A DNA stretch of 64,000 bases, taken from NCBI GenBank assembly GCA_947577185.1, contig CANPUE010000004.1, positions 62,001 through 126,000 on the forward strand. The letters run 5' to 3'. The stretch comes from an uncultured Lachnospiraceae bacterium. GTDB taxonomy: Bacteria > Bacillota > Clostridia > Lachnospirales > Lachnospiraceae. The first letter of the stretch is position 1. Each line of letters opens with the position of its first letter. Below, piece by piece: positions 1 through 64,000 of this stretch. The position numbers were made by a program, and so were the translations under genes. The notes below the pieces were generated by a model. The model was not told where the DNA came from. It did no database searches and worked only from the letters and a program-made list of their open reading frames with translations.

Positions 1-10
1 GCAGACTCAT
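1..10 (-). CDS. gatA: GatA start (truncated by window edge)
   Basis: Only the first codons (ATG AGT CTG) of a minus-strand gene lie in the window. They are preceded by a GGAAAGGAGCAAGGAG-like ribosome binding region at about 12-30. The gene directly upstream is gatC, and gatA normally follows gatC, so this is inferred to be the amidase subunit of the Asp-tRNA(Asn)/Glu-tRNA(Gln) amidotransferase. The identity rests on gene order, not on protein sequence. Confidence 0.6.
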
Positions 11-56
11 CTTTCTCCTTGCTCCTTTCCTGACAGAAGTCTTATCGGTAATCGTT

Positions 57-350
57 CTATACGATCGTCCGCGGAACCATGAACATCCCGTCTTTTTGTT
101 CCGGTGCATTTGCCAATAACTGTTCTCTTATGTCAGAGTTTGTCACAATATCTTCGCGAAATACATTCTGTACCGGGAACACATGAGACATCGGTTCCAC
201 ACCATCCGTGTCCAGTTCGTTCAGTTTATCGATATAATCCAGCATGCGCCCCATCTCGCTTTTCGCCCGCTCCCTTTCTTCCTCAGAAAGCTCCAGTTTC
301 GCCAGAAGTCCTACATAATCGATCGTTTCATCCGTGATCACATTTGCCAT
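57..350 (-). CDS. gatC: Asp/Glu-tRNA amidotransferase subunit C
   Basis: This 97-residue protein has the typical length and sequence of GatC, including the [20 protein letters not shown] start and the conserved [19 protein letters not shown] segment. GatC is the small belt-like subunit that stabilises GatA on GatB. The complex amidates misacylated Asp-tRNA(Asn) or Glu-tRNA(Gln) in the cytoplasm. The gene lies 44 nt downstream of aspS and 46 nt upstream of the predicted gatA start. This gives an aspS-gatC-gatA order in which AspRS can supply the Asp-tRNA(Asn) substrate. Expression probably depends on the aspS T-box leader. Confidence 0.95.
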
Positions 351-393
351 ATTGACCCCTTTTCCTTTCTCATGATTTTATTTTACTTCCACG

Positions 394-2142
394 TTATCTT
401 ATCTTAATATGCGCTTCCCTGAGCTGCTGCTCCGTCACATCATTCGGCGCGCCGCACATAAAGTCCTGTGCGGTCCCGCTCATCGGAAAGGCAATGACTT
501 CTCTGATGTTCTCTTCTCCCCGCAGCAGCATGATCATGCGGTCGATCCCCGGCGCCATCCCCGCATGCGGCGGCGCACCAAACTGGAAAGCATTGTATAG
601 CGCTCCGAATTTATTTTTCAGCGTCTCCTCATCATATCCGGCGATCGCGAAGGCTTTGACCATAATGTCCATATCGTGGTTACGGACAGCGCCGGAAGAA
701 AGTTCCACACCATTGCACACAATATCATACTGATAAGCAAGGATTTCCAACGGGTCTTTCGTCTCTAATGCTTCCAGACCGCCCTGCGGCATGGAAAACG
801 GGTTGTGCGTAAATTCGATCCGCTTCGTCTCCGGACTGTATTCATACATCGGGAAATCATTCACATAGCAGAAGCGGAACGCATTTTTTTCAAGCAGATC
901 GAGCTTTGTGCCCAGCTCCGTGCGCAGCTGTCCCGCGTAGTACGCCGCCCGCGCTTCCTTATCCGCAATGAAAAAGATCGTATCCCCGGCGGACAATCCG
1001 GCTTTCGCCGCAAGCTCCCCTTTCTTCTCTTCCGGAATAAATTTGTCGATCGGTCCTTTATAGGCCAGATCCTGCTCCACTTCAAGATAACCGAGTCCGC
1101 CCATTCCCATATCTGTCGCGAACTTTAACAGTTTTTCATGGAACCCTTTGGACATCTCCTCATGGACTTTAATCGCCCTGACTGTCCTGTTATGGAAGGG
1201 TTTAAACTCACATTCCTGAAAAAATGCTGTCAAATCAATAATTCTCAGCGGATTCCTCAGATCCGGTTTATCCGTTCCAAACTCCAGCACAGCCTGTTTG
1301 TAACTGATCACAGGATAAGGCGCTTTCGTCACCGCATACCCTTGCGGCGCAAATTTTTCAAATGTTTCCGACAGCACTTCCTCTCCGACCCGAAAGACAT
1401 CCTCCTGTGCCGCAAAGCTCATCTCGAAATCCAGCTGATAAAACTCTCCCGGCGAACGGTCGGCACGCGCGTCCTCATCACGAAAACATGGTGCGATCTG
1501 GAAATACCTGTCAAAGCCCGACACCATCAAGAGCTGTTTGTATTGCTGCGGCGCCTGCGGCAGGGCATAAAATTTTCCCTTATGTTTTCTGGACGGCACG
1601 ATATAGTCTCTTGCACCCTCCGGGGAGGAGGCGCACAGAATCGGCGTCTGAATTTCCAGAAATCCCATCTCCGTCATTTTTTCCCGCAGAAAGCTTATGA
1701 CTTTAGAACGAAAGATAATCGCATCCTTTACTTTTTTGTTCCGCAGATCCAGATAACGATATTTCAGTCTGACCTCTTCTCTCGTCTCTTTCGAAGTCAT
1801 GACCTCAAACGGAAGCTGTCTGTACACTTTGCCGAGTATCTCCACCTTGTGTGCCTCCAGTTCGATCGTTCCGGTCAGAATTTTGGGGTTGTAAGTTTCC
1901 TCATCCCTTTTTTCGATCGCGCCTTCCATCGAAACACACATTTCTTTCGACAAACCGTTTAGCAGAGAGGGATCACGCATGACGACCTGTAAAACGCCGT
2001 ACATATCCCGCAGATCGACGAAAGAAACCCCGCCGTGATCTCTGATGTTTTCTACCCATCCGGCCACTCTCAATTCTCTGCCGATATCGTCCTCTCCAAT
2101 CTGCTGTAACGTCACTTCTCTGTAAATTTTGCCCGTTTTCAT
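394..2142 (-). CDS. aspS: Aspartyl-tRNA synthetase
   Basis: This 582-residue class IIb synthetase is close to the usual bacterial length (about 590). It shows the N-terminal OB-fold anticodon-binding domain (residues ~1-105, GWVENIRDHGGVSFVDLRD). The catalytic core contains motif 2 (PCFRDEDARADRSPGEFYQLD) and motif 3 (GMAPGIDRMIMLL near the C terminus), with the bacterial GAD insert between them. The enzyme charges tRNA(Asp). Linkage to gatC/gatA suggests a non-discriminating enzyme that also makes Asp-tRNA(Asn) for amidation; that is an inference from context. A complete T-box leader precedes it, so transcription should respond to uncharged tRNA. Confidence 0.97.
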   Translation of the reverse strand: MKTGKIYREVTLQQIGEDDIGRELRVAGWVENIRDHGGVSFVDLRDMYGVLQVVMRDPSLLNGLSKEMCVSMEGAIEKRDEETYNPKILTGTIELEAHKVEILGKVYRQLPFEVMTSKETREEVRLKYRYLDLRNKKVKDAIIFRSKVISFLREKMTEMGFLEIQTPILCASSPEGARDYIVPSRKHKGKFYALPQAPQQYKQLLMVSGFDRYFQIAPCFRDEDARADRSPGEFYQLDFEMSFAAQEDVFRVGEEVLSETFEKFAPQGYAVTKAPYPVISYKQAVLEFGTDKPDLRNPLRIIDLTAFFQECEFKPFHNRTVRAIKVHEEMSKGFHEKLLKFATDMGMGGLGYLEVEQDLAYKGPIDKFIPEEKKGELAAKAGLSAGDTIFFIADKEARAAYYAGQLRTELGTKLDLLEKNAFRFCYVNDFPMYEYSPETKRIEFTHNPFSMPQGGLEALETKDPLEILAYQYDIVCNGVELSSGAVRNHDMDIMVKAFAIAGYDEETLKNKFGALYNAFQFGAPPHAGMAPGIDRMIMLLRGEENIREVIAFPMSGTAQDFMCGAPNDVTEQQLREAHIKIR

Positions 2143-2201
2143 GTCTTTTTTGCCCCTTTCCTGTTTACATTTTCTGCGATTCCGGGACAGTTCAAAATAC
2201 G

Positions 2202-2237
2202 AAAAAAAGTCCCGGAATACATTTTGTATTCCGGGAC
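2202..2237 (-). terminator. T-box intrinsic terminator
   Basis: A perfect 12-bp stem starting GTCCCGGAATAC closes a short loop and is followed on the minus strand by seven T residues. It is the off-state structure competing with the T-box antiterminator, and lies about 60 nt upstream of the aspS start. Confidence 0.92.
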
Positions 2238-2496
2238 GGATAAATTCTTTACCCGCGGTACCACCCGCCTTGACAGGCCGCCATCTCCAACAAGATGTTT
2301 TACCGCCCTGCCCACTCTGACGCTTAACGCGCGCAACGTATTATCCTGGCACAGCCCGATCCGGCGCTGTGGTTCAGATAATCTGCTCCGGAGTGTTCCC
2401 GATCCTCAGTTCCCACAAACAGCGCTCTCAGTCGGTGACGCCGTATTCCTGTCGCTTTTCCTGAAGTGAGTCTCCTTCATCGCATTTCTTTGATCT
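2202..2496 (-). promoter_or_regulatory. T-box leader of aspS-gat operon
   Basis: Read on the minus strand, the leader contains the T-box signature GGGTGGTACCGCGGG at 2252-2268. It is followed by a GC-rich terminator hairpin with a U-run (2202-2237), and a long structured stem I region occupies about 2300-2490. T-boxes read the charging state of one tRNA through a specifier codon in stem I and antiterminate when the tRNA is uncharged. I could not assign the specifier with certainty: a GGGAACAC segment on the 3' side of stem I allows an AAC (Asn) reading, but GAC (Asp) is equally plausible on context. Confidence 0.93.
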
Positions 2497-2502
2497 ACTC
2501 CA

Positions 2503-2531
2503 TGTATACCATAGTATCAGACAATTTGCAA
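2503..2531 (-). promoter_or_regulatory. Sigma-A promoter of aspS leader
   Basis: The minus strand shows TTGCAA (2526-2531), a 17-nt spacer, then TATACA (2503-2508). Initiation near 2496 would give a roughly 350-nt leader holding the whole T-box. The boxes are each within one or two bases of consensus. Confidence 0.6.
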
Positions 2532-2538
2532 GCATTTT

Positions 2539-4167
2539 TTATTCGTTTCTTATCATTTTTCTCACCAGATAATAGAATTCATCTTTATATTCATCCCGAC
2601 GCAGATCCATCCCGGCCAGTCTTTCCAGAACCTTCTCCATCGACGCATCTCCTTTGTAGGAGCTGTCGCTCACTGCCAGCCCGAACTCTGCCACCGCCAT
2701 GGCAAACTGCATGTCTTCTCCGGGTGTTCCGGTATAATGTGATTTGTCGACCGGGCAGGAAAGCAGAAGGCTCTTCGCCGTTCCCGGCTCTTTATACCGG
2801 ATATTGACTGTAAACCATTCTTCATCCGGTAGTTCCTCCGTCCTGGCATATTTCAGGGCGGTGCCGGAATAAGTTGCCGCCTCATCCACCGTCACGATTT
2901 CATAGAGTGCCGTCACTGTATGTCCTGCACCGATTTCCCCGGCATCTTTCGTATCATCTGCAAAATCCTGCTCCGACAGCCTCCTGTTCTCGTATCCGAT
3001 CAGCCGGTATCCCGCCACGACAGCCGGATTAAATTCAACCTGAAACTTGACGTCTTCCGCAACTGTCACAAGCGAGGCCCCCATCTGTTCTACAAGCACT
3101 TTTTTCGCCTCGGATAAAGAATCAATATACGCATAATTCCCATTTCCCTTATCGGCCAACAGTTCCATTTTATTGTCCTTGAGATTCCCGGTCCCAAAAC
3201 CAAGCACGGAAAGATATACCCCCGTCTCTTTTTCTCTTGTGATCAGCGCCTCCAATTCTTCCTCTGTTGTCAGGCCGACATTCAGGTCGCCGTCCGTCGC
3301 GAGAATCACTCTGTTGTTGCCGCCCTCCACAAAGTATCGTTCGGCGATCTGATAAGCAGTCACTATCCCATCGCTTCCCGCCGTAGAGCCTCCGGCCTCC
3401 AAAGCATTCACCGACCCGGTGATCTTTTTATGTTCCGCACCGCTTACCCCTTCCATAATGATCCTGTCTTCCCCGGCATAGACCACAATGGATACCGTAT
3501 CGTCGGCACGCAGATTCTCTGTCAGCATGGAAAAAGATTTCTGCAAAAGAGGCAGTTTATCGTCCGCATACATGGAACCCGAAACATCCAGCAAAAAGAC
3601 AAGGTTGCAGGCAGGCGCCTCCTCAAAATCAATCGCTTCGGTCTTTAACCCGATCATGGCAATCTTTGCAGCAGCGTTCCAGGGACAGTCAGCGATCTGT
3701 GTCGTAACGCCAAAAGGTTCCCCATTCTCCGGCAGGGCATGATCATACTGGAAATAATTGATCAGTTCCTCGATCCTGACCGCCCCATCCGGAATGTCGT
3801 CTATACGATAGCCGTCCTCGATCATCCTGCGCAGATTGCTGTAAGAGGCCGTATCCACATCTGCAGAAAACGTGGAAAGCGGATTGATCGCTACCGCTGC
3901 AAATCCCGTTTCCTCCATGGCACGGTATTCCTCACTGTTGGTTTCCGGAAGGCTTTCACACCACTCGCCGCCATCCACGCTGCCATCAAACCCTTCATAC
4001 GTGGTCTCCGCCTCCGTTGCGCTCCATTCTATGTATTCACTTTCTGCCGCTGCCCCGCCGCTTCGTGCAGTATCACTACGCGCACGGCCGCACCCTGTAA
4101 GCATGACGCCCGCCGTGATCACCCATATGCTCCCCAATAAATATCGTCTCATCTCATTTTTCATCAT
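2539..4167 (-). CDS. VWA-domain lipoprotein (YfbK-like)
   Basis: This 542-residue protein starts with a lipoprotein signal (lipobox LTGC near residue 26) and a short acidic linker. It then has the N-terminal region found in YfbK-type VWA proteins (NPLSTFSADVDTASYSNLRR). The von Willebrand factor A domain (~185-365) has an intact MIDAS start DVSGSM and the later threonine/ATDGD sites. A C-terminal DUF3520-like domain follows. It is anchored outside the membrane and probably binds a protein ligand through a metal ion. Its start overlaps the serpin stop by 4 nt (ATGA), so the two are translationally coupled in the sigma/anti-sigma operon. The ligand is unknown. Confidence 0.85.
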   Translation of the reverse strand: MMKNEMRRYLLGSIWVITAGVMLTGCGRARSDTARSGGAAAESEYIEWSATEAETTYEGFDGSVDGGEWCESLPETNSEEYRAMEETGFAAVAINPLSTFSADVDTASYSNLRRMIEDGYRIDDIPDGAVRIEELINYFQYDHALPENGEPFGVTTQIADCPWNAAAKIAMIGLKTEAIDFEEAPACNLVFLLDVSGSMYADDKLPLLQKSFSMLTENLRADDTVSIVVYAGEDRIIMEGVSGAEHKKITGSVNALEAGGSTAGSDGIVTAYQIAERYFVEGGNNRVILATDGDLNVGLTTEEELEALITREKETGVYLSVLGFGTGNLKDNKMELLADKGNGNYAYIDSLSEAKKVLVEQMGASLVTVAEDVKFQVEFNPAVVAGYRLIGYENRRLSEQDFADDTKDAGEIGAGHTVTALYEIVTVDEAATYSGTALKYARTEELPDEEWFTVNIRYKEPGTAKSLLLSCPVDKSHYTGTPGEDMQFAMAVAEFGLAVSDSSYKGDASMEKVLERLAGMDLRRDEYKDEFYYLVRKMIRNE

Positions 4168-5444
4168 AATCCCCCCTGTCCTTCCGGATTGTCCATGATT
4201 CCGATAAACAGCGGAAGTTCCCGCTCCATATCCATTATCAGATAGAGAAACGGTCTGTCGAAAAACACTTCAACCGGTTCTTCGATCTCCAGCGCACAGC
4301 CTTCCGCCATAGCAACTTCCGTGGCGGCAGCCGCCTCCGTTCCCTTTTCATCCACGATGATTTTCGCTTTCTGGCGCACCAGACTGATATAGAGGTTTCC
4401 ACCGTCCGGCGTATTTCCAATCGGCGTAAAGTCTGCCTTTTCGACATCAAAGGCGCTCTGCAGCCCCATATTGCAAAGGCTCTCGTTTAATTTCTGATCG
4501 AATGTGATCTCCATTTTGGGAAGCTTTGTGCTGACGAGTGTGCTGCTTCGGTCTGCGAGGAGCTTCTGTATTGTCTCTCCGTTCAGGCTGTCGTAAATGT
4601 CCCTGATCTGTACAGTCTGCTCCCTGGGCTTTATGGCCGCGAAAGCAAAGCGCCCGGAGCCATTCTCCGGATCAAGATAAGGCAGTACCAGCCCCTGTAC
4701 AAGATCATTTTCAATATAATCAGCATCAAACGCATATTTGTGCATCATGTCCACTTCGACGCCGCTCCCGTCCGCCAGTGTAAAAGTATCCTGATATGTC
4801 TGGTGAGACTCAAATTCATCCTTCCACTGTGCCTTAAAATACAGGGTATTAAACAGCACGAGACAGGCATCTTCGGAAAACGGTTCCTCTACCATTTGAT
4901 CGATCAGACCGTTCGTATTTTTTTCTATCCAGTCGTTCATGCTCTGTACCGTCTCTGCCGAAGTCAGATCCGCCTGATACGCCTGTGCATCCAGAAAAGA
5001 AGTAATCTCCGTAAGCCACTCCTCTTTTACCTGAAAACGTTCATCCAGCCATGCCGAATTTGCAGGCGATATCTGCTGTACCTCGGATGCGGCGCAAAGC
5101 GTATTCATCAGGTCATCGGCCATGACCGTCATATCATCCCCTAAGAGCGTTTCGAACTCTTTCCTTGTCGTCCCGTCCGATCCGATTCCCGCCATAGAAA
5201 GCGCAAGATACACCGAAACCGGAGACAGGACTGGATTTTCTTTTTCCATATTCTGTTCAAAAAAACGATACGCGAACGCAGTTACAGAATCGTAAGAATT
5301 GAACGCATAATCAATACAGATTGTGGGAAGTTCTCCGTCCGTCAGGTTTTTAACGCCGGATTTCTCCTTTTCATAGCACCCACACAGTGAAAGCGCCAGC
5401 AGTCCGATCGATGCTGCTATTACGAATTGTTTCAGATTTTTCAT
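4164..5444 (-). CDS. Lipoprotein serpin (protease inhibitor)
   Basis: This 426-residue serpin has a lipoprotein signal (lipobox LCGC near residue 23) and serpin landmarks: FNTLYFKAQWKDEF in the breach/shutter region and DRPFLYLIMD near the C terminus. The reactive-centre hinge EKGTEAAAAT has the small residues needed for loop insertion, so an inhibitory (suicide-substrate) mechanism is predicted. By hinge numbering the scissile region falls near AEGCA; the exact P1 residue, and so the target protease, is uncertain. It is probably displayed on the cell surface against host or neighbour proteases. It is downstream of the anti-sigma gene and overlaps the VWA gene start. Confidence 0.9.
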   Translation of the reverse strand: MKNLKQFVIAASIGLLALSLCGCYEKEKSGVKNLTDGELPTICIDYAFNSYDSVTAFAYRFFEQNMEKENPVLSPVSVYLALSMAGIGSDGTTRKEFETLLGDDMTVMADDLMNTLCAASEVQQISPANSAWLDERFQVKEEWLTEITSFLDAQAYQADLTSAETVQSMNDWIEKNTNGLIDQMVEEPFSEDACLVLFNTLYFKAQWKDEFESHQTYQDTFTLADGSGVEVDMMHKYAFDADYIENDLVQGLVLPYLDPENGSGRFAFAAIKPREQTVQIRDIYDSLNGETIQKLLADRSSTLVSTKLPKMEITFDQKLNESLCNMGLQSAFDVEKADFTPIGNTPDGGNLYISLVRQKAKIIVDEKGTEAAAATEVAMAEGCALEIEEPVEVFFDRPFLYLIMDMERELPLFIGIMDNPEGQGGL

Positions 5445-5557
5445 GATCTCTCCTCCCGTCCTTTTTCATCCTGTTTTAAACGCTGTTATAAAAGATACGG
5501 ATGGAGAGATCTGTTTTTATGGAATAATTTTGAATTATTTTAATTTTATTAATTTTT

Positions 5558-6319
5558 TTATTTTGCCGCTGTCACAAGGATAAACTTTGCTGTCTGCTGC
5601 GATAAACCGTTCTCCTCCTGTCCATCCGCCTCATGGCGCAGAGACACTTCATAGCACTCGCCCTCTTTGAGCCTTTTTTCTTCCCGCGGTGCAAAGCGCA
5701 CATCATACTGCGTCTCACCATCATCTGTTATCTCTATCTCAGCGCCCTCTTTCAATACCGCTTCGTCATCCGACTGCAAGATCAGCGCCCTGTAAAAATT
5801 CTCTCCGTCAATCGTCTCTGCTTCCAGGATCTGCACAGTAATCCCCTGCAGAAGCTGCCCGTCCAAAGAGCCTCCTTCCTCCTGCCCGGCAGCTTCCGTC
5901 TCCTGCATTTCGTCGGCCAGTACCGCACTCTCCGTCAGGTTTTCTGACTGCTCCGCAGCCGTATCCGACTCGTCAGCCGCCGCAATACCGCCTGCCGCAT
6001 CTGCACCATCGGCTTTTGCACAGCCATCCGCCGCACCGGATTCCGCCGCCGCTTCCTCTGTCACTTCCGCCGCCGCATCCCCCGTTGCTGCGAAATCATT
6101 TCTCCCCTGTGGATCGATGAATCCGGTTTGCATGACCAGTACGGGGAGTACGACTGCCAGACACAGACAGGCCGCCGCAACAGGCGCCCATTTTCGCCAG
6201 GTAACAATGAACGCGGCGTTTTTTTTCTTTTCCGGAAGTCCGGCTTCGATCCGGTCCCACAGATTCGGTATTTCATTTTGCTGTAGTGACTTTAGTTCCT
6301 GACTAAAATCCCGTTCCAT
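5558..6319 (-). CDS. Probable transmembrane anti-sigma factor
   Basis: The chosen ATG (6319) follows AAGGAGG with a 7-nt gap, which fits better than a GTG two codons upstream. The protein of about 253 residues has an N-terminal cytoplasmic segment (FSQELKSLQQNEIPNLWDRI), one membrane helix (~residues 45-66), an Ala/Glu/Asp-rich linker, and a C-terminal extracellular domain rich in short beta-like stretches. No HxxxCxxC zinc anti-sigma motif is visible. The 17-nt overlap with the sigma gene and the topology support an anti-sigma role; sequence family assignment is weak. Confidence 0.7.
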   Translation of the reverse strand: MERDFSQELKSLQQNEIPNLWDRIEAGLPEKKKNAAFIVTWRKWAPVAAACLCLAVVLPVLVMQTGFIDPQGRNDFAATGDAAAEVTEEAAAESGAADGCAKADGADAAGGIAAADESDTAAEQSENLTESAVLADEMQETEAAGQEEGGSLDGQLLQGITVQILEAETIDGENFYRALILQSDDEAVLKEGAEIEITDDGETQYDVRFAPREEKRLKEGECYEVSLRHEADGQEENGLSQQTAKFILVTAAK

Positions 6320-6863
6320 AGCCACACCTCCTTAATTTTTTCACCGCATTTTGATACTTCCAGGTCACTGTTCCCATCGGCATCTGCAACGACTGTGCAA
6401 TCTCCCGGAACGTCATTTCACCCAGTACTTTCCGGTACATGATCTGCCTCTCACTCTCATCCAGTATCGCGAGTGCCTCCTTCACCGTCACGTCCGCCAG
6501 CACCTTACGTTCTACAGGGCTTTCCTGATCCGCCGTCTCATGATCCGGGCATACAGGCGCCGCCTCCCCGGCAGCTTCACTTACCTCTTCCCGCCCATAC
6601 TTTCTCAGATGATCGACCGCCATATTCCGCGCAATTGTCGTGATCCATGCTTTATGTCCCCTCCCGCTTTGAAAGGAGTCCGCCTTATCCCACAGCCTGA
6701 TAAAAAATTCGCTGGCCACATCTTCCGCATTCTCTTTACTGTGCAGGATATCCTTTACGATCGTATAGATCAGTCCGATATACGCTTCATAAATATCCTG
6801 CAGACCGTTTTTGTCTCCCCGCCGTATTTTCCTCATAGCGGCTTCAAATTGCTTATCCGTCAT
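6303..6863 (-). CDS. ECF-type RNA polymerase sigma factor
   Basis: This 186-residue protein has sigma region 2 (ILHSKENAEDVASEFFIRLW, then the -10 recognition helix AWITTIARNMAVDHLRK) and a region 4 helix-turn-helix (MTFREIAQSLQMPMGTVTWK). It has no region 1 or 3, as expected for group 4 ECF factors. It is first in a four-gene unit with an anti-sigma factor, a serpin and a VWA lipoprotein. These are therefore its likely regulon core, turned on by an envelope signal. The start is preceded by TTTTGGAGAGGATT. The linker between regions 2 and 4 is long (about 40 residues). Confidence 0.9.
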   Translation of the reverse strand: MTDKQFEAAMRKIRRGDKNGLQDIYEAYIGLIYTIVKDILHSKENAEDVASEFFIRLWDKADSFQSGRGHKAWITTIARNMAVDHLRKYGREEVSEAAGEAAPVCPDHETADQESPVERKVLADVTVKEALAILDESERQIMYRKVLGEMTFREIAQSLQMPMGTVTWKYQNAVKKLRRCGYGTGF

Positions 6864-6883
6864 AAATAATCCTCTCCAAAAGA

Positions 6884-6921
6884 AAAAGTATTCCTATCAT
6901 GTTCCGGATAAGAATACTTTT
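6884..6921 (-). terminator. Terminator after acidic lipoprotein gene
   Basis: A 15-bp near-perfect inverted repeat (AAAAGTATTCTTATC and its complement) is followed by TTTTTCTTTT on the minus strand. It ends the transcript of the 6966-7790 gene just upstream of the sigma operon. Confidence 0.85.
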
Positions 6922-6965
6922 CAGTGAACGAAAGCCAGTCTGAGCTGACAACTGCAGTCAGGCTT

Positions 6966-7790
6966 TTATAACGGTTTGAACGCATTCATCAATGCGTCTG
7001 CATTTTCTTTCTGCGCATCTGTGTAGGACAGAATGAAACAGATCACTCTGCCGTCTTTATCTGCAATATAGTAGCTCTGGTTTAAAGCCTGATCGCCAAA
7101 ATTGATAGAAACTGCATACTCCAGGCAGTCGATCCCGCCAACGCTTGTGTTGGTGACATCTTTCCACTCTACTTCGGCATCGGCATACATCACATCCATC
7201 TGTGCCTTTAAAGCGTCTCCGTATTCGCTGGCAGAAGCGTTGTTTTTCTCTACTACAAGATTCAGATTCGGATCACCCGCATTGTTATCCTGGGGAAGAT
7301 AGGTCATCATCTCATATACGGTCGTCAGTTTTGCATAGTCAATAAATTTCTGTGCATCGTCTTCGTAAATCAGTTCGCCGCCGGCTAAAAGAAGCGCGTC
7401 CAGTTCCTCCTCCGATGCCATAATAAACCCTTCGGGTGCATCGTAACGGACTCCAAGCCATGCGCTCTCAAAGTTGTTGCCATCAACCGTTCCTTTCTCA
7501 TAAGCACCGGATGCCTCTTCTTCCTGATCCTCAGCGCTCTCTTCCGGCTCAGCCTCCGCTTCCTCATCTTTGGATGCATCTGCTTCCGGCTCGGCCTCCG
7601 CTTCTGTTTCTGACTCGGCCTCTGTGTTGTCTTGAGCCTCGGTGTTCTCTTCGGTCTCTGTGCTCTCTTCGGTCTCCGTACTGGTTTCAGTACTCGTATC
7701 CGCTTTTGTCTCTGCCGCGTCTTTTCCGCATGCTGTTGCAGACAGCATCATCGCTGCCATTAAGACAGCCGCCAAACTTTTTCTCTTCAT
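6966..7790 (-). CDS. Lipoprotein with acidic Thr/Glu-rich linker
   Basis: The ATG at 7790 follows GAGGGAGAGG and begins a clear lipoprotein signal (MKRKSLAAVLMAAMMLSATAC); the ATG 14 codons upstream lacks this fit. The 274-residue product has a low-complexity Thr/Glu/Ala/Asp linker (~residues 25-100) and a C-terminal domain of about 160 residues with alternating beta-like segments (SAWLGVRYDAPEGFIM, YYIADKDGRVICFILSY). The arrangement suggests a surface-tethered domain held away from the membrane. The fold resembles small photosystem-associated PsbP-like domains only in outline. Function unknown. Confidence 0.75.
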   Translation of the reverse strand: MKRKSLAAVLMAAMMLSATACGKDAAETKADTSTETSTETEESTETEENTEAQDNTEAESETEAEAEPEADASKDEEAEAEPEESAEDQEEEASGAYEKGTVDGNNFESAWLGVRYDAPEGFIMASEEELDALLLAGGELIYEDDAQKFIDYAKLTTVYEMMTYLPQDNNAGDPNLNLVVEKNNASASEYGDALKAQMDVMYADAEVEWKDVTNTSVGGIDCLEYAVSINFGDQALNQSYYIADKDGRVICFILSYTDAQKENADALMNAFKPL

Positions 7791-7845
7791 AATCTTACCT
7801 CTCCCTCTAAAACCGCCTGCTTTTTCTCCCAAACAGGCCGTTTTC

Positions 7846-7884
7846 TAAAATAAATATGAGGTTTCCGTTATTTAGAAACCTCAC
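7846..7884 (-). terminator. Terminator after dapL
   Basis: The minus strand has GAGGTTTC, a 9-nt loop and GAAACCTC followed by ATATTTATTTT. It ends the dapF-dapL transcript 14 nt or more past the dapL stop. Confidence 0.8.
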
Positions 7885-7900
7885 ATATCGTATCACTGCC

Positions 7901-9115
7901 TTATAGCTTTGTCAAGCGGTCTACCGCTTCTACCGTATTTTCGTAACTTCCAAATGCTGTCAGACGGAAATAAGTCTCCCCGCTCGGTCCGAAACCGGAT
8001 CCGGGTGTTCCTACGACATTTGCATGTTCCAGCAGATGATCAAAAAACTCCCAGCTCGTCATGCCGTTTGGCGCTTTTAACCAGATATAGGGTGCATTCA
8101 CGCCGCCCGAAACATGGTACCCGGCAGATTTAAGCCCCTTCAAAATATAAGCCGCATTGTTCATATAATAAGCGACCAGTTCCTTGGTCTCCTTTTTGCC
8201 GGCTTCGCTGTAGACTGCCTCGCCGGCACGCTGGATAATGTAAGGCGCACCATTATATTTGGTTCCGTGGCGTCTCGCCCACAGAGCATGCAGCGCAACG
8301 TCTCCCACCTTCAGTTCCTTAGGGACCACTGTAAATCCAAGGCGTACACCGGTAAAGCCCGCATTCTTGGAAAAAGAGCGCAGTTCAATCGCACAGGTTG
8401 TCGCCCCCTCACATTCATAAATGGTATGCGGCACATCTTTTTCGGAAATATAAGCCTCATAAGCCGCGTCATAAATGATCACGGAGCCGTTCTTATTGGC
8501 GTAATCCACCCATTCCTGCAGCTGCGCCTTTGTCACGGTAGAACCTGTCGGGTTATTCGGAAAACACAGATAGATCAGATCCGGAACTTCTTTTGGCAGC
8601 TCCGGCGCAAAATTGTTCTGCTCCGTGCACGGCATATAGATGACATCGCTCCAGTTGCCTGTCCCTGCATCGTAGGTGCCCGTCCTTCCCGCCATCACGT
8701 TGGTGTCCACATAAACCGGATAAACCGGATCACACACCGCAATCTTATTGTCCGTACTGAAAATTTCCTGAATGTTGCCGGAATCACACTTTGCACCGTC
8801 GGAGACAAAGATCTCATCCGCCGCAATGCTGCATCCTCTCGCCTGATAATCATTCTCCGCAATCGCCGTTCTCAAAAATTCATACCCCAGATCCGGTGCA
8901 TATCCGTGAAACGTACTGGCATCCGCCATTTCATCCACGGCGCTGTGAAGTGCACGGATCACAGCAGGTGATAAAGGCTGTGTCACATCTCCGATCCCCA
9001 GCCGGATGATCTTCTTATCCGGATTCGCCGCCGCATAGGCGTTTACTTTCTTACCGATCATGGAAAAAAGATAACTGCCGGGCAGCTTCAAAAAGTTGTC
9101 ATTTACTTTCACCAT
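7901..9115 (-). CDS. dapL: LL-diaminopimelate aminotransferase
   Basis: This 404-residue class I/II aminotransferase starts with the DapL-typical [16 protein letters not shown] and [17 protein letters not shown]. It has the PLP-lysine region [15 protein letters not shown] and the FPNNPTGS substrate/PLP loop. It converts tetrahydrodipicolinate directly to LL-diaminopimelate with glutamate as amino donor, bypassing the succinylase and acetylase branches. It lies 54 nt downstream of dapF, so the two last steps to meso-DAP are encoded together. A terminator follows. Confidence 0.96.
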
Positions 9116-9169
9116 TTCCTTAACTATGCCTCCTGTCCGCCTGCGGACTGCGCGCCGCAGAACCCTTTT

Positions 9170-10018
9170 TTATTCGTGCGCAAACTCACCCTCAAAGACA
9201 GTCGCGGCAGGTCCTGTCATATAGATCAGATCTGCCTCTTTGTCCCAGGTGATCACGATTTCTCCTCCTAATAGTTTAACAGTAACCGTCTCATCCGTCA
9301 AACCATTTAAAATACAGGCCGCCACCGTAGCGCAGCACCCGGTCCCGCAGGCAAAGGTTTCGCCGGTCCCCCGCTCCCACACACGCATCTGCACATGCTG
9401 TCTGTCCAAAACCTTCACAAATTCCGTGTTTATTTTCCTGGGAAATCGCTCGTGCGTCTCAAAATACGGCCCGATCTTCTCAATCTCCAAATGTTCTACA
9501 TCGTCCACAAAGACAACCGCATGGGGATTTCCCATTGACACACATGTCATTCGATATTCTTTCCCCTGTACGGTGATCGGTTCATCGACTACTCTGCCGC
9601 TGTCGGAATCGGTAATCACAGGAATCTTTTCCGGCTGCAGCTGCGGCGCTCCCATGTTGACTTTCACGCTGTCGACTTTGCCGTCTTTTAGAAACAACTC
9701 CAGATATTTTATCTGGCCATAACTCACAATGCTGATACTGGTCTGGTCCGTGAGGCCTTTGTCATAGACATATTTGCCCACACAGCGTATCCCGTTTCCG
9801 CACATTTCCGCCCTGCTGCCGTCAGCATTATACATTTCCATCTCAAAATCCGCTTCCTTTGCCGGATTAATAAAGATCGCGCCATCGCCGCCGATTCCGA
9901 AGTGTCGGTCGCTGATCCTTTTTACAAGCGCCGGTTTTTCCTCCTGTGCGATCTGCTCTGTGAATCCGTTGATATAAATATAGTCGTTGCCGCAGCCGTG
10001 CATTTTCGTAAATTTCAT
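9170..10018 (-). CDS. dapF: Diaminopimelate epimerase
   Basis: This 282-residue protein begins with the signature MKFTKMHGCGNDYIYING. It carries both catalytic cysteines: one in AEMCGNGIRC (residue ~75) and one in FACGTGCCATVAA (residue ~225). It interconverts LL- and meso-diaminopimelate for peptidoglycan and lysine. It is first in a two-gene operon with dapL. Confidence 0.97.
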   Translation of the reverse strand: MKFTKMHGCGNDYIYINGFTEQIAQEEKPALVKRISDRHFGIGGDGAIFINPAKEADFEMEMYNADGSRAEMCGNGIRCVGKYVYDKGLTDQTSISIVSYGQIKYLELFLKDGKVDSVKVNMGAPQLQPEKIPVITDSDSGRVVDEPITVQGKEYRMTCVSMGNPHAVVFVDDVEHLEIEKIGPYFETHERFPRKINTEFVKVLDRQHVQMRVWERGTGETFACGTGCCATVAACILNGLTDETVTVKLLGGEIVITWDKEADLIYMTGPAATVFEGEFAHE

Positions 10019-10134
10019 AGGATATCCCTGCCTTTCCCGTTCATATTTGGGGACTTTTATATTATTATACTATAACCTGCGCATCCATAAAGCACAGTAA
10101 ATGCACATTGCTATGTAGAAAGTGCTATGACGGA

Positions 10135-10683
10135 TCACACCTTCTTCATCATCAGGACCATCCGGGCAGTTTCGGTCAAATTGGCGCCGCTGTCCATGCT
10201 GCACTTCTGAAGATAGCGGTGCGCTTCTGCCTCTGTCATATTGTTCCTGCTCATGAGCAGCGCTTTGGCCTCCCCTATCAGCAGACGTTCTGTCTCATCC
10301 CTGCACTTTGGTCTTTGTTTTTCTTTCCTCCGCCTTCTGGCAAGCGCCTGGCACATCATAGCCAGCGTACCAGTCAGGTCGTGCACGCTAAGCGGCATGG
10401 AAAGACAGACAATGTTGTTATCGAGGCAGTCGTCCAATACATGCTGCGAAGCCACCAACAGCATATCGGTCCCGTCAGGCAGGCAGTCGTGTAATTCCGC
10501 ATAGAACATATCCGTCAGCTTATAGCCGCAGATCACGATCCCGCCGCTCCATTCGTCAATCTGATTCAGCACCTGTGCGCCCGTGGTACAGACGCCGCTC
10601 ACAGAAAATCCGTTTTTGATCAGGATACTGCGAATCCCCTTCGCTTCCTCCAGTTTGGGCAGCGCTACAATGATATTGATCAC
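10135..10683 (-). CDS. ANTAR-domain response regulator
   Basis: This 182-residue protein has an N-terminal receiver-like domain (~1-115). The usual phospho-acceptor acidic pocket is degenerate: a GGIVICGYKL segment stands where an Asp is expected. A basic linker (RRRRKEKQRPK) and a C-terminal three-helix ANTAR domain (LLMSRNNMTEAEAHRYLQK...TETARMVL) follow. ANTAR domains bind paired RNA hairpins and act as antiterminators. It follows glnA by 37 nt, as in other Clostridia where such proteins regulate nitrogen genes. The degenerate receiver suggests control by something other than simple phosphorylation, which is an inference. Confidence 0.88.
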   Translation of the reverse strand: MINIIVALPKLEEAKGIRSILIKNGFSVSGVCTTGAQVLNQIDEWSGGIVICGYKLTDMFYAELHDCLPDGTDMLLVASQHVLDDCLDNNIVCLSMPLSVHDLTGTLAMMCQALARRRRKEKQRPKCRDETERLLIGEAKALLMSRNNMTEAEAHRYLQKCSMDSGANLTETARMVLMMKKV

Positions 10684-10720
10684 ACGCTCACCTCCTTACG
10701 CACTGTCTTAATTCCCATCC

Positions 10721-12055
10721 TTAAAACTGATTGAGATACTCTCTGATCTCCCATTCCGTCACCTGAGCGCGGTAACGCCGCCATTCTTCTTTTTTGGCGG
10801 TGATGTATTTGGCATACGTATGATCGCCCAGCACTTCTCTGATCAGTTCGTCCTGTTCCATGTCATAGACCGCCTCGATCAGCGTACCCGGTATCTCTTC
10901 GATACAGCATGCTTTCTTTTGTTCGTCACTCATCTCGAAAATGTTACAGTCAACACTCTGCGGCGGCATGATCTGTCTGACGATTCCGTCAAGCCCTGCC
11001 CGCAGACAGACTGCCAAGGCCAGATACGGATTGGCCGCCGGATCCGGACAGCGCAGTTCGATCCTCGTTCCGGCCCCGCGGGAAGCGGGTATTCTGATGA
11101 GCGGGCTTCTGTTGGTCGCACTCCACGCGATATAGACCGGCGCTTCGTAACCCGGCACCAGTCTTTTATAGGAATTGACAAGCGGATTGGTGATCGCAGT
11201 CATGCCTTTCATATGCTTCATGATCCCGCCGATAAAATAATAGGCTTCTTTGCTCAAACCCAGTTTATCGCTCTGGTCTGCAAAAATATTCTTTCCGTCT
11301 TTTGAAAGCGACATATTAATATGCATACCGGAACCGTTCACGCCATATCTGGGCTTTGGCATAAATGTCGCGTGCAGTCCGTGCCTTTTGGCGATCGTTT
11401 TCACCGCCAGTTTAAACGTCATAATGTTGTCCGCTGTGGCCAGCGCCTCGTCATAGCGGAAATCAATCTCATGCTGTGCGGGCGCCACTTCATGATGAGA
11501 TGCCTCAACGACAAACCCCATATCCTCCAGTGTCAGAACCATATCCCGCCTTGCGTTTTCGCCAAAATCAACAGGCCCCAGATCAAAATATCCCGCCTGC
11601 TCATGTGTGTTTGTCGTAGGCATCGCATTTTCGTCCGTATGAAACAGGAAGAATTCACATTCCGGTCCCACTTCGAAAACATAGCCCAGATCGGCCGCTT
11701 CTTTGATCGCACGCTTTAAAATATAGCGGGGGTCTCCCTCAAAAGGCTCCCCGCCCGGACGGTAAACGTCACAGATCATCCGCGCCACCTTGCCCTGCTG
11801 CGGCCTCCATGGAAAAATCTCAAATGTGCCCAGATCCGGGTGAAGATACATATCGGACTCCTCGATCCGCGCAAACCCTTCTATGGAAGACCCGTCAAAC
11901 ATACATTCATTGTTCAATGCTCTCTCCAGCTGGCTCACTGTGACCGCCACGTTTTTCAGATTGCCGAAAATATCGGTAAACTGTAAACGAATAAATTCCA
12001 CATCCTCTTCCTCGACCAGACGGACGATATCCTGTTTTGTATAATTTTTCTGCAT
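10721..12055 (-). CDS. glnA: Glutamine synthetase type I
   Basis: At 444 residues this is a GSI-alpha enzyme, lacking the adenylylation loop of GSI-beta. Landmarks include [18 protein letters not shown], the metal-binding [24 protein letters not shown] and [21 protein letters not shown]. It makes glutamine from glutamate, ammonia and ATP and is feedback-controlled as a dodecamer. A promoter and a terminator-like hairpin lie upstream, and an ANTAR antiterminator gene lies downstream in the same operon. Confidence 0.97.
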
Positions 12056-12123
12056 TTTAACTTACAATCCTTTCTCTGCTTTCCATAATTGAATGCCAAC
12101 AAAGCAGCCTTTTGCCTTCCTTT

Positions 12124-12162
12124 ACAAAAAAAGACATTCTTATCCAAAAATAAGAACGCCTT
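12124..12162 (-). promoter_or_regulatory. glnA leader hairpin (possible attenuator)
   Basis: On the minus strand GGCGTTCTTAT, a TTTTGG loop and ATAAGAATGTC are followed by TTTTTTT. It lies about 10 nt after the predicted start site and 70 nt before glnA, so it would stop transcription unless relieved. The co-transcribed ANTAR protein is the natural candidate antiterminator. The loop does not match the A1/G4 hexaloop expected of ANTAR targets, so the link is unproven. Confidence 0.6.
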
Positions 12163-12173
12163 TGTCCAGTAAC

Positions 12174-12203
12174 AGAATAACATTACCCCGATATGTTTGT
12201 CAA
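12174..12203 (-). promoter_or_regulatory. glnA promoter
   Basis: The minus strand has a perfect TTGACA (12198-12203), an 18-nt spacer and TATTCT (12174-12179). Start would be near 12168, giving a leader of about 110 nt. Confidence 0.65.
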
Positions 12204-12272
12204 TATCCAGTCATATTCTCTCATGCGGTTTCATAAACTGATAAAAAAGATTTTCTATGAGGATATTATTTT

Positions 12273-12740
12273 ATGAGTTCCAAAACCAAAATTGTTGTGC
12301 TTCATGTAAAAGAATTGATATACACCGGAATCTTCGCAGTGCTCGGTATTCTTTTCATCATCCTGCTCATTATCATGTTTCTGCCGGGGGATGAGAAAAA
12401 AAGCGCAGTCTCCACAATGACGCAGACGACCACCAACACGTATATCCCCGGCGTATACACTACTTCTTTGATCTTAAATGACAATGTTGTGGAAATAGAA
12501 GTCACTGTTGATGAAAAAAATATCAATTCCATACGGCTTGTCAATCTGGACGAAGCAGTTACAACGATGTATCCTCTGATCCAGCCTTCTTTTGAAGACC
12601 TTGCAAACCAGATCATCACCAACCAGAGTCTGGAAGGAATTACATATCCTGACGACAGCAAGTATACTTCCATGATTCTGCTCAATGCCATTACTGCGTC
12701 GTTAGAAAAGGCCGTCGATCAGGACGCGGCAGAAGAGTAA
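12273..12740 (+). CDS. Membrane-anchored FMN-binding-like protein
   Basis: This 155-residue protein has a short cytoplasmic start, one membrane helix (~18-40), a Thr-rich stretch and a ~90-residue extracytoplasmic domain. The domain begins YIPGVYTTSLILNDNVVEIEV and reads like the small FMN-binding fold (a beta sheet followed by TSMILLNAITASLEKAV). No obvious flavinylation Thr motif is present. GAGG lies about 12 nt before the ATG. It is divergent from glnA and convergent with nadE. The family match is by eye, so the function is open. Confidence 0.65.
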   Translation: MSSKTKIVVLHVKELIYTGIFAVLGILFIILLIIMFLPGDEKKSAVSTMTQTTTNTYIPGVYTTSLILNDNVVEIEVTVDEKNINSIRLVNLDEAVTTMYPLIQPSFEDLANQIITNQSLEGITYPDDSKYTSMILLNAITASLEKAVDQDAAEE

Positions 12741-12779
12741 ACTGCTGCGCCCGCATCACTGCTTCCTCTGTCCGCCGGA

Positions 12780-14690
12780 CTACAGCTCTTCCACCTGCCC
12801 GATCCACAGCTCCCCGCACGCATCAGACGGCATACGCAGATCCCCGCGGGGGGAAAGGGCAACGCTTCCGACCTTGGGGCCGTCGGGCAGGCAGGAACGT
12901 TTAAATTGCTGGGAAAAGAATCTCCGGTAAAAGACTTTCAGCCATTTCAGGATCACACGATCCTCATACTGCCCGTGAAAAGCGGTCTTCGCAATACGGT
13001 AGATTTTCTCCGGCACAAAGCCGCACCGCAGCATGTAATACAGAAAAAAATCATGCAGTTCATAAGGGCCGACCAGATCTTCGGTCTTTTGGGAAATCGT
13101 CCCGTCTTTGGGCGGCAGCAGTTCCGGACTGACAGGCGTGTCAAGAATATCCAGCAATATTTTCGTCAGCGATTCGTTGCTGCAGGTATCCGCATAATAT
13201 TTTACCAGATGCCGCACTAAAGTCTTTGGTACGCCGCTGTTTACACCATACATTGACATATGATCGCCGTTATAGGTGGCCCATCCGAGCGCCAGTTCCG
13301 ACATGTCTCCGGTTCCGATCACCAGCCCGTTCGTCTGGTTGGCAATATCCATCAGAATCTGTGTCCGCTCTCTTGCCTGTCCGTTCTCATACGTGACATC
13401 CTGTTTTTCCATGTCCTGTCCGATATCCCTGAAATGAACCGTCACAGCCTCTTTGATGTCAATCTCCTTTAAGCGCACGCCAAGCGTGTCTGCGAGTTCG
13501 CAGGCATTCCGGTAAGTCCTGTCCGTCGTCCCGAAACAGGGCATCGTAACCGCGGTGATCTGATCTCTTTCTATCTGCAGCAGATCAAAGGCACGCACGG
13601 TGACCAGCAGGGCAAGTGTGGAGTCAAGACCGCCGGAGAGGCCGATAACCGCCGAACGGCATCCGATATGCTCATACCTTTTTTTCAGGCCAAAAGACTG
13701 GATCGACAGGATTTCTTCACACCGCTTTTCCCGTTCTTTCTGATCACGGGGCACAAACGGCATCGTGTCAAACGTCCGCTCCAGACTGGTCTCTTCCTCT
13801 TCCAGATGGAAGAACACGGTCCGGTAATCCGCTCTGTCTCCCGTCAGCCAGGTCGTCATCCGCCGCCTCTCATGTGAAAGACGATGGATATCCACGTCCG
13901 CATAGAGGATCCCTTCTGTGAACTTTTTCTCCTGCGCCAGAATCTTACCGTTCTCCGCAATCAGATTATGCCCGCCGAAAACCAGATCCTGTGTGGATTC
14001 CCCCTCACCCGCCGACGTATAAATATAACCGGCGATCAGTCTTGCGCTGGCCGATTTTACAAGCATTTCCCGGTAAGCGTCCTTCCCGATCGTCTCATTC
14101 GAGGCAGAGAGATTGACAAGCAGGCTCGCTCCGGCCAGCGCATGTGCAATGCCCGGTGACTGCGGCACCCAAATGTCCTCACAGATCTCACAGCCGACAG
14201 TCAGTCCTTCCATAGAATCCGCCTGCAAAAGAATATTCGTGCCGAAAGGGATCTCCTGATCGTCCCACAAAAACGTCTCCGGCTTCTGATTCCCGGCTGA
14301 AAAATGCCTCGTCTCATAAAACTCCGCATAGGCAGGAATATAATATTTCGGAATCATTGCCAGCACCCTGCCGTCCTGAATGACTGCCGCCACATTATAA
14401 AGCTTCTGCCCCTTTTGCACCGGCAGACCCACAAAGACAAGCGCGTCACTGCCCTCTGATTCGTCCGCTATGCATCTTAGCTGCTCTTTTGCTCCTTCCA
14501 AAAGAAGATCCTGCAGGAACAGATCTCCACAAGTGTATCCGGTCAGGCATAATTCCGGAAAAACAATGATCTTTGCGCCATGTTCCGCAGCTTCCGCCAT
14601 ACGCGCGCAAATCTGTTTTCCGTTGTAAACCGGGTCCGCCACTTTTATCCTGGGCGTTACTGCCGCTGTCTTGACAAATCCATGCTTCAT
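12780..14690 (-). CDS. nadE: Glutamine-dependent NAD+ synthetase
   Basis: This 636-residue two-domain enzyme has an N-terminal nitrilase-type glutaminase (~1-280). Its triad elements are VFPELCLTGYTCGD (Glu), IPKYYIPAYAEFYE (Lys) and GCEICEDIWVPQSPG (Cys). The C-terminal NAD synthetase domain has the PP-loop SGGLDSTLALL at ~345. Ammonia released from glutamine amidates deamido-NAD+. The length matches the long bacterial form. It appears monocistronic or loosely linked to hslO, 44 nt away. Confidence 0.97.
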   Translation of the reverse strand: MKHGFVKTAAVTPRIKVADPVYNGKQICARMAEAAEHGAKIIVFPELCLTGYTCGDLFLQDLLLEGAKEQLRCIADESEGSDALVFVGLPVQKGQKLYNVAAVIQDGRVLAMIPKYYIPAYAEFYETRHFSAGNQKPETFLWDDQEIPFGTNILLQADSMEGLTVGCEICEDIWVPQSPGIAHALAGASLLVNLSASNETIGKDAYREMLVKSASARLIAGYIYTSAGEGESTQDLVFGGHNLIAENGKILAQEKKFTEGILYADVDIHRLSHERRRMTTWLTGDRADYRTVFFHLEEEETSLERTFDTMPFVPRDQKEREKRCEEILSIQSFGLKKRYEHIGCRSAVIGLSGGLDSTLALLVTVRAFDLLQIERDQITAVTMPCFGTTDRTYRNACELADTLGVRLKEIDIKEAVTVHFRDIGQDMEKQDVTYENGQARERTQILMDIANQTNGLVIGTGDMSELALGWATYNGDHMSMYGVNSGVPKTLVRHLVKYYADTCSNESLTKILLDILDTPVSPELLPPKDGTISQKTEDLVGPYELHDFFLYYMLRCGFVPEKIYRIAKTAFHGQYEDRVILKWLKVFYRRFFSQQFKRSCLPDGPKVGSVALSPRGDLRMPSDACGELWIGQVEEL

Positions 14691-14734
14691 CCTTCATCCC
14701 ATGCCTTTCTTTCTATTTCCGCTCTGTTTTCAGA

Positions 14735-15604
14735 TTATCCCCTGATGCGTTTCAGTTCCTCCACTGTGAATCCATAGTCTGTATTACAGAAGTGGCAATG
14801 CAGAGAAATGTCCTTTCCCTCATCGATCATCTCCTGCAGATCCTGTTTTCCAAGACTGAAAAGTACTTTTTCAACACGCTCTTTCGTACAGCTGCAAAAA
14901 AAGCGCACGGGCGTCTGCTCCGTAAACTGCAGCCCCATATCTCCGAGCAGAAACTCCAAAATCTGCTCCGGACTCCTGCCCTCTTCCAACAGGGTCGTCA
15001 CAGACGGAACCGACGCTATCTTTTCTTCGAGTGTTCTGATCACCTCTTCCTGCGCAAAAGGCATGAGCTGGATCATAAACCCGCCCGCCTGTTTCACCGT
15101 ATTGTCGCGCTCCATCAAAACGCCCAGCGCCACACAGGAAGGCACCTGCTCCGAAGCGGCGAAATAATAGGTCAGGTCGTCTCCGATCTCCCCGGTCTGC
15201 AAAGCCACCTGGGAAGAATACGGATCCTTCATGCCCATGTCTTTGATCACAGTCAGACAGCCGCTGCCGATCACACCGCCCACATCCAGCTTGCCCTGCC
15301 CGTTCGGCGGCATCATCGCCTGCGGAACCTGCGCATATCCTTTTACGTTCCCTTTGGAATCCGCCGTCACCGTAAGCCCCTGTACCGGCCCGTCGCCGTT
15401 TATCTGTAACGTCAGGATATCTTTATCTCCCTTTAAGGTGCTGCCCATCATGCACGCGCCTGTCATCAGACGGCCAAGCGCCGCCGTTACCACCGGGCTC
15501 AGATCATGTCTGGCCCTTGCCTCTTCCGTCAGTTCTCTTGAAGTGACCGCAAACGCACGTATCTGCGCATCTGCCGCTGTCGCCCTCACCAAATAATCTG
15601 CCAT
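14735..15604 (-). CDS. hslO: Hsp33 redox-regulated chaperonin
   Basis: This 289-residue Hsp33 has the typical start (YLVRATAADAQIRAFAVTSR) and the zinc redox switch at the C terminus: CSC (residue ~235) and CHFC (residue ~270). Under oxidative stress the four cysteines release zinc and form disulfides, activating holdase function. It follows a methyltransferase gene by about 20 nt. Confidence 0.97.
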   Translation of the reverse strand: MADYLVRATAADAQIRAFAVTSRELTEEARARHDLSPVVTAALGRLMTGACMMGSTLKGDKDILTLQINGDGPVQGLTVTADSKGNVKGYAQVPQAMMPPNGQGKLDVGGVIGSGCLTVIKDMGMKDPYSSQVALQTGEIGDDLTYYFAASEQVPSCVALGVLMERDNTVKQAGGFMIQLMPFAQEEVIRTLEEKIASVPSVTTLLEEGRSPEQILEFLLGDMGLQFTEQTPVRFFCSCTKERVEKVLFSLGKQDLQEMIDEGKDISLHCHFCNTDYGFTVEELKRIRG

Positions 15605-15626
15605 GCTGTCTCCTGTTCTGATTGAC

Positions 15627-16433
15627 TTATTTAGTCAACTCTTTTGTTCCACTCTGTCGGCATACCATCAAAACCCGTTCACTCTCTGCCGTCACTTCTT
15701 TCTGTGTATCCGCATCAAACGACGCGATCAGACAAAGTCCCGCCTCACGGACCAGCGCTTTCATCTGTTCCGGCCGGTAACCGCGCTGATAATGCGTCTC
15801 CTGAAACCGTCTGAAAAAATCTTCTTCCTTATCATTTTTCACAAAAACTGTCAAATCATACTCATTAATTTCTTCTTCCGGGTGGTAATAATTCTCCCAG
15901 ATAAAGCTGCAGTCCTCTCTGTTCTCCGCGATCGTGGCATCCCCGATCACCGTCTCATACTTATAGACCGTGTTAAAATCAAACAGGAACAATCCGTCCG
16001 GGTACAGATAATTATTCACGAGCCGGAAGACCGACAACAGATCTTCCTCCGTAAGCAGATAATTCATCGAATCACAGACACTGATCACCGCACCTACTGT
16101 TCCATAGAGTTCAAACGCCCGCATATCCTGCTGCAGATAAAGGATATCCATCCCTGACCGCTCTTTTTTATCCATCGCGATCTGCAGCATCCCCTGCGAA
16201 TTGTCGATCCCGATCATATCATAGCCTTCCGCCGCCAGAAGTTCCGTCAGTGTTCCCGTTCCACAACCAAGATCCAGGATGGAATTCTGTTCCTGCAAAA
16301 GCCTGCTGTCAGATGTTTCTTCTTTTTTCTCATAGCGGTGCAGCAGTTTAAGCAAAAATGTGCACCATTTCTCATAGGGCGTATCGTCCATAAATGTATC
16401 ATAAACACCCGCAAAATCCGTATATGCTTCCAT
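15627..16433 (-). CDS. Class I SAM-dependent methyltransferase
   Basis: The ATG at 16433 is preferred over one 16 codons upstream: the family starts at YTDFAGVYDTFMDD, and AAGGAAGG lies about 12 nt before it. The 268-residue protein has motif I (ILDLGCGTGTLTELLA), the acidic post-I strand (MIGIDNSQGML) and motif IV region (GAVISVCDSMNYLL). It lacks a recognisable substrate domain, so the substrate is unknown. It is upstream of hslO in the same orientation. Confidence 0.85.
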   Translation of the reverse strand: MEAYTDFAGVYDTFMDDTPYEKWCTFLLKLLHRYEKKEETSDSRLLQEQNSILDLGCGTGTLTELLAAEGYDMIGIDNSQGMLQIAMDKKERSGMDILYLQQDMRAFELYGTVGAVISVCDSMNYLLTEEDLLSVFRLVNNYLYPDGLFLFDFNTVYKYETVIGDATIAENREDCSFIWENYYHPEEEINEYDLTVFVKNDKEEDFFRRFQETHYQRGYRPEQMKALVREAGLCLIASFDADTQKEVTAESERVLMVCRQSGTKELTK

Positions 16434-16523
16434 GCTTTTCCGGTTCCTTCCTTTCCTGAACCTGATCTTCTCCAAATTCATGCCCGATATCCAGAGCAGG
16501 CCTTACATTCAATACTGCTTTCA

Positions 16524-19373
16524 TCAAAACGCTTCCTGTATCATCTCGATCCCTTTTATCATACCATGGAAACTGTCTGTTTTGGAACCGATTCTCTCTA
16601 ACGGGAAGAAAAATGCCGCGTATTCCTCAAACGGCTCCTCACTGCCAAGCGTATCTGTCAATTTCCCATTGACATACAGGGCGATCCGGCTGCCTGTCTG
16701 CCGCACCATAAGTTCCACCCATTCTCCCTCCGGCAGCGTATAGGCGAAAGAATAATCCCTTCCCTCACGGGAAAAGCCTACCTGTCCGGTTCCTTTCTGC
16801 ACTGCCTTAAACGCGGTCTGTCCGTATGCCGTGTCCGTCTCAAAGAGAATCTCTTCCGGCGCCGTACTATCCCCGCTCCGGTAAACCTGCATTTTGACGG
16901 TATAATCTCCTCCTGTTCCGTATCCGTTACCATAACCGCCCTGATAACCAGTCTCTATAAAATCGCTCCCGCCTTTTAGGGAAACCGGTTCCTCCGGCGC
17001 ATCCGCCGGCCAGACAAACTTCCCCTCTTCCAGCCGCAGCGACGCATACGGATCGGAATCAGGCGAAATGCCGGACAGGTCCCCCTGCGCCGTCCAGTCT
17101 TCGTAAGAGGCGGATACCTCTCCCCACAGTTTTCCGCTTACCACGGTAAGCGGGGCAAAAAAGCGGTCAAATAAGTCCTGCTCACTGATTCCCACATCGA
17201 GACTGCCGCACATATCGTTCCATATCATATAGGCCGCGCCCAACATCTGCGGCGAATATGCGGGAATGATCTCTGAATGTTTATGATCGTAAAACCGATT
17301 CGCCTCCCAGTTGTGAAAAAGTTCCTCCGCATCCAGATAGTCATAACCGCCGCCCGGAATAATATAGAGATGATTATTCTGCATATTGATCAGAGAATAC
17401 CCGCTCTCATACATGGAAAGCGGATCCGCCCAAACTGTGCTCCAGAGATTCATCTGCAGCTTCTCAGCCGCCGGGACGGTCGTTCCTTCTATATTACTGA
17501 GGCTTCCCCACAACCGTATTGTCTCTATCCCGTTTCCGGTTTCTCCCGTGCTGTTTTCCCGCACGAACGACAGGATTTCATTTAAATACTTTCTATAAGT
17601 CTCGCCGTCCCCATAATATTCATCCATGCCGATATTCACGACGGCCGCATCCGCAAAGGCCGTATCAAGAGACTCTTTCCAGATTGTTTTTACAAGTTCC
17701 ACGGCTTTTTTGTTACTCAGATCAATCTGGTCCACCGCTTCATTGCGCACGGTCAGAGCATATTCCGGGAAAAGCCGGGTGATCGCAAGGGAGTGCGCGG
17801 GCGTATCGATCTCCGGCACCACCTGCACGCCGTACGCTTTTGCCGCATTCACAAGCCCTGCAAACTCTTTGGCGGAATAAGCATAATCGGATGAGGTCAG
17901 CTTCTCTCCTTTTTCATTTTCGACACTGCTCTCCAGGCGGAACGCACTGTCTGCCGTCATCGCCTCCTCCACGGAAGCCGTGAGACCGCTCGTACTTAAA
18001 ATCACATTGTCGTTAAGATGAATGCACAGATCGTTCATCTTATACCATGACATATTTTTCATGATCTGATACAGCATCGCCATGGAAACAGGTTTTCTCG
18101 CCACATCGATCCCAAAACCCCTCACACTGTACTTGGGATAATCCCGCATCCTGCCCTGCGGCATCGTGCCGTCCTGCGTCTTTAAGATCTGCAGCGCAGT
18201 CACCGTTCCCCAGTAAATTCCCTGCTCATCCACTCCTCTTATGACACATCTGTCAGTTATATCGCAGACATATCCCTCAGTGCCAAGCCCGCGCACAATC
18301 CCTGCCGCATCTCCCGCTTCTTTTTCCAGATAAAAATCGCCGGCTCTCACATCATGCACGGTTCCCTCCACGACCGCGGCCGGAACATGCATGATCTCCT
18401 GATAGCGTTCGGCAAACAGTTCCGCCGTCTGTAACAGTCCCTGATCGCTCACTACGATGCGGGCTTCTTCTCCGGGCCGCCACGTCCCGTCCGCACCGTC
18501 CCATTCCGCGATGGCCGGGATCACATCAGGCTTTTGGTTTCCGCCCTGCAGGTCGTCCTTTGCCGCCGGAACCTGAATCGTAAACGCCACTTCCTCCGGC
18601 TCTTCTTTCCCTTCCTTATGTTCCAGCAAAAATCCGACCGTTACCTCTTTGTCCTGAATCGTCTCATATACTTCACAGTCCGCACCGATGACCTGTTCAT
18701 AGTCCGCGCCCTGATACGTGATCTGATACGCTTCCGGTACCTTCGGCACACACAGGTAGCGATTCCCGTCTTTTCCAGTTTCAATGACCGGCTCCTCCAG
18801 AAGATAAGAAAGAGGCTTGTCCGCATATACTTCAAATTCATACAGAGATACATTCTGATACAGATTGGAATAGTCCTCCTCAGACTGTGAAACCGCGCTC
18901 GTGGTGAGACGCAAAAAACGGACCACGGAAGCTTCCGCAAGCGGGATTTCCTGTCGTTTCGATGCCGGCGCCTGATCAAAGGCCGCGAGCACTTCCCAGT
19001 CCTCCCCGTTCAGAGACCCTTCCAGCTGATAGGCCGTCACATTTGTCCTCTCCCACTTTAAGACAACAAAAGAAACTGAAATTTCTTCCGGAAATTCCAG
19101 TTCGATATAATGAGAGGCATCCTCCCAGTTATTTTCACTCGACCAGCGGGAAGAGAGCGTCTCGTCGTCCCCGTCGATCGCTCTCTTAGCCGAGAGTTCT
19201 TCCGACTCCACACTGTCGCAGGATGCCGTGACGCCTCTGTGCCGTGCAAGGTTTCTGGAGTTTTCGCGCTCATTCATCTCCATCGTGCAAAGCGAAATGA
19301 GCACAACCGCCACCGTCATCACGAAGAGTGCCGGCAGGCAGCCCGGCGGCAGTTTTTTCTTCTTTCTTCTCAT
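16524..19373 (-). CDS. Membrane-anchored GH20 beta-hexosaminidase
   Basis: The order of domains in 949 residues is: N-terminal membrane helix (~13-31), an F5/8 type C (CBM32-like) domain (~40-195, SSRWSSENNWEDASHYIELEF), a linker domain, a GH20b-like beta domain (~310-410), the GH20 catalytic barrel (~413-770) and a C-terminal LamG-like domain with ALYVNGKLTD. The catalytic Asp-Glu pair is present in NIGMDEYYG, and the substrate-site strand is VVPEIDTPAHS. It should release N-acetylhexosamine or lacto-N-biose-type units from host or microbial glycans at the cell surface. Its start is 1 nt from the stop of the upstream membrane protein gene. Confidence 0.88.
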   Translation of the reverse strand: MRRKKKKLPPGCLPALFVMTVAVVLISLCTMEMNERENSRNLARHRGVTASCDSVESEELSAKRAIDGDDETLSSRWSSENNWEDASHYIELEFPEEISVSFVVLKWERTNVTAYQLEGSLNGEDWEVLAAFDQAPASKRQEIPLAEASVVRFLRLTTSAVSQSEEDYSNLYQNVSLYEFEVYADKPLSYLLEEPVIETGKDGNRYLCVPKVPEAYQITYQGADYEQVIGADCEVYETIQDKEVTVGFLLEHKEGKEEPEEVAFTIQVPAAKDDLQGGNQKPDVIPAIAEWDGADGTWRPGEEARIVVSDQGLLQTAELFAERYQEIMHVPAAVVEGTVHDVRAGDFYLEKEAGDAAGIVRGLGTEGYVCDITDRCVIRGVDEQGIYWGTVTALQILKTQDGTMPQGRMRDYPKYSVRGFGIDVARKPVSMAMLYQIMKNMSWYKMNDLCIHLNDNVILSTSGLTASVEEAMTADSAFRLESSVENEKGEKLTSSDYAYSAKEFAGLVNAAKAYGVQVVPEIDTPAHSLAITRLFPEYALTVRNEAVDQIDLSNKKAVELVKTIWKESLDTAFADAAVVNIGMDEYYGDGETYRKYLNEILSFVRENSTGETGNGIETIRLWGSLSNIEGTTVPAAEKLQMNLWSTVWADPLSMYESGYSLINMQNNHLYIIPGGGYDYLDAEELFHNWEANRFYDHKHSEIIPAYSPQMLGAAYMIWNDMCGSLDVGISEQDLFDRFFAPLTVVSGKLWGEVSASYEDWTAQGDLSGISPDSDPYASLRLEEGKFVWPADAPEEPVSLKGGSDFIETGYQGGYGNGYGTGGDYTVKMQVYRSGDSTAPEEILFETDTAYGQTAFKAVQKGTGQVGFSREGRDYSFAYTLPEGEWVELMVRQTGSRIALYVNGKLTDTLGSEEPFEEYAAFFFPLERIGSKTDSFHGMIKGIEMIQEAF

Positions 19374-19374
19374 A

Positions 19375-19875
19375 TTATGAAATCAACGCTCCCAATAATC
19401 CATAAGAAACAAATGACATAATGATCGTTGCAATGGCGATACCGATCAGTTCCGCCAGGATCGCTTTCTTGAAATCAATGTCCAGAAGCGCCGCGATCAG
19501 AGATCCCGTCCAGGCACCTGTTCCCGGAAGCGGAATGCCGACAAACAGCATAAGCCCCCAGAACTCATATTTTTTGATGGAATCACTCTTGTTCATGGCG
19601 CGCGTCTCTAATTTTTCGATGAAAGATTTAAAGAAACTGATCTTTTTGAGCCATTTAAAAATCTGCTTGATAAAAAGCAGGATAAACGGAATCGGGATGA
19701 TGTTCCCGACGATACAGATCGGAATCGCCGTCGTAATCGAAACATCCAGAAGCTTTGCCACCAAAAGCCCGCCCCTCAGTTCCAGGATCGGAACCATGGA
19801 GATAAAAAAGATGACAAACTCCCTTGATACAAACTGCCCCAGTGTATTGGCAAACCAAACCGCTAAACTCTCCAT
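19375..19875 (-). CDS. Small multidrug export-type membrane protein
   Basis: This 166-residue protein has four to five hydrophobic segments. It carries features of the Sm_multidrug_ex family: the VPILELRGGLLVAKLL start and the GIPLPGTGAWTGSLIAALL signature. Family members are weakly characterised, and an export role rests on the family name. It is co-transcribed with the GH20 gene, whose ATG lies 1 nt after its stop. Confidence 0.8.
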   Translation of the reverse strand: MESLAVWFANTLGQFVSREFVIFFISMVPILELRGGLLVAKLLDVSITTAIPICIVGNIIPIPFILLFIKQIFKWLKKISFFKSFIEKLETRAMNKSDSIKKYEFWGLMLFVGIPLPGTGAWTGSLIAALLDIDFKKAILAELIGIAIATIIMSFVSYGLLGALIS

Positions 19876-19952
19876 AATTTTATATTCTCCTTAATCATAC
19901 TAATCCGCGATGTCAAAGCATTTCCGGCAACGACACGCGTTGGAAATCTTAC

Positions 19953-21005
19953 TCACACAATTGCCCGCAGTGACGCAAATAACTTATCCATCTGCTCATC
20001 CGTTCCGATGGTAATGCGCAGATAATTGTCAATCCGCGGTTTGTTCCAGTGTCTGACGTAGATATTCCGCTCTTTCAGCCTGTCAAAAATTTCCTGCGCA
20101 CACTTTTCTTTGTGCGTGGCAAAGATAAAATTGGCACACGACTTTGTAAACGTGAATCCAAGCGCCGTCAGCTCCTTCTCCGCCCGCTCCCTTGTGGCTA
20201 TGATCTTTCCACAGATCTCTTTAAAATATGCATCGTCTTTTACTGCCTCCGCCCCCAGAATAAGCGCCGGGCGGTTCATGGTATAAGAGTTGACGGAATA
20301 TTTGACTTCATTTAAATACCGGATGAGCCGCTCATTGCCGATCGCATAACCGATCCTGATTCCTGCCATGGCCCTTGATTTGGAAAATGTCTGGACAATG
20401 AGCAGATTATCGTATTTTTCGATCAGGGGAAGCGCGCTCGCACCTCCAAAATCGATGTAAGCCTCATCCACGATGACCACCACATCCCGGTTGGCCGCAA
20501 TCATCTCCTCCACCGCCTCCAGATCCATCAAAATACCAGTAGGCGCATTGGGATTCGGGAAAATAATACCTCCGTTATCTATTTTATAGTCCTCTTTCCT
20601 GATGTGGAAAGAATCATCGAGCGGGCATATCCTGTAGGGAATATGATACAGCTGGGCCCACACATCATAAAAAGAATACGTGATATCCGGGAAAAGAATC
20701 GGCTTACCCGAATTAAAAAAGGTCAAAAATGCCATAGACAGTACGTCGTCCGACCCGACGCCGATAAAGATCTGATCTGTCCGCACATGAAAATACTCTG
20801 CAAGAAGCTGCGCAAGCGGTGTCTTCTCCGGAAATTCCGGATAAAGGCGCAGATCTTCATATGCCATCCCGGCCATCTTGTTTTTAACCATCGAAGAAGG
20901 CGGGTAGGGACATTCATTCGTGTTTAATTTAATCACATCCTTTTGCCCCGGCTGTTCCCCCGGCACATAAGGCACTACTCTTCTGACGTTCTCTTCCCAG
21001 TTCAT
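19953..21005 (-). CDS. hisC: Histidinol-phosphate aminotransferase
   Basis: This 350-residue class II aminotransferase has IKLNTNECPYPPS at the N terminus, the NPNAPTG loop, VDEAYIDFGG and the PLP-lysine motif QTFSKSRAMAGIRIGYA. It carries out the penultimate transamination in histidine synthesis. No other his genes are adjacent, so it may also serve a tyrosine/phenylalanine role as in some Firmicutes. AAAGGAGC lies about 12 nt before the ATG. Confidence 0.9.
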   Translation of the reverse strand: MNWEENVRRVVPYVPGEQPGQKDVIKLNTNECPYPPSSMVKNKMAGMAYEDLRLYPEFPEKTPLAQLLAEYFHVRTDQIFIGVGSDDVLSMAFLTFFNSGKPILFPDITYSFYDVWAQLYHIPYRICPLDDSFHIRKEDYKIDNGGIIFPNPNAPTGILMDLEAVEEMIAANRDVVVIVDEAYIDFGGASALPLIEKYDNLLIVQTFSKSRAMAGIRIGYAIGNERLIRYLNEVKYSVNSYTMNRPALILGAEAVKDDAYFKEICGKIIATRERAEKELTALGFTFTKSCANFIFATHKEKCAQEIFDRLKERNIYVRHWNKPRIDNYLRITIGTDEQMDKLFASLRAIV

Positions 21006-21036
21006 CGTTTCTCGTCATGCTCCTTTCAGACTTCTT

Positions 21037-22053
21037 TCACTCCGCTTTCCACTGTTTTGCCAGTTCTCCATACTGCCTCTCCTGCTCCTGATCCCCCATG
21101 AGCCGGTAGCACTCGGCAAGCTTAGTAAGCGGAACATCCCCACTACTATGTATATTAAGGATACTCTCTGTTTCATACGCGGCATTATAAAACCAGATCA
21201 CGGCTTCGTCCAGATCCCGCTGTTCCAGAAAAAATTCTCCCAATTCACAGCAGATTTCCGCACAGCCGTCACAGGCAACCACTTTCAAAGCATATTTGAA
21301 AAAGACCGCCGTATCTTTTCTGATCCGCGCCGCCCGCGCCGCCACACAGGCCGCCTCCTTCGTCTCATCCAAAGAGCGTTCTATATCCATGCAGGATGCC
21401 TCGAAAAAAGGCGCCGCTGCCAGAAAATCCGCATCTTCCCCTGAAATAAAAAGTTCTTTCGCATAAAGATTGTGAAGCCGTTTCGACAGACGGTATCCCG
21501 ATGCTGTCATTCTGGCAAAAGACGACAGATCCCTGTCCTTATGATTGCTCTCCGGCTTATGACAGATCGCAATCTCACTGTCGTATATAACCGGCTCCAG
21601 AATTACCTGTTCATGAATCGGTTCCATCCAGGTAAAAGTCCGCAGACGCTTAAACAGTTTCGGACGCAGTTCCTTATCATAATTATAGATCGTGCCAAAA
21701 TCCAGTTGGTTGGCATAATACATCTGTACGATGTCAATCTCCTGTACCATCGTCTTTTTTAATTCCCAAAAAGCCGCCCTGTTCAGCCCGTCCAGCACCT
21801 CATCGGCATCCGCCGAATAGATGTATTCCATCCTTGCCAGAGAAAACGCAAAGTTCCGCGCATCCGCAAAACTCCCCGTCCAGACAAAATCGTAAATGCG
21901 ATCCGTGTACCGCGCCGCAATCTCCTTTGTCGCATCCACGGAACCGGTATCTACAATGATGATCTCGTCCATAAGATCCGCCACGCTGTCCAGACATCTT
22001 GCGAGCAGCTTCTCTTCATTTTTTACAATCATGCAAAGACTTATTGTGATCAT
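21037..22053 (-). CDS. GT2 glycosyltransferase with TPR-like tail
   Basis: This 338-residue protein has an N-terminal GT-A fold of family 2 (ISLCMIVKNEEKLLARCLDS, EIIIVDTGSVDATKEIA and the metal-binding SADADE). A helical C-terminal half of about 130 residues has TPR-like helices. Proteins of this type (SunS-like layout) glycosylate peptides or surface carbohydrates. No acceptor gene is visible nearby, so the substrate is unknown. It may be co-transcribed with hisC, 31 nt away. Confidence 0.82.
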   Translation of the reverse strand: MITISLCMIVKNEEKLLARCLDSVADLMDEIIIVDTGSVDATKEIAARYTDRIYDFVWTGSFADARNFAFSLARMEYIYSADADEVLDGLNRAAFWELKKTMVQEIDIVQMYYANQLDFGTIYNYDKELRPKLFKRLRTFTWMEPIHEQVILEPVIYDSEIAICHKPESNHKDRDLSSFARMTASGYRLSKRLHNLYAKELFISGEDADFLAAAPFFEASCMDIERSLDETKEAACVAARAARIRKDTAVFFKYALKVVACDGCAEICCELGEFFLEQRDLDEAVIWFYNAAYETESILNIHSSGDVPLTKLAECYRLMGDQEQERQYGELAKQWKAE

Positions 22054-22107
22054 TTCTTCTCCATTTTACAGTTCTTTCCGCATCAGTACTTTAGTATATC
22101 AGAACTC

Positions 22108-22461
22108 TCACGAAAAGGGAACCTCTGTTTTCATCGGCCCATCTCCTATCACAAGATGGCCTCTGCCGCCATCCGCATAGACGAACAGATTACGAAACCT
22201 GTTTTTTCTGCAAAAAGCACGCCCCGGAGCGATCCGGTAAACGGTCGTACAGGATAAGTCCAGCATCCGCTCCCCGATCCGTACCGCAAAGTCCCCGTCT
22301 TCTTTGTAAATCCGCCGATATCCCAGATAGCAGTATCGTTCCCCGTTCCAGTTATCGACCCGCGCCATCCCATAACGCGCCGCATGCAGCATAACCGCCG
22401 TAAACAGTATGACAAACATCAATAATACGGCAATAATAATACGAAACATTTCTTCCGTCAT
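22108..22461 (-). CDS. Small single-pass membrane protein
   Basis: The ATG at 22461 follows GCAAGGAGAATC and is chosen over one 22 codons upstream that overlaps the acyltransferase gene. The 117-residue protein has one N-terminal membrane helix (~8-28) and a compact, basic C-terminal domain. I recognise no family. It sits between an acyltransferase and a glycosyltransferase gene on the same strand. Confidence 0.6.
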   Translation of the reverse strand: MTEEMFRIIIAVLLMFVILFTAVMLHAARYGMARVDNWNGERYCYLGYRRIYKEDGDFAVRIGERMLDLSCTTVYRIAPGRAFCRKNRFRNLFVYADGGRGHLVIGDGPMKTEVPFS

Positions 22462-22513
22462 GATTCTCCTTGCTCCTTCCCCTTTCCTGCCGGACAGGCA
22501 ATTGTTCCTGCTC

Positions 22514-23632
22514 TCACCGGCCTGCACGCAATTTGCGCCTCACCCCGTCAAGTCCCCTCTGTAACAGGAGCGGCAGCGCTGCCCCCGCCGCCAGATAGAC
22601 CAGCCGGAACTGTTCCGCCCCCTTTACCAGATAATAATAATCAATATTGCTCCTGTAAGCATCTATGTCAAAATCCGCGAGCCACGGCGTATGCGCCGCA
22701 AACAATGCAAGCACCATCTTCACAAGCATAAACGCCATCACATGATGCATCATCACCGCATATGTGTTCTTTCCCAGATAACGCATGACACGGCTCTGTG
22801 CAAGAACCGGCGTCAGGATCTTTGCGATTCTGAGCCAAAACGCGATCCCCGTGACTGCAGTCACATAAGGGATCACCGGTCCGTTGGCAAATCCCGTACA
22901 CCATACACTGCTGTATGCCAGACCGTTACAGCAAAGTGTCAGAAGAATCTGCACCGCAAAAAGCATCGCAAAGTACGGCAGATTTCCAGATTTGTCATGC
23001 ACTTCCAGTTTTCTGCGGTAAAACTGCCCCATCTGAAAGCATGGATACAAAAATAAAATCCGGCCCGGCATTTTATAAAGCCCCCATACACGCCCCTGTA
23101 TGGCAAAGCATACAACCGTCATGCCCGCCGCGAGCGTTCCTGCAAGGATCAGCCATTCATGACACAGATGCAGTTTCCGCAGGATGAGCCGCATGAACAG
23201 ATTCATGATCTCAATGAGAAATAAAACCGGCACAAACCAGGCCGCATAATGATAGATAAACTGATAGCCGCTTATGAAAGGCTCCAGAAAAAGTGTCCTC
23301 AGACCGACAGGTTCCCCCATTGCAAAACCGTTTCCACGAAGGATCCCCGCCGCTATGCCATAGACTAAATTCCAGACAAAATACGGCAGCAACAGCCGCT
23401 TTGCCTTTTTGCACAAATAAGCAGACGGCGTTTCCTCCTCCTTTTCATCATAAAAATAGCCGGAGATAAACACGAATAACGGCACATGGAACGAATAATA
23501 GGGAAACAGCCCTCCGACAGACAAAACATCACACCCTGCATGTCCGGCCACGATCATTATCATAGCAAGTCCCGACAGAATGCAGAATGTCATATTATAC
23601 TCTTTTTCCGGTGCATTTTTGCAGTATGTCAT
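22514..23632 (-). CDS. Acyltransferase family 3 membrane protein
   Basis: This 372-residue polytopic protein has about ten membrane segments. It carries acyltransferase-3 hallmarks: an early VAGHAGCD motif with the conserved His, and FHVPLFVFISGYFYD. Members O-acylate surface sugars or peptidoglycan. The neighbouring glycosyltransferase fits a surface-glycan role. A second Met at codon 14 is an alternative start. Confidence 0.85.
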   Translation of the reverse strand: MTYCKNAPEKEYNMTFCILSGLAMIMIVAGHAGCDVLSVGGLFPYYSFHVPLFVFISGYFYDEKEEETPSAYLCKKAKRLLLPYFVWNLVYGIAAGILRGNGFAMGEPVGLRTLFLEPFISGYQFIYHYAAWFVPVLFLIEIMNLFMRLILRKLHLCHEWLILAGTLAAGMTVVCFAIQGRVWGLYKMPGRILFLYPCFQMGQFYRRKLEVHDKSGNLPYFAMLFAVQILLTLCCNGLAYSSVWCTGFANGPVIPYVTAVTGIAFWLRIAKILTPVLAQSRVMRYLGKNTYAVMMHHVMAFMLVKMVLALFAAHTPWLADFDIDAYRSNIDYYYLVKGAEQFRLVYLAAGAALPLLLQRGLDGVRRKLRAGR

Positions 23633-23765
23633 CTTACTGTCCGCTCCCTTTCCATAGTCTGCCCATGGTTTAGATTATACTAAAAAATACAAAATCCCAC
23701 AACAAAATCCTGAAACATATGATACAATAGGAATGCAGATTTTAACCAAAAAGAGGAAATGATTT

Positions 23766-24827
23766 ATGAATATCAAAAAGCGGAAGCGTTTTTTTCGATT
23801 GACTGTAACATTACTGTTCCTGTTCATCGTATTATCCCTGATAACCGCACTGGCTGTTACGGCTGTGCGCCGCAAGGAGAAAAAGCCGCCCTGTCTGGCT
23901 CTTTCAGAACTGGTGGACAATCCTTCCGAAGCGGCTCCGGCCGAATCCGCTTCCGGAGACACCGCGCGGGCTGACGTGCGAAAAAACCCTTTTTCGGACC
24001 TGAGTGTGCCCACCTATATCACGAAGGTAGAAGATACTTATTTTCTCGTAGACTGTTACCACGATCAGGTCATTTACCATGACAATCTCGAAGATCCTTT
24101 AACAGAGTGGAACGTTATGACTGACGAGATCAACAAAGGACATACGCTTGCCAGCGACGGTCTTGTCTATCTCGTCGATGACACAGAGAATCACAGAATT
24201 GTCATATTTGAAAAAAAAGACGGTACATTTGTTCATACCCAGACATTCTCCAACATCGGAAACAGACCGCATTATATTGTTTATGATGAGGCCAGCGAAA
24301 CCTTCTATGCATGGAGCTCCATGAGCGGCGAACTGTTCTTATTCCGGCATGATCCCGGTGACAGCCGCATGTACTTAACGGAAATCCGCAGGATCGACCT
24401 TCTGGACAATGTATATGTCCGCTCTTTCACGATCGATGGCAGTGACATTTATTTCGTCTCCGGCAATGCATCCATTATCCGCGCAGATCTGGAAACATTT
24501 GAGATTCTGGAAACCTGGCCGGTACCGGATGACATGGCAGGCATGATCCAGTTAACCCGGATCGGGGATTATTTTTATCTGACGGTTTCCACCGATATCA
24601 ATGGAAATCAGGACTATGCGACGATCCTCCGCACCAGAGATCTGGCCGATCTGCAAACCGGCGGCTATGAAGATATCTATGAGAATTTTATCGGCGGCGG
24701 CACGCCCTATTATATCACCTTCTTTGACGGCGCCTATTATCTGACCGAACACCGCCTGCCCGGACACTCTGTCTGGCGCTTTGAGGTTGTGGATGACCAG
24801 ATCGTCAACCCGCAGACGATCTATTAA
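23766..24827 (+). CDS. Exported beta-propeller-like protein, unknown
   Basis: This 353-residue protein has an N-terminal membrane anchor (~10-35) and a linker. The body of about 270 residues is made of repeated Tyr/Asp-rich strands (YITKVEDTYFLVDCYHDQVIYH, LVYLVDDTENHRIVIFE, YFYLTVSTDINGNQDYAT) reminiscent of NHL/propeller blades. AAGAGGAAATGATTT precedes the ATG and a TACAAT box lies about 40 nt upstream. It is divergent from the acyltransferase gene. Its function is not known. Confidence 0.65.
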   Translation: MNIKKRKRFFRLTVTLLFLFIVLSLITALAVTAVRRKEKKPPCLALSELVDNPSEAAPAESASGDTARADVRKNPFSDLSVPTYITKVEDTYFLVDCYHDQVIYHDNLEDPLTEWNVMTDEINKGHTLASDGLVYLVDDTENHRIVIFEKKDGTFVHTQTFSNIGNRPHYIVYDEASETFYAWSSMSGELFLFRHDPGDSRMYLTEIRRIDLLDNVYVRSFTIDGSDIYFVSGNASIIRADLETFEILETWPVPDDMAGMIQLTRIGDYFYLTVSTDINGNQDYATILRTRDLADLQTGGYEDIYENFIGGGTPYYITFFDGAYYLTEHRLPGHSVWRFEVVDDQIVNPQTIY

Positions 24828-24872
24828 AACTGACCGTCTGCGTAAGCTGAAAATCGCCTGAACCATGCCGCT

Positions 24873-25847
24873 TCAGGGCAGCCTGATCATAATAGCAAGC
24901 ATGCCCTGCCGATATGCGGCTTCCATCCTGCCTCCCATCCGCTCCACGAGTTCCCTCGCGATCGATAGTCCAAGACCCGTGGATTTTGTCGCATTCTCCA
25001 CCGTATAGAAACGTTCAAAGAGCCGTCCGGTCTGCACCTCGTCCAGACCGGCGGCATGATTCGAGAAGATAACTTCCCCTTTTTCGGACAAAACAATCTG
25101 CAAATCTCCGTCACTGTACTTGAGTGCATTGCTGATCACGTTTTCAAAAATACGGGATACAGCATTTTTACTGCCATGACATATGACCTGCTTCTCCGGC
25201 ATCCGGACAGACGGTTCGATCTGATGCATCTTCAGCACTGCATAGTAAGCGGAAATGATTTCCTCCAAAACACGGTTCAGGCACACTTCTTCCTCAGATT
25301 CCTGCCTGTCGCTCTCTTCAGCAGATGATAACATGCTGGAATATTGAAACAGCTCTTCTGTCATGTTTTTTAAAACTTCTACCCTGTTTTCAATAATTGC
25401 CAGATACCGCCTGATTTTCTCCAGATCCTGTGACTGCAGACCGACACCATTTCCGGACAGGTCCTCCAGGCCGGCCATATCCTGTCCCGACGGGTGTCCG
25501 CATACTTCCTCTATGAGTTCCAGATAACCGCAGATGGCCGTTAAAGGCGTTCTGATATCATGCGCCAGATTCGTAACGGACTCCTTGAGCTTTCTGTCAC
25601 CCTGCTGATACAGGTGACGCTGTCTGTACAGGATACGCAGTTGTATATTGATCTCCTCCGCCAGCCGGCACATCTCTTTATCCCGCACTGACACCGTCAG
25701 CAGCGTATTCGTCTCCATCTCCAGTTTCTGCCTGAATCCTTCCCGGATCTCCCGTACCGCTTTCCGCATCAGATACCGTTTCACAGACAGATAGCCGCTC
25801 ACACAAATCAGGATCCAAACCAAAACACAATATACGGCTTCTCGCAT
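24873..25847 (-). CDS. Sensor histidine kinase
   Basis: This 324-residue kinase has a single N-terminal membrane helix (~5-25) and no large sensor domain. A HisKA region has the phospho-acceptor motif TNLAHDIRTPLTAICGY, and the HATPase domain shows N (ISNALKYSDG) and G (STGLGLSIARELVERMGG) boxes. The lack of an extracellular sensor is typical of kinases that rely on a partner ABC transporter. It is the last gene of a response regulator/ABC/permease/kinase unit. Confidence 0.93.
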   Translation of the reverse strand: MREAVYCVLVWILICVSGYLSVKRYLMRKAVREIREGFRQKLEMETNTLLTVSVRDKEMCRLAEEINIQLRILYRQRHLYQQGDRKLKESVTNLAHDIRTPLTAICGYLELIEEVCGHPSGQDMAGLEDLSGNGVGLQSQDLEKIRRYLAIIENRVEVLKNMTEELFQYSSMLSSAEESDRQESEEEVCLNRVLEEIISAYYAVLKMHQIEPSVRMPEKQVICHGSKNAVSRIFENVISNALKYSDGDLQIVLSEKGEVIFSNHAAGLDEVQTGRLFERFYTVENATKSTGLGLSIARELVERMGGRMEAAYRQGMLAIMIRLP

Positions 25848-25869
25848 CCGTCACCCCCTCCCCCCGCAC

Positions 25870-26700
25870 TTACTTAATGTCTTTTTTTTGAAAAACATAC
25901 GCACCCGTCATGATCAGAACAACTGTCTCAAAAAACAGACAGCACGGTGCCCGCAGTGAATATACCGCTTCAGAATCGATTACATACATCGCCTGATCCG
26001 CGGGAAGAAATGCATCAATCCACTCATAAAGCACTCTCTTATTACCTGTGACATACTTTGGGTTCGGAATATTTTCCTCCACCTGAAATCCGCCTTCCTG
26101 TGTCAATGCGGTACGATTCGTGTACTCCGGCTGTGTCAGATCTCCATATATCTGCAAAGTCAGTATCAAAAATACGGCGGCGACGAGAATTTCTTCCAGT
26201 ACGGCCCTCGCCTTATTGGTATCCAGCATCGCAATCATGCAAAAGACAGCCGCATAAGCCGCAATAATCATCACGCAGTGGAGCATACACCATCCTGGTT
26301 CATGCAGGGCCAGCATCTGTGTGCCTATGATGAGCGTCCCTGATACGGCGGACACCACCAGACAGGTCAAAAACTGTATCATTCCGACCGTGAAACAGAC
26401 GAGCACGTTCGCCAGATAAATCTCCCGTCTCTTATGTCCTATTATTAATTTATTTCTTATTGTTCCGTCACTGTATTCCACGCCGATAAAAAAAACAGAG
26501 AAGACAGCGATCACAACTCCGATAACCAGTATCGCGTTAAAAAAATAAAGATTCCAGTTTACTGCAACAGGGTTCAATTTGAGATTACGGGCCGCCATCA
26601 GGTATACAAAAACAGAATAGCCCGCCAGAAATGCCTCCGAAAGCCAGAAGATCCTGTTTTTTATCATACGGGCAAAATTGGCATGAATTAATTTCATCAT
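25870..26700 (-). CDS. ABC transporter permease (BcrB/immunity type)
   Basis: This 276-residue protein has six hydrophobic segments and the SDGTIRNKLIIGHKRREIYLAN segment typical of ABC-2 permeases of bacitracin/lantibiotic self-protection systems. Its ATG overlaps the stop of the ATPase gene by 4 nt. It works with that ATPase in the same operon. Confidence 0.85.
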   Translation of the reverse strand: MMKLIHANFARMIKNRIFWLSEAFLAGYSVFVYLMAARNLKLNPVAVNWNLYFFNAILVIGVVIAVFSVFFIGVEYSDGTIRNKLIIGHKRREIYLANVLVCFTVGMIQFLTCLVVSAVSGTLIIGTQMLALHEPGWCMLHCVMIIAAYAAVFCMIAMLDTNKARAVLEEILVAAVFLILTLQIYGDLTQPEYTNRTALTQEGGFQVEENIPNPKYVTGNKRVLYEWIDAFLPADQAMYVIDSEAVYSLRAPCCLFFETVVLIMTGAYVFQKKDIK

Positions 26701-27650
26701 AGTCTGTCCCCCCTTTCGTCCATCGAAGCATTCCCTGTCTGATTCGCAGATTCACCGATCAGATTCAGATAAAAGCTCTCCAGACTTTCGTCTCTTTCAT
26801 GAACCGAAAGGATCTCACAGTTTTCTTTCGCCAGCAAAAGCGCTAACTGCGTGATCTTTACTCTGGCAAATACATCCGCCGTTGTATCGGAAAGAATCGT
26901 ATACTCCATCTGCAGACCATCCAGAACGCGCGCAAGCGCTCTTACATCACTTACCTGAATGCGCATACATTTCCGGCAGGCCTCTTCGAGCTCCTTCGCG
27001 CTGATCTCCTTCACCATACGGCCATGGTCGATAAAGCCATAGCAGGTTGCCAGTCTCGCAAGTTCATCCAGCATATGACTTGAAATCAAGATTGTGATCT
27101 GGCGCTCTCGGTTCAGCCTGAGGATCAGTTCACGGATCTCGATGATCCCCTGAGGGTCAAGCCCGTTTACCGGTTCATCCAGCACCAGAAAATCCGGACT
27201 GCCGGAAAGCGCAATGGCGATTCCCAGTCTCTGCCGCATCCCCAGTGAAAAATTTCCGGCTTTCTTCCGCCCCGTATGATCCAGGCCCACCAGTTCAAGC
27301 AGTTCTGCAATCCCCTGATAAGAGGGCATTCCCAAAATACGATACTGCTCCTTTAAATTCTCCTCTGCTGTCATGTTTGAATAAACAGACGGAGATTCCA
27401 CCATTGCTCCCATCCGTCGGCGCATCGCATTGATCCGTCTGTCCGTTCCTTCAATGCCGTAAAGCGTATATCCGCCGGACGTTGGATACTGCAGACCGCA
27501 GATCAGCCGTATCAGCGTCGTCTTACCGGCACCGTTTTTGCCGACAAAACCGTAGACCGCTCCTTTGGGAACATGCATGGAAAGCCCGTTCAGCGCCTTG
27601 AAATACTGATAATTTTTGCACAGGGCATTTGTCGTAAGAACATACTCCAT
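26697..27650 (-). CDS. ABC transporter ATPase (BcrA type)
   Basis: This 317-residue ATPase has Walker A GKNGAGKTT, a signature FSLGMRQRLGIA, Walker B FLVLDEPVNGLDP and the H-loop SSHMLDELA. A C-terminal extension of ~95 residues is typical of BcrA-like ATPases. Together with the permease it should export or remove cell-envelope antimicrobial peptides. It lies 84 nt after the response regulator gene. Confidence 0.9.
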   Translation of the reverse strand: MEYVLTTNALCKNYQYFKALNGLSMHVPKGAVYGFVGKNGAGKTTLIRLICGLQYPTSGGYTLYGIEGTDRRINAMRRRMGAMVESPSVYSNMTAEENLKEQYRILGMPSYQGIAELLELVGLDHTGRKKAGNFSLGMRQRLGIAIALSGSPDFLVLDEPVNGLDPQGIIEIRELILRLNRERQITILISSHMLDELARLATCYGFIDHGRMVKEISAKELEEACRKCMRIQVSDVRALARVLDGLQMEYTILSDTTADVFARVKITQLALLLAKENCEILSVHERDESLESFYLNLIGESANQTGNASMDERGDRL

Positions 27651-27734
27651 CAGAAAACCTCCTTGTATCTGTTATGATTTGAGAAACATCATAAGGATAG
27701 CAGTTAAAGGTTAAGAAAGTGGTTAAAAGAATGG

Positions 27735-28433
27735 TTAAGAAATCGTAACATCCTGCATTTTCATTTTAAAGCCGATGCCCCAGACGGATTCGATATAGTC
27801 CGCATCCTCTCCGCCGGCCTCTTTCAGTTTTTTTCTCAAGTGACTGATATGAACTTTTAAGGAACTCTCCACACAGTCGGGGCTTTCCTCACTGATCCGG
27901 TCTAACATAACGGATTTGGGGATCACCTGTTCGGGATTTTGCAGCAGAAGCTTCAAAATGGCATATTCCGTTCTCGTAAGCTTCACACTCTGTTCTTTTA
28001 TAAAAACCTGACGGTTCCGGGTATTCATGACCAGACTGCCAAAACAAAGCATGTCCTCTGCGCCGCATTGCGTCTGAGACAAAGAAGCCCTGCGAAGCTG
28101 CACTGTGATTCTGGCAAGCAGTTCCTTCCCGTTGAAAGGCTTGGTCACATAATCCCAGGCGCCTCCCAAAAGCAGATTCACTTTATCCTCCACGCCCGTT
28201 CTGGCGCTCACCACGATCACCGGAATCCCGCTTACGGCGTCAAGCACAGCCTCTCCATTTACTCCCGGCAGCATCAGATCAAGCAGCACAAGATCCGGCC
28301 GGAACGCAGCAAGAAGAAGCAGCGCTTCCGAACCAGAATAGGCACGGCGCACGCCGTACCCTTCTTTTGTGAGCATTTCTTCCAGCATATCTCCAATATA
28401 GACATCATCATCTATCACCAGTATTGTCTGCAT
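27735..28433 (-). CDS. OmpR-family response regulator
   Basis: This 232-residue protein has a receiver domain (acidic pair DDD at 8-10, phospho-Asp in LVLLDLMLPG, Lys in YVTKPF) and a winged-helix DNA-binding domain (LTRTEYAILKLLLQNPEQVI). It is the first gene of the unit and probably controls the ABC genes that follow. An autoregulated promoter would lie in 28434-28468, but I see no clear boxes. Confidence 0.93.
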   Translation of the reverse strand: MQTILVIDDDVYIGDMLEEMLTKEGYGVRRAYSGSEALLLLAAFRPDLVLLDLMLPGVNGEAVLDAVSGIPVIVVSARTGVEDKVNLLLGGAWDYVTKPFNGKELLARITVQLRRASLSQTQCGAEDMLCFGSLVMNTRNRQVFIKEQSVKLTRTEYAILKLLLQNPEQVIPKSVMLDRISEESPDCVESSLKVHISHLRKKLKEAGGEDADYIESVWGIGFKMKMQDVTIS

Positions 28434-28468
28434 ACTCTATACCAGAACTCCTCTTCTATCTGCTGCCG

Positions 28469-29287
28469 TTACACCGTGACATCCACGCCTGCCCCTTCCA
28501 CGGCAGCCGGTGCGGGCGCGCTCTCCACAGGAATCTCCACGCCTGATAACTCCAGAGAAACGCCATTGTCCAAACGCGGGGCATTATCTGAACCGCTTGT
28601 ATTAGACTGCTTTTCTCTCGACAGCCGGTCAAACAGAGCCTTTAAATACTTCATATCGGCTTCCATGATCCGCCGCAGTTCGTCCGCTCTGTGTCTTTTT
28701 TTCATATTTTCGATTTGCTGTGGATCCATTTCCTGACAGGATGCATCCAACAGTTCATCCGCAAGCTCATTCAGATCCTCCATGGATTCTTCCATCATCT
28801 GCTGCAGTTCCCGTTCGAGCCGTTCCAGCTCTTCCGCACTGATCCCGGATAACTCGTTCTCCTCGTTCTCTTCTTCCCTGTTTTCGGAAATGCCCGCGTC
28901 TTCCTCCACAAGTGCAGAGCCTCTATGTTCGGCCTGCTCCTCTTCCTCCATATGTTTCCTGCGCTTTTTCGCGACCCGCTCCATTTCCCTTGCATGCGTG
29001 ATCGCATGCCGCAATTCCTGATCGTCAAAATCACCCGTATTTTTCTTCAACAAAAGTGTGACAAGCGTCCCCCTTGCCTCACGCACGACTTTGCCCGCAC
29101 CATTGGATGTCTTTGCCATCATGATTTTCGTGGAAATCCGCTTGAAATTATAGCCCAGACGTTTCTTTTTTTTAGATTTACTATTCTGTACCTTTGTCAT
29201 CGTCAACGTCCCTACGGGCGTGCCGTCCGGCTTTTGATAAGTGATAGAAACTTTGTTTGCGTTATTTGTCCCAATCTGCATCCCCAT
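28469..29287 (-). CDS. Conserved-type hypothetical coiled-coil protein
   Basis: This 272-residue protein has no signal or membrane segment. The N-terminal ~100 residues are basic and look globular (VSITYQKPDGTPVGTLTMTK, LGYNFKRISTKIMMAKTS). The middle is a highly charged coiled coil rich in Glu (~120-215), and the tail is Ala/Pro/Val-rich. GGGAGG lies 8 nt before the ATG. I do not recognise a characterised family; a cytoskeletal or scaffolding role would be a guess. Confidence 0.7.
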   Translation of the reverse strand: MGMQIGTNNANKVSITYQKPDGTPVGTLTMTKVQNSKSKKKKRLGYNFKRISTKIMMAKTSNGAGKVVREARGTLVTLLLKKNTGDFDDQELRHAITHAREMERVAKKRRKHMEEEEQAEHRGSALVEEDAGISENREEENEENELSGISAEELERLERELQQMMEESMEDLNELADELLDASCQEMDPQQIENMKKRHRADELRRIMEADMKYLKALFDRLSREKQSNTSGSDNAPRLDNGVSLELSGVEIPVESAPAPAAVEGAGVDVTV

Positions 29288-29640
29288 GCTGTCATCCTCC
29301 CTGATCCAGCCGTCTCACGGTAATTCCGTTTACCGTTTTGCTTCCTTTACCCGAGCCCGATTTAAAAATTTCAGAACCGGCACAATGTTTATTATTTATT
29401 TTATCGGCCAAATCATGCGGAAAAATAACGTTCCGGCGGACTTTTCAAGTCAATTTAGACGCGTTTCACGCAATCAAAACCCCCTTCATGATTATCTCTT
29501 TCCAAATATTCCTTTTTCAATATTTCTTTTTAAAGCAGGGCGGATCCCCCGTCCGTTTCGACAGGTATCCGCCTCTTTTGTCTGTGTCGTCTGTGCCGCG
29601 CAGCCGTTCCGGCAGGCTGCCTTTCCACTGTCCGCAGAAA
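29288..29640. other. Gene-free stretch with one hairpin
   Basis: This 353-base region has no convincing ORF with a ribosome binding site. It holds one inverted repeat (GGCGGAT 29539-29545 with ATCCGCC 29567-29573) 65 nt past the deacetylase stop. That may terminate the deacetylase transcript, though no strong U-run follows on the minus strand. AT-rich sequence at 29380-29530 probably carries the promoter of the coiled-coil gene. Confidence 0.5.
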
Positions 29641-30147
29641 TCAGTTCTGCAGTTCCCCAATCTGCCGCCCTTCATGGTCAAGATGATAATTGTCTCTGTA
29701 AATCAGCTCCGAGATTGGCACCAGTTCATACCCCTGCTCCTGCAGCGTCGTGATCAGGGTTTCAAGCGCCTGCGCCGTGAATTTGGCCCCATTATGACAC
29801 AGAATGATACTGCCGTTTCCCAGGTGCTTGTGCTGTGTTACTGTTTTGATTATGGAATCGACACCATAATCTTTCCAGTCGAGAGAATCCACATCCCATT
29901 GAATCGGATAGTACCCGCACTTTTTTGCTACCTTTATGACATCATTGTCATAATCTCCGTAAGGCGGGCGAAACAGGAACATTTCATAGCCAGTCAGTTC
30001 CTGCACTTTTTTATGTACTGTCATCAGTTCCTCTTCGCACTCACTGTCGGATAACTGTGACATGTTTTTATGGTTCTCGCTGTGGTTTCCCAGATCGTGG
30101 CCATCCGCCAGAATCGCCTTCACATCGTCCGGGTAAGCTTCTACCCA
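29641..30147 (-). pseudogene. PdaB-like polysaccharide deacetylase, C-terminal segment
   Basis: This is the third and last piece (169 codons with stop) of a split NodB-fold deacetylase. It begins at WVEAYPDDVKAIL and holds motif 2 (NHSENH), motif 3 (RPPYGDYD), motif 4 (WDVDSLDW) and motif 5 (LCHNG), all intact. It lacks its own start and ribosome binding site. The true upstream codons lie at 33531-33611 and 39540-39905, beyond two elements. Joined, the three segments make one 317-residue frame without a stop. The family acts on peptidoglycan or related polymers and includes sporulation PdaB proteins. Whether it is dead or restored by excision is unknown. Confidence 0.88.
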
Positions 30148-31699
30148 CCCTGAAAGGCATATCATAACTTTTTTTCCGCCGTGTGTGATCAAACTCTGCC
30201 GTCACAAACTCTGTGTTATCCAAAAAGTCAAAATAGAAGTCTAAACGCTTTTCATATACCATGATACGCTCCAGATGAGCACACAAAAGGGGCACCTCTA
30301 TGCCCTTTTCTCTCTTTTCCAAAAAGAGCGTCCGCACCCGGTTCAAACGAAAAGACAAAGCCTCCTTATCTTCTTTTGTTCTCAGGTCTTCTTCTTTTTC
30401 CTTCAACATCGTCAACTGCCTTGTAATGTCTTCCATCCTGGAACGATAATCCGATCGCGTGATCGTACCGTCTAATACAAGATCCATCAAAGTTTCTTTT
30501 CTTTTGCGAAGCTGTTCTGTCTGCCGCCGGATATCTTCCGGCTCTGCTTTCCTGCCGGAGTCAGACAATCTTTCATAAATGATTCTGATACAGCGGCTTA
30601 GCAATTGTTCGATCCTGTCTTCTGCCAACAGCTGTCTGCCTGCCTGTTCCAGAAAAGACAGCAGATCGGCTTCCTTTAGATGCATGGAAGCGCACTTTGT
30701 GCCTGCTTTTTGCTCCTCCCGGACAGAGCGCACCCCCTCACTGCAATACCAGTAGATCCCCTGCACTCTCTTGTTGCGCCAGTATTTCGAACCGCATACG
30801 CCGCAGATGATCTTTGAGGAAAGAAGCGTATTTCCCCTGTTTATGCCGCCAGTATGCGGCCTGCCTGTTGTCTTCCTGCTATCAATCTGCGCATTTGCCT
30901 TTTCCCACAGATCATCAGGCACGATCCGCGGCACGATCCCTTCCCGGTAGATCCATTCGCTCTGCGGGTTTTTGACCGTCTTTTTGGCCTCAAAATCAAA
31001 ATGTTGTTTATTCATCACCGCAGTTCCTTTATAGAGCGGGTTTTTGACGATCGCCCGTATGGTATTTTCGGATAACGTATTGCCATTGCGGTTTCGTATC
31101 CCTTCCTCCCGCAGCACTCTGGCGGCCGCCCGCCCCCCGAGACCATCGGCAAACAGTTGATAGATATGGAGGATCATCGCCGCTTCTCCTTTCTCTATGA
31201 AGATTTGCCCATCCCGGGTGCGGTATCCCCATGTGCGGTTTGTCAGGATCGGCTTTCCTTTTTCCTGCCGCCTCTTTTGCGCCGCATTGCCTTTTCTGCT
31301 CAGGTCGCGGCTGTATTCTTCCGCCATCATGGCTTTGATCCCAAATAAAAATTTATTTTTCGCATCAAAAAAGGTATTTTCCAGATACAGGTATAATTTT
31401 TTCTGATACTGAATGATCTCATTCAGAAACAGATACCAGTCCATCGTGTTGCGTTGTAACCGCGACTGGTCTTTGGCCACGATAACATCAAATCTGTCTT
31501 TCCTGATATCCTCCAGCATTCTTCTATATTCGTTTCTCTTCCTGGTCTGTGTGCCCGTGATCCCCTTATCTATGTATTCATCCACCAGAATCCATCCCTT
31601 TGCGCTGATAATATCCCGGTTTTCTTCAATCTGTTTCTCGACTGCATGCAGCTGTTCTTCCTCCTCCGTGCTCACCCTCGCGTAAAATACGGCTCTCAT
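30068..31699 (-). CDS. Large serine recombinase of element 1
   Basis: This 543-residue protein has an N-terminal resolvase catalytic domain (nucleophile Ser in FYARVSTEEEE; RLQRN arginines), a recombinase domain (TWGYRTRDGQIFIEKGE), a zinc-ribbon with CGVCGSKYW, and a coiled-coil tail. It should integrate and excise element 1. Its last ~23 codons and stop lie in host deacetylase DNA read in another frame. In the excised circle the same frame would instead run to a TAA inside the MATE terminator region. AGGGGGAGGTAAAA precedes the ATG, and a small ORF ends 12 nt upstream. Confidence 0.92.
   Translation of the reverse strand: MRAVFYARVSTEEEEQLHAVEKQIEENRDIISAKGWILVDEYIDKGITGTQTRKRNEYRRMLEDIRKDRFDVIVAKDQSRLQRNTMDWYLFLNEIIQYQKKLYLYLENTFFDAKNKFLFGIKAMMAEEYSRDLSRKGNAAQKRRQEKGKPILTNRTWGYRTRDGQIFIEKGEAAMILHIYQLFADGLGGRAAARVLREEGIRNRNGNTLSENTIRAIVKNPLYKGTAVMNKQHFDFEAKKTVKNPQSEWIYREGIVPRIVPDDLWEKANAQIDSRKTTGRPHTGGINRGNTLLSSKIICGVCGSKYWRNKRVQGIYWYCSEGVRSVREEQKAGTKCASMHLKEADLLSFLEQAGRQLLAEDRIEQLLSRCIRIIYERLSDSGRKAEPEDIRRQTEQLRKRKETLMDLVLDGTITRSDYRSRMEDITRQLTMLKEKEEDLRTKEDKEALSFRLNRVRTLFLEKREKGIEVPLLCAHLERIMVYEKRLDFYFDFLDNTEFVTAEFDHTRRKKSYDMPFRVGRSLPGRCEGDSGGWPRSGKPQREP
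30144..30147. other. Element 1 left attachment core
   Basis: CCCA (TGGG on the coding strand) at the host/element boundary. It is shared with 33527-33530. Host codons for Trp-Val-Glu lie to the left. Confidence 0.8.
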
Positions 31700-31711
31700 T
31701 TTTACCTCCCC

Positions 31712-31843
31712 CTAACGTCTCTGGTACAGAGCTGTCTTGTATTCCTCCTGCGTAATGAGCGCATATTTTTTCATAAGATCCAGCAAGTACCTGACCACTT
31801 CTTTTTCATCGTCCTGTGAGATCGCAAAAAGCTCTTCTTTCAA
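31712..31843 (-). CDS. Small ORF before recombinase (possible RDF)
   Basis: A 43-codon frame starts at TTG (31843) after GAGGAGAG and encodes KEELFAISQDDEKEVVRYLL and further charged helical residues, ending QRR. It stops 12 nt before the recombinase start, so the two are co-transcribed. Size and position suit a recombination directionality factor or regulator, but no family is recognised. Confidence 0.55.
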   Translation of the reverse strand: MKEELFAISQDDEKEVVRYLLDLMKKYALITQEEYKTALYQRR

Positions 31844-31895
31844 AGATCTCTCCTCATTAAAATAGAATTATTACTAAGTCTATTCAGGAAATAAC

Positions 31896-31923
31896 GAAAC
31901 TATCATTATGGAAACTATCATTA
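31896..31923. repeat. Tandem 13-bp direct repeat
   Basis: GAAACTATCATTA occurs at 31896-31908 and 31911-31923, a 15-bp period. It lies between the divergent recombinase and MATE transcription units and looks like a tandem operator or protein-binding site. Confidence 0.75.
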
Positions 31924-31967
31924 ATTAATCTCCGGCGTCTTATTTTCCCGATGGCCCTCTTCCGGTC

Positions 31968-31996
31968 TTGAAAATACTTTTCCAATAAAATATAAT
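31968..31996 (+). promoter_or_regulatory. Promoter of MATE gene
   Basis: TTGAAA (31968-31973), a 17-nt spacer, and a perfect TATAAT (31991-31996). Start near 32003 gives a leader of about 85 nt. Confidence 0.8.
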
Positions 31997-32008
31997 AAAA
32001 AATAATGA

Positions 32009-32063
32009 CCTGCGAAGCAGATGGCCTGTCGTTCTATTAGAAGATCAGGCAAAATATCGCAGG
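32009..32063 (+). ncRNA. Structured 5' leader of MATE gene
   Basis: The leader RNA can fold into one long imperfect hairpin: CCTGCGA (32009-32015) with TCGCAGG (32057-32063), then GCCTG (32024-32028) with CAGGC (32046-32050), then TTCT with AGAA around an AUU loop. It ends 25 nt before the start codon, close to the GGGGCGGG ribosome site. It resembles a riboswitch-like or regulatory leader, but I could not match it to a known class. Confidence 0.5.
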
Positions 32064-32087
32064 AAAAAGCAGACGGGGCGGGATCAC

Positions 32088-33479
32088 ATGGAACAGAATA
32101 CACAAAGTACACAGAACATAAAAGAACACAAAAAGAAAAAACACAGCAAAGAAAACATCCGGATCACGTTCAACATGGCGTGGCCTTCCATCGTTGAGTC
32201 TTTCTTCGTGGCTTTCGCGGGCCTGGTGGACTCACTGATGGTCAGTTCGCTCGGATCCTATGCGGTCGCCGCCGTAGGACTCACGACACAGCCGAAATTT
32301 ATCGGTCTGTCTTTATTTTTTGCCCTGAATGTGTCGATCTCTGCTCTGGTAGCCAGAAGACGCGGGGAAGAAAAACCGGAAGACGCGAACCGTATTCTGA
32401 GCACTGCTCTTGCCTTTATTCTCGCGGCCGCAGTGATCTTGAGCATCCTGTTCGTAGCGCTGGCAAGTCCTATCATCCATCTGTGCGGCTCTACGCCGGA
32501 AACGCATGACAGCGCGGTTGCCTACTTCCGCATCATCATGGGCGGCATGATCTTCAACTGTATCCAGATGGGAATCAACTCCGCGCAAAGAGGCGCGGGC
32601 AATACGAAGATCACGATGCGCACCAATGTGACTTCCAACACGATCAATATCCTTTTTAACTATCTGCTGATTAACGGACACTTTGGGTTTCCGGCGCTGG
32701 GGATCCACGGCGCAGCGCTGGCAACAGTTCTCGGAACGGTGGTTGCAAGTGTTATGAGTGTTCTTTCCATTTTAAAACCGGATGGATTTATCAGTCTGCC
32801 CTATATTGTCAAAAACAGGATCTTCCCTGCCATGACGGCTTTTGTCCATCTGGTCAGGGTCGGTTACAGTGTTTTCTTTGAACAGCTCCTTATGCGGATC
32901 GGCTTCATGATGACTGCCATCATGGCCGCCAAACAGGGCACGGATGCGATGGCCGCCCATCAGGTCGGCATGAATATCATGGGGCTTTCCTTCTCCTTTG
33001 GAGACGGTTTACAGTCTGCGGCAGTCGCTTTGATCGGGCGCAGTCTCGGCGCCAAAGACGAAGAACTCGCCAAGGAATACGGACGTATCTGCAGAATGTT
33101 CGGCGCAGCGATTGCCGCGTTCCTTACCGTCGTCTATTTTTTCGGCGCCAGACCTCTCATGAGCCTTTTCTTCGTGGAGGAACATATCGTCTCTATCGGC
33201 GTGGGCATCATGAGAGTCATCATCCTCGTAGTCGTGTTCCAGATCTGTCAGGTCGTGTACATGGGCTGTCTGCGCGGTGCGGGGGATACTCTCTATACCG
33301 CGGTCGCTTCCACAATCAGCGTGACCTTTATCCGTACAATCGCCTCATATCTGGGCGGCTACATATTTGGACTTGGTATCGTGGGCATCTGGCTTGGCGT
33401 TCTGGCGGATCAGGTTTCCCGGTTCATCTTTGCCTCAACGCGGTTTAAAAAAGGAAAATGGACGCAGATTCAGATATAG
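32088..33479 (+). CDS. MATE family efflux transporter
   Basis: This 463-residue protein has twelve predicted membrane segments in two homologous halves and MATE landmarks (MAWPSIVESFFVAFAGLVDS, INSAQRGAGNTKITM, MGCLRGAGDTLYTA). It exports cationic or aromatic compounds using Na+ or H+ gradients. It is the cargo gene of element 1, transcribed away from the recombinase from its own promoter. The stop codon lies inside its terminator hairpin. The substrate cannot be read from sequence. Confidence 0.93.
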   Translation: MEQNTQSTQNIKEHKKKKHSKENIRITFNMAWPSIVESFFVAFAGLVDSLMVSSLGSYAVAAVGLTTQPKFIGLSLFFALNVSISALVARRRGEEKPEDANRILSTALAFILAAAVILSILFVALASPIIHLCGSTPETHDSAVAYFRIIMGGMIFNCIQMGINSAQRGAGNTKITMRTNVTSNTINILFNYLLINGHFGFPALGIHGAALATVLGTVVASVMSVLSILKPDGFISLPYIVKNRIFPAMTAFVHLVRVGYSVFFEQLLMRIGFMMTAIMAAKQGTDAMAAHQVGMNIMGLSFSFGDGLQSAAVALIGRSLGAKDEELAKEYGRICRMFGAAIAAFLTVVYFFGARPLMSLFFVEEHIVSIGVGIMRVIILVVVFQICQVVYMGCLRGAGDTLYTAVASTISVTFIRTIASYLGGYIFGLGIVGIWLGVLADQVSRFIFASTRFKKGKWTQIQI

Positions 33480-33506
33480 TCTGAATCGCGTCCATTTTTC
33501 TTTTTT
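33459..33506 (+). terminator. Bidirectional terminator after MATE gene
   Basis: TGGACGC-GATTCAGA pairs with TCTGAATC-GCGTCCA around a short loop, followed by TTTTTCTTTTTT. On the other strand TTTTCCTTTTTT follows the stem, so it can work both ways. It overlaps the MATE stop codon. Confidence 0.9.
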
Positions 33507-33526
33507 CATATATGCCCATTTGACTG

Positions 33527-33530
33527 CCCA
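33527..33530. other. Element 1 right attachment core
   Basis: CCCA at the boundary to the 81-nt middle deacetylase segment; the partner of 30144-30147. Host codons for Met-Thr-Gly-Gly lie to the right. Confidence 0.8.
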
Positions 33531-33611
33531 TCCTCCGGTCATAAAAAACGTTACCTTTACGTTATGATCTTTGAGGATCTCCAGTATTTTGGGCGTATCT
33601 TCATTCCCCCA
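33531..33611 (-). pseudogene. PdaB-like deacetylase, 27-codon middle segment
   Basis: Exactly 81 nt of host gene lie stranded between two elements. They encode WGNEDTPKILEIL, then KDHNVKVTFFMTGG, the strand and helix that follow NodB motif 1. The reading frame is continuous with 39540-39905 upstream and 29641-30147 downstream once both elements are removed. No start codon or ribosome site of its own is present. The conservation of frame in so short a segment is the clearest sign that two separate precise insertions occurred in one gene. Confidence 0.88.
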
Positions 33612-35088
33612 GGGGGATGCCAAATTGCGGTAACGGACAGTGTGTCGTATATCTGCCGTCTTCCTGCCGCGTGATCATAAGCGGCCGCAGGGCGCATGCC
33701 GTAACCTTACATCCTGTCGGAGTACGCGATACGATAAATTCCGCCACGCCGCCCTTTATGCAGGATGTTTCATTCTGCGCACTCATAAAATTGCCGAGCG
33801 AATAATAAACTAACATCCGGTGCCCCCCTTCGCCTTCCAGAAAAGTATAAGGCTGGAGAACATGCGGATGTGTCCCGACGGTCACATCAACCCTGCTTTC
33901 CAGAAAAATCTGTGTCCATTTTTGCTGGAGTTCATCGGGTTTCTTTGCATATTCTGTGCCCCAATGGACAAAAACAATGACAAAATCTGTCTCTTCCTTC
34001 GCTTTGGCAATACTTTCCCTGATCTTTTCCTCATCTTTGAGCAAGTGCACCATGTACGGGTTTTCCTCCGGTATTCTGATTCCGTTTGTTCCATAGGTAT
34101 AGTTGAACAAAGCGAACCGTATCCCGTTTGCTGAAATCACTTCATAAGGCTTTTCTTCTGTTTCTTCGTCTGTCTGAATACCAAGACAGACGATATCCCG
34201 CCCTTCAAAAAAGTGTTTCGTTGTCTGGATTCCCTCTGTGCCCCTGTCGAGCGCATGGTTGGTCGCACACGTCACAACACGGAAACCGGCGTCAGCAATC
34301 GCCTCTCCCACCTGAATGGGCGTGCCGAATCTCGGATAATCACCATACCTGGCCGGTTCGTCTGTAAGCGGCGTTTCCTGATTGAGGATACAGACCTCAT
34401 TCCGGTCCAGGATGTTTCGGACATCATCAAATAGAAAATCAAAGGAACCGCCGTTTTGCAGGCCGTATCTGTAAATCGGCTCATGAATCAGGTTATCTCC
34501 GAATACCGCAAATGAAACGTCCGTCTCTTCCCTGGAAAATCCCCAGGAATCCCACACCCATCTGCTGCTGCGGCCATCAGGCTGTGTGAGCCAGAGACGG
34601 CTTCGGGTCGGTATTGACGCATCAAGGCTCAGCCTGACGACATCCGGCCCGATATAAGAAGACATCCATTTTGACGTTACGCCGTCCGCCCCGTACTCAT
34701 ATACGAAAATGTGCTGAGACCATTTTCTTTCATCTTTCTCGACCCAAAACGGTCTGTGACGGCCATACCGCCCGATTTTCCAACAGAGCAATATCAGCTC
34801 TTCCTCTCCGTCACCGTCGATATCGCCGGAAACCGCCGACTGCACTTTGATCCCGGCCGGAGAAGTCCACAGACAGGTATTCTCCCGTAAAATACAGACA
34901 GACTTCTTTTCCAGCCGTATCTCAAACTGTTCCTGTGCAGATTGGTTTTCTGTGAAGAAAGTACCGCTCTCCCAAGTGATCCAGCGCGGTAAAAAGAAGC
35001 CGCCTTTCCATAAAAGAAACAAGACGGCTCCCATACCTGCAGCCGCGGCTAAGAAAACTGCCGCTGTAATACCTGCTTTTCTTACCAT
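33601..35088 (-). CDS. CapA-family membrane-anchored protein
   Basis: This 495-residue protein has an N-terminal membrane helix (~8-28), an integrin-like DxDGDGEEELILL repeat domain, and a CapA/PgsA metallophosphoesterase-like domain. That domain includes FAVFGDNLIHEPIY, NQETPLTD, ATNHALDRGTEG and VFVHWGTEY. Relatives take part in poly-gamma-glutamate or capsule production. The stop codon TGA is made only by host DNA: the last codons CTG GGG GAA TGA cross the element 2 boundary. In a circular form the frame would end after two Arg codons instead. It lies 16 nt downstream of the DUF3160 gene. Confidence 0.87.
   Translation of the reverse strand: MVRKAGITAAVFLAAAAGMGAVLFLLWKGGFFLPRWITWESGTFFTENQSAQEQFEIRLEKKSVCILRENTCLWTSPAGIKVQSAVSGDIDGDGEEELILLCWKIGRYGRHRPFWVEKDERKWSQHIFVYEYGADGVTSKWMSSYIGPDVVRLSLDASIPTRSRLWLTQPDGRSSRWVWDSWGFSREETDVSFAVFGDNLIHEPIYRYGLQNGGSFDFLFDDVRNILDRNEVCILNQETPLTDEPARYGDYPRFGTPIQVGEAIADAGFRVVTCATNHALDRGTEGIQTTKHFFEGRDIVCLGIQTDEETEEKPYEVISANGIRFALFNYTYGTNGIRIPEENPYMVHLLKDEEKIRESIAKAKEETDFVIVFVHWGTEYAKKPDELQQKWTQIFLESRVDVTVGTHPHVLQPYTFLEGEGGHRMLVYYSLGNFMSAQNETSCIKGGVAEFIVSRTPTGCKVTACALRPLMITRQEDGRYTTHCPLPQFGIPLGE
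33607..33611. other. Element 2 left attachment core
   Basis: CCCCA (TGGGG on the coding strand) shared with 39535-39539. An inward arm GCGGTAA lies at 33627-33633. Confidence 0.8.
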
Positions 35089-35103
35089 TTTAATCTGTCC
35101 TCA

Positions 35104-37386
35104 TTAAAATTCAAAGCGGTAACTGTCAGTCCAGCCCGGCTGTGTGAAAGGCTTCTCTCCAAAATTGAAGTTTCCGTCCTCATCCGGTGAAACCCCCATT
35201 AACTGACGCCACTTTGTATCTGTCATCCGCTCTTCCATTGGCTGCGTAAACTGATAAAATGTATAGACGCTGCCTCTTGCAATCTTTTTCTTTCCTGCAA
35301 CATTCACAACGACATAAATCACAGAAGGGTCTCCTGTCGCGGCCTCTAAAACCGTACCATTGGGATCGGTCGCGATATCCACAACAAGCGCCGCGGGAAA
35401 TGCCTGCGAGCAGATCGTCTCCTCAGGCGTACTCTCTTCTTTATAAGTTTCATACCAGAAATGTTCGATATTTCCGCCGTACGCCCTGACAAATTCATTT
35501 TCCTCATCCGTCAGAGGCTCATTCTGCAATTCTTTGACTGATATAGTCAATAACCAGTCTGCCATCTGAGACAGTCTGTCCAAATTCTCTTCGTCCGACG
35601 CCCCCAACATGCCGTACTTTTTCAGTCCCTGCGCCGTCTGCTGTGCGAGGCGGACAAAACGCGAATAAACAAGCGGTTCCGGCTCCACATAGCCCCTGTC
35701 ATCAATATCCGCATCGCCGCCGCCCATCTCAGCGATCACCTGTTTGGAATAAAGAACCGTATCATGTTTTAACTCCGTAAAACTGCCTGCAAAACATTCA
35801 AGATCCTTTTTCACCCACTCTTCATTCTGCATGAATACGGGATATCCTTCTCCTTTTACATCAAGCAGGGGACGAAGCGTATGCAGCCAGCCGGCATACA
35901 GGCTTGCAGACCACAAAGGCCCCTTATCATCCGCCAGCTTCTCCCGCAGCAGATTCATATTCTCTGTATATCCTTCATAGTCCGCCGCACCGCTCTCTTC
36001 CAGAATGCGAAGCGCACAGTCGCTGCCCAGCGCCGCCGGCACATCGAGCACATCCGGAAGCATACGAAGATCTCCCGCAGCATTTTTATTCACATCACTG
36101 TAGATGAGTTTCTGCATGATCGAAGCATCTATGGAAAACCGCTGTCCCATAAAACGGAATCCGCGGATCACATTGTCTTCCCCCTGCACAATCGGAATGG
36201 AATTGATCTGCGGCTGAGGGAGAACCGCCGTCAGCTCATGGAATTTCGTAAAAGCCTCTTTCTGTGAAAGCAGGTCCTCAATTGTGACTTGCTCCCCGTA
36301 AGCTTCACGCGCTGCCGACGCATATTCGCTTACTCCCATATCATCACTCGCTCCTGCAAAAAACGATGTCACGGCATAAACTGACTGCCAGAGTTCACTG
36401 GCCCGTTCATCTTCCATAAGCGCGCAGGTCATTAAGAGCGCACTTCTGTCCAGATCCTCATCTTTCTGTTCAAAATGAATTCTGCCATACCACATCATGG
36501 CTTTGAAATATTGCGAAAGCCCGCTCTCCGCCTCATAATAACCGCGGGGAATATATTGTGTATAATCCTCCTCATCTCCTGTGATTCCGGAATACTGGAT
36601 TCCTCCGGCATCTTCAATCCGTGTCATTTCATCCCTGACAAGATCCTCCACATCCGCGGTCACTTCCGTCCCATCCTCCAGCAGTTTTGCACCTACGCCG
36701 AAAAACGCTGCATTGCGTCTCGCCGCACTTTCCCACTCACTCCCTTTTAGTTTCTCATACTGCGCAGTACTGCCCTCCAGCATCCGCACACTCAATTCTG
36801 TAAGACTGTCCGTGAGATACTCCCGTTCGATATTTTTTAAAAGGTGGCTGAAATATAAATGATATGTATGCATGAGAGAATCAACGGTTATAAAATTCGG
36901 AATCAGACTGTATCTGTTGTATTCATAAACTTCGTAAAACTCACGGCCTGCGTCTCCGAACACCACAAAACCATTTCGGGCCAGTTTGTCCCTCATTTCA
37001 TCCTCAAAATAAAACTGTTCTCTGTTTTCCACATCGCTCAAATCCGGAGCGATCGTATAAGGTTCCACACAAGGCGTTACCAAAACAGGTTCTTCCTCAA
37101 TGCGCTCTGTCAGCAGCGGTCTCTCCCCTCCTGAAAGTCCGCTCTGCCCTGCCGGAATCTCCTGCGTCAGTGTGCCTTCCCCGTCCTCCTGTTGATCCGG
37201 CGTATTCTGCTTCGATTCCGCATCATCAGACTCCGCTGTTTCTCTTTCCGAATGTACGGCGCTCTGATCCGCACTCCCCGTGTTATTCTCTGCCTCTTGT
37301 GCCGCACATGCGCTCATAAGGGCTGCCGCCAGCAGCAATGCTGTGATCTGTTTCACCTTTCTTTGTCTGGTGCCTTTTCTTTGCAT
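35104..37386 (-). CDS. DUF3160 lipoprotein
   Basis: The ATG at 37386 follows GGGGGGAAGGGTG and starts a lipoprotein signal (lipobox MSAC), so the longer frame upstream is rejected. The product is about 760 residues: an acidic Gln/Glu/Ser linker, then a large DUF3160-type body (FVVFGDAGREFYEVYEYNRY, ITVDSLMHTYHLYFSHLL, LYAGWLHTLRPLL, LVVDIATDPNGTVLEAATG). The family has no established activity. It is upstream of and likely co-transcribed with the CapA gene, as cargo of element 2. Confidence 0.85.
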   Translation of the reverse strand: MQRKGTRQRKVKQITALLLAAALMSACAAQEAENNTGSADQSAVHSERETAESDDAESKQNTPDQQEDGEGTLTQEIPAGQSGLSGGERPLLTERIEEEPVLVTPCVEPYTIAPDLSDVENREQFYFEDEMRDKLARNGFVVFGDAGREFYEVYEYNRYSLIPNFITVDSLMHTYHLYFSHLLKNIEREYLTDSLTELSVRMLEGSTAQYEKLKGSEWESAARRNAAFFGVGAKLLEDGTEVTADVEDLVRDEMTRIEDAGGIQYSGITGDEEDYTQYIPRGYYEAESGLSQYFKAMMWYGRIHFEQKDEDLDRSALLMTCALMEDERASELWQSVYAVTSFFAGASDDMGVSEYASAAREAYGEQVTIEDLLSQKEAFTKFHELTAVLPQPQINSIPIVQGEDNVIRGFRFMGQRFSIDASIMQKLIYSDVNKNAAGDLRMLPDVLDVPAALGSDCALRILEESGAADYEGYTENMNLLREKLADDKGPLWSASLYAGWLHTLRPLLDVKGEGYPVFMQNEEWVKKDLECFAGSFTELKHDTVLYSKQVIAEMGGGDADIDDRGYVEPEPLVYSRFVRLAQQTAQGLKKYGMLGASDEENLDRLSQMADWLLTISVKELQNEPLTDEENEFVRAYGGNIEHFWYETYKEESTPEETICSQAFPAALVVDIATDPNGTVLEAATGDPSVIYVVVNVAGKKKIARGSVYTFYQFTQPMEERMTDTKWRQLMGVSPDEDGNFNFGEKPFTQPGWTDSYRFEF

Positions 37387-37657
37387 CACCCTTCCCCCCT
37401 TCTTCGTGATCAGATTTTGCTTTTTCAGTATAGCACACTCTGATTTCAAAAACAATCGGCCGCACACAGAGGAGCAAAGCATATCTCCTTTCGCAGGCAG
37501 CCGCTATCCCTTATTAGCGCGGCAGCTAAATGTATGAAACCCCTGTCCGCCATTTTATCCCAAAATAATTTAGTATATTGGATAAGCAGTATCGAATATG
37601 CTGTTATGAACAGGTTGTATACCTTTTTAATTGATTCTATGCAGGAGGGATCGCCGA

Positions 37658-37810
37658 TTGAAAAATGGCAGGCAGGAAACAATACGCTATACCATTGAAA
37701 GAGAATTTTTAGCCAAAATCACTGTCGCAGAACTTGTAAACCGAATGATTCAGACCCATGCACAAGAACAGACAAAAAAGGAAGCGGCAGGGGAAGCGGT
37801 TGAAAGGTAA
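37658..37810 (+). CDS. Small ORF before recombinase 2
   Basis: A 50-codon frame starts at TTG (37658) after GCAGGAGGG. It reads KNGRQETIRYTIEREFLAKI, then TVAELVNRMIQTH and a charged tail. It stops 6 nt before the recombinase ATG, indicating translational coupling. The position matches the small ORF of element 1, though the sequences differ. Candidate directionality factor; no family recognised. Confidence 0.6.
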   Translation: MKNGRQETIRYTIEREFLAKITVAELVNRMIQTHAQEQTKKEAAGEAVER

Positions 37811-37816
37811 ACGATT

Positions 37817-39427
37817 ATGAGGAAACATATACGTTTCAACGTAGCTGAATATATTCGGTTATCAAGAGAGGACGGCGATAAGGCAGAGAGTGACAGTATT
37901 GGAAATCAGAGGAAACTGATTACAGATTACTTAAAAGACAAGGACGACTTTGTTTTGTATGACACTTACATAGATGACGGTTTCACGGGAACAAATTTTA
38001 ACCGCCCCTCATTTAAGAGAATGATTGCAGACATAGAAGCCGGAAAAGTGAATTGTGTGATGGTAAAAGACCTTTCCAGGTTCGGACGCGATTACATCGA
38101 CACAGGAAACTACCTGGAACGCTATTTCCCGGATCACGAAGTGCGTTTCATTTCCATTACGGATCATATTGACAGCATGAAGCAGGCCTATGATATGCTG
38201 CTGCCTATAAAGAATATCTTTAATGAGCAGTACGCACGGGACATTTCAAAAAAAGTCCATGCTTCCATGAAAACCAAACAGAGGGCGGGGGAATTTATAG
38301 GAGCGTTTGCTTCCTACGGCTATCGGAAATCGCCTATTGATAAAAACAAACTGGTTATTGATGAATATGCCGCCGGAATTATCCGCAAAATCTTCAAACT
38401 CTATATAGACGGATATGGAAAAATCCGTATCGCAGCTATACTGAATGAGGACGGAATTGTATGCCCGTCTGAATACAAAAAGATAAACGGAGATCATTAC
38501 AGAAACAGCAACCGTTTAGACAGTACCTCCTACTGGACGTATTCAACCATAAACCGTATTCTTCAAAATGAAATGTATATCGGTAACATGGTTCAGAACA
38601 GGAAAAGTCAACAAATGAGAGGGAAATCAAAAGCCCAGGACAGGGAAGACTGGATTGTAGTAAAAGGCACGCATGAAGCGATCATTGATGAGGAAACATG
38701 GAATAAGGTACAGGACTTGTTGAAACGCAGGACACGTAATCTCGACCTGAACAGCAACATGAGCATTTTTGCAGGCTTTTTGAAATGCGGGGATTGCGGC
38801 AGGTCTTTAGCAAAGAAAACCGGGACATCGGGACACGGCCGCGGTATTGTCAATTACTATTGCGGGACATATGTACGCTCCGGCAGACAATATTGTACTC
38901 CACACCCTATACCGCATTTGGTTTTGGAAAAAATCATTTTGGAAGATCTGAATGCGATCATGCAGAACATTGACAATATGCGTGAAATCATTGAACAGAA
39001 CCAGGAAGCAGCCGTTACAGGAAAGCGTGTAAATGAAAATGAGAAAACCCGTCTGACTGCTGAACTGGAAAAAGTACGAAAGCTGAAAAAAGTGGTTTAT
39101 GAGGATTACCTGAGTGAACTGCTTTCGAAAGATGAATTTGTCACATATCGGCAGGATTACCTGAAGAAAGAAGACTTACTGGAAAAGCAGCTTGAAAGCA
39201 TAGCCAACAGGCAGGACGAAACGACGCCGGATATTTTTGACAGCCCATGGATAAAACGTCTGTTAGAGCATAGGGTGATCGAAAAATTGGACAGGAGTAT
39301 TGTGCTGGAAATGATAAATGAAATAACGGTATCTGAAAATCACAAAATCAAGATCACTTACAATTTTTCCGGCGAATTGGAATCACTTTTCAAAACAGTA
39401 TATACCAACAAAGAGAATATCGGCTGA
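37817..39427 (+). CDS. Large serine recombinase of element 2 (TnpX-like)
   Basis: This 536-residue protein has a resolvase domain (nucleophile in AEYIRLSREDGD; DGFTGTNFNRPSFKRMI; VKDLSRFGRDYID), a recombinase domain (YGYRKSPIDKNKL), a zinc-ribbon (CGDCGRSLAKK) and a coiled coil. The DGFTGTNFNRP and LSREDGD elements are typical of the Tn4451 TnpX/TndX group. It lies 107 nt from the right end of element 2 and is fully inside the element. It presumably catalyses integration at the TGGGG core. Confidence 0.93.
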   Translation: MRKHIRFNVAEYIRLSREDGDKAESDSIGNQRKLITDYLKDKDDFVLYDTYIDDGFTGTNFNRPSFKRMIADIEAGKVNCVMVKDLSRFGRDYIDTGNYLERYFPDHEVRFISITDHIDSMKQAYDMLLPIKNIFNEQYARDISKKVHASMKTKQRAGEFIGAFASYGYRKSPIDKNKLVIDEYAAGIIRKIFKLYIDGYGKIRIAAILNEDGIVCPSEYKKINGDHYRNSNRLDSTSYWTYSTINRILQNEMYIGNMVQNRKSQQMRGKSKAQDREDWIVVKGTHEAIIDEETWNKVQDLLKRRTRNLDLNSNMSIFAGFLKCGDCGRSLAKKTGTSGHGRGIVNYYCGTYVRSGRQYCTPHPIPHLVLEKIILEDLNAIMQNIDNMREIIEQNQEAAVTGKRVNENEKTRLTAELEKVRKLKKVVYEDYLSELLSKDEFVTYRQDYLKKEDLLEKQLESIANRQDETTPDIFDSPWIKRLLEHRVIEKLDRSIVLEMINEITVSENHKIKITYNFSGELESLFKTVYTNKENIG

Positions 39428-39534
39428 TGTATCAAACATCAGCCGAAAATAGCAAAAAGTCCGCATCTGCAAAATACTGTCGGTACAAAACAGCGTGTGT
39501 CATATCAGTTTCATTTTACCGCAGGTTACCGCCG

Positions 39535-39539
39535 CCCCA
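39535..39539. other. Element 2 right attachment core
   Basis: CCCCA at the element/host border. Two TTACCGC arms lie just inside (39516-39522 and 39526-39532). Confidence 0.8.
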
Positions 39540-39905
39540 TGCCGCGTCAAAACTCAGCGCAATCTGATTTTTATCCGTCTGCACGCAGTAAATCGGCAGT
39601 TCCCTTCCGTTAACCGAATTGCTGACGGTGATGGAATCAGGCAGTACCTTTGTGATTCCCTGGATCAGCGCTACCGTTGTGAGCAGAAAGGCCGCCGACA
39701 TAACCGCACGTGTCATGACTTCCTGTCTAAACTCTGCCTTTTTCCATTCTGCTTTGTTCCGATAGCCGTCTTTCCCGCCGCGGCTCTTCTTCCGCCCGTA
39801 TGTCTTTGGCTTTTTTTCTTCTTCCGTATCGATCTTTCGTTCCAATACGTTCAGACTCATTTTAAATTTTTCATTCCATGTTTTACCCGTTTTTTTTCCG
39901 CACAT
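39540..39905 (-). pseudogene. PdaB-like deacetylase, N-terminal segment
   Basis: This is the first 122 codons of the split deacetylase: a basic cytoplasmic tail, one membrane helix (~65-85), a stem, and the first strand ending IALSFDAA, which is NodB motif 1 with Ala in place of the second Asp. That substitution is common in PdaB-type sporulation deacetylases. Beyond 39540 the frame enters element 2 and stops after seven altered codons (WGGGNLR). The gene promoter would lie in 39906-40040. In the current arrangement only a membrane-tethered stub can be made. Confidence 0.88.
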
Positions 39906-40045
39906 GAAAACGCTCCGTATATGATTCTTTCTACAGTATATGCCCGTGATCTCTATCCCATTTCCTTTCCCGCAAAAAACTGCTCCTGATCTGCCTAAAA
40001 GGCCGAAAAACCGAAAAAATCAACCTGTTTTTTTTTGTTTAGCCC

Positions 40046-40074
40046 TTTACAAATGCTGGAAAGATTACGATAAT
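40046..40074 (+). promoter_or_regulatory. Promoter of FliD-like repeat protein
   Basis: TTTACA (40046-40051), a 17-nt spacer, then GATAAT (40069-40074). Start near 40081 gives a 60-nt leader. A T-rich tract at 40028-40037 lies just upstream. Confidence 0.6.
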
Positions 40075-40140
40075 ATAGATAAGAAAACATTTTGGACACG
40101 ACACGGATGTCAACTATAGAAAATCAAAGGAGTGATATAC

Positions 40141-41400
40141 ATGGGCATTGGATTAACAGGTTTAAGCTCCGGTCTCGGAGATGTCTATTCAAATTTATTA
40201 AGTTCCGGTTCTGCTTCTGCCGGCGGTGGAATGAGTGCTTTCGGCAGCACCACGCTGTTAAGTGATTATGCTTCGATCAAAAACGGCAGTTACGGCAAGA
40301 TGATGAAGGCATACTATGAAAAGCAGAAAGCGGCAGACGATGAGGACGGTTCCTCTGTTTCCTCCAAAAACAAGACAAATGAAACGAAGGACGCCGCATC
40401 TGCCAGCGCTGCCAGAAAGTTCTATGAAACGGCTTCCGGAATGAAAAATCTCGATTACAGCGCGGATAATATCGACGAGCTGTATGATAATGTGTCCGAC
40501 TTTGTCAAAGATTATAATTCGCTGATCAAAAGCGCCTCCAAGAGCAAAAATGCTTCCGTACAGGCGCAGGCAGATGCCTTAAATGATTATACTTACCAGA
40601 ATTACAAATTATTTGCCAAGATCGGTATCACAATGAATTCTGACCGTACCCTGTCGATCAACGAAGATACCTTCAAAAAAGTAAATCAGAAAACCGGATC
40701 TACTAATGTTCCGACGATTAACACTTTGTTCCGGGGAATCGGTTCCTTTGCCGACAAGGCTGCCGACAGGGCAAGCAGAATTTACCGCACTGCAGGCGAC
40801 GGGGAAGCGGTTACTTCTTCCAAAGCAAAGTACGCCGGCACAATGGGCAGCTATACAGCTGACAATAAGACAGAGAAAACAGACAGTACTTCCTCCAATA
40901 AAGGCACTTCCAAGACTGCAAAGGATCCGGAATCAGCCAATCTGGCAAGTACGTTATACAAATCTGTTGAAAAACTGGGCGCTCTGTCGATTACTAACGA
41001 CAATAAGGATGACGTTTATGATGCATTTTCTACTATGATTAAGGACTACAATGCCCTGATCAAAAAATCTTCGGAAAGTGAAAATTCCAATGTCATCAGA
41101 CAGACAGATTATTTAAAGAATCTTGTGAGCGGCAATAAGAGTACATTCTCAAAAATGGGAATCACGATGAATTCCGATAAGACTCTTTCCATCGACGAGA
41201 ACAAGTTTAAAGATTCCGATATGGGAAATGTGAAAAATCTGTTCGGAGGCGTCTATTCTTTTGCGGAGAAAATGACAGACAGGATCAATCAGATTTATCG
41301 TTATGCCACACAGGGTCAGTCCTTAAATGCACAGACCTATACAAACCAGGGCGGTTACAGCGCTGCCGGCACCGGTTCCACACTCGATACCACAATGTAA
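40141..41400 (+). CDS. Duplicated FliD-C-like repeat protein
   Basis: The ATG at 40141 follows AAAGGAG by 8 nt; a GTG three codons upstream is less likely. The 419-residue protein has no signal peptide. It contains two similar ~100-residue units (~105-205 and ~280-385), each with a VKDYNSLI- or IKDYNALI-type helix, a MGITMNSD(R/K)TLSI(N/D)E turn and an FGGVYSFA-type helix. This pattern matches the C-terminal part of the flagellar cap protein FliD. Ser/Thr/Lys-rich low-complexity links separate the units. No flagellar gene is nearby, so a surface or export role is speculative. Confidence 0.7.
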   Translation: MGIGLTGLSSGLGDVYSNLLSSGSASAGGGMSAFGSTTLLSDYASIKNGSYGKMMKAYYEKQKAADDEDGSSVSSKNKTNETKDAASASAARKFYETASGMKNLDYSADNIDELYDNVSDFVKDYNSLIKSASKSKNASVQAQADALNDYTYQNYKLFAKIGITMNSDRTLSINEDTFKKVNQKTGSTNVPTINTLFRGIGSFADKAADRASRIYRTAGDGEAVTSSKAKYAGTMGSYTADNKTEKTDSTSSNKGTSKTAKDPESANLASTLYKSVEKLGALSITNDNKDDVYDAFSTMIKDYNALIKKSSESENSNVIRQTDYLKNLVSGNKSTFSKMGITMNSDKTLSIDENKFKDSDMGNVKNLFGGVYSFAEKMTDRINQIYRYATQGQSLNAQTYTNQGGYSAAGTGSTLDTTM

Positions 41401-41412
41401 ATACTGAATGAT

Positions 41413-41446
41413 AAAAGAAAAAGCACCGGCTGGTGCTTTTTCTTTT
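41413..41446. terminator. Bidirectional terminator
   Basis: AAAAGAAAAAGCACC pairs perfectly with GGTGCTTTTTCTTTT around GGCT-type loop bases. It serves both the plus-strand repeat protein and the minus-strand isomerase operon. Confidence 0.93.
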
Positions 41447-41452
41447 GACTTT

Positions 41453-42937
41453 TTATGCGAAAGGATTCTCTGTCGGATACGGAAGAGATTTCGGCTGATT
41501 ATAACCGATCTCACTGACATCCACGCCGATATATTTGAATACTTCAAAGAGCGCTTTGCCGAAATGTCCAAAAGCAACGGCTCCGTGATGAGGATAATTC
41601 TTCTCGATCAGTACGTGACGGTAGAATCTTCCCATCTCAGGTATCGCGAATACGCCGATGCCGCCAAAGGACTTCGTTGCTACCGGCAGGACTTCTCCCT
41701 CTGCCACGTACGCACGCAGAATATTGTCAGCCGTACTCTGTAAACGATAGAATGTGATATCACCGGGAACAATATCTCCTTCCAAAGTACCTTGCGTCAC
41801 TTCTTCCGGAAGGCTTCTTGCCATGATCATCTGGTATTCCATACTGCACTTTGAAAGTTTTTTGGAGCAGGTATTGCCACAGTGGAAGCCCATGAACGTA
41901 TCCGTATACTTGTAGTCGAACTTATTCTCAATCGCTTCTTTATACATATCCTTGGGTACGGAATTGTTGATGTCCAACAATGTAACGATATCATCGCTGA
42001 CAGCCTCTCCGATAAACTCGCTCAGGCATCCGTAAATATCCACTTCACAGGATACCGGAATTCCTCTTCCTGTCAGACGGCTGTTCACATAGCAGGGAAC
42101 AAATCCAAACTGTGTCTGGAATGCCGGCCAGCATTTTCCTGCGATCGCAACATACTCTCTGTAACCTTTGTGCCCTTCGATCCAGTCAAGAAGGGTCAGT
42201 TCATATTGTGCCAGTTTCGGCAGGATTTCCGGTTTGTTATTGCCGGCGCCAAGTTCTGCCTCCATGTCTTTTACTACATCCGGAATACGTGCATCTTCTT
42301 CATGTTTATTAAATGCCTCGAACAGATCGAGTTCTGAGTTTTCTTCGATCTCCACGCCGAGATTGTAGAGCTGTTTGATCGGTGCGTTGCAGGCAAGGAA
42401 ATTGAGCGGACGCGGGCCGAAAGAAATGATCTTTAAGCTGGAAAGCCCAATGATCGCACGTGCAATCGGAAGGAACTCATGAATCATTTCCGCACAGTCC
42501 TGCGCGTCGCCTACCGGATATTCCGGAATATAAGCCTTTACATTACGAAGTTTCAGGTTATAGCTTGCATTGAGCATACCGCAGTATGCATCGCCGCGTC
42601 CCTGGATCAGATCGTTCTGGGACTCTTCTGCCGCTGCTACAAACATCTTGGGTCCTTCAAAATGCTTTGCAAGCAGTGTCTCGGAAATCTCCGGTCCGAA
42701 GTTGCCAAGATATACGCAGAGTGCGTTACATCCGTTTTCCCTGATATCCTTTAATGCATTAACCATATCGATTTCGCTCTCGATGATGCAGACGGGACAT
42801 TCATAAATATCAGCGGCATCGTATGCCTTATTATAGGCTTCCACCAAAGCCTTTCTTCTGTTAACTGCCAATGAGGCCGGGAAGCAGTCGCGGCTTACAG
42901 CCACAATACCGATCTTCACTTTGGGTAAATTGTTCAT
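41453..42937 (-). CDS. L-fucose/L-arabinose isomerase-family protein
   Basis: This 494-residue protein follows the fucose/arabinose isomerase fold: an N-terminal substrate domain, a central domain with ISFGPRPLNFLACNAPI, and C-terminal metal-ligand regions (SCEVDIYGCLSEFIG, DTFMGFHCGNTC, HHGAVAFGHFG). It should convert an aldo-sugar to a keto-sugar; the exact substrate is not readable. It is last in an operon after xylB and a DUF4867 gene, which points to pentose use. A terminator follows at once. Confidence 0.85.
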   Translation of the reverse strand: MNNLPKVKIGIVAVSRDCFPASLAVNRRKALVEAYNKAYDAADIYECPVCIIESEIDMVNALKDIRENGCNALCVYLGNFGPEISETLLAKHFEGPKMFVAAAEESQNDLIQGRGDAYCGMLNASYNLKLRNVKAYIPEYPVGDAQDCAEMIHEFLPIARAIIGLSSLKIISFGPRPLNFLACNAPIKQLYNLGVEIEENSELDLFEAFNKHEEDARIPDVVKDMEAELGAGNNKPEILPKLAQYELTLLDWIEGHKGYREYVAIAGKCWPAFQTQFGFVPCYVNSRLTGRGIPVSCEVDIYGCLSEFIGEAVSDDIVTLLDINNSVPKDMYKEAIENKFDYKYTDTFMGFHCGNTCSKKLSKCSMEYQMIMARSLPEEVTQGTLEGDIVPGDITFYRLQSTADNILRAYVAEGEVLPVATKSFGGIGVFAIPEMGRFYRHVLIEKNYPHHGAVAFGHFGKALFEVFKYIGVDVSEIGYNQPKSLPYPTENPFA

Positions 42938-42977
42938 ATATGTATCCTCCTTTAACCGGGGTTACCGGTAATGCTTT

Positions 42978-43601
42978 CTATTCTCTGATATCCAGATTCT
43001 TTCCGATCAGTCCGATATGCGCACCTTCGTCCAATCCGCCTTCCGCATGTCCGATCAGCCATTTATTCTGTGCTGTGATGATAGCGTCCTCCCAGCCGTC
43101 ATGTTTTTCTTTCAATGGATAATTCGTTCCTGCCGGCAGGACAATCCCCACCTTGAATCCATCCTCCCCCGCACTGCAGGGCGCATAGTGAAGCGTCGTC
43201 GCAAAAATTTCCGCCGCGGTTCCTGCGGGGAGCAAAAATGCTTCCATTTTTGACGTATCATAGGTGAAATCGTCTGTGATATCCTGCTGCATGCCGACGA
43301 TCAGAACCGCATCCGTCGCCGCCACATTGATTTCGGAACTCCTGTGGTATTCCACCGCATTTAGTTTATAGTTATGTCCATTGCAGTAGCCTGCCTGTAT
43401 CGGAAGTTCTCCGTAAGTCCTTCTCTGCAGTTCCTTCGCAGTCTGCGTAGATTCCAGAACCGATACCGAAGGTTCATAGGCTACGCCTTCCGGCAGAGGT
43501 GTTTCCTTTTTGATCGCCTCCACCAGTTCGCCAAAATCAATGCCCTGCACGACTCTGCCGTATTTGCGGAACGCGGGATCTGTAATCTTTTTAATTTCCA
43601 T
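42978..43601 (-). CDS. DUF4867 family protein
   Basis: The ATG at 43601 follows AAAGGAGTATTAAAACGC and is preferred to one 9 codons upstream. The 207-residue protein has the DUF4867 pattern (ITDPAFRKYGRVVQGIDF, GYCNGHNYKLNAVEYHRSSEIN, CSAGEDGFKVGIVLPAGTN). It looks like a cupin-like fold. Members sit with sugar isomerases and kinases, and it may act as an epimerase or mutarotase-type accessory, which is unproven. Confidence 0.82.
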   Translation of the reverse strand: MEIKKITDPAFRKYGRVVQGIDFGELVEAIKKETPLPEGVAYEPSVSVLESTQTAKELQRRTYGELPIQAGYCNGHNYKLNAVEYHRSSEINVAATDAVLIVGMQQDITDDFTYDTSKMEAFLLPAGTAAEIFATTLHYAPCSAGEDGFKVGIVLPAGTNYPLKEKHDGWEDAIITAQNKWLIGHAEGGLDEGAHIGLIGKNLDIRE

Positions 43602-43657
43602 GCGTTTTAATACTCCTTTCCTGTACAACTGTTCTTTCCTGCAAAATTATTTTCCTG

Positions 43658-45127
43658 CTACTGGATCTTATCAAAAAGCGCTCTGCATGCCGGATAGATT
43701 TCCTTAAACTGCTGATAACGCGCATCATATTTTGCCACCAGCTCTGCATCCGGCTCCACCGTATCCACCACTTTTACGATCTTTTCCGCAGCCTCTTCCA
43801 CATTTTTATACTCGCCGCAGGCAACTGCCGCCAGCATGGCGCCGCCCATGGCAGGGCCTTCTTCACTCTCGATCACGTCAACTTTTAAATTCAATATATT
43901 CGCGATCATCTTTTTCCACAGAGGGCTCTTCGCGCCGCCGCCGCAGATTTTCGTTCTTTCGATGTGAATGCCGAGTGATTTCGCTACTTCAAAAGAATCC
44001 CGCAGTGCAAAGGCAACCCCTTCCAGCACGGCCTGTGTCATATCCGCTCTTGTCGTATCCATCGTCATACCGATAAAAGTGCCCCGCGCATTCGGGTTAT
44101 TATGCGGAGAGCGTTCCCCCATCAGATACGGAAGAAAATACACATGGTTCTCACCCAGTTTCGTAATCTCTTTTTGTGCCCCGGCATAATCATCTGTTCC
44201 AATGATATCATCCATCCACCACTTATTGCAGGATGCCGCGGAAAGCATACAGCCCATCAGATGATAATGACCGTCGGCATGCGCGAAAGCATGCAGTGCA
44301 TTGTATCTGTCAACGCCAAATTTATCTGATGAGATAAAGATGGTTCCGCTTGTTCCAAGCGAAATGTTGCACATACCATCACCGACCGTACCCGTTCCGA
44401 CTGCTGCCGCCGCATTATCTCCGGCGCCGGCCGCTACCCTGACATCCGCAGGGATTCCCAGTTCCTCAGCGATTTCCGGAAGTACGGTCCCGACCGTCTC
44501 ATAACTTTCATAAATCTTCGCAAGCTGTTCTTCTTTGATGCCGCAGATTTCGCACATCTCTTTCGACCAGCAGCGGTTCTTAACATCAAATATCAGCATG
44601 CCGGAAGCATCTGATACATCGGTGCAGTGAACACCTGTCAGTTTATAGGCAATATAATCTTTGGGCAGCATAATCCTGCGGATACGTGCAAAATTCTCAG
44701 GCTCTTTATTTTTTACCCAGAGAATCTTGGGCGCAGTAAATCCGGTAAAGGAAATATTAGCCGTATATTCCGAGAGTTTCTCCTTCCCGATCACATTGTT
44801 CAGATAATCACATTCTTCAGCAGTTCTCCCGTCATTCCATAAAATCGCCGGCCTGATCACTTCATCCTGCTCGTCGAGAATAACAAGCCCATGCATCTGT
44901 CCGCCGAAGCTGATGCCGGCTACCTGACTCCTGTCAAAGTCTTTTAAAAGTTCCCCGATACCGGCCATCGTCTGCTCATACCAGTCCTCCGGTTTCTGTT
45001 CCGACCAGCCCGGATTGGGAAAATAAAGCGGATACTCCTTTGAAACGATATTCAGAATCTTTCCGCCGCCGTCCATCAACAGCAGTTTAACGGCCGATGT
45101 GCCTAAATCTACTCCTATATACAGCAT
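43658..45127 (-). CDS. xylB: Xylulokinase
   Basis: This 489-residue FGGY kinase has the N-terminal phosphate loop YIGVDLGTSAVKLLLMD, the substrate segment GISFGGQMHGLVILD, and the C-terminal ATP loop ICGGGAKSPLWKKMIANIL. It phosphorylates D-xylulose (or a close ketose) for the pentose phosphate pathway. It is first in the three-gene unit xylB-DUF4867-isomerase. Confidence 0.92.
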   Translation of the reverse strand: MLYIGVDLGTSAVKLLLMDGGGKILNIVSKEYPLYFPNPGWSEQKPEDWYEQTMAGIGELLKDFDRSQVAGISFGGQMHGLVILDEQDEVIRPAILWNDGRTAEECDYLNNVIGKEKLSEYTANISFTGFTAPKILWVKNKEPENFARIRRIMLPKDYIAYKLTGVHCTDVSDASGMLIFDVKNRCWSKEMCEICGIKEEQLAKIYESYETVGTVLPEIAEELGIPADVRVAAGAGDNAAAAVGTGTVGDGMCNISLGTSGTIFISSDKFGVDRYNALHAFAHADGHYHLMGCMLSAASCNKWWMDDIIGTDDYAGAQKEITKLGENHVYFLPYLMGERSPHNNPNARGTFIGMTMDTTRADMTQAVLEGVAFALRDSFEVAKSLGIHIERTKICGGGAKSPLWKKMIANILNLKVDVIESEEGPAMGGAMLAAVACGEYKNVEEAAEKIVKVVDTVEPDAELVAKYDARYQQFKEIYPACRALFDKIQ

Positions 45128-45164
45128 TGTATACCTCCTCTGTTCTGTTTATTTTTATGCCGGT

Positions 45165-46847
45165 TCATGCCGGCCCCGTCAGAAAATTCTTTTCAAACTC
45201 CTGTGCCGGAGACGGCCGCCCGAATAAGTAACCCTGAATCATATCCGGTTTGGCATGCTTCATTCTGTCCAGTTCGTGTTCGTATTCGATCCCTTCCATG
45301 CATACCGATGATCCCACACTATGTATCATATCAATAATATGACAGATGATCGTATAGTCATATTCATTTTCCAGCGCCTGCAGAACAAAACTCCTGTCCA
45401 GCTTGATCGTTTTGGCCTCAATTTCTTTTAAATACCGCATATTGGAATAACCTGTCCCAAAATCATCGATCGCCAGATTAATCTTATTCTCCTTCAGGTC
45501 CTTAAACAGCTCTCTGATCCTGCTGTCAGTCTCTATATAACCGCTCTCGGTCAGTTCCAGCACCAGGCTGTGCGGCGGAATCCCAATCTCATCAATGCAT
45601 CTGTTGACATCCTTGATCAGATCGCTTTTATGTACCTGCACATAAGAAAGATTCACGTTGACATGAAAATCCGGGAATATCTGCTGCCACTTTTTACACA
45701 TTTGGGCCGCCTCCCACAAAACATAGCGCCCTACCGGAATAATCAGCCCGCTTTCTTCCATGATCGGGATCATGACAGCCGGTGAAATACTGCCGTATTT
45801 CTCACTCTGCCAGCGCAGCAGCGCCTCCGCGCCGACCACCCTGTAACTGCGGGCATCTACGATCGGCTGATAGTAAACCTGAAAGCCCCGGAAATTGTTT
45901 GAAATATCGATCCTGAGCGCCTTACGGATATCCAGATTTTTCAAATACCCGTTATAATCCGACTCGCAAAAAAGCACCATCTGGTTCCTGCCGTTTCTTT
46001 TGGCCTCGTTGAGCGCAAACTCCGACAGCTTCATGAGTTCTTCGCTGCTTTTTCCGACAAATCCCCTGTCGATCACGCCGGCGGAAATCGTATAAAACCG
46101 GCTGTAGCCGCTCTGCCTTACAGCCTGCGCCGCCTTTTTGCGGATCGCGTCATAAACCTGATACGGGTGCCATGCCGGCGACTTTCCCGCGTCCAGGATC
46201 ATAAATTCATCGGCCACAAGCCGGTAAACATCCACATCTTCCGCTACCGTATCAAGAATACATTGAGACAGTTCCGACAAGACTGCATCTCCCGCCGCCG
46301 TACCTTCTTTTTCATTGATCTCTTTAAAATTGTCAATGCCGATACGCATGCAGAAACGGATCGATTCCGGACGGTCCCGTAAGATTTCTTCCCCATCCAG
46401 GCGGAATCTTACTTCCCTGCGGAGTCCCGTCACATTATCGGCCTTCGCTTTCCTGCCAAGTTCATTCAGCTTTCCGACCAACAGGCGGTGTCCCTCCGCA
46501 TCAATGATCACCGTCCCGCGGCAGCTCACCCAGATCACTCTGTTCTCCCGGTCAAGCCACCTGTATTCCAGGTCATGCGTCTCCTGTTCCCCGGATGCAC
46601 ATCTTCCAAGGTCGTCAGCCACCTTGGAATAATCGGAAGGATGTATGACGTTCTTCAGCACTGCCGTGCAGTTCTCGATCCGCGTATCGTTCAATGCAAC
46701 TCTTTTGGTAAGCTGCTCCGGGATCAGATACACATCAGATGCCAGATCCAAAATGTATAAATATGCGTCTGAGGATTTCTGTAAGACGTCTACAATAGAC
46801 TTGATCTGATCGATTGACATGTTCTGAAACATTTCCAGTTCTTTCAT
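45165..46847 (-). CDS. PAS/degenerate GGDEF/EAL signalling protein
   Basis: The start at 46847 has GGAGG 8 nt upstream, better than one 8 codons earlier. The order over 560 residues is a PAS-like sensor (~20-130), a GGDEF domain (~150-300) and an EAL domain (~310-555). The GGDEF signature is replaced by LVADEF, so cyclase activity is doubtful. The EAL domain keeps GAEALLRW and IDDFGTGYSN, expected for c-di-GMP hydrolysis. There is no membrane segment, so it is cytosolic. Confidence 0.9.
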   Translation of the reverse strand: MKELEMFQNMSIDQIKSIVDVLQKSSDAYLYILDLASDVYLIPEQLTKRVALNDTRIENCTAVLKNVIHPSDYSKVADDLGRCASGEQETHDLEYRWLDRENRVIWVSCRGTVIIDAEGHRLLVGKLNELGRKAKADNVTGLRREVRFRLDGEEILRDRPESIRFCMRIGIDNFKEINEKEGTAAGDAVLSELSQCILDTVAEDVDVYRLVADEFMILDAGKSPAWHPYQVYDAIRKKAAQAVRQSGYSRFYTISAGVIDRGFVGKSSEELMKLSEFALNEAKRNGRNQMVLFCESDYNGYLKNLDIRKALRIDISNNFRGFQVYYQPIVDARSYRVVGAEALLRWQSEKYGSISPAVMIPIMEESGLIIPVGRYVLWEAAQMCKKWQQIFPDFHVNVNLSYVQVHKSDLIKDVNRCIDEIGIPPHSLVLELTESGYIETDSRIRELFKDLKENKINLAIDDFGTGYSNMRYLKEIEAKTIKLDRSFVLQALENEYDYTIICHIIDMIHSVGSSVCMEGIEYEHELDRMKHAKPDMIQGYLFGRPSPAQEFEKNFLTGPA

Positions 46848-47009
46848 ATCTCCTGCCTCCAATTTTGGCATACTGTGCGTTATTTCGCTGTGAACTGATC
46901 GTTATAATATATTATTCAAATAAATATCATATACTAATTTTACCCACTGTCACAGAAACTGTCAACAGCAATCAGGCAGAAACATTGTGCAATTTTTGCG
47001 AAAAATTCC

Positions 47010-47038
47010 TATACAAAGCATAGGGCTTTTGATATAAT
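47010..47038 (+). promoter_or_regulatory. Promoter of carbamate kinase gene
   Basis: TATACA (47010-47015), 17-nt spacer, perfect TATAAT (47033-47038). Start near 47045 leaves a leader of about 37 nt. Confidence 0.65.
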
Positions 47039-47081
47039 TAACACATATTTGACAAGGAATAGAAAGTAAAGGGCATAAAAA

Positions 47082-48017
47082 ATGAATAAAAAGAAAGTTG
47101 TCGTGTCTCTTGGACACGAAGCCTTAGGCTATACGACTACAGAACAGTGGGACGCTGTCAAAAAAACCGCGAAGGCGCTCGCCGACCTGGTCGAAGCCGG
47201 TTACCAGCTGACGATCACGCACAGCAACGGTCCGCAGGTCAGCATGATCCACAAAGCCATGACGGAACTCAGGCGGATCTATATTGATTATACGCCTGCC
47301 CCGATGTGTGTCTGCTCCGCAATGAGTCAGGGCTATGTAGGATATGATATTCAAAATTCCCTGCGTACCGAACTCCTTTCCCGCGGTATCTCCCAAACTG
47401 TCAGCACGATCTTAACACAGGTTACCGTTGATCCATACGATGAAGCATTCTATGAACCGACGAAGCTGATCGGACGTTATATGTCCAGAGAAGACGCAGA
47501 AACAGAGATCAAAAAGGGAAATTACGTGTCAGAGGAACCCGGCAAAGGTTTCCGCCGTGTCGTTGCGGCGCCCAGGCCGATCGACATTGTAGAAATAGAA
47601 GCGATCCGTGCACTCGCAGATGCCGGACAGGTTGTGATCGCCTGCGGAGGCGGCGGCATTCCCGTCATTGAACAGAAACATGCTTTAAAGGGCGCTTCCG
47701 CCGTGATTGAAAAGGATTCGATCGCCGGCAGGCTGGCCGGAGATCTGTTGGTGGACGAACTGATCATTCTCACCGGCGTTCCTTTTGTTTACCTGAATTT
47801 TGGAAAGGAAAATCAGACTCCTCTCGAACACCTCACGGTCTCAAAAGCAAAAGAACTGATCCGAGAAAATGAATTTGGCAAAGGTACGATGCTTCCCAAG
47901 ATCGAAGCCGCCATCTCCTATCTGGAAGCGAAACCGGACGGGAAGGTTCTGATCACATCCCTGTCCGAAGTGACAAACGCCATCAAGGGGCGGAGCGGAA
48001 CTGTCATTATTCAATAA
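47082..48017 (+). CDS. arcC: Carbamate kinase
   Basis: This 311-residue amino-acid-kinase-family protein has TITHSNGPQVSMIHKAM, VVAAPRPIDIVEIEAI, VIACGGGGIPVIE and AVIEKDSIAGRLAGDLL, all typical of carbamate kinase. The usual GGNA turn at the N terminus reads GHEALG here. It makes ATP from carbamoyl phosphate in fermentation of arginine, agmatine, citrulline or purine-derived compounds. No arcA or arcB lies nearby, so the source of carbamoyl phosphate is unknown. AAAGGG is a modest ribosome site. Confidence 0.92.
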   Translation: MNKKKVVVSLGHEALGYTTTEQWDAVKKTAKALADLVEAGYQLTITHSNGPQVSMIHKAMTELRRIYIDYTPAPMCVCSAMSQGYVGYDIQNSLRTELLSRGISQTVSTILTQVTVDPYDEAFYEPTKLIGRYMSREDAETEIKKGNYVSEEPGKGFRRVVAAPRPIDIVEIEAIRALADAGQVVIACGGGGIPVIEQKHALKGASAVIEKDSIAGRLAGDLLVDELIILTGVPFVYLNFGKENQTPLEHLTVSKAKELIRENEFGKGTMLPKIEAAISYLEAKPDGKVLITSLSEVTNAIKGRSGTVIIQ

Positions 48018-48069
48018 ACAGATATTGACTTTTCATGAAAAATATGCAATTTGCTTATTCGGTAACATA

Positions 48070-48138
48070 GGCCGTGCGGCAGTCCCACTGAAAAAGACAG
48101 TCTTTTCTGTCTTTTTCGACAGGATTGCTGCACGGCCT
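48070..48138. terminator. Nested bidirectional terminator
   Basis: An inner hairpin AAAAAGACAG/CTGTCTTTTT is enclosed by an outer stem GGCCGTGC.GGCAGTCC with GGATTGCTGCACGGCC. It separates the converging arcC and lspA genes and can terminate both. Confidence 0.9.
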
Positions 48139-48145
48139 TCGTCTG

Positions 48146-48601
48146 TCATTGATCGGACACGCTGCCCAATGCCATACACAGGGCGCCGATCATAATGCAG
48201 AAGTCGGAAATATTAAACACAATGCGCCTGACTGCCTCGTTTTTCACCGGAAAGCTCACATAATCCACCACATACCGTCTGCACAGTCTGTCATACGTAT
48301 TGCTGTAAGCGCCTCCGAGAAGAAGCGCCAGTCCTGTTTTTAATAACCTGCCACCCTTAACGCTGAACGTCGCGAGAAATACAACCGTCATCGCAAGCGT
48401 AAGCAGAACGGAAAGAAGTGCCACAAACCCGCGTTTCTTCTCACCCAGATTGAGAAAGGCGCCTCTATTGTGATATTTGCGAAGAAGCAGACGCCCATTT
48501 CCGATCTCTTTTGTTTCGCCTTCTGTGCCGCTTCTCTCGATCCATTCCTTAATCCCAAAATCCAAAAGAAAGATCAGTGCGGCAATTATTGCATAAATCA
48601 T
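48146..48601 (-). CDS. lspA: Lipoprotein signal peptidase II
   Basis: This 151-residue protein has four membrane segments. The aspartyl-protease pair is in SNTYDRLCR (Asp ~103) and VFNISDFCIMIG (Asp ~133), and NRGAFLNLGEKK matches the conserved NxGAxxxL element. It cleaves prolipoproteins after lipidation; several lipoproteins in this window are its likely substrates. It is 28 nt downstream of the rhamnosidase stop on the same strand as read, though probably separately expressed. Confidence 0.93.
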   Translation of the reverse strand: MIYAIIAALIFLLDFGIKEWIERSGTEGETKEIGNGRLLLRKYHNRGAFLNLGEKKRGFVALLSVLLTLAMTVVFLATFSVKGGRLLKTGLALLLGGAYSNTYDRLCRRYVVDYVSFPVKNEAVRRIVFNISDFCIMIGALCMALGSVSDQ

Positions 48602-48629
48602 GGTCTAATGTCCTTTCCCTGTGACTGCC

Positions 48630-51485
48630 TCAGACGTCTAACGCTTCCAGCATCCGGTCTATTCCGTCTAATTGTTCTCCTGTCACCCTTCCTCCGAATT
48701 TCTCAGTGATCTCCCGGAGGCTGAAGGCACGGAGCTGGCCAGGTATCTGATCTAACGGCATGATCTCCGCCAGTCTGGCCGCCGTCTTTTTATTACGCAG
48801 CAGTTCACAGACCGGTGTCCAGGTATTATACACCTGTTTGAGCGATTCATCGGTCTCATAGGATATGTGATACGTCCCGGCTTCCAGCACACACAGTCCG
48901 TCCTCCACCCGTGCAAACATCGGATTCGCCTGCTCTGCACAGAGTTCTGTAAAGACCTCCTCTTTCATGTGCGGCAGTTTCAGGCATGCACTGCATCCAA
49001 ACGGTACCGTCACGGACAGTTCCGCATGACTGGGATCCGTCATTTTCCAGGCACTCTTATAAACACCCGACGGAGAGTCATATTCCGCTTCCAGACTGCC
49101 GAGTTCCCAATTCAAGACAGGCGCTATAAAAGCTTTCGTAAATCCCGGCGCTTCCTCGACAGAATTGATCCCGGCCGCGTGACGGAACATCCATTCCACG
49201 ATAGAGCCGTATGCATAATGGTTCATGCTGTTCATGCTGATCCCGGAAATCCTGCCGTCAGCCAGTAAGCTGTTCCACCGCTCCCACATGGTAGTGGCTC
49301 CCAGTTTCACCTCATAAAGCCAGCCCGGATATTCCTCATTTAACAACAGCTCATAAGCCAGCTTTTCAAACCCGTTTTCGGAGAGAACATTGCCAAGCAG
49401 GGGTGTTCCGACAAAGCCTGTCTTTAGCTTGTGCCCGCTCTGTTCAAAAAGTTTTGTGAGCTGTTCTTTTGTCAGTTTAATATTATCTGACAGATGATAT
49501 TTCAAAGTCAGCAGCAAAGCAGTCTGTGTTTTGATGCAGCAGCGGCCTGTACTGCTGTAGTATTCCTCTTTTACGATGCGAAGCTGTTCTTCGGACAACG
49601 CGGCATACTGCTCCTGTTCTTTTCTCCTGCCCAGAACCTCGGCCGCCTTTGCCACGATACCGGCACTGACCGCATAATATAAATTGGCGATGAACTCTTC
49701 ATCCGTAGCCCCCAGCGTCTGTTCCGCGCCTCCTGCCGGATTGTCAAGCGCCAGCCAGTCTCCGTAATGAAACCGATGACGCCAGCCGTGATCGTCCCCG
49801 TCAACCTTTGTAATATAATCTACCCAGGAATGCATACTTTCAAACTGGTCTTCCAGGATACTCTTATCCCCATAAAAAAGATACAGGTTCCACGGGATGA
49901 TGCAGGATGCATCCCCCCAGACACAGGCACAGCTTTCCACATCAAAAGACGGCACGACATCCGGCACTTTTCCATCCCGGCTTCTTTGTTCCAAAGCCAT
50001 ATCGTATAAATATTTGGCGTAAAACGCATACGTATCTTTCAGATAAGTAGCCGTAGGCGAAAACACCTGCGCATCCCCGGTCCATCCCATACGCTCGTCC
50101 CTCTGAGGGCAGTCAGTGGGAACATCCACGAAATTGCTCTGCAGTCCCCACTTTACATTTTCCACCAGGCGGTTCACAAGCGCATGGCCTGTCTGTATGC
50201 TCCCCTTTGTCTCAAGGTCACTGTAGCAGGCCCATCCGCAAAAATCGTCCGCCTTCAGATTCGTCACGCCTTCCACTTTCACGTAGCGGTAACCATAAAA
50301 TGTAAAGTGCGGAATAATCACCTGCTCCCCGCCGGCAGTGGTATAATAATATTCTGACTTCGCGCTTCTCAGATTTTCATTGTAAAAATTGCCCTGCTGT
50401 AAAATCTCACCCGTCTGAATGTGAATCCGGCTGCCCGCGGGTTCATTGATCTTAAATGCAAAAATCCCGGTAAACTCCTGCCCCATATCAAATACCAGTT
50501 CTCCCGCAGGTGTGTGAATCAGTTCCACCGGCCGGAATGTCTCATGGACGTACACCGGCAGGCTCATACGCTCCGTCAGCCTGCCTGCAGGCGCTTCACA
50601 ATACACTGCCTTTGTACACGGCAGAGCCTCCAGCGTTTCATCCACCCATTCCCCGTCATATAAATTTGAAAACGTAATGTTACTGCGACCTGTGATCCAG
50701 CTTTCATCCGTTCCAATCACTTCTTCTTTTCCATCGCGGTAGGTAAGGCGCAGTTCAGCGATCAGTTTCCATGAATCTCCATAGAACCCCACGCCTTCTT
50801 CCTCTCTGGACGAAAAGCCAAAACGCGCCTTATACCATCCGTTTCCCAGCAATACATGAAGTTTCCCTATTCTTTGCAGGCATCCGGTCACATCGAAGGT
50901 CTGGTACTGTGTCCATTCATTGTAATCATTGCAGTACGGCGTGAAATACTCCTTTCCGATCCGCTCTTTTTCTCCGTCCTCTGTCACATAATAAGCCTCG
51001 TATAATCCCAGGCCGCAAATATATAACCTTGCCTCCGCCACCTCTCCGGACGGTGCAATCTCTTTTTCAAAATAAGGATGGCGCCTGTTTGACAGGATCC
51101 CTTTTGCCTGATCTGATGCCGTATCTTCAACCTCCTGACAGGTTATCCAGCGTCCGTTCCAGTCTTCCTCCCGTTTTGCGGTCTCAAACCACTGTACCGC
51201 ACCTGTTGTTTCCTCCCCCGCATCGGTCCGCACCGTCACCGTCCAATAATAACGGGTACGGGGACGCAGATCGATCGGCGCCGGATACCCCAGCGGGTCA
51301 GCGTCCCTGTCAAATCCGGAATCAAATATTACCTCCGACAAGCTCTCATCTGCCGCAATCAGAATCCTTGCGCTCTCCTGCTTTTTTCCTGATGCCTCCG
51401 CCACTTTCCATGTAAACACGGTCCTCTCCATGCGAAACCCCAGCGGATTATGCAGATGGTTTACTTTTAAATCATATAGCTTCAT
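48630..51485 (-). CDS. GH78 alpha-L-rhamnosidase
   Basis: The ATG at 51485 follows GGAGGAAGAGT; an upstream start would run deep into the TetR gene. The 951-residue enzyme has the GH78 order: an N-terminal beta domain, Bac_rhamnosid_N, the (alpha/alpha)6 barrel with the active-site DCPQRDERMGWTGDAQ, and a C-terminal beta domain. No signal peptide is visible, so it acts in the cytoplasm on imported rhamnosides. The start overlaps the TetR gene end by 14 nt, so the regulator likely controls it. Confidence 0.92.
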   Translation of the reverse strand: MKLYDLKVNHLHNPLGFRMERTVFTWKVAEASGKKQESARILIAADESLSEVIFDSGFDRDADPLGYPAPIDLRPRTRYYWTVTVRTDAGEETTGAVQWFETAKREEDWNGRWITCQEVEDTASDQAKGILSNRRHPYFEKEIAPSGEVAEARLYICGLGLYEAYYVTEDGEKERIGKEYFTPYCNDYNEWTQYQTFDVTGCLQRIGKLHVLLGNGWYKARFGFSSREEEGVGFYGDSWKLIAELRLTYRDGKEEVIGTDESWITGRSNITFSNLYDGEWVDETLEALPCTKAVYCEAPAGRLTERMSLPVYVHETFRPVELIHTPAGELVFDMGQEFTGIFAFKINEPAGSRIHIQTGEILQQGNFYNENLRSAKSEYYYTTAGGEQVIIPHFTFYGYRYVKVEGVTNLKADDFCGWACYSDLETKGSIQTGHALVNRLVENVKWGLQSNFVDVPTDCPQRDERMGWTGDAQVFSPTATYLKDTYAFYAKYLYDMALEQRSRDGKVPDVVPSFDVESCACVWGDASCIIPWNLYLFYGDKSILEDQFESMHSWVDYITKVDGDDHGWRHRFHYGDWLALDNPAGGAEQTLGATDEEFIANLYYAVSAGIVAKAAEVLGRRKEQEQYAALSEEQLRIVKEEYYSSTGRCCIKTQTALLLTLKYHLSDNIKLTKEQLTKLFEQSGHKLKTGFVGTPLLGNVLSENGFEKLAYELLLNEEYPGWLYEVKLGATTMWERWNSLLADGRISGISMNSMNHYAYGSIVEWMFRHAAGINSVEEAPGFTKAFIAPVLNWELGSLEAEYDSPSGVYKSAWKMTDPSHAELSVTVPFGCSACLKLPHMKEEVFTELCAEQANPMFARVEDGLCVLEAGTYHISYETDESLKQVYNTWTPVCELLRNKKTAARLAEIMPLDQIPGQLRAFSLREITEKFGGRVTGEQLDGIDRMLEALDV

Positions 51486-52056
51486 ACTCTTCCTCCATTT
51501 TTCGCTGTTTAAAAGCGCCTCTGTACTCTCTCTCAATGATATGTTCCATTTCTTCCGGACTCTCAACGCATCCCCTTTTCACCCATCTGCGTATCACAGC
51601 GGACAGTCCCTCGCAGAAAAACGTCTGATGGTACATCAGCTCTTCCCGGGAGGTATATCCCATGGCCGGCACAATCTTTTCTATCTTATCCTGAAGCGGT
51701 TCAGGAAGATTGTCATATGTCAGCGTCAGATCTCCCACAGTCTCCAGATACGTCGCAAAAAACTCCCTATGCTCCCTTACCAGTTCAAACAGCCTGCAAA
51801 ACCCTCCGCTTTTGAGTCCCTCTTCTCCATCCGTGAAAAAAAACAGGATCTGCTCATACATCTCCCCGACCAGATGCTCCATCAGATCCGCCACATCCTT
51901 ATAGTGCACGTAGAAGGTCGTCCTGTGAATCTGTGCCCGTGCACAGATTTCGCTGACAGAAATGCGGCTGATGTCCATCTCTTTAAGCAGATTCAAAAAA
52001 GTCCATTTAATCTTGTTTTCCGTCTGCACTGCTCTCTGATTCCCTTTTTTGTTCAT
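51472..52056 (-). CDS. TetR-family transcriptional regulator
   Basis: This 194-residue protein has an N-terminal TetR helix-turn-helix (ISVSEICARAQIHRTTFYVHYKD) and a helical ligand-binding C-terminal domain. It overlaps the rhamnosidase start by 14 nt and is presumably its local repressor. An AT-rich upstream region (52090-52200) would hold the promoter; no clear palindrome stood out. Confidence 0.88.
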   Translation of the reverse strand: MNKKGNQRAVQTENKIKWTFLNLLKEMDISRISVSEICARAQIHRTTFYVHYKDVADLMEHLVGEMYEQILFFFTDGEEGLKSGGFCRLFELVREHREFFATYLETVGDLTLTYDNLPEPLQDKIEKIVPAMGYTSREELMYHQTFFCEGLSAVIRRWVKRGCVESPEEMEHIIEREYRGAFKQRKMEEEYEAI

Positions 52057-52212
52057 AAACCGCCTTCCATTCCTTTACCGTTAACGCCATTCGAAATTTC
52101 GCGTTCGATCCTGCAAAAGCTTTTTTTCAACATCTGTATTAATTATAGCGGATTCCAAATCATTCTACAAGTGTATATTTATTAAATTTTTAAAAACAAA
52201 AAATCCGCCGGC

Positions 52213-53578
52213 TCACGTTCTTGCCAACACCTCAAACGTCCTGCTGATATTCAGTTTGCCGTAGCCCCATCTCCGATCCGGATAGATAATGTTGCTCTCC
52301 CGCACCGCCCCCCGGATCAGATCGCTCTTGATCGTCCGGCTCTCCGCATAGGGCGCATAACCGTCGACCACAGCCCATTCCATGAACTGAGCTGCGCATC
52401 CGGCGGCGAGTGCTGCCGCCATGCTGGCGCCGGAGCGGCTCCCCAAAGCAGTGGAAACCTGTACGCCCGGCGCCGCCAGATCCGGCTTAATCGTGCTGTT
52501 GGCCGTAAACCCTCTCCCTGATTCGGAGAACCAGCTCCCGTTATGTCCATTATATGCGGAAACCGTGATCACATTTTTGGCGTTGGCGGGTTCCGTCAGC
52601 GTCACATCGGGGCTTGGTTCCAGAAATCTGGCTTCCCCGTCAATAAACTCTGTGATCGGAAGCCACAAATGGTATCTGCCGACATTGCGGACGCCGTCCT
52701 GTTCCGAAGGTGTCACAATTATGCTCCAAATACCGGGTGACGGATTCTCAAAGCGGAAAAAGATCAGTTCGTTGCCGGAACGTTTCTCAACCAATGACAG
52801 TCCTGTATAGATTTTGGTTCTGTCAAACAGAAAACTGTATTCATTGTCAGTCATATTACGGAAATCGATTACAGAAGTCATTTCTCCGCCCGGCGTGCGC
52901 AGTACCACACTGTAAATATCGATCCGGTTTCCCCAAAGTTCCATGCAAAACCCTTTTGTATTTTCTCCGACACGCAGTTCAATCTGTTCCGGCATCATCG
53001 CCGTATAATGATGCTCTTTATCTCCTTCATTGCCGCCGCAGACAACGACCGCCCTGCTCCTTCTTGTAGCGATCTGATCAAGATAGGACGCCAACGGGGA
53101 GTTTCCTTCATGGTCTCCCATATTGGTGCCGATCCCCAGCACGATCACGACCGGCCTTTGAAATACAATCGCCATGCCCTCGAGATATTTTACCGCTTCC
53201 ATGATATCATTCTCCTGATAGGCCTCGGCGTCATCGTCGATCAGATAAAAATCTCTGAGATACTGTTTGGCTCCCTTTAGCTTTACAACTGCGATATCCG
53301 AGCGCGGCGCGGCGCCTCGAAATGTCAGTCCCTGATCGATGATACTGCCTGCTGCCGCGGAGGCCATCGCAGTCCCGTGCCCGTTTTCATCCGTGGACGG
53401 TACAATCGTCAGCGGCTGGCCGCTCTGTATCGCGCGGTCAATCTCCTCCCGCTTATATTCCGTCCCGTATAAAAAACCTTCGGGCGGCTCTCCGGACTGT
53501 ATCGTCTGATCCCATATCGAGAGGATTCTGCTGCTGCCGTCCTCATTCTTAAAGACATCCAGATCATATCGTATCCCC
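52213..53578 (-). pseudogene. Csp-like S8 subtilase, C-terminal segment
   Basis: This 455-codon piece of a split subtilase starts at GIRYDLDVFKNEDG and contains the catalytic His in DENGHGTAMAS and the catalytic Ser in GSRSGASMAAALAAG. A long insert between them is typical of the clostridial Csp germination proteases (WDQTIQSG is also characteristic). The ATG at 53367 is internal, not a true start. The catalytic Asp and the first 106 codons are at 62906-63225, beyond element 3. Upstream the frame hits a stop inside the element. Joined, both pieces give 561 codons without interruption. Confidence 0.88.
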
Positions 53579-54808
53579 TCTGGTGTTCAATAAATGCGGC
53601 TTCCATTGAATTGTGATCTGTTGTTCCTTATAAACGACGATCTTATCAACTGCGTTTTCGATCAGCTCCTTTGCAGATCCGCCGCCCTGTACGTTTGACT
53701 GCACCTGCAGGAGAACAGCTTCTTCCACAAACAGTGCATCGGCCCTGACCACACAGTCTTCCATTGCGCTAAAGTAACGTCGGGGACAGGAAAAGTACGG
53801 GTTTTTTCCTCCGCGGCAGCGCAGATTGCTTTTGCAGGCGCCGCATACCAGCTTTCCGACAAGGGGATGTGTCCGGTTGTCGCGAGGCATCCGCCCCTTT
53901 CCCCGCCCCTTCTGTACCATATCAAAGATTTCCCTGTCGATAAGGGGTTCGTGATGCCCTCTGCCAACGAGCCATTGCGCACGGGGTTTTAAATGATTCT
54001 TTCCGCCGACAAAATCTTTTTCGTATTTTTTCTGTACAATGTTTCCGATGTAGACCTCATTTCTGAGAATCTGGCATATCGTACTACTATTCCACAGAAA
54101 CTTCTCTCCTTTGGGCACGCGGCTGGTCTTTCCCTTTTTTATCTTAAATTCAATGGGTGTCTGAACCTGCATCTCATTGAACATCCTTGCGGTCTCCACA
54201 GATGTGTACCCTTCCACCGCCAGAGAAAAAATCCACCTGACGATCTGTGCCTCGTCTTCCGCAATCACAAGCGCATGTCTGTCATCCGGGGATTTTTCAT
54301 ATCCAAACGGACTGTTTGCACTCACATACTGCCCCTTTTCTTTCCTGACAGCGAGCGAAGAACGCACCTTTACCGATATGTCTTTGCTGTACAGATCATA
54401 CAGCAGGTTCTTAAAATTCACATCGATTCCGGCGCCGTTTCCCAAAAGAGCCGCACTGTCATAATGGTCATTGACAGAAATAAACCGAATCCCCAGAAAC
54501 GGAAAGATCTGTTCCAGGTATGCGCCAAGCTCTATATAGTCTCTTGCAAATCTGGAAAAATCCTTCACAAGAATACAGTCGAGCTCACGTTTTTTTGCCC
54601 TTTTCAAAAGTTCCCGCACCGCCGGGCGCTCGAAATTTGTGCCTGTATAACCGTCATCACAAAACTCCGTCAGTTCATACTCTGCGAAGTGTTCCGCGGC
54701 ATATTTTCGCAGAAGGAGTCTCTGCGTGGTGATACTGCCGCTTTCATCTTTCGTTTTATCATCCTCTTTCGAGAGACGGATATAGACCGCGATCCGACAG
54801 ACTGCCAT
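53564..54808 (-). CDS. Serine recombinase A of element 3
   Basis: The ATG at 54808 follows GGAAGGTGTTTCGG. The 414-residue protein has a resolvase domain (nucleophile in AVYIRLSKEDD; DDGYTGTNFERP; LVKDFSRFARDYIE), a recombinase domain and a zinc-ribbon (CGACKSNLRC...CPRRYF). It is shorter than the other two because the coiled-coil tail is reduced. Its last codons and TGA stop come from host DNA. The start overlaps recombinase B by 50 nt. Confidence 0.92.
   Translation of the reverse strand: MAVCRIAVYIRLSKEDDKTKDESGSITTQRLLLRKYAAEHFAEYELTEFCDDGYTGTNFERPAVRELLKRAKKRELDCILVKDFSRFARDYIELGAYLEQIFPFLGIRFISVNDHYDSAALLGNGAGIDVNFKNLLYDLYSKDISVKVRSSLAVRKEKGQYVSANSPFGYEKSPDDRHALVIAEDEAQIVRWIFSLAVEGYTSVETARMFNEMQVQTPIEFKIKKGKTSRVPKGEKFLWNSSTICQILRNEVYIGNIVQKKYEKDFVGGKNHLKPRAQWLVGRGHHEPLIDREIFDMVQKGRGKGRMPRDNRTHPLVGKLVCGACKSNLRCRGGKNPYFSCPRRYFSAMEDCVVRADALFVEEAVLLQVQSNVQGGGSAKELIENAVDKIVVYKEQQITIQWKPHLLNTRGDTI
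53575..53578. other. Element 3 left attachment core
   Basis: CCCC (GGGG on the coding strand), shared with 62902-62905. The arm GTGTTCAATAA begins 4 nt inside (53583-53593). Confidence 0.85.
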
Positions 54809-56567
54809 CCGAAACACCTTCCTTCCCGGAAAACAGGGGCCTCCTTCTGAAGGCAAAAATCACTCTCACCCGGTGATCCGGATGAATTTCGATCCTGTCG
54901 ATCAGTGCCCGTACCGCCTCTGCGGTCAGTGCCCCGTTTCCCTTCGTCATGTTCCTGAGAACCTGCTTTTTTTCAGCGCTCTGCGCTTGTGTCATCCTGA
55001 GGTTTTCTAAAACAGAAGCCTTCTCTTCCCGCAAAGAAACAATCTTTTTATCATTCTCTTTCTTTGCCTGTCTGAAACAGCCTTCGTCCATCTCCCCCAT
55101 CCGGTATTGAAGATACTGTTCACTCCCATGCCGTATCAAACTCTCCAGCCTTTTTTCTAATGCTGTGAGTCTGCCGCCGCATTCTTTTTTCAGGATCTCC
55201 GTTTTTATCTCCATCTCTGTTTTCATTTCCATTTCTGTCTTCATTTCCATTTCTGTCTTCATTTCCATCTCTATCTCTATTTCTTTGTCACCGTATTCCG
55301 GCAGCGTCCGGGGACACATCGCGGACAAGGCGATTTCCTGCTGCAGTGCCTTTTTCACAAGTTCCGTAAGCGCGCACAGCGTTATGCGCTTCTTCTCACA
55401 GCGCCATCCGTCTATCCTCCCTGACCTGGGACAATGATAACTGTATGTCCTCACCCTGTCCTTTGAGCCCAGTTCTTTTACCGCACAGATCCGTTTCATT
55501 TTTGCTCCGCACTCACCGCAGTAGAGGACTTCCGCAAAGATATCCTCCTCCATGGGAACTTTTTTAGAAAATCCGTTTTTGTTACAGTACACACTGTTTT
55601 TTTCAAACTTTGCGGCCGCTTCAAAGAAACGTTCCTCACTGACAAGCGCCTGATGGGTATGCTCTTTTATCGACCAGTCCCCGGAATCGATGTCGTGCCG
55701 CCCGCGCATCCTGTAGTCTTTCCCGCAGGTCCGCCCCTGGACCAGACAACCCATATACACCGGATTTGTCAGGATCCGTTTCACGGTAGCGTGCGGCCAT
55801 TGTTCCAGCCTGCTCTGCTCCTGACAGTAAATCTCTCCTGTCTTATGGTACTGCGCAGGTCTGACGATCCTGTTTTCATAGAGCCAGACAACAATCTCTT
55901 TCATGTTCCTGTCAGAAAGAAATAAGTCATATATCTTTTTTACAATGTCGGATGTGATTTCTTCCGCCATAAGGCATTTCCGATCTCCCATCCTCCCGAT
56001 TCTGTATCCATACGGCGCCACACAGCCCGTATAGTTCCCCTGCTCCCACTGCGCTTTTCTGCTTGCCTTTACTTTTGTGGAAATGTCTCTCGCATACAGC
56101 TCATTTATCAGGTTTTTCAGGTGAAGACGAAACGCCTCATTGCGTCCTGACTGATTCATGCTGTCAAAATGGTCCGTGACAGCTATGAAGCGCACTCCCA
56201 GAAAAGGAAATATCTTTTCGATGTAGTTTCCTGTTTCAATATGATCCCTTCCCAGCCGGGACAGGTCTTTGACTACGATACAGTCAATTTTGCGCATCCG
56301 CACGTCCCGCATCATCTGTTCAAACCCTTCCCGCTTAAAGTCTGTCCCGCTCTTCCCGATATCCATATAGCAGTCATATACTTCCATGTCCCTGTGCTGT
56401 CCGATGAATGCTTTTGCAATTTCCACCTGCGCCGCAATCGATTCCCGCTTTCCTGCGTCCGCATCCACCGAGATCCTTGCATAGATGCCGACGGAAAACA
56501 CCCGTTCCGGCTTCCCGCCTGCCAGTATAGTTACCGCCGCCTGTTCTCTTATCGATGACTCTGACAT
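54759..56567 (-). CDS. Serine recombinase B of element 3
   Basis: This 602-residue protein has a resolvase domain (nucleophile in GIYARISVDADAG; VKDLSRLGRDHIE), a recombinase domain (YGYRIGRMGDRK), a zinc-ribbon (CGECGAKMKRI) and a long coiled-coil tail. The tail contains an in-frame tandem repeat of MEMKTE. The DGYSGTNF element of its neighbours reads IGKSGTDFKREGF here. It is in the middle of three recombinase genes, starting 1 nt after the stop of recombinase C. Confidence 0.92.
   Translation of the reverse strand: MSESSIREQAAVTILAGGKPERVFSVGIYARISVDADAGKRESIAAQVEIAKAFIGQHRDMEVYDCYMDIGKSGTDFKREGFEQMMRDVRMRKIDCIVVKDLSRLGRDHIETGNYIEKIFPFLGVRFIAVTDHFDSMNQSGRNEAFRLHLKNLINELYARDISTKVKASRKAQWEQGNYTGCVAPYGYRIGRMGDRKCLMAEEITSDIVKKIYDLFLSDRNMKEIVVWLYENRIVRPAQYHKTGEIYCQEQSRLEQWPHATVKRILTNPVYMGCLVQGRTCGKDYRMRGRHDIDSGDWSIKEHTHQALVSEERFFEAAAKFEKNSVYCNKNGFSKKVPMEEDIFAEVLYCGECGAKMKRICAVKELGSKDRVRTYSYHCPRSGRIDGWRCEKKRITLCALTELVKKALQQEIALSAMCPRTLPEYGDKEIEIEMEMKTEMEMKTEMEMKTEMEIKTEILKKECGGRLTALEKRLESLIRHGSEQYLQYRMGEMDEGCFRQAKKENDKKIVSLREEKASVLENLRMTQAQSAEKKQVLRNMTKGNGALTAEAVRALIDRIEIHPDHRVRVIFAFRRRPLFSGKEGVSDGSLSDRGLYPSLERG
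55210..55282. repeat. 18-bp tandem repeat inside recombinase B
   Basis: About four imperfect copies of an 18-bp unit (plus strand TCTGTCTTCATTTCCATT) encode repeating Met-Glu-Met-Lys-Thr-Glu. Slippage would change copy number without shifting frame, altering the length of the coiled coil. Confidence 0.88.
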
Positions 56568-58217
56568 TTAATGCACCCCCTCTTCGCAGCGCCTGCCGTT
56601 ATCTGACTCACCTTCCGTCATATGCAGTCCGGCAGACAGTCCGTTATACCTTACAGTGACATGGATCCGACAGTCTTCATAAACAAAAATATGCTTCACA
56701 AATGTAATCAGCGTCGTTCTGTCAAGTGCGGTAATCTCAAACCCGCGCTTCATGCGCTCCAGATCAATGCCTGCCGCCGCGCCCGACTGAAACAGCCTCT
56801 TTCTGGTCTCCTCCTGACGCTCCGCCGCCTGTTGCAGCTCATCGCAGCGTTTTTCAAAAATCCGGCTGTAATTTGTATAATCTTCTTCCGTAATAATCTT
56901 TTGCTCCAAGTCCGCAGAAAGGCCTGCACGCAGCTGTAAATAGTTATCCTGCTCCTGACGCAGCCGTTTGATCTGCGCACCAAAAACCGCCGTTTCCTCA
57001 AAAGGGACGCGCATCCGCTTCAGCTCCGCCAGCACGCTGTCCTGATCCAGAAACAGTGCCGTCTGCTGTCTGAGCAGTGTCAGGAGCACCATATTCAGAT
57101 CTTCCTCCGGAATCCTGTGCCTGCTGCAGTCTCCGTCTGCATTTTTCCTGCCGCAGACAAAAACCGCCGTTTCCTTGCCATGTTTCCTGTTGACCCTTCG
57201 AGTCATTGGCTGTCTGCAGTCCCCGCAGAATAACAGGCCCGCATAAAGGTGCGCTTTTTTCTCTCCGGCTCCTGCGCGCACATCCACCCTGAGCAGATCC
57301 TGCACGGTCTCGAAGTCCTCCCTGGAAACGACCGCCGCATGCGTTCCCGGCACTTTTATCCATTCTTCTTCCGGTTTTTTGACAATTTTATTGACCTTAT
57401 AATTTATTTTTTCCGCTTTTCCCTGCACCAGCGTTCCGGTATAACACTCGTTTGTAAGGATCCTCCTGACGGCAACAGACGACCATCCGGTTCTGGCTCC
57501 CGCAGCAAACGTTGTCTGATACCGCTCGCCCCGCATCTTTTTATATTCCATCGGGGAAAGTACCCCCATCTCCTCCAGCCGCCGGGCAATCGCCAGACAG
57601 CTGTACCCTTCCAGCTTCCAGGCAAAGATCCGTTTCACGATACCGGCCGCATATGGATCCGGTATGAGCCGATTCCTGTTCTCACTGCTCTTTTGATATC
57701 CATAAACCGCAAACGAACCGATAAATTCTCCCCGTTCCCGCCTGAGTTTCTTTTGACTGCGCACCTTGGCCGAAATATCCTGTGCGTACGAATCATTGAC
57801 AAAATTCCTGACCGGCACGATGAGCGCAGTCTCGTCCGCATCCGCCGTCAGGGAATCAAAATGATCCGTGAGCGCGATGAATCGCACACAAAAAGCCGGG
57901 AAGGTCTTTTGAATCAACCGCCCGGCTTCTATATAGTCTCGTCCCAATCTGGATAAATCTTTTACGATCACGCAGTTCACGTTTCCCGCTTCGATATCTT
58001 TCATCATCCGTTTCAATCCGGGTCTGTCAAAATTTGTCCCGGAATAACCGTCATCTACATAAATATCGTAAATCTCCATGTTGTCCTGTTTTCTGACATA
58101 CGATCGGATCATCTCTCTCTGTGAGCTGATGCTGTCGCTTTCCGCTTTGCTCCCATCCAGATCATCGCGGCTTAAACGCAGATACATGGCCGCGTTATAA
58201 AATTCTGCTGCTTCCAT
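56568..58217 (-). CDS. Serine recombinase C of element 3
   Basis: The ATG at 58217 has GGGGGAAG just upstream; a GTG six codons earlier is possible. The 549-residue protein has a resolvase domain (nucleophile in AMYLRLSRDDLDG; DDGYSGTNFDRPG; VKDLSRLGRDYIE), a recombinase domain (YGYQKSSENRNRL), a zinc-ribbon (CGDCRQPMTRR) and a coiled-coil tail. It is the first of three co-directional recombinase genes and follows the DUF6870 gene by a few bases. Confidence 0.92.
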   Translation of the reverse strand: MEAAEFYNAAMYLRLSRDDLDGSKAESDSISSQREMIRSYVRKQDNMEIYDIYVDDGYSGTNFDRPGLKRMMKDIEAGNVNCVIVKDLSRLGRDYIEAGRLIQKTFPAFCVRFIALTDHFDSLTADADETALIVPVRNFVNDSYAQDISAKVRSQKKLRRERGEFIGSFAVYGYQKSSENRNRLIPDPYAAGIVKRIFAWKLEGYSCLAIARRLEEMGVLSPMEYKKMRGERYQTTFAAGARTGWSSVAVRRILTNECYTGTLVQGKAEKINYKVNKIVKKPEEEWIKVPGTHAAVVSREDFETVQDLLRVDVRAGAGEKKAHLYAGLLFCGDCRQPMTRRVNRKHGKETAVFVCGRKNADGDCSRHRIPEEDLNMVLLTLLRQQTALFLDQDSVLAELKRMRVPFEETAVFGAQIKRLRQEQDNYLQLRAGLSADLEQKIITEEDYTNYSRIFEKRCDELQQAAERQEETRKRLFQSGAAAGIDLERMKRGFEITALDRTTLITFVKHIFVYEDCRIHVTVRYNGLSAGLHMTEGESDNGRRCEEGVH

Positions 58218-58236
58218 CCGTCTTCCCCCGTCCACA

Positions 58237-58509
58237 CTATATCATGATCTGTGTCTTTCTCTCCGCAAGCAGGAGCACCCTGTCTTCGATCAGATCGGCC
58301 GCCCCTTCCGCGAAGCCTGTCTGTAAGATGTAGTTTCCGACCTTGAATGCATACGGATTTCCGGCCTGCCCGATAAAAGATCTCACGCGGCTCTCTACGC
58401 TCTTTTCGGTGTCGATCACAATGTCCTCTATCCTGACAAGTTCCTCCCGCTTCAAATCCATGATGTTCCTGTCCCGCATACGGTCCAGTTCTTCTGCTGA
58501 CAGATTCAT
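58237..58509 (-). CDS. DUF6870 small protein
   Basis: This 90-residue protein (MDLKREELVRIEDIVIDTEKSV, RVRSFIGQAGNPYAFKVGNYI) matches the pattern I know as DUF6870, small proteins of clostridial mobile elements that lie next to serine recombinases. It ends within 20 nt of recombinase C and is likely its co-transcribed accessory, perhaps a directionality or regulatory factor. The activity is not established. Confidence 0.8.
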   Translation of the reverse strand: MNLSAEELDRMRDRNIMDLKREELVRIEDIVIDTEKSVESRVRSFIGQAGNPYAFKVGNYILQTGFAEGAADLIEDRVLLLAERKTQIMI

Positions 58510-58566
58510 ATCCAGCCTCTTTTTATGATCTTAATCTCTACATATTTATTCCTGCCGCAATTTGTC

Positions 58567-59955
58567 CTATTCCATATGCTGCAAATGACCCTTTGGCGGC
58601 TTTCTCCCATATCCGGTGATCACTGCCGCCAACAGCATCACCAGCATACACAGAGAATAATAATTCACAAACGGTACAGAGGCCGGCGCCACTGCAAACG
58701 ATTCACCAAACTGCGCAGTCTGCTGCGCCGGGATCACACAGTGCACCGTCCAGGGTGCCAGGAAGCAGAAGACACAGCCTGTACAATCCATCAGATTCGC
58801 CCGGCGGTACCGGTTCACCCCGGCTTTTTCCCCGATCTCACTGACCAGATCTCCGAGCGCCACAATAGCAACCGAAATTACCCCAGTCACCATACTCAGC
58901 AGACCTACAGATAAAATAATGGTCGCTTCTGTGCTCTGTTCTTTTTTTGCGAAGCGCTCCAAAAGCGCTCTCACATCCTCAAACAGACCACTGCACTCCA
59001 TCACACCCAATAGCGCAAACACCGCAATCAGCATGGCAACCGTTCCCGCAGTTCCCGAAATGGCTTCTATGACCGCTCCGGTCACCGAAAAGCCGCCGGG
59101 AAACGCGATGAGTTCATCAACCGTATAGACACCGGAAAGCAGTCCGGCGGCTGCTCCCGCCAAAATTCCCCAGGACAGGGCGGTGATCAGGTGTTTCCGC
59201 ATCATGCACAAAGTGATGATGACCGCAGGGACGATCAGCATGACCAGACTGAGCGGATCAACTTCTCCGCCCGCTGCACCGACTGCCGCGCCTCCGTCAG
59301 TCGTTTTGGAAAACAGCAGAAATAAGACAAGCGCCCCGGCTGCCGCAGGCAGACTGTAACGCGTCCTCGTCTTCACCACCATCCCCAGATCCGCATGCTG
59401 CGTCGCGGAAGATGCGATCGTCGTATCCGAGATCGGCCCCAGGTTATCGCCGAACGCAGCGCCCGACACAATGGCGCCGATCATAAATTCCGGCGCTGCC
59501 CCCGCCATCACCCCTACCGGAAACAGGATCGGAATCACCACAAAATAGGTCCCCACCGAGGTGCCTGTCGCAAAGGCTAACAGGCAGGTAATGAGAAACG
59601 CCGCTGCCACGAAAAGTTTCCCTGTAAGACCGGCCGCCACCACATATGCCGCGATCGTCTGCACCGCGCCGCTGGCAGAGATCAGTTTGCCGGAAACCGC
59701 CGCCAGCATCACTGCCAGCACGATCACGGCAAACATTGGTTTGCTCAGGCCATATACCAATGCCTCTCCGTATGCCTTTTCATCCTTTGCAAAAACAACG
59801 CCTGTCACCAGTGCCGCAAAAAATGCAAGCACATACCCGTTGACATTGGACTGACTAAACGCCGCCCATCCGATCATTGCCGCCGCGGCAAGAAGCGGTG
59901 TCATTTTCCCGATCTTTCCCAGACGAAATTCTATCCTCTTTGCTTTCTGATCCAT
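58567..59955 (-). CDS. NhaC-family Na+/H+ antiporter
   Basis: The ATG at 59955 follows AAAGGAGTATCAGA, 16 nt past the NACHT stop, and is preferred to a start inside the NACHT gene. The 462-residue protein has about eleven membrane segments and NhaC motifs (FATGTSVGTYFVVIPILFPVG, GAAFGDNLGPISDTTIASSA). Relatives exchange Na+ for H+ or take up organic acids or amino acids. Its tight linkage to the NACHT gene suggests co-transcription; a functional link is not evident. Confidence 0.87.
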   Translation of the reverse strand: MDQKAKRIEFRLGKIGKMTPLLAAAAMIGWAAFSQSNVNGYVLAFFAALVTGVVFAKDEKAYGEALVYGLSKPMFAVIVLAVMLAAVSGKLISASGAVQTIAAYVVAAGLTGKLFVAAAFLITCLLAFATGTSVGTYFVVIPILFPVGVMAGAAPEFMIGAIVSGAAFGDNLGPISDTTIASSATQHADLGMVVKTRTRYSLPAAAGALVLFLLFSKTTDGGAAVGAAGGEVDPLSLVMLIVPAVIITLCMMRKHLITALSWGILAGAAAGLLSGVYTVDELIAFPGGFSVTGAVIEAISGTAGTVAMLIAVFALLGVMECSGLFEDVRALLERFAKKEQSTEATIILSVGLLSMVTGVISVAIVALGDLVSEIGEKAGVNRYRRANLMDCTGCVFCFLAPWTVHCVIPAQQTAQFGESFAVAPASVPFVNYYSLCMLVMLLAAVITGYGRKPPKGHLQHME

Positions 59956-59971
59956 TCTGATACTCCTTTGC

Positions 59972-62518
59972 TTACTTTTTTCGATCATCGCTGACCGCTC
60001 CCGGTTCTGATTCGACCGGATCCATGAGCAGGCCCGGTATTTTCATCTCCATCAAATGCTGCATCTGCATGATTTGATTTCCTGAGATAAATCCGTCAGG
60101 CAAAAAAGCATTCCGCAGATTGGCCCCTCTCAAATCTGCTCCGTTTAAATCTGCTCCACTCAAATCCGCTTCTCCCAGATCTGCTTCCCTTAAATTTGCT
60201 CCCGCAAAACGAACGCTTCTTAAATCTGATTTTCTCAGATCTGCTTCTCTTAAATCTGCCTTTTTTAAATTGGCTCCGCTTAAATCTATTGCGCTCAGAT
60301 CCACTCCGGCTAACTGTAATCCCTCAAAATCTGCCTTACTGGTTAAGCTGAGATTTCTTTCTTTAACACGTGATGGAACCAAAACAAAGATTTCTCTAAA
60401 GTTATGTTTTAATATGTCTTCCCTGTTAATGCATTCGACATCATGATACCAGCCGATGCACTCCCCTTCTTTCAGACAGGGTTCCAGCGCACATCTGAAT
60501 ATCCTCACAGTATTCGTCAAAACATTGATCATATTATGGTAGACATTTTCCCCCGAATTTCTATTATAATGGTTTATTCCCCCAAATTGCAGCATATCCG
60601 AAAAAAAATGGGGTAAATAGTTCCGCCTGCGTTCCTCAAAAATAAAATCCAGCTTATACTGATGTTCTTCACTGTACTTTATGCGCAGATATAAAAATTC
60701 CAGTACTTTTTCAGGTAATTGCATGGATCGGAACAAATCATGGATCTGCCCTGTAATATAGGCAGTCACTTCCTGTATCTCCATTGTCTCACAGATCTGA
60801 TACATCGCATTCAATTCATAAAATATCTTTTCACAAAGAAAAAAATCTCTGATATTATTATGATAGAACTCCACCGCACCTTTTCCATTCGTTTTCCAAT
60901 AATTACATAATGCGTAACAATGCTGTACAATTTCTTTTAGTTTTAATTCCTCAATCCCCAGCTGATCAACGATTTTTGATATTTCCCTGCTGGTCAGAAA
61001 TAATTTTCTGTTGCCGCTGCAAAACATCTGATACGCGATTTCCGCACTCAAACGATACAATAGGCCTTTGTATTTTTTTATCCCATGATGATAAACGCCG
61101 TTTCCGTTAGCAAACACAGAATTGTACTCTGTGTCAGATAGTTCTTTATAAAAGATCCGGCGGTACAAAAGCCATTTATTGTGCTTTGCTTCTTCGCTGA
61201 TTCCCCCCGCCGCAATCATATACATGATCATTGGTGTATCACATATGCTGTCTGTTTCTTCATTCTCTTCGTCCACAATATACGCTATTCCTGTTTTCTC
61301 ACAATCTGACAGCCCCGTTTTTCGATACTTTTCTACCCACTCCCACCTTTGGAACGCATCAAAATGTCTCAATGCAATATATCCTTTTCTAATATCCAGC
61401 CTGTCCACGTCCAGGTATTGGGGTCTGGTCGTAACGATCATTTTATAATCCCTAAATGCGTCAAAAATCTGATAAATATAATACTCCGAGTTTGCATTGA
61501 TGCCTTCCACCATGCAGAGTTCATCAAATCCGTCAAATACAATGAGCGGATTTTTATAATGTCTCTTAAATTCATCCACAGATCCTAATCTCAAATACTT
61601 TAAAATATCGTTTACGATTGTATCACTGGAAAATCTCATTTCCTCAGGAATAATGTCCCTCAGTCTGATGCATAAAAGCGTTTTATCTGAAAAAAGCCTC
61701 TGCCATTCCTCTTTCTTTTCTATGTAAAGATACGACAGATAAGATACCAGACTCGTTTTTCCAACGCCTGCATCACCTTCAATGAATAAAATCTCCCCCT
61801 GATGCCTCTCATCCCGAATAACATGCATGGCAAATCTGCTCATAAAGTCAACTGCATTTCCGCCGACTCCCCGCGTCAAATCCGAATCTTTCGTCCAGTT
61901 CACATAATGAGGCAGTACAAACAGATCTTTCAGCCGCACGTTCTTACTGCCCTCTTCCCTGTGAAGGAACAGATTTTCTACAAAGCTGTTATAATATTGT
62001 TCATTTGTATCCCATACGCCTTCCCCGTCGGCGCTCTTTTCCCACTTCTCCTTCCTGTTTTCCTTTTTCACCGCATATAAAAAAACAGAAGCCAGAAAGC
62101 CGCTGATCCTGTCTTCCTCTGCCCTCTGTAACAATTCTTTTTTCTTTGATTCAGGAATCCCTGTATCCCCCTGAATCAGTTTCACCATGTTTTGCATCAG
62201 ATCATCCCGCAGATGCGATGAAAGAACAGGTACTACTTCTTTCTCAAAAATATTGTCTATTTGATTGATTACAGGCTCCGAGTCACAGTTGTCCCGGATA
62301 CTGCTGTGAACATTCTCTCTGTTATGCAACAGATTACTTGCCATTGTTTTGTCCACGTCAATTGCGTGTCCTTTTCTGCCGCGGGCTTCATACACCGTCC
62401 CCCTGAGCATTAAAATTTCCAGCAAAAGGCGCGTAAGTTCAAGGTCCTGATCATATGGTTTCTGCATTGCCATTTTCAGGCATTTTACATAGGATGCAAA
62501 CGATACTCTTTCCTCCAT
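59972..62518 (-). CDS. NACHT NTPase with pentapeptide repeats
   Basis: This 848-residue protein has an N-terminal ~170-residue region of unknown type, a NACHT/STAND NTPase domain (Walker A FIEGDAGVGKTSLVSYL at ~250; Walker B LIVFDGFDELC at ~330; sensor TTRPQYL), a helical middle, and ~90 residues of pentapeptide repeats (ADLREADLRKSDLR and GANLREADLGEADLSGADL). STAND proteins sense a trigger and oligomerise; several bacterial NACHT proteins are anti-phage. The N terminus lacks a recognisable effector enzyme. The sequence is A+T-rich relative to its flanks. Confidence 0.88.
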   Translation of the reverse strand: MEERVSFASYVKCLKMAMQKPYDQDLELTRLLLEILMLRGTVYEARGRKGHAIDVDKTMASNLLHNRENVHSSIRDNCDSEPVINQIDNIFEKEVVPVLSSHLRDDLMQNMVKLIQGDTGIPESKKKELLQRAEEDRISGFLASVFLYAVKKENRKEKWEKSADGEGVWDTNEQYYNSFVENLFLHREEGSKNVRLKDLFVLPHYVNWTKDSDLTRGVGGNAVDFMSRFAMHVIRDERHQGEILFIEGDAGVGKTSLVSYLSYLYIEKKEEWQRLFSDKTLLCIRLRDIIPEEMRFSSDTIVNDILKYLRLGSVDEFKRHYKNPLIVFDGFDELCMVEGINANSEYYIYQIFDAFRDYKMIVTTRPQYLDVDRLDIRKGYIALRHFDAFQRWEWVEKYRKTGLSDCEKTGIAYIVDEENEETDSICDTPMIMYMIAAGGISEEAKHNKWLLYRRIFYKELSDTEYNSVFANGNGVYHHGIKKYKGLLYRLSAEIAYQMFCSGNRKLFLTSREISKIVDQLGIEELKLKEIVQHCYALCNYWKTNGKGAVEFYHNNIRDFFLCEKIFYELNAMYQICETMEIQEVTAYITGQIHDLFRSMQLPEKVLEFLYLRIKYSEEHQYKLDFIFEERRRNYLPHFFSDMLQFGGINHYNRNSGENVYHNMINVLTNTVRIFRCALEPCLKEGECIGWYHDVECINREDILKHNFREIFVLVPSRVKERNLSLTSKADFEGLQLAGVDLSAIDLSGANLKKADLREADLRKSDLRSVRFAGANLREADLGEADLSGADLNGADLRGANLRNAFLPDGFISGNQIMQMQHLMEMKIPGLLMDPVESEPGAVSDDRKK

Positions 62519-62671
62519 TCCGATATCCCTTTGTATTTCAATTCATGTGCCAGTCATCTGCCCCATCTCCCGTATCCCGGATGGAAGCCCAACTATGCCC
62601 CAACTCCATGGTAACTACTTTCCTCCTCTCCCGTGTTATCCTGTAAGAAACAGACAGAAAGGAAAAACACA

Positions 62672-62842
62672 ATGGAAAATATCATCCCCTTAATCTTTTC
62701 ACTCGTCGGCCCGGATCATTTATTGTCCGCCATTGCGCTTATTGTTTTCATTCTGATCCTGATCCAAAAAGGAAGGATCAAAATATGTTTCGACATAAAA
62801 AACGGGAAAATAAAAATAAGGATGCAATATCACCATAAATAA
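62672..62842 (+). CDS. Small single-pass membrane peptide
   Basis: The ATG at 62672 has AGAAAGG upstream. The 56-residue peptide has one hydrophobic helix (~6-30) and a strongly basic tail (KGRIKICFDIKNGKIKIRMQYHHK). It is divergent from the NACHT gene at the right end of element 3. A toxin-like or accessory role is possible but unsupported. Confidence 0.45.
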   Translation: MENIIPLIFSLVGPDHLLSAIALIVFILILIQKGRIKICFDIKNGKIKIRMQYHHK

Positions 62843-62901
62843 GCAGGCCAAAACAGGTAACGTCCCATACCTCTCCAGCCTTACGGTTATTTAACACATA
62901 A

Positions 62902-62905
62902 CCCC
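62902..62905. other. Element 3 right attachment core
   Basis: CCCC flanked inside by the arm TTATTTAACAC (62887-62897), 4 nt away; host codons for Val-Asp-Thr to the right. Confidence 0.85.
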
Positions 62906-63225
62906 GTATCCACAAAACCAATGATCACACCGTCTCCCTGCAGTTCCAGCGGCGGGCCCTGCACCCGCAGATTGCCCGTCTCGACCAGATTGTCTGCCTG
63001 AAACGTCTGCATCAGCCCATACAGGTCAGGAATGGAGGCATACGTGTAAGTTCCCAAAGAAACCGGCGGAAGCTCCGCTCTCTCCAAATACGCGATTGAA
63101 AATTCTTCATCGAACGGCTGAAAGCAAAAGTCAATATTCCATCGATTCAGAGTGCCCTCCGGCAGTCTGTAATCTATGATGACGTCCGCATAGTCGTTTG
63201 ACAGGATTCTTTCTTTACATGTCAT
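62906..63225 (-). pseudogene. Csp-like S8 subtilase, N-terminal segment
   Basis: This holds the true start and first 106 codons of the split subtilase. It has the N-terminal domain common in clostridial Csp proteases (YADVIIDY, VSLGTYTYASIPDLYGLM, LELQGDGVIIGFVDTG) and ends at the catalytic Asp of the DTG motif. In the inserted state the frame runs on through LCVK to a TAA just inside element 3. The rest of the protein, with catalytic His and Ser, is at 52213-53578. The ribosome site is weak (GCGGAAATGAT). Confidence 0.87.
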
Positions 63226-63306
63226 ATCATTTCCGCACTTTCACACTGAACAGCTTATTATATGGTATGCTGCTGCAAAGCCGGCGGCAATGCCATTCTT
63301 ACTTTT

Positions 63307-64000
63307 CTATTCTATATGCACCGGTATCACGCACAGTGCAAAGTACCCTCTTCCGCCGGTTCCAAACAACAGACTGTAAGGGGGATATTCTTTATCAAAC
63401 ATGCGGAGAAACTGTTCAAACGTCAGCATATCGTTCTTCTCAATCGTGCTGCCGTTTTGCATTGTAAAGTGACTTCCGATATGCGCGATATATTTCTGCG
63501 ACAGAATCTTGACCGCATAGATCACCGTCTTGTCCGCGGTATTGATCTGCCGTCCCAGCATCTCACTGAGGATCCCCAGGATCAGCCGCTGCTCATAGAC
63601 GAAAAAAATCTGTGTGCGTTCTCCCGCATCAGACAGATAGGTCAGACGAAAGCACATTACTTCACCGGAGCAGAAATCCTCTCCGCTGTAATTTTCGCTC
63701 ACGATATGCGCATCCAGTCGAAACATATCCTGCGCCGCCTGAATGACGGCTTTTTCCAGAGACTCTCTCTCATCATCTTTCGGACCGTGCACCCATTTGT
63801 TTGGCACCCTCCCGGCTATGGCATGATCCTCAATCATAACGTGGCCGTTGAGCCAGCCGATACAGATTCCAAGAAAATGCCGCACCGATTCGACAGAATA
63901 ATTCTGTCTTTCCAGCTCCTCTTCCAGCGCAGGAATCGTCTTGTCGCGCATGTTGTCATGAAGTTTCCTGTGCATATCGTATCCGCTGTAGTGAATAGAC
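63307..64000 (-). CDS. Hemerythrin-like protein (5' end beyond window)
   Basis: The frame continues past the window edge (IHYSGYD precedes the first in-window Met). The N-terminal part has hemerythrin-type ligands: HYSGYDMHRKLHDN, and WLNGHVMIEDHA, which matches the helix with H-x4-D. The ~130 C-terminal residues form a separate domain reminiscent of CheX-like folds (VMCFRLTYLSDAGERTQIFFVYEQ). It probably binds oxygen or iron in a signalling role. The start is missing. Confidence 0.7.
   Translation of the reverse strand, partial: SIHYSGYDMHRKLHDNMRDKTIPALEEELERQNYSVESVRHFLGICIGWLNGHVMIEDHAIAGRVPNKWVHGPKDDERESLEKAVIQAAQDMFRLDAHIVSENYSGEDFCSGEVMCFRLTYLSDAGERTQIFFVYEQRLILGILSEMLGRQINTADKTVIYAVKILSQKYIAHIGSHFTMQNGSTIEKNDMLTFEQFLRMFDKEYPPYSLLFGTGGRGYFALCVIPVHIE

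What the first reader, a model, noticed from the sequence alone, without database searches (positions are those of the whole stretch)
29641..39905. One deacetylase gene cut into three pieces by two different recombinase elements
The PdaB-like deacetylase lies in segments of 366, 81 and 507 nt at 39540-39905, 33531-33611 and 29641-30147. Each is a multiple of three, and together they form one 318-codon frame (317 residues plus stop) with NodB motifs in order. The 27-codon middle segment is stranded between two elements with distinct recombinases and cores. Two independent precise insertions into one gene, neither followed by decay of the frame, is unusual.
Basis: partly seen in the sequence, partly recalled or inferred. 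Interest (0 to 1): 0.93.

Follow-up and report, generated by a model that had tools for sequence, protein, structure and literature searches.

The report
Spore gene split by stacked elements
In a bacterium that is likely a gut Lachnospiraceae, a gene of the spore-associated PdaB family lies in three exact pieces because two DNA elements with different recombinases sit inside it, relatives carry such elements at the same few fixed points of this gene, and the elements are predicted to cut themselves out and restore the gene in the mother cell during spore formation.

Summary
Confirmed, and part of something larger. The three segments join into one 317-codon PdaB-type deacetylase frame that aligns with uninterrupted orthologs over nearly its whole length. 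Two large-serine-recombinase (LSR) elements of 5,928 and 3,383 bp separate them. In the window's genus, 16 of 37 genomes have pdaB split, 20 have it uninterrupted at the four known sites, 1 is undetermined. The breaks fall at four exact codons inside conserved NodB motifs. S2 and S4 recombinases are each one clade (100/100); S1 recombinases are related, but one origin is not shown. Stacked breaks recur: S1+S2 here, S2+S4 in G036, S1+S4 in G052, perhaps G003. 21 of 21 split genes with both pieces in hand join to an open frame. Elements move between species at the same site: G009/G011 recombinase dS 0.029 against pdaB dS 0.87. A second gene in this window, a Csp-type germination protease, is split by a third element. 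Most likely these are skin-like elements excised in the mother cell; excision was not observed. The kind is known (sigK, spsM, gerE and others); the multi-site, stacked hot spot in a spore gene is new as far as searched.

The parts
39540..39905 (-). pdaB segment 1 (codons 1-122: N-terminus, hydrophobic stretch, up to FDAA of NodB motif 1)
33531..33611 (-). pdaB segment 2 (codons 123-149, WGNED...FFMTGG), stranded between the two elements
29641..30147 (-). pdaB segment 3 (codons 150-317 and stop)
33612..39539 (.). element A (site S1), 5,928 bp
39535..39539 (-). attL core of site S1 (TGGGG), followed by the attP right arm CGGCGGTAACCTGCGG
33607..33611 (-). attR core of site S1 (TGGGG)
37817..39427 (+). 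recA, large serine recombinase of element A (536 aa; Resolvase, Recombinase, Zn_ribbon_recom domains)
37658..37810 (+). small ORF just upstream of recA, conserved with it in several S1 elements; candidate accessory or directionality factor (inferred)
35104..37482 (-). DUF3160 protein, cargo of element A
33601..35088 (-). PGA_cap (CapA-like) protein, cargo of element A; its last codons run into the att core
30148..33530 (.). element B (site S2), 3,383 bp
33527..33530 (-). attL core of site S2 (TGGG)
30144..30147 (-). attR core of site S2 (TGGG)
30068..31699 (-). recB, large serine recombinase of element B; its C-terminal codons read out of frame into pdaB segment 3
31712..31843 (-). 43-aa ORF just upstream of recB, conserved in most aligned S2 elements; candidate accessory factor (inferred)
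32088..33479 (+). MATE efflux transporter, cargo of element B
39935..39943 (-). GCATATACT box upstream of pdaB, conserved in relatives; resembles the -10 of sporulation sigma factors (resemblance recalled, untested)
62902..63225 (-). second interrupted gene: Csp-type subtilase, N-terminal piece ending in VDTG
52213..53574 (-). second interrupted gene: Csp-type subtilase, C-terminal piece
53575..62901 (.). third element, 9,327 bp: three tandem LSRs (56568-58235, 54759-56567, 53564-54856, -), NhaC-like antiporter (58567-59988, -), NACHT-pentapeptide protein (59972-62518, -)

Best explanation
[quoted passage not shown] Shown: the pieces, the cores, the partly dyad-symmetric attP sequences, the match of recombinase family to site, the spread of some elements between species at the same site, and unbroken frames in the split genes tested. 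Inferred: that recombinase plus an unidentified directionality factor excises each element; that this happens in the mother cell; that TG- and GG-centred sites keep the two reactions apart; that PdaB is made only after both excisions, since no unexcised piece holds the whole NodB domain. The reason for the hot spot is inferred too: conserved NodB codons give a stable DNA target, and a gene needed only in a terminal cell tolerates interruption if excision is timely.
For: Joined frame of 317 aa, PdaB profile score equal to three intact orthologs. Of 37 same-genus genomes 16 split, 20 uninterrupted at the four sites (one of them, G015, up to an assembly gap after codon 243), 1 undetermined. Four exact sites: S1 codon 123, S2 150, S3 165, S4 about 236. 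Site matches recombinase family: S2 (7 rows) and S4 (6 rows) are single clades, 100/100; S1 (15 rows) needs two changes. Of recB relatives at 65% identity or more in 61 genomes, 6 of 6 sit at pdaB S2; of recA relatives at 50% or more, 8 of 9 sit at S1. attP dyad centre TG in 9 of 9 S1 elements examined; the S1 cores of G010 and G033 differ right after TG. 21 of 21 split genes with both pieces give one open frame, 0 internal stops. dN of codons 90-317, G000 against four intact genes, 0.041-0.053; intact G016 against three of these, 0.042-0.053. Same-site pairs: G026/G031 dN 0.078, dS 1.504; G014/G030 0.124, 1.207. Mobility: G009/G011 element 98.9% identical over 5,848 bp, recombinase dS 0.029, pdaB dS 0.868. 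This genome has sigE, sigG, a SigK-type sigma and a SASP. In C. difficile the csp operon and three polysaccharide deacetylases are sigma-E (mother cell) genes (PMC3789822, passages); SpoIIID binds upstream of B. subtilis ybaN (PMC517825, passages; that ybaN is pdaB is recalled and in the TIGR02764 name). Precedents for excision: PMC4191935 and PMC5025042 (passages), PMC5595907 (passages and Discussion).
Against: No excision was seen: the assembly holds no repaired S1 junction (the S2 junction and circle junctions were not searched). The host is a 67%-complete draft; SpoIVA was not found in it, so spore formation is likely but unproven. The S1 insertion may be recent here, so absence of decay in this genome proves little. 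The 27-codon middle segment has dN 0.065-0.082 to the four intact genes against 0.016-0.040 for G016 against three of them: few changes, but not slower. Only 5 of 9 recombinase pairs compared show recombinase dS well below pdaB dS (G009/G011, G000/G003, G000/G033, G000/G089, G036/G030); the other four do not. No directionality factor is identified; the small ORFs are guesses. The promoter-like sequence before recB looks weaker here than in relatives (by eye). G035, with an intact copy, also carries a decayed S2 remnant, so these elements can die. One recA-type gene lies away from pdaB (G029). S2 dyads are singly weak (21 to 124 of 500 shuffles as good).
Confidence: 0.76

Rival explanations
1. 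The elements are ordinary mobile cassettes in slow, unregulated balance between integration and excision; a minority of cells has a whole pdaB at any time, and sporulation is left to those cells.
For: Some elements clearly move between species; cargo differs between elements at one site, and G000 and G033 share only the recombinase end; both recombinases resemble SCC cassette recombinases distantly (CcrB 108.3 and 147.5 bits, cut-off 900); several S2 relatives show a plausible sigma-A-like sequence (TTGATA, 17 bases, TATATT) before the recombinase operon (read by eye).
Against: Constraint on pdaB like that on intact genes and 21 of 21 open frames fit reliable restoration better; recA and recB relatives are tied to this gene, 8 of 9 and 6 of 6; a second gene of a mother-cell class is split in the same window.
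Confidence: 0.15
2. The gene is dead or dying: recent insertions have knocked pdaB out, and the lineage is losing sporulation or does not need PdaB.
For: Some insertions are recent (S1 recombinase dS 0.31-0.38 between G000 and G003 or G033); a decayed remnant exists in G035; SpoIVA not found here; the middle segment has a slightly raised dN.
Against: 16 of 37 same-genus genomes are split, yet 21 of 21 split genes tested (other genera included) lack any internal stop; two same-site pairs have dN/dS of about 0.05 and 0.10 at dS above 1; sigE, sigG, SigK-type sigma and SASP present.
Confidence: 0.07
3. Assembly or binning artefact that joins unrelated contigs inside pdaB.
For: The same-genus cases are draft genomes, several with pieces on different contigs, and one apparent S4 break (G015) proved to be an assembly gap plus a separate piece.
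Against: The same cores and arms appear in independent assemblies; both window elements lie complete on one 157,687-base contig; an IMG/VR record also shows a pdaB piece between two LSRs.
Confidence: 0.01

Closest known systems
skin element of sigK (B. subtilis, C. difficile)
   Same: LSR element in a mother-cell sporulation gene; excision rejoins the frame; in C. difficile a constitutive LSR and a mother-cell directionality factor (PMC5025042, passages)
   Different: prophage-like, one element in the gene; here two stacked elements without recognised phage genes in pdaB
gin element of gerE (B. cereus ATCC10987)
   Same: non-phage LSR element in a sporulation gene, with signs of recent horizontal transfer (PMC5595907, passages and Discussion)
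   Different: one 28.6-kb element with three LSRs at one site; here 5.9 and 3.4 kb with one LSR each, at two sites. The csp element with its three LSRs resembles gin more
SP-beta in spsM, vfbin in spoVFB, vrin in spoVR, yin in yabG
   Same: site-specific interruption of sporulation genes (PMC4191935, PMC10747680, passages)
   Different: prophage or prophage-like, single insertion; no pdaB or csp case in the passages seen
Heterocyst interruption elements (nifD, nifH, hupL, fdxN)
   Same: same gene interrupted at several fixed positions; 10 of 87 genes carry multiple elements, nifD of Rivularia four; recombinase clusters mostly follow position (PMC4874684, passages)
   Different: cyanobacteria and nitrogen fixation in a terminal cell; not sporulation
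Staphylococcal cassette chromosome (SCC) with Ccr recombinases
   Same: LSR cassette with exchangeable cargo; CcrB is the best NCBIfam hit of both recombinases
   Different: scores far below cut-off; SCC sits at rlmH without splitting a frame (recalled)

Membership tests
Sporulation gene-intervening element (skin, gin, vfbin type) | inserted inside the coding sequence of a sporulation gene | tested here: met
   'sporulation gene' rests on PdaB profile similarity and literature, not on expression in this host
Sporulation gene-intervening element (skin, gin, vfbin type) | element encodes a site-specific recombinase | tested here: met
   three-domain LSR in each element
Sporulation gene-intervening element (skin, gin, vfbin type) | excision between short shared cores restores the frame exactly | tested here: met
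   in silico only
Sporulation gene-intervening element (skin, gin, vfbin type) | excision happens during sporulation, in the mother cell | not testable with these tools
   needs reads from sporulating cells; the assembly lacks the repaired S1 junction
Sporulation gene-intervening element (skin, gin, vfbin type) | recombination directionality factor encoded or available | tested here: inconclusive
   small ORFs upstream of recA and recB are conserved with them; function unknown
PdaB (TIGR02764) | whole-protein score above the curated cut-off 237.4 | tested here: not met
   217.2 bits; three intact orthologs also fall short at 214.9-217.0, so filed only as PdaB-type
CspBA or CspC germination protease (second gene) | score above the curated cut-offs (1250 and 675) | tested here: not met
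   C-terminal piece alone 170.4 and 137.6 bits; the joined protein was not scored, so filed only as Csp-type
SCC cassette (CcrA/B/C) | recombinase above the NCBIfam cut-off 900 (CcrB) | tested here: not met
   108.3 and 147.5 bits
Prophage | phage structural genes in the element | tested here: inconclusive
   the proteins scanned are LSR, DUF3160, PGA_cap and MATE; no phage protein library was run on the elements

The most novel reading that the evidence does not exclude
Mother-cell genes of Lachnospiraceae are a germline-safe landing zone in which mobile cassettes stack: finishing a spore in this bacterium requires at least three independent programmed excisions (two in pdaB, one in a csp germination protease), each by its own recombinase and core, so that the mother-cell genome is rewired at several places per sporulation and the set of required excisions changes from species to species by horizontal transfer.
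Probability: 0.5. Interest if true: 0.9.

Novelty: new variant of a known kind. Interest (0 to 1): 0.82.

Why it matters
Programmed gene repair in sporulation is known from single elements in a handful of genes. Here one spore gene is an insertion hot spot, split in 16 of 37 genomes of a genus, with four fixed sites, a matching recombinase family at most of them and stacked insertions, and a second spore-related gene is split about 12 kb away. If true, several open questions become testable: why LSR elements settle in mother-cell genes, how several excisions are timed together, whether stacked elements act as an AND gate on sporulation, and where directionality factors come from. It also offers a family of natural LSR and att pairs, and warns that pdaB and csp may be annotated as broken genes in gut genomes.

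Tried and rejected
Sigma-E, sigma-K and sigma-G promoters before the recombinases: the alignments show conserved blocks but no convincing sporulation promoter (by eye). A pattern scan for sigma-E-like promoters upstream of pdaB hit 3 of 28 sequences and was dropped; 28 of 48 available upstream sequences were aligned, and the GCATATACT box was seen by eye there. Other LSRs of this genome: loci L197-L201 were read as open-frame lists only, no clear split gene seen, not pursued. Phage, plasmid and viral collections: among rows listed, recA relatives in phage records reach 36.7% identity (8 of 722 records listed), recB relatives in plasmids 32.1% (5 of 420 listed), recA relatives in IMG/VR 51% and recB relatives 35%. 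The 5' piece of the single-contig genome G405 was not found in about 50 kb upstream, so it is not used as a complete case.

Mended on checking: G015 was first counted as an S4 break; one search shows that its 5' part runs through S4 into a run of N, and that the S4-armed 3' end on another contig is a separate piece. It was moved to the uninterrupted class and dropped from the 22 rows, leaving 21. G003 has S1 and an S4-armed 3' end, but its middle piece is missing, so its double is only possible. Other dropped or faulty rows: G020 mis-anchored, redone; G014 was anchored wrongly and G030 and G059 failed, not counted; G000 segment 3 was missing and is taken. The listing was cut, so counts outside the genus are lower bounds: a pdaB piece with a site arm on at least one side was read in 16 genomes of other genera, S1 in G076, G089, G117, G167, G230, G285, G324, G405, G445, G456, S2 in G333, S3 in G375, S4 in G184, G221, G311, G393; G335 ends at a contig end and is unclassified; G324 and G311 also have an uninterrupted copy. 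Structure prediction was not tried, because the joined protein is not a contiguous sequence of the window.
Full report
Observation. On the minus strand, 39540-39905, 33531-33611 and 29641-30147 join into a 317-codon frame with one terminal stop. The joined protein matches Polysacc_deac_1 (127.7 bits) and is closest to PdaB (217.2 bits, cut-off 237.4); three uninterrupted orthologs score 214.9-217.0, so the shortfall is not decay. Segment 1 ends just past the motif-1 Asp (FDAA) and segment 3 lacks motif 1, so no unexcised piece carries the whole catalytic domain.

Elements. Element A (33612-39539, 5,928 bp) carries recA (536 aa LSR), a small ORF just upstream, a DUF3160 protein and a PGA_cap protein. 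Element B (30148-33530, 3,383 bp) carries recB (LSR), a 43-aa ORF just upstream and a MATE transporter. No phage structural gene was recognised among the proteins scanned; no phage library was run.

Relatives. The window is G000:C4:62001-126000 of a 2.49-Mb draft genome, 67% complete. A scan of 61 genomes with the joined protein gave 37 of the same genus. In 20 of them one frame covers all four sites; in one of these, G015, the frame then runs into a stretch of N. 16 are split: S1 in G009, G010, G011, G026, G031, G033; S2 in G014, G020, G025 (3' piece only) and G030; S3 in G001 (5' piece only) and G022; S4 in G029; two sites in G000 (S1+S2) and G036 (S2+S4); S1 with a possible S4 in G003, whose middle piece is not in the assembly. 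G004 is undetermined because the contig ends at codon 207. Of the 24 genomes of other families, G052 has a middle piece with an S1 arm on one side and an S4 arm on the other (its 5' piece was not found), and G059 has S4; the rest were not examined further. The hits in a GTDB collection are mostly titled Lachnospiraceae or Eisenbergiella; the best three bear other titles (Clostridium sp., Bacillus sp., Muribaculaceae bacterium). A second scan of 397 family genomes, whose listing was cut, added 16 genomes of other genera in which a pdaB piece with a site arm on at least one side was read.

Sites. The four cut points lie at FDAA|WG (S1), FMTGG|W (S2), LA|(D/A)GHD beside the NHSxNH motif (S3) and around W(D/S)(V/I)|DSLDW (S4). 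An IMG/VR record (L209) shows a pdaB piece running from S1 to codon 211 with LSR genes on both sides, which suggests a fifth site at FRPP. In reconstructed attP sequences the best centre of dyad symmetry falls on TG in 9 of 9 S1 elements (500 shuffles were as good 0 to 30 times) and on GG in 4 of 4 S2 elements, singly weak (21 to 124 of 500); S3 of G022 centres on GG and S4 of G029 on GA, 0 of 500 each. The S1 attL cores of G010 (TGAGG) and G033 (TGTGG) differ right after TG, which agrees with TG as the exchange point.

Recombinases and sites. In a tree of 34 LSRs, S2 (7 rows) and S4 (6 rows) each form one group with 100/100 support; S1 (15 rows) needs two changes and is one group in 17% of bootstraps; S3 (3 rows, tandem genes) needs two changes, 26 of 500 shuffles being as low; the three tandem csp LSRs are not a group (500 of 500). 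For all five groups together 0 of 200 shuffles were as low. In 61 genomes, all 6 recB relatives with 65% identity or more lie at pdaB S2, the next listed being 43% or less; of 9 recA relatives with 50% or more, 8 lie at S1 and one, in G029, lies elsewhere, with no pdaB piece in the 19.9 kb read.

Mobility. The S1 elements of G009 and G011 are 98.9% identical over 5,848 bp and their recombinases differ by dS 0.029, while pdaB differs by dS 0.868. Similar gaps: G036/G030 recB 0.246 against 1.84; G000/G003 recA 0.31 against 1.892 (194 codons); G000/G033 0.376 against 1.013 (190 codons); G000/G089 0.589 against saturation. No such gap in the other four pairs compared: G026/G031 (saturated against 1.504), G014/G030 (1.883 against 1.207), G036/G020 (1.416 against 2.308), G000/G036 (2.483 against 2.286). 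Those may be old or separate insertions. G000 and G033 match by blastn only over the first 1,992 bp of the element (recA and small ORF) at about 90% identity.

Constraint. 21 of 21 split genes with both pieces in hand join to an open frame with no internal stop (without G015; cutting at a codon boundary makes the piece lengths multiples of three by construction). dN of codons 90-317 between G000 and four intact genes is 0.041-0.053, and between the intact G016 and three others 0.042-0.053. By segment: codons 1-122, 0.179-0.243 against 0.198-0.218; codons 123-149, 0.065-0.082 against 0.016-0.040; codons 150-317, 0.030-0.056 against 0.048-0.058; dS is near or at saturation. Same-site pairs: G026/G031 dN 0.078, dS 1.504; G014/G030 0.124, 1.207; G009/G011 0.081, 0.868. 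Counter-example: G035 has an intact gene and, elsewhere, an S2 remnant in which codons 150-312 align over only 333 bases beside a recombinase fragment.

Second gene. 62902-63225 and 52213-53574 (-) join at a GGGG core into a 561-aa subtilase; its C-terminal piece is closest to germination proteases CspBA and CspC (170.4 and 137.6 bits, below their cut-offs). The joined protein is 79% identical over its full length to an uninterrupted gene in G006. Of 37 same-genus genomes 34 have one frame matching from residue 1 or 2 to at least 546; G000 is split; G016 has only the first 109 residues, ending at the same point, its other piece not found; G034 has only a weaker paralog match. The 9,327-bp element holds three tandem LSRs; the S3 element of G022 shows two whole LSRs and the start of a third.

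Mechanism. In C. difficile and B. subtilis, LSR elements in mother-cell genes are excised by the LSR, in studied cases with a directionality factor, and the spore keeps the element because only the mother cell is rearranged (PMC5025042, PMC4191935, passages). The csp operon and three polysaccharide deacetylases of C. difficile are sigma-E genes (PMC3789822, passages), and SpoIIID binds upstream of ybaN of B. subtilis (PMC517825, passages). Both split genes of this window thus belong to mother-cell classes, which is why I commit to mother-cell excision. This step is inferred. The genome has sigE, sigG, a SigK-type sigma and a SASP; SpoIVA was not found. The repaired S1 junction is not in the assembly, as expected for vegetative or spore DNA, but that is no proof.

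Novelty. Searches of the paper library with terms for intervening elements, pdaB, LSR and sporulation listed no paper on a pdaB or csp intervening element; I saw listings, and passages of a few papers; most subscription journals are not held. Multiple elements in one gene are known from heterocyst cyanobacteria (10 of 87 genes; PMC4874684, passages). A large LSR survey reports target-gene enrichment in competence genes, and its main text holds the word sporulation once and polysaccharide deacetylase not at all (PMC10083194, passages). Hence: a new variant of a known kind.

Noticed in passing
window 52213-63225 (-): Csp-type germination protease split at its VDTG motif by a 9,327-bp element with three tandem LSRs, an NhaC-like antiporter and a NACHT-pentapeptide protein; in G016 the gene ends at the same point.
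   Followed up: partly
L119 6162-6401 and 4574-4780; L126 6115-6558; L153 26-256: Extra copies of the pdaB 3' end, with S4-like or S3 arms (one with another junction), lie downstream of a complete 3' end (G009) or gene (G008) or on another contig (G015). Some elements may bring a replacement 3' end and restore the gene on integration, a different strategy at the same sites.
   Followed up: partly
L209 1-3413: IMG/VR record with a pdaB piece (codons 123-211) between an S1-type LSR and another LSR: a stacked case with a possible fifth site at the FRPP motif.
   Followed up: partly
L223 (G029:C59), about 8653-10206 and 11971: recA-type recombinase (66% identity) not at pdaB, with an S1-like att arm followed by other sequence; target not identified.
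   Followed up: no
window 30068-30147 (-): recB reads through attR into pdaB, so its last residues would differ between integrated and circular forms (predicted ...RVGRSLPG... against ...RVGSQMGI...).
   Followed up: partly
window 33601-33611 (-): The PGA_cap cargo gene ends inside the att core; excision would change only its last residue or two.
   Followed up: partly
upstream of pdaB in relatives; window 39935-39943 (-): A GCATATACT-like box just before the pdaB start is conserved in most of 28 aligned sequences, while the -35 region is not obvious.
   Followed up: partly
L160 (G035:C43) about 9796-10444: Decayed S2 remnant: shortened pdaB 3' end and a recombinase C-terminal fragment in a genome with an intact pdaB elsewhere.
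   Followed up: partly
window 28469-29287 (-): 272-aa protein downstream of pdaB without any Pfam match at E 0.001.
   Followed up: no
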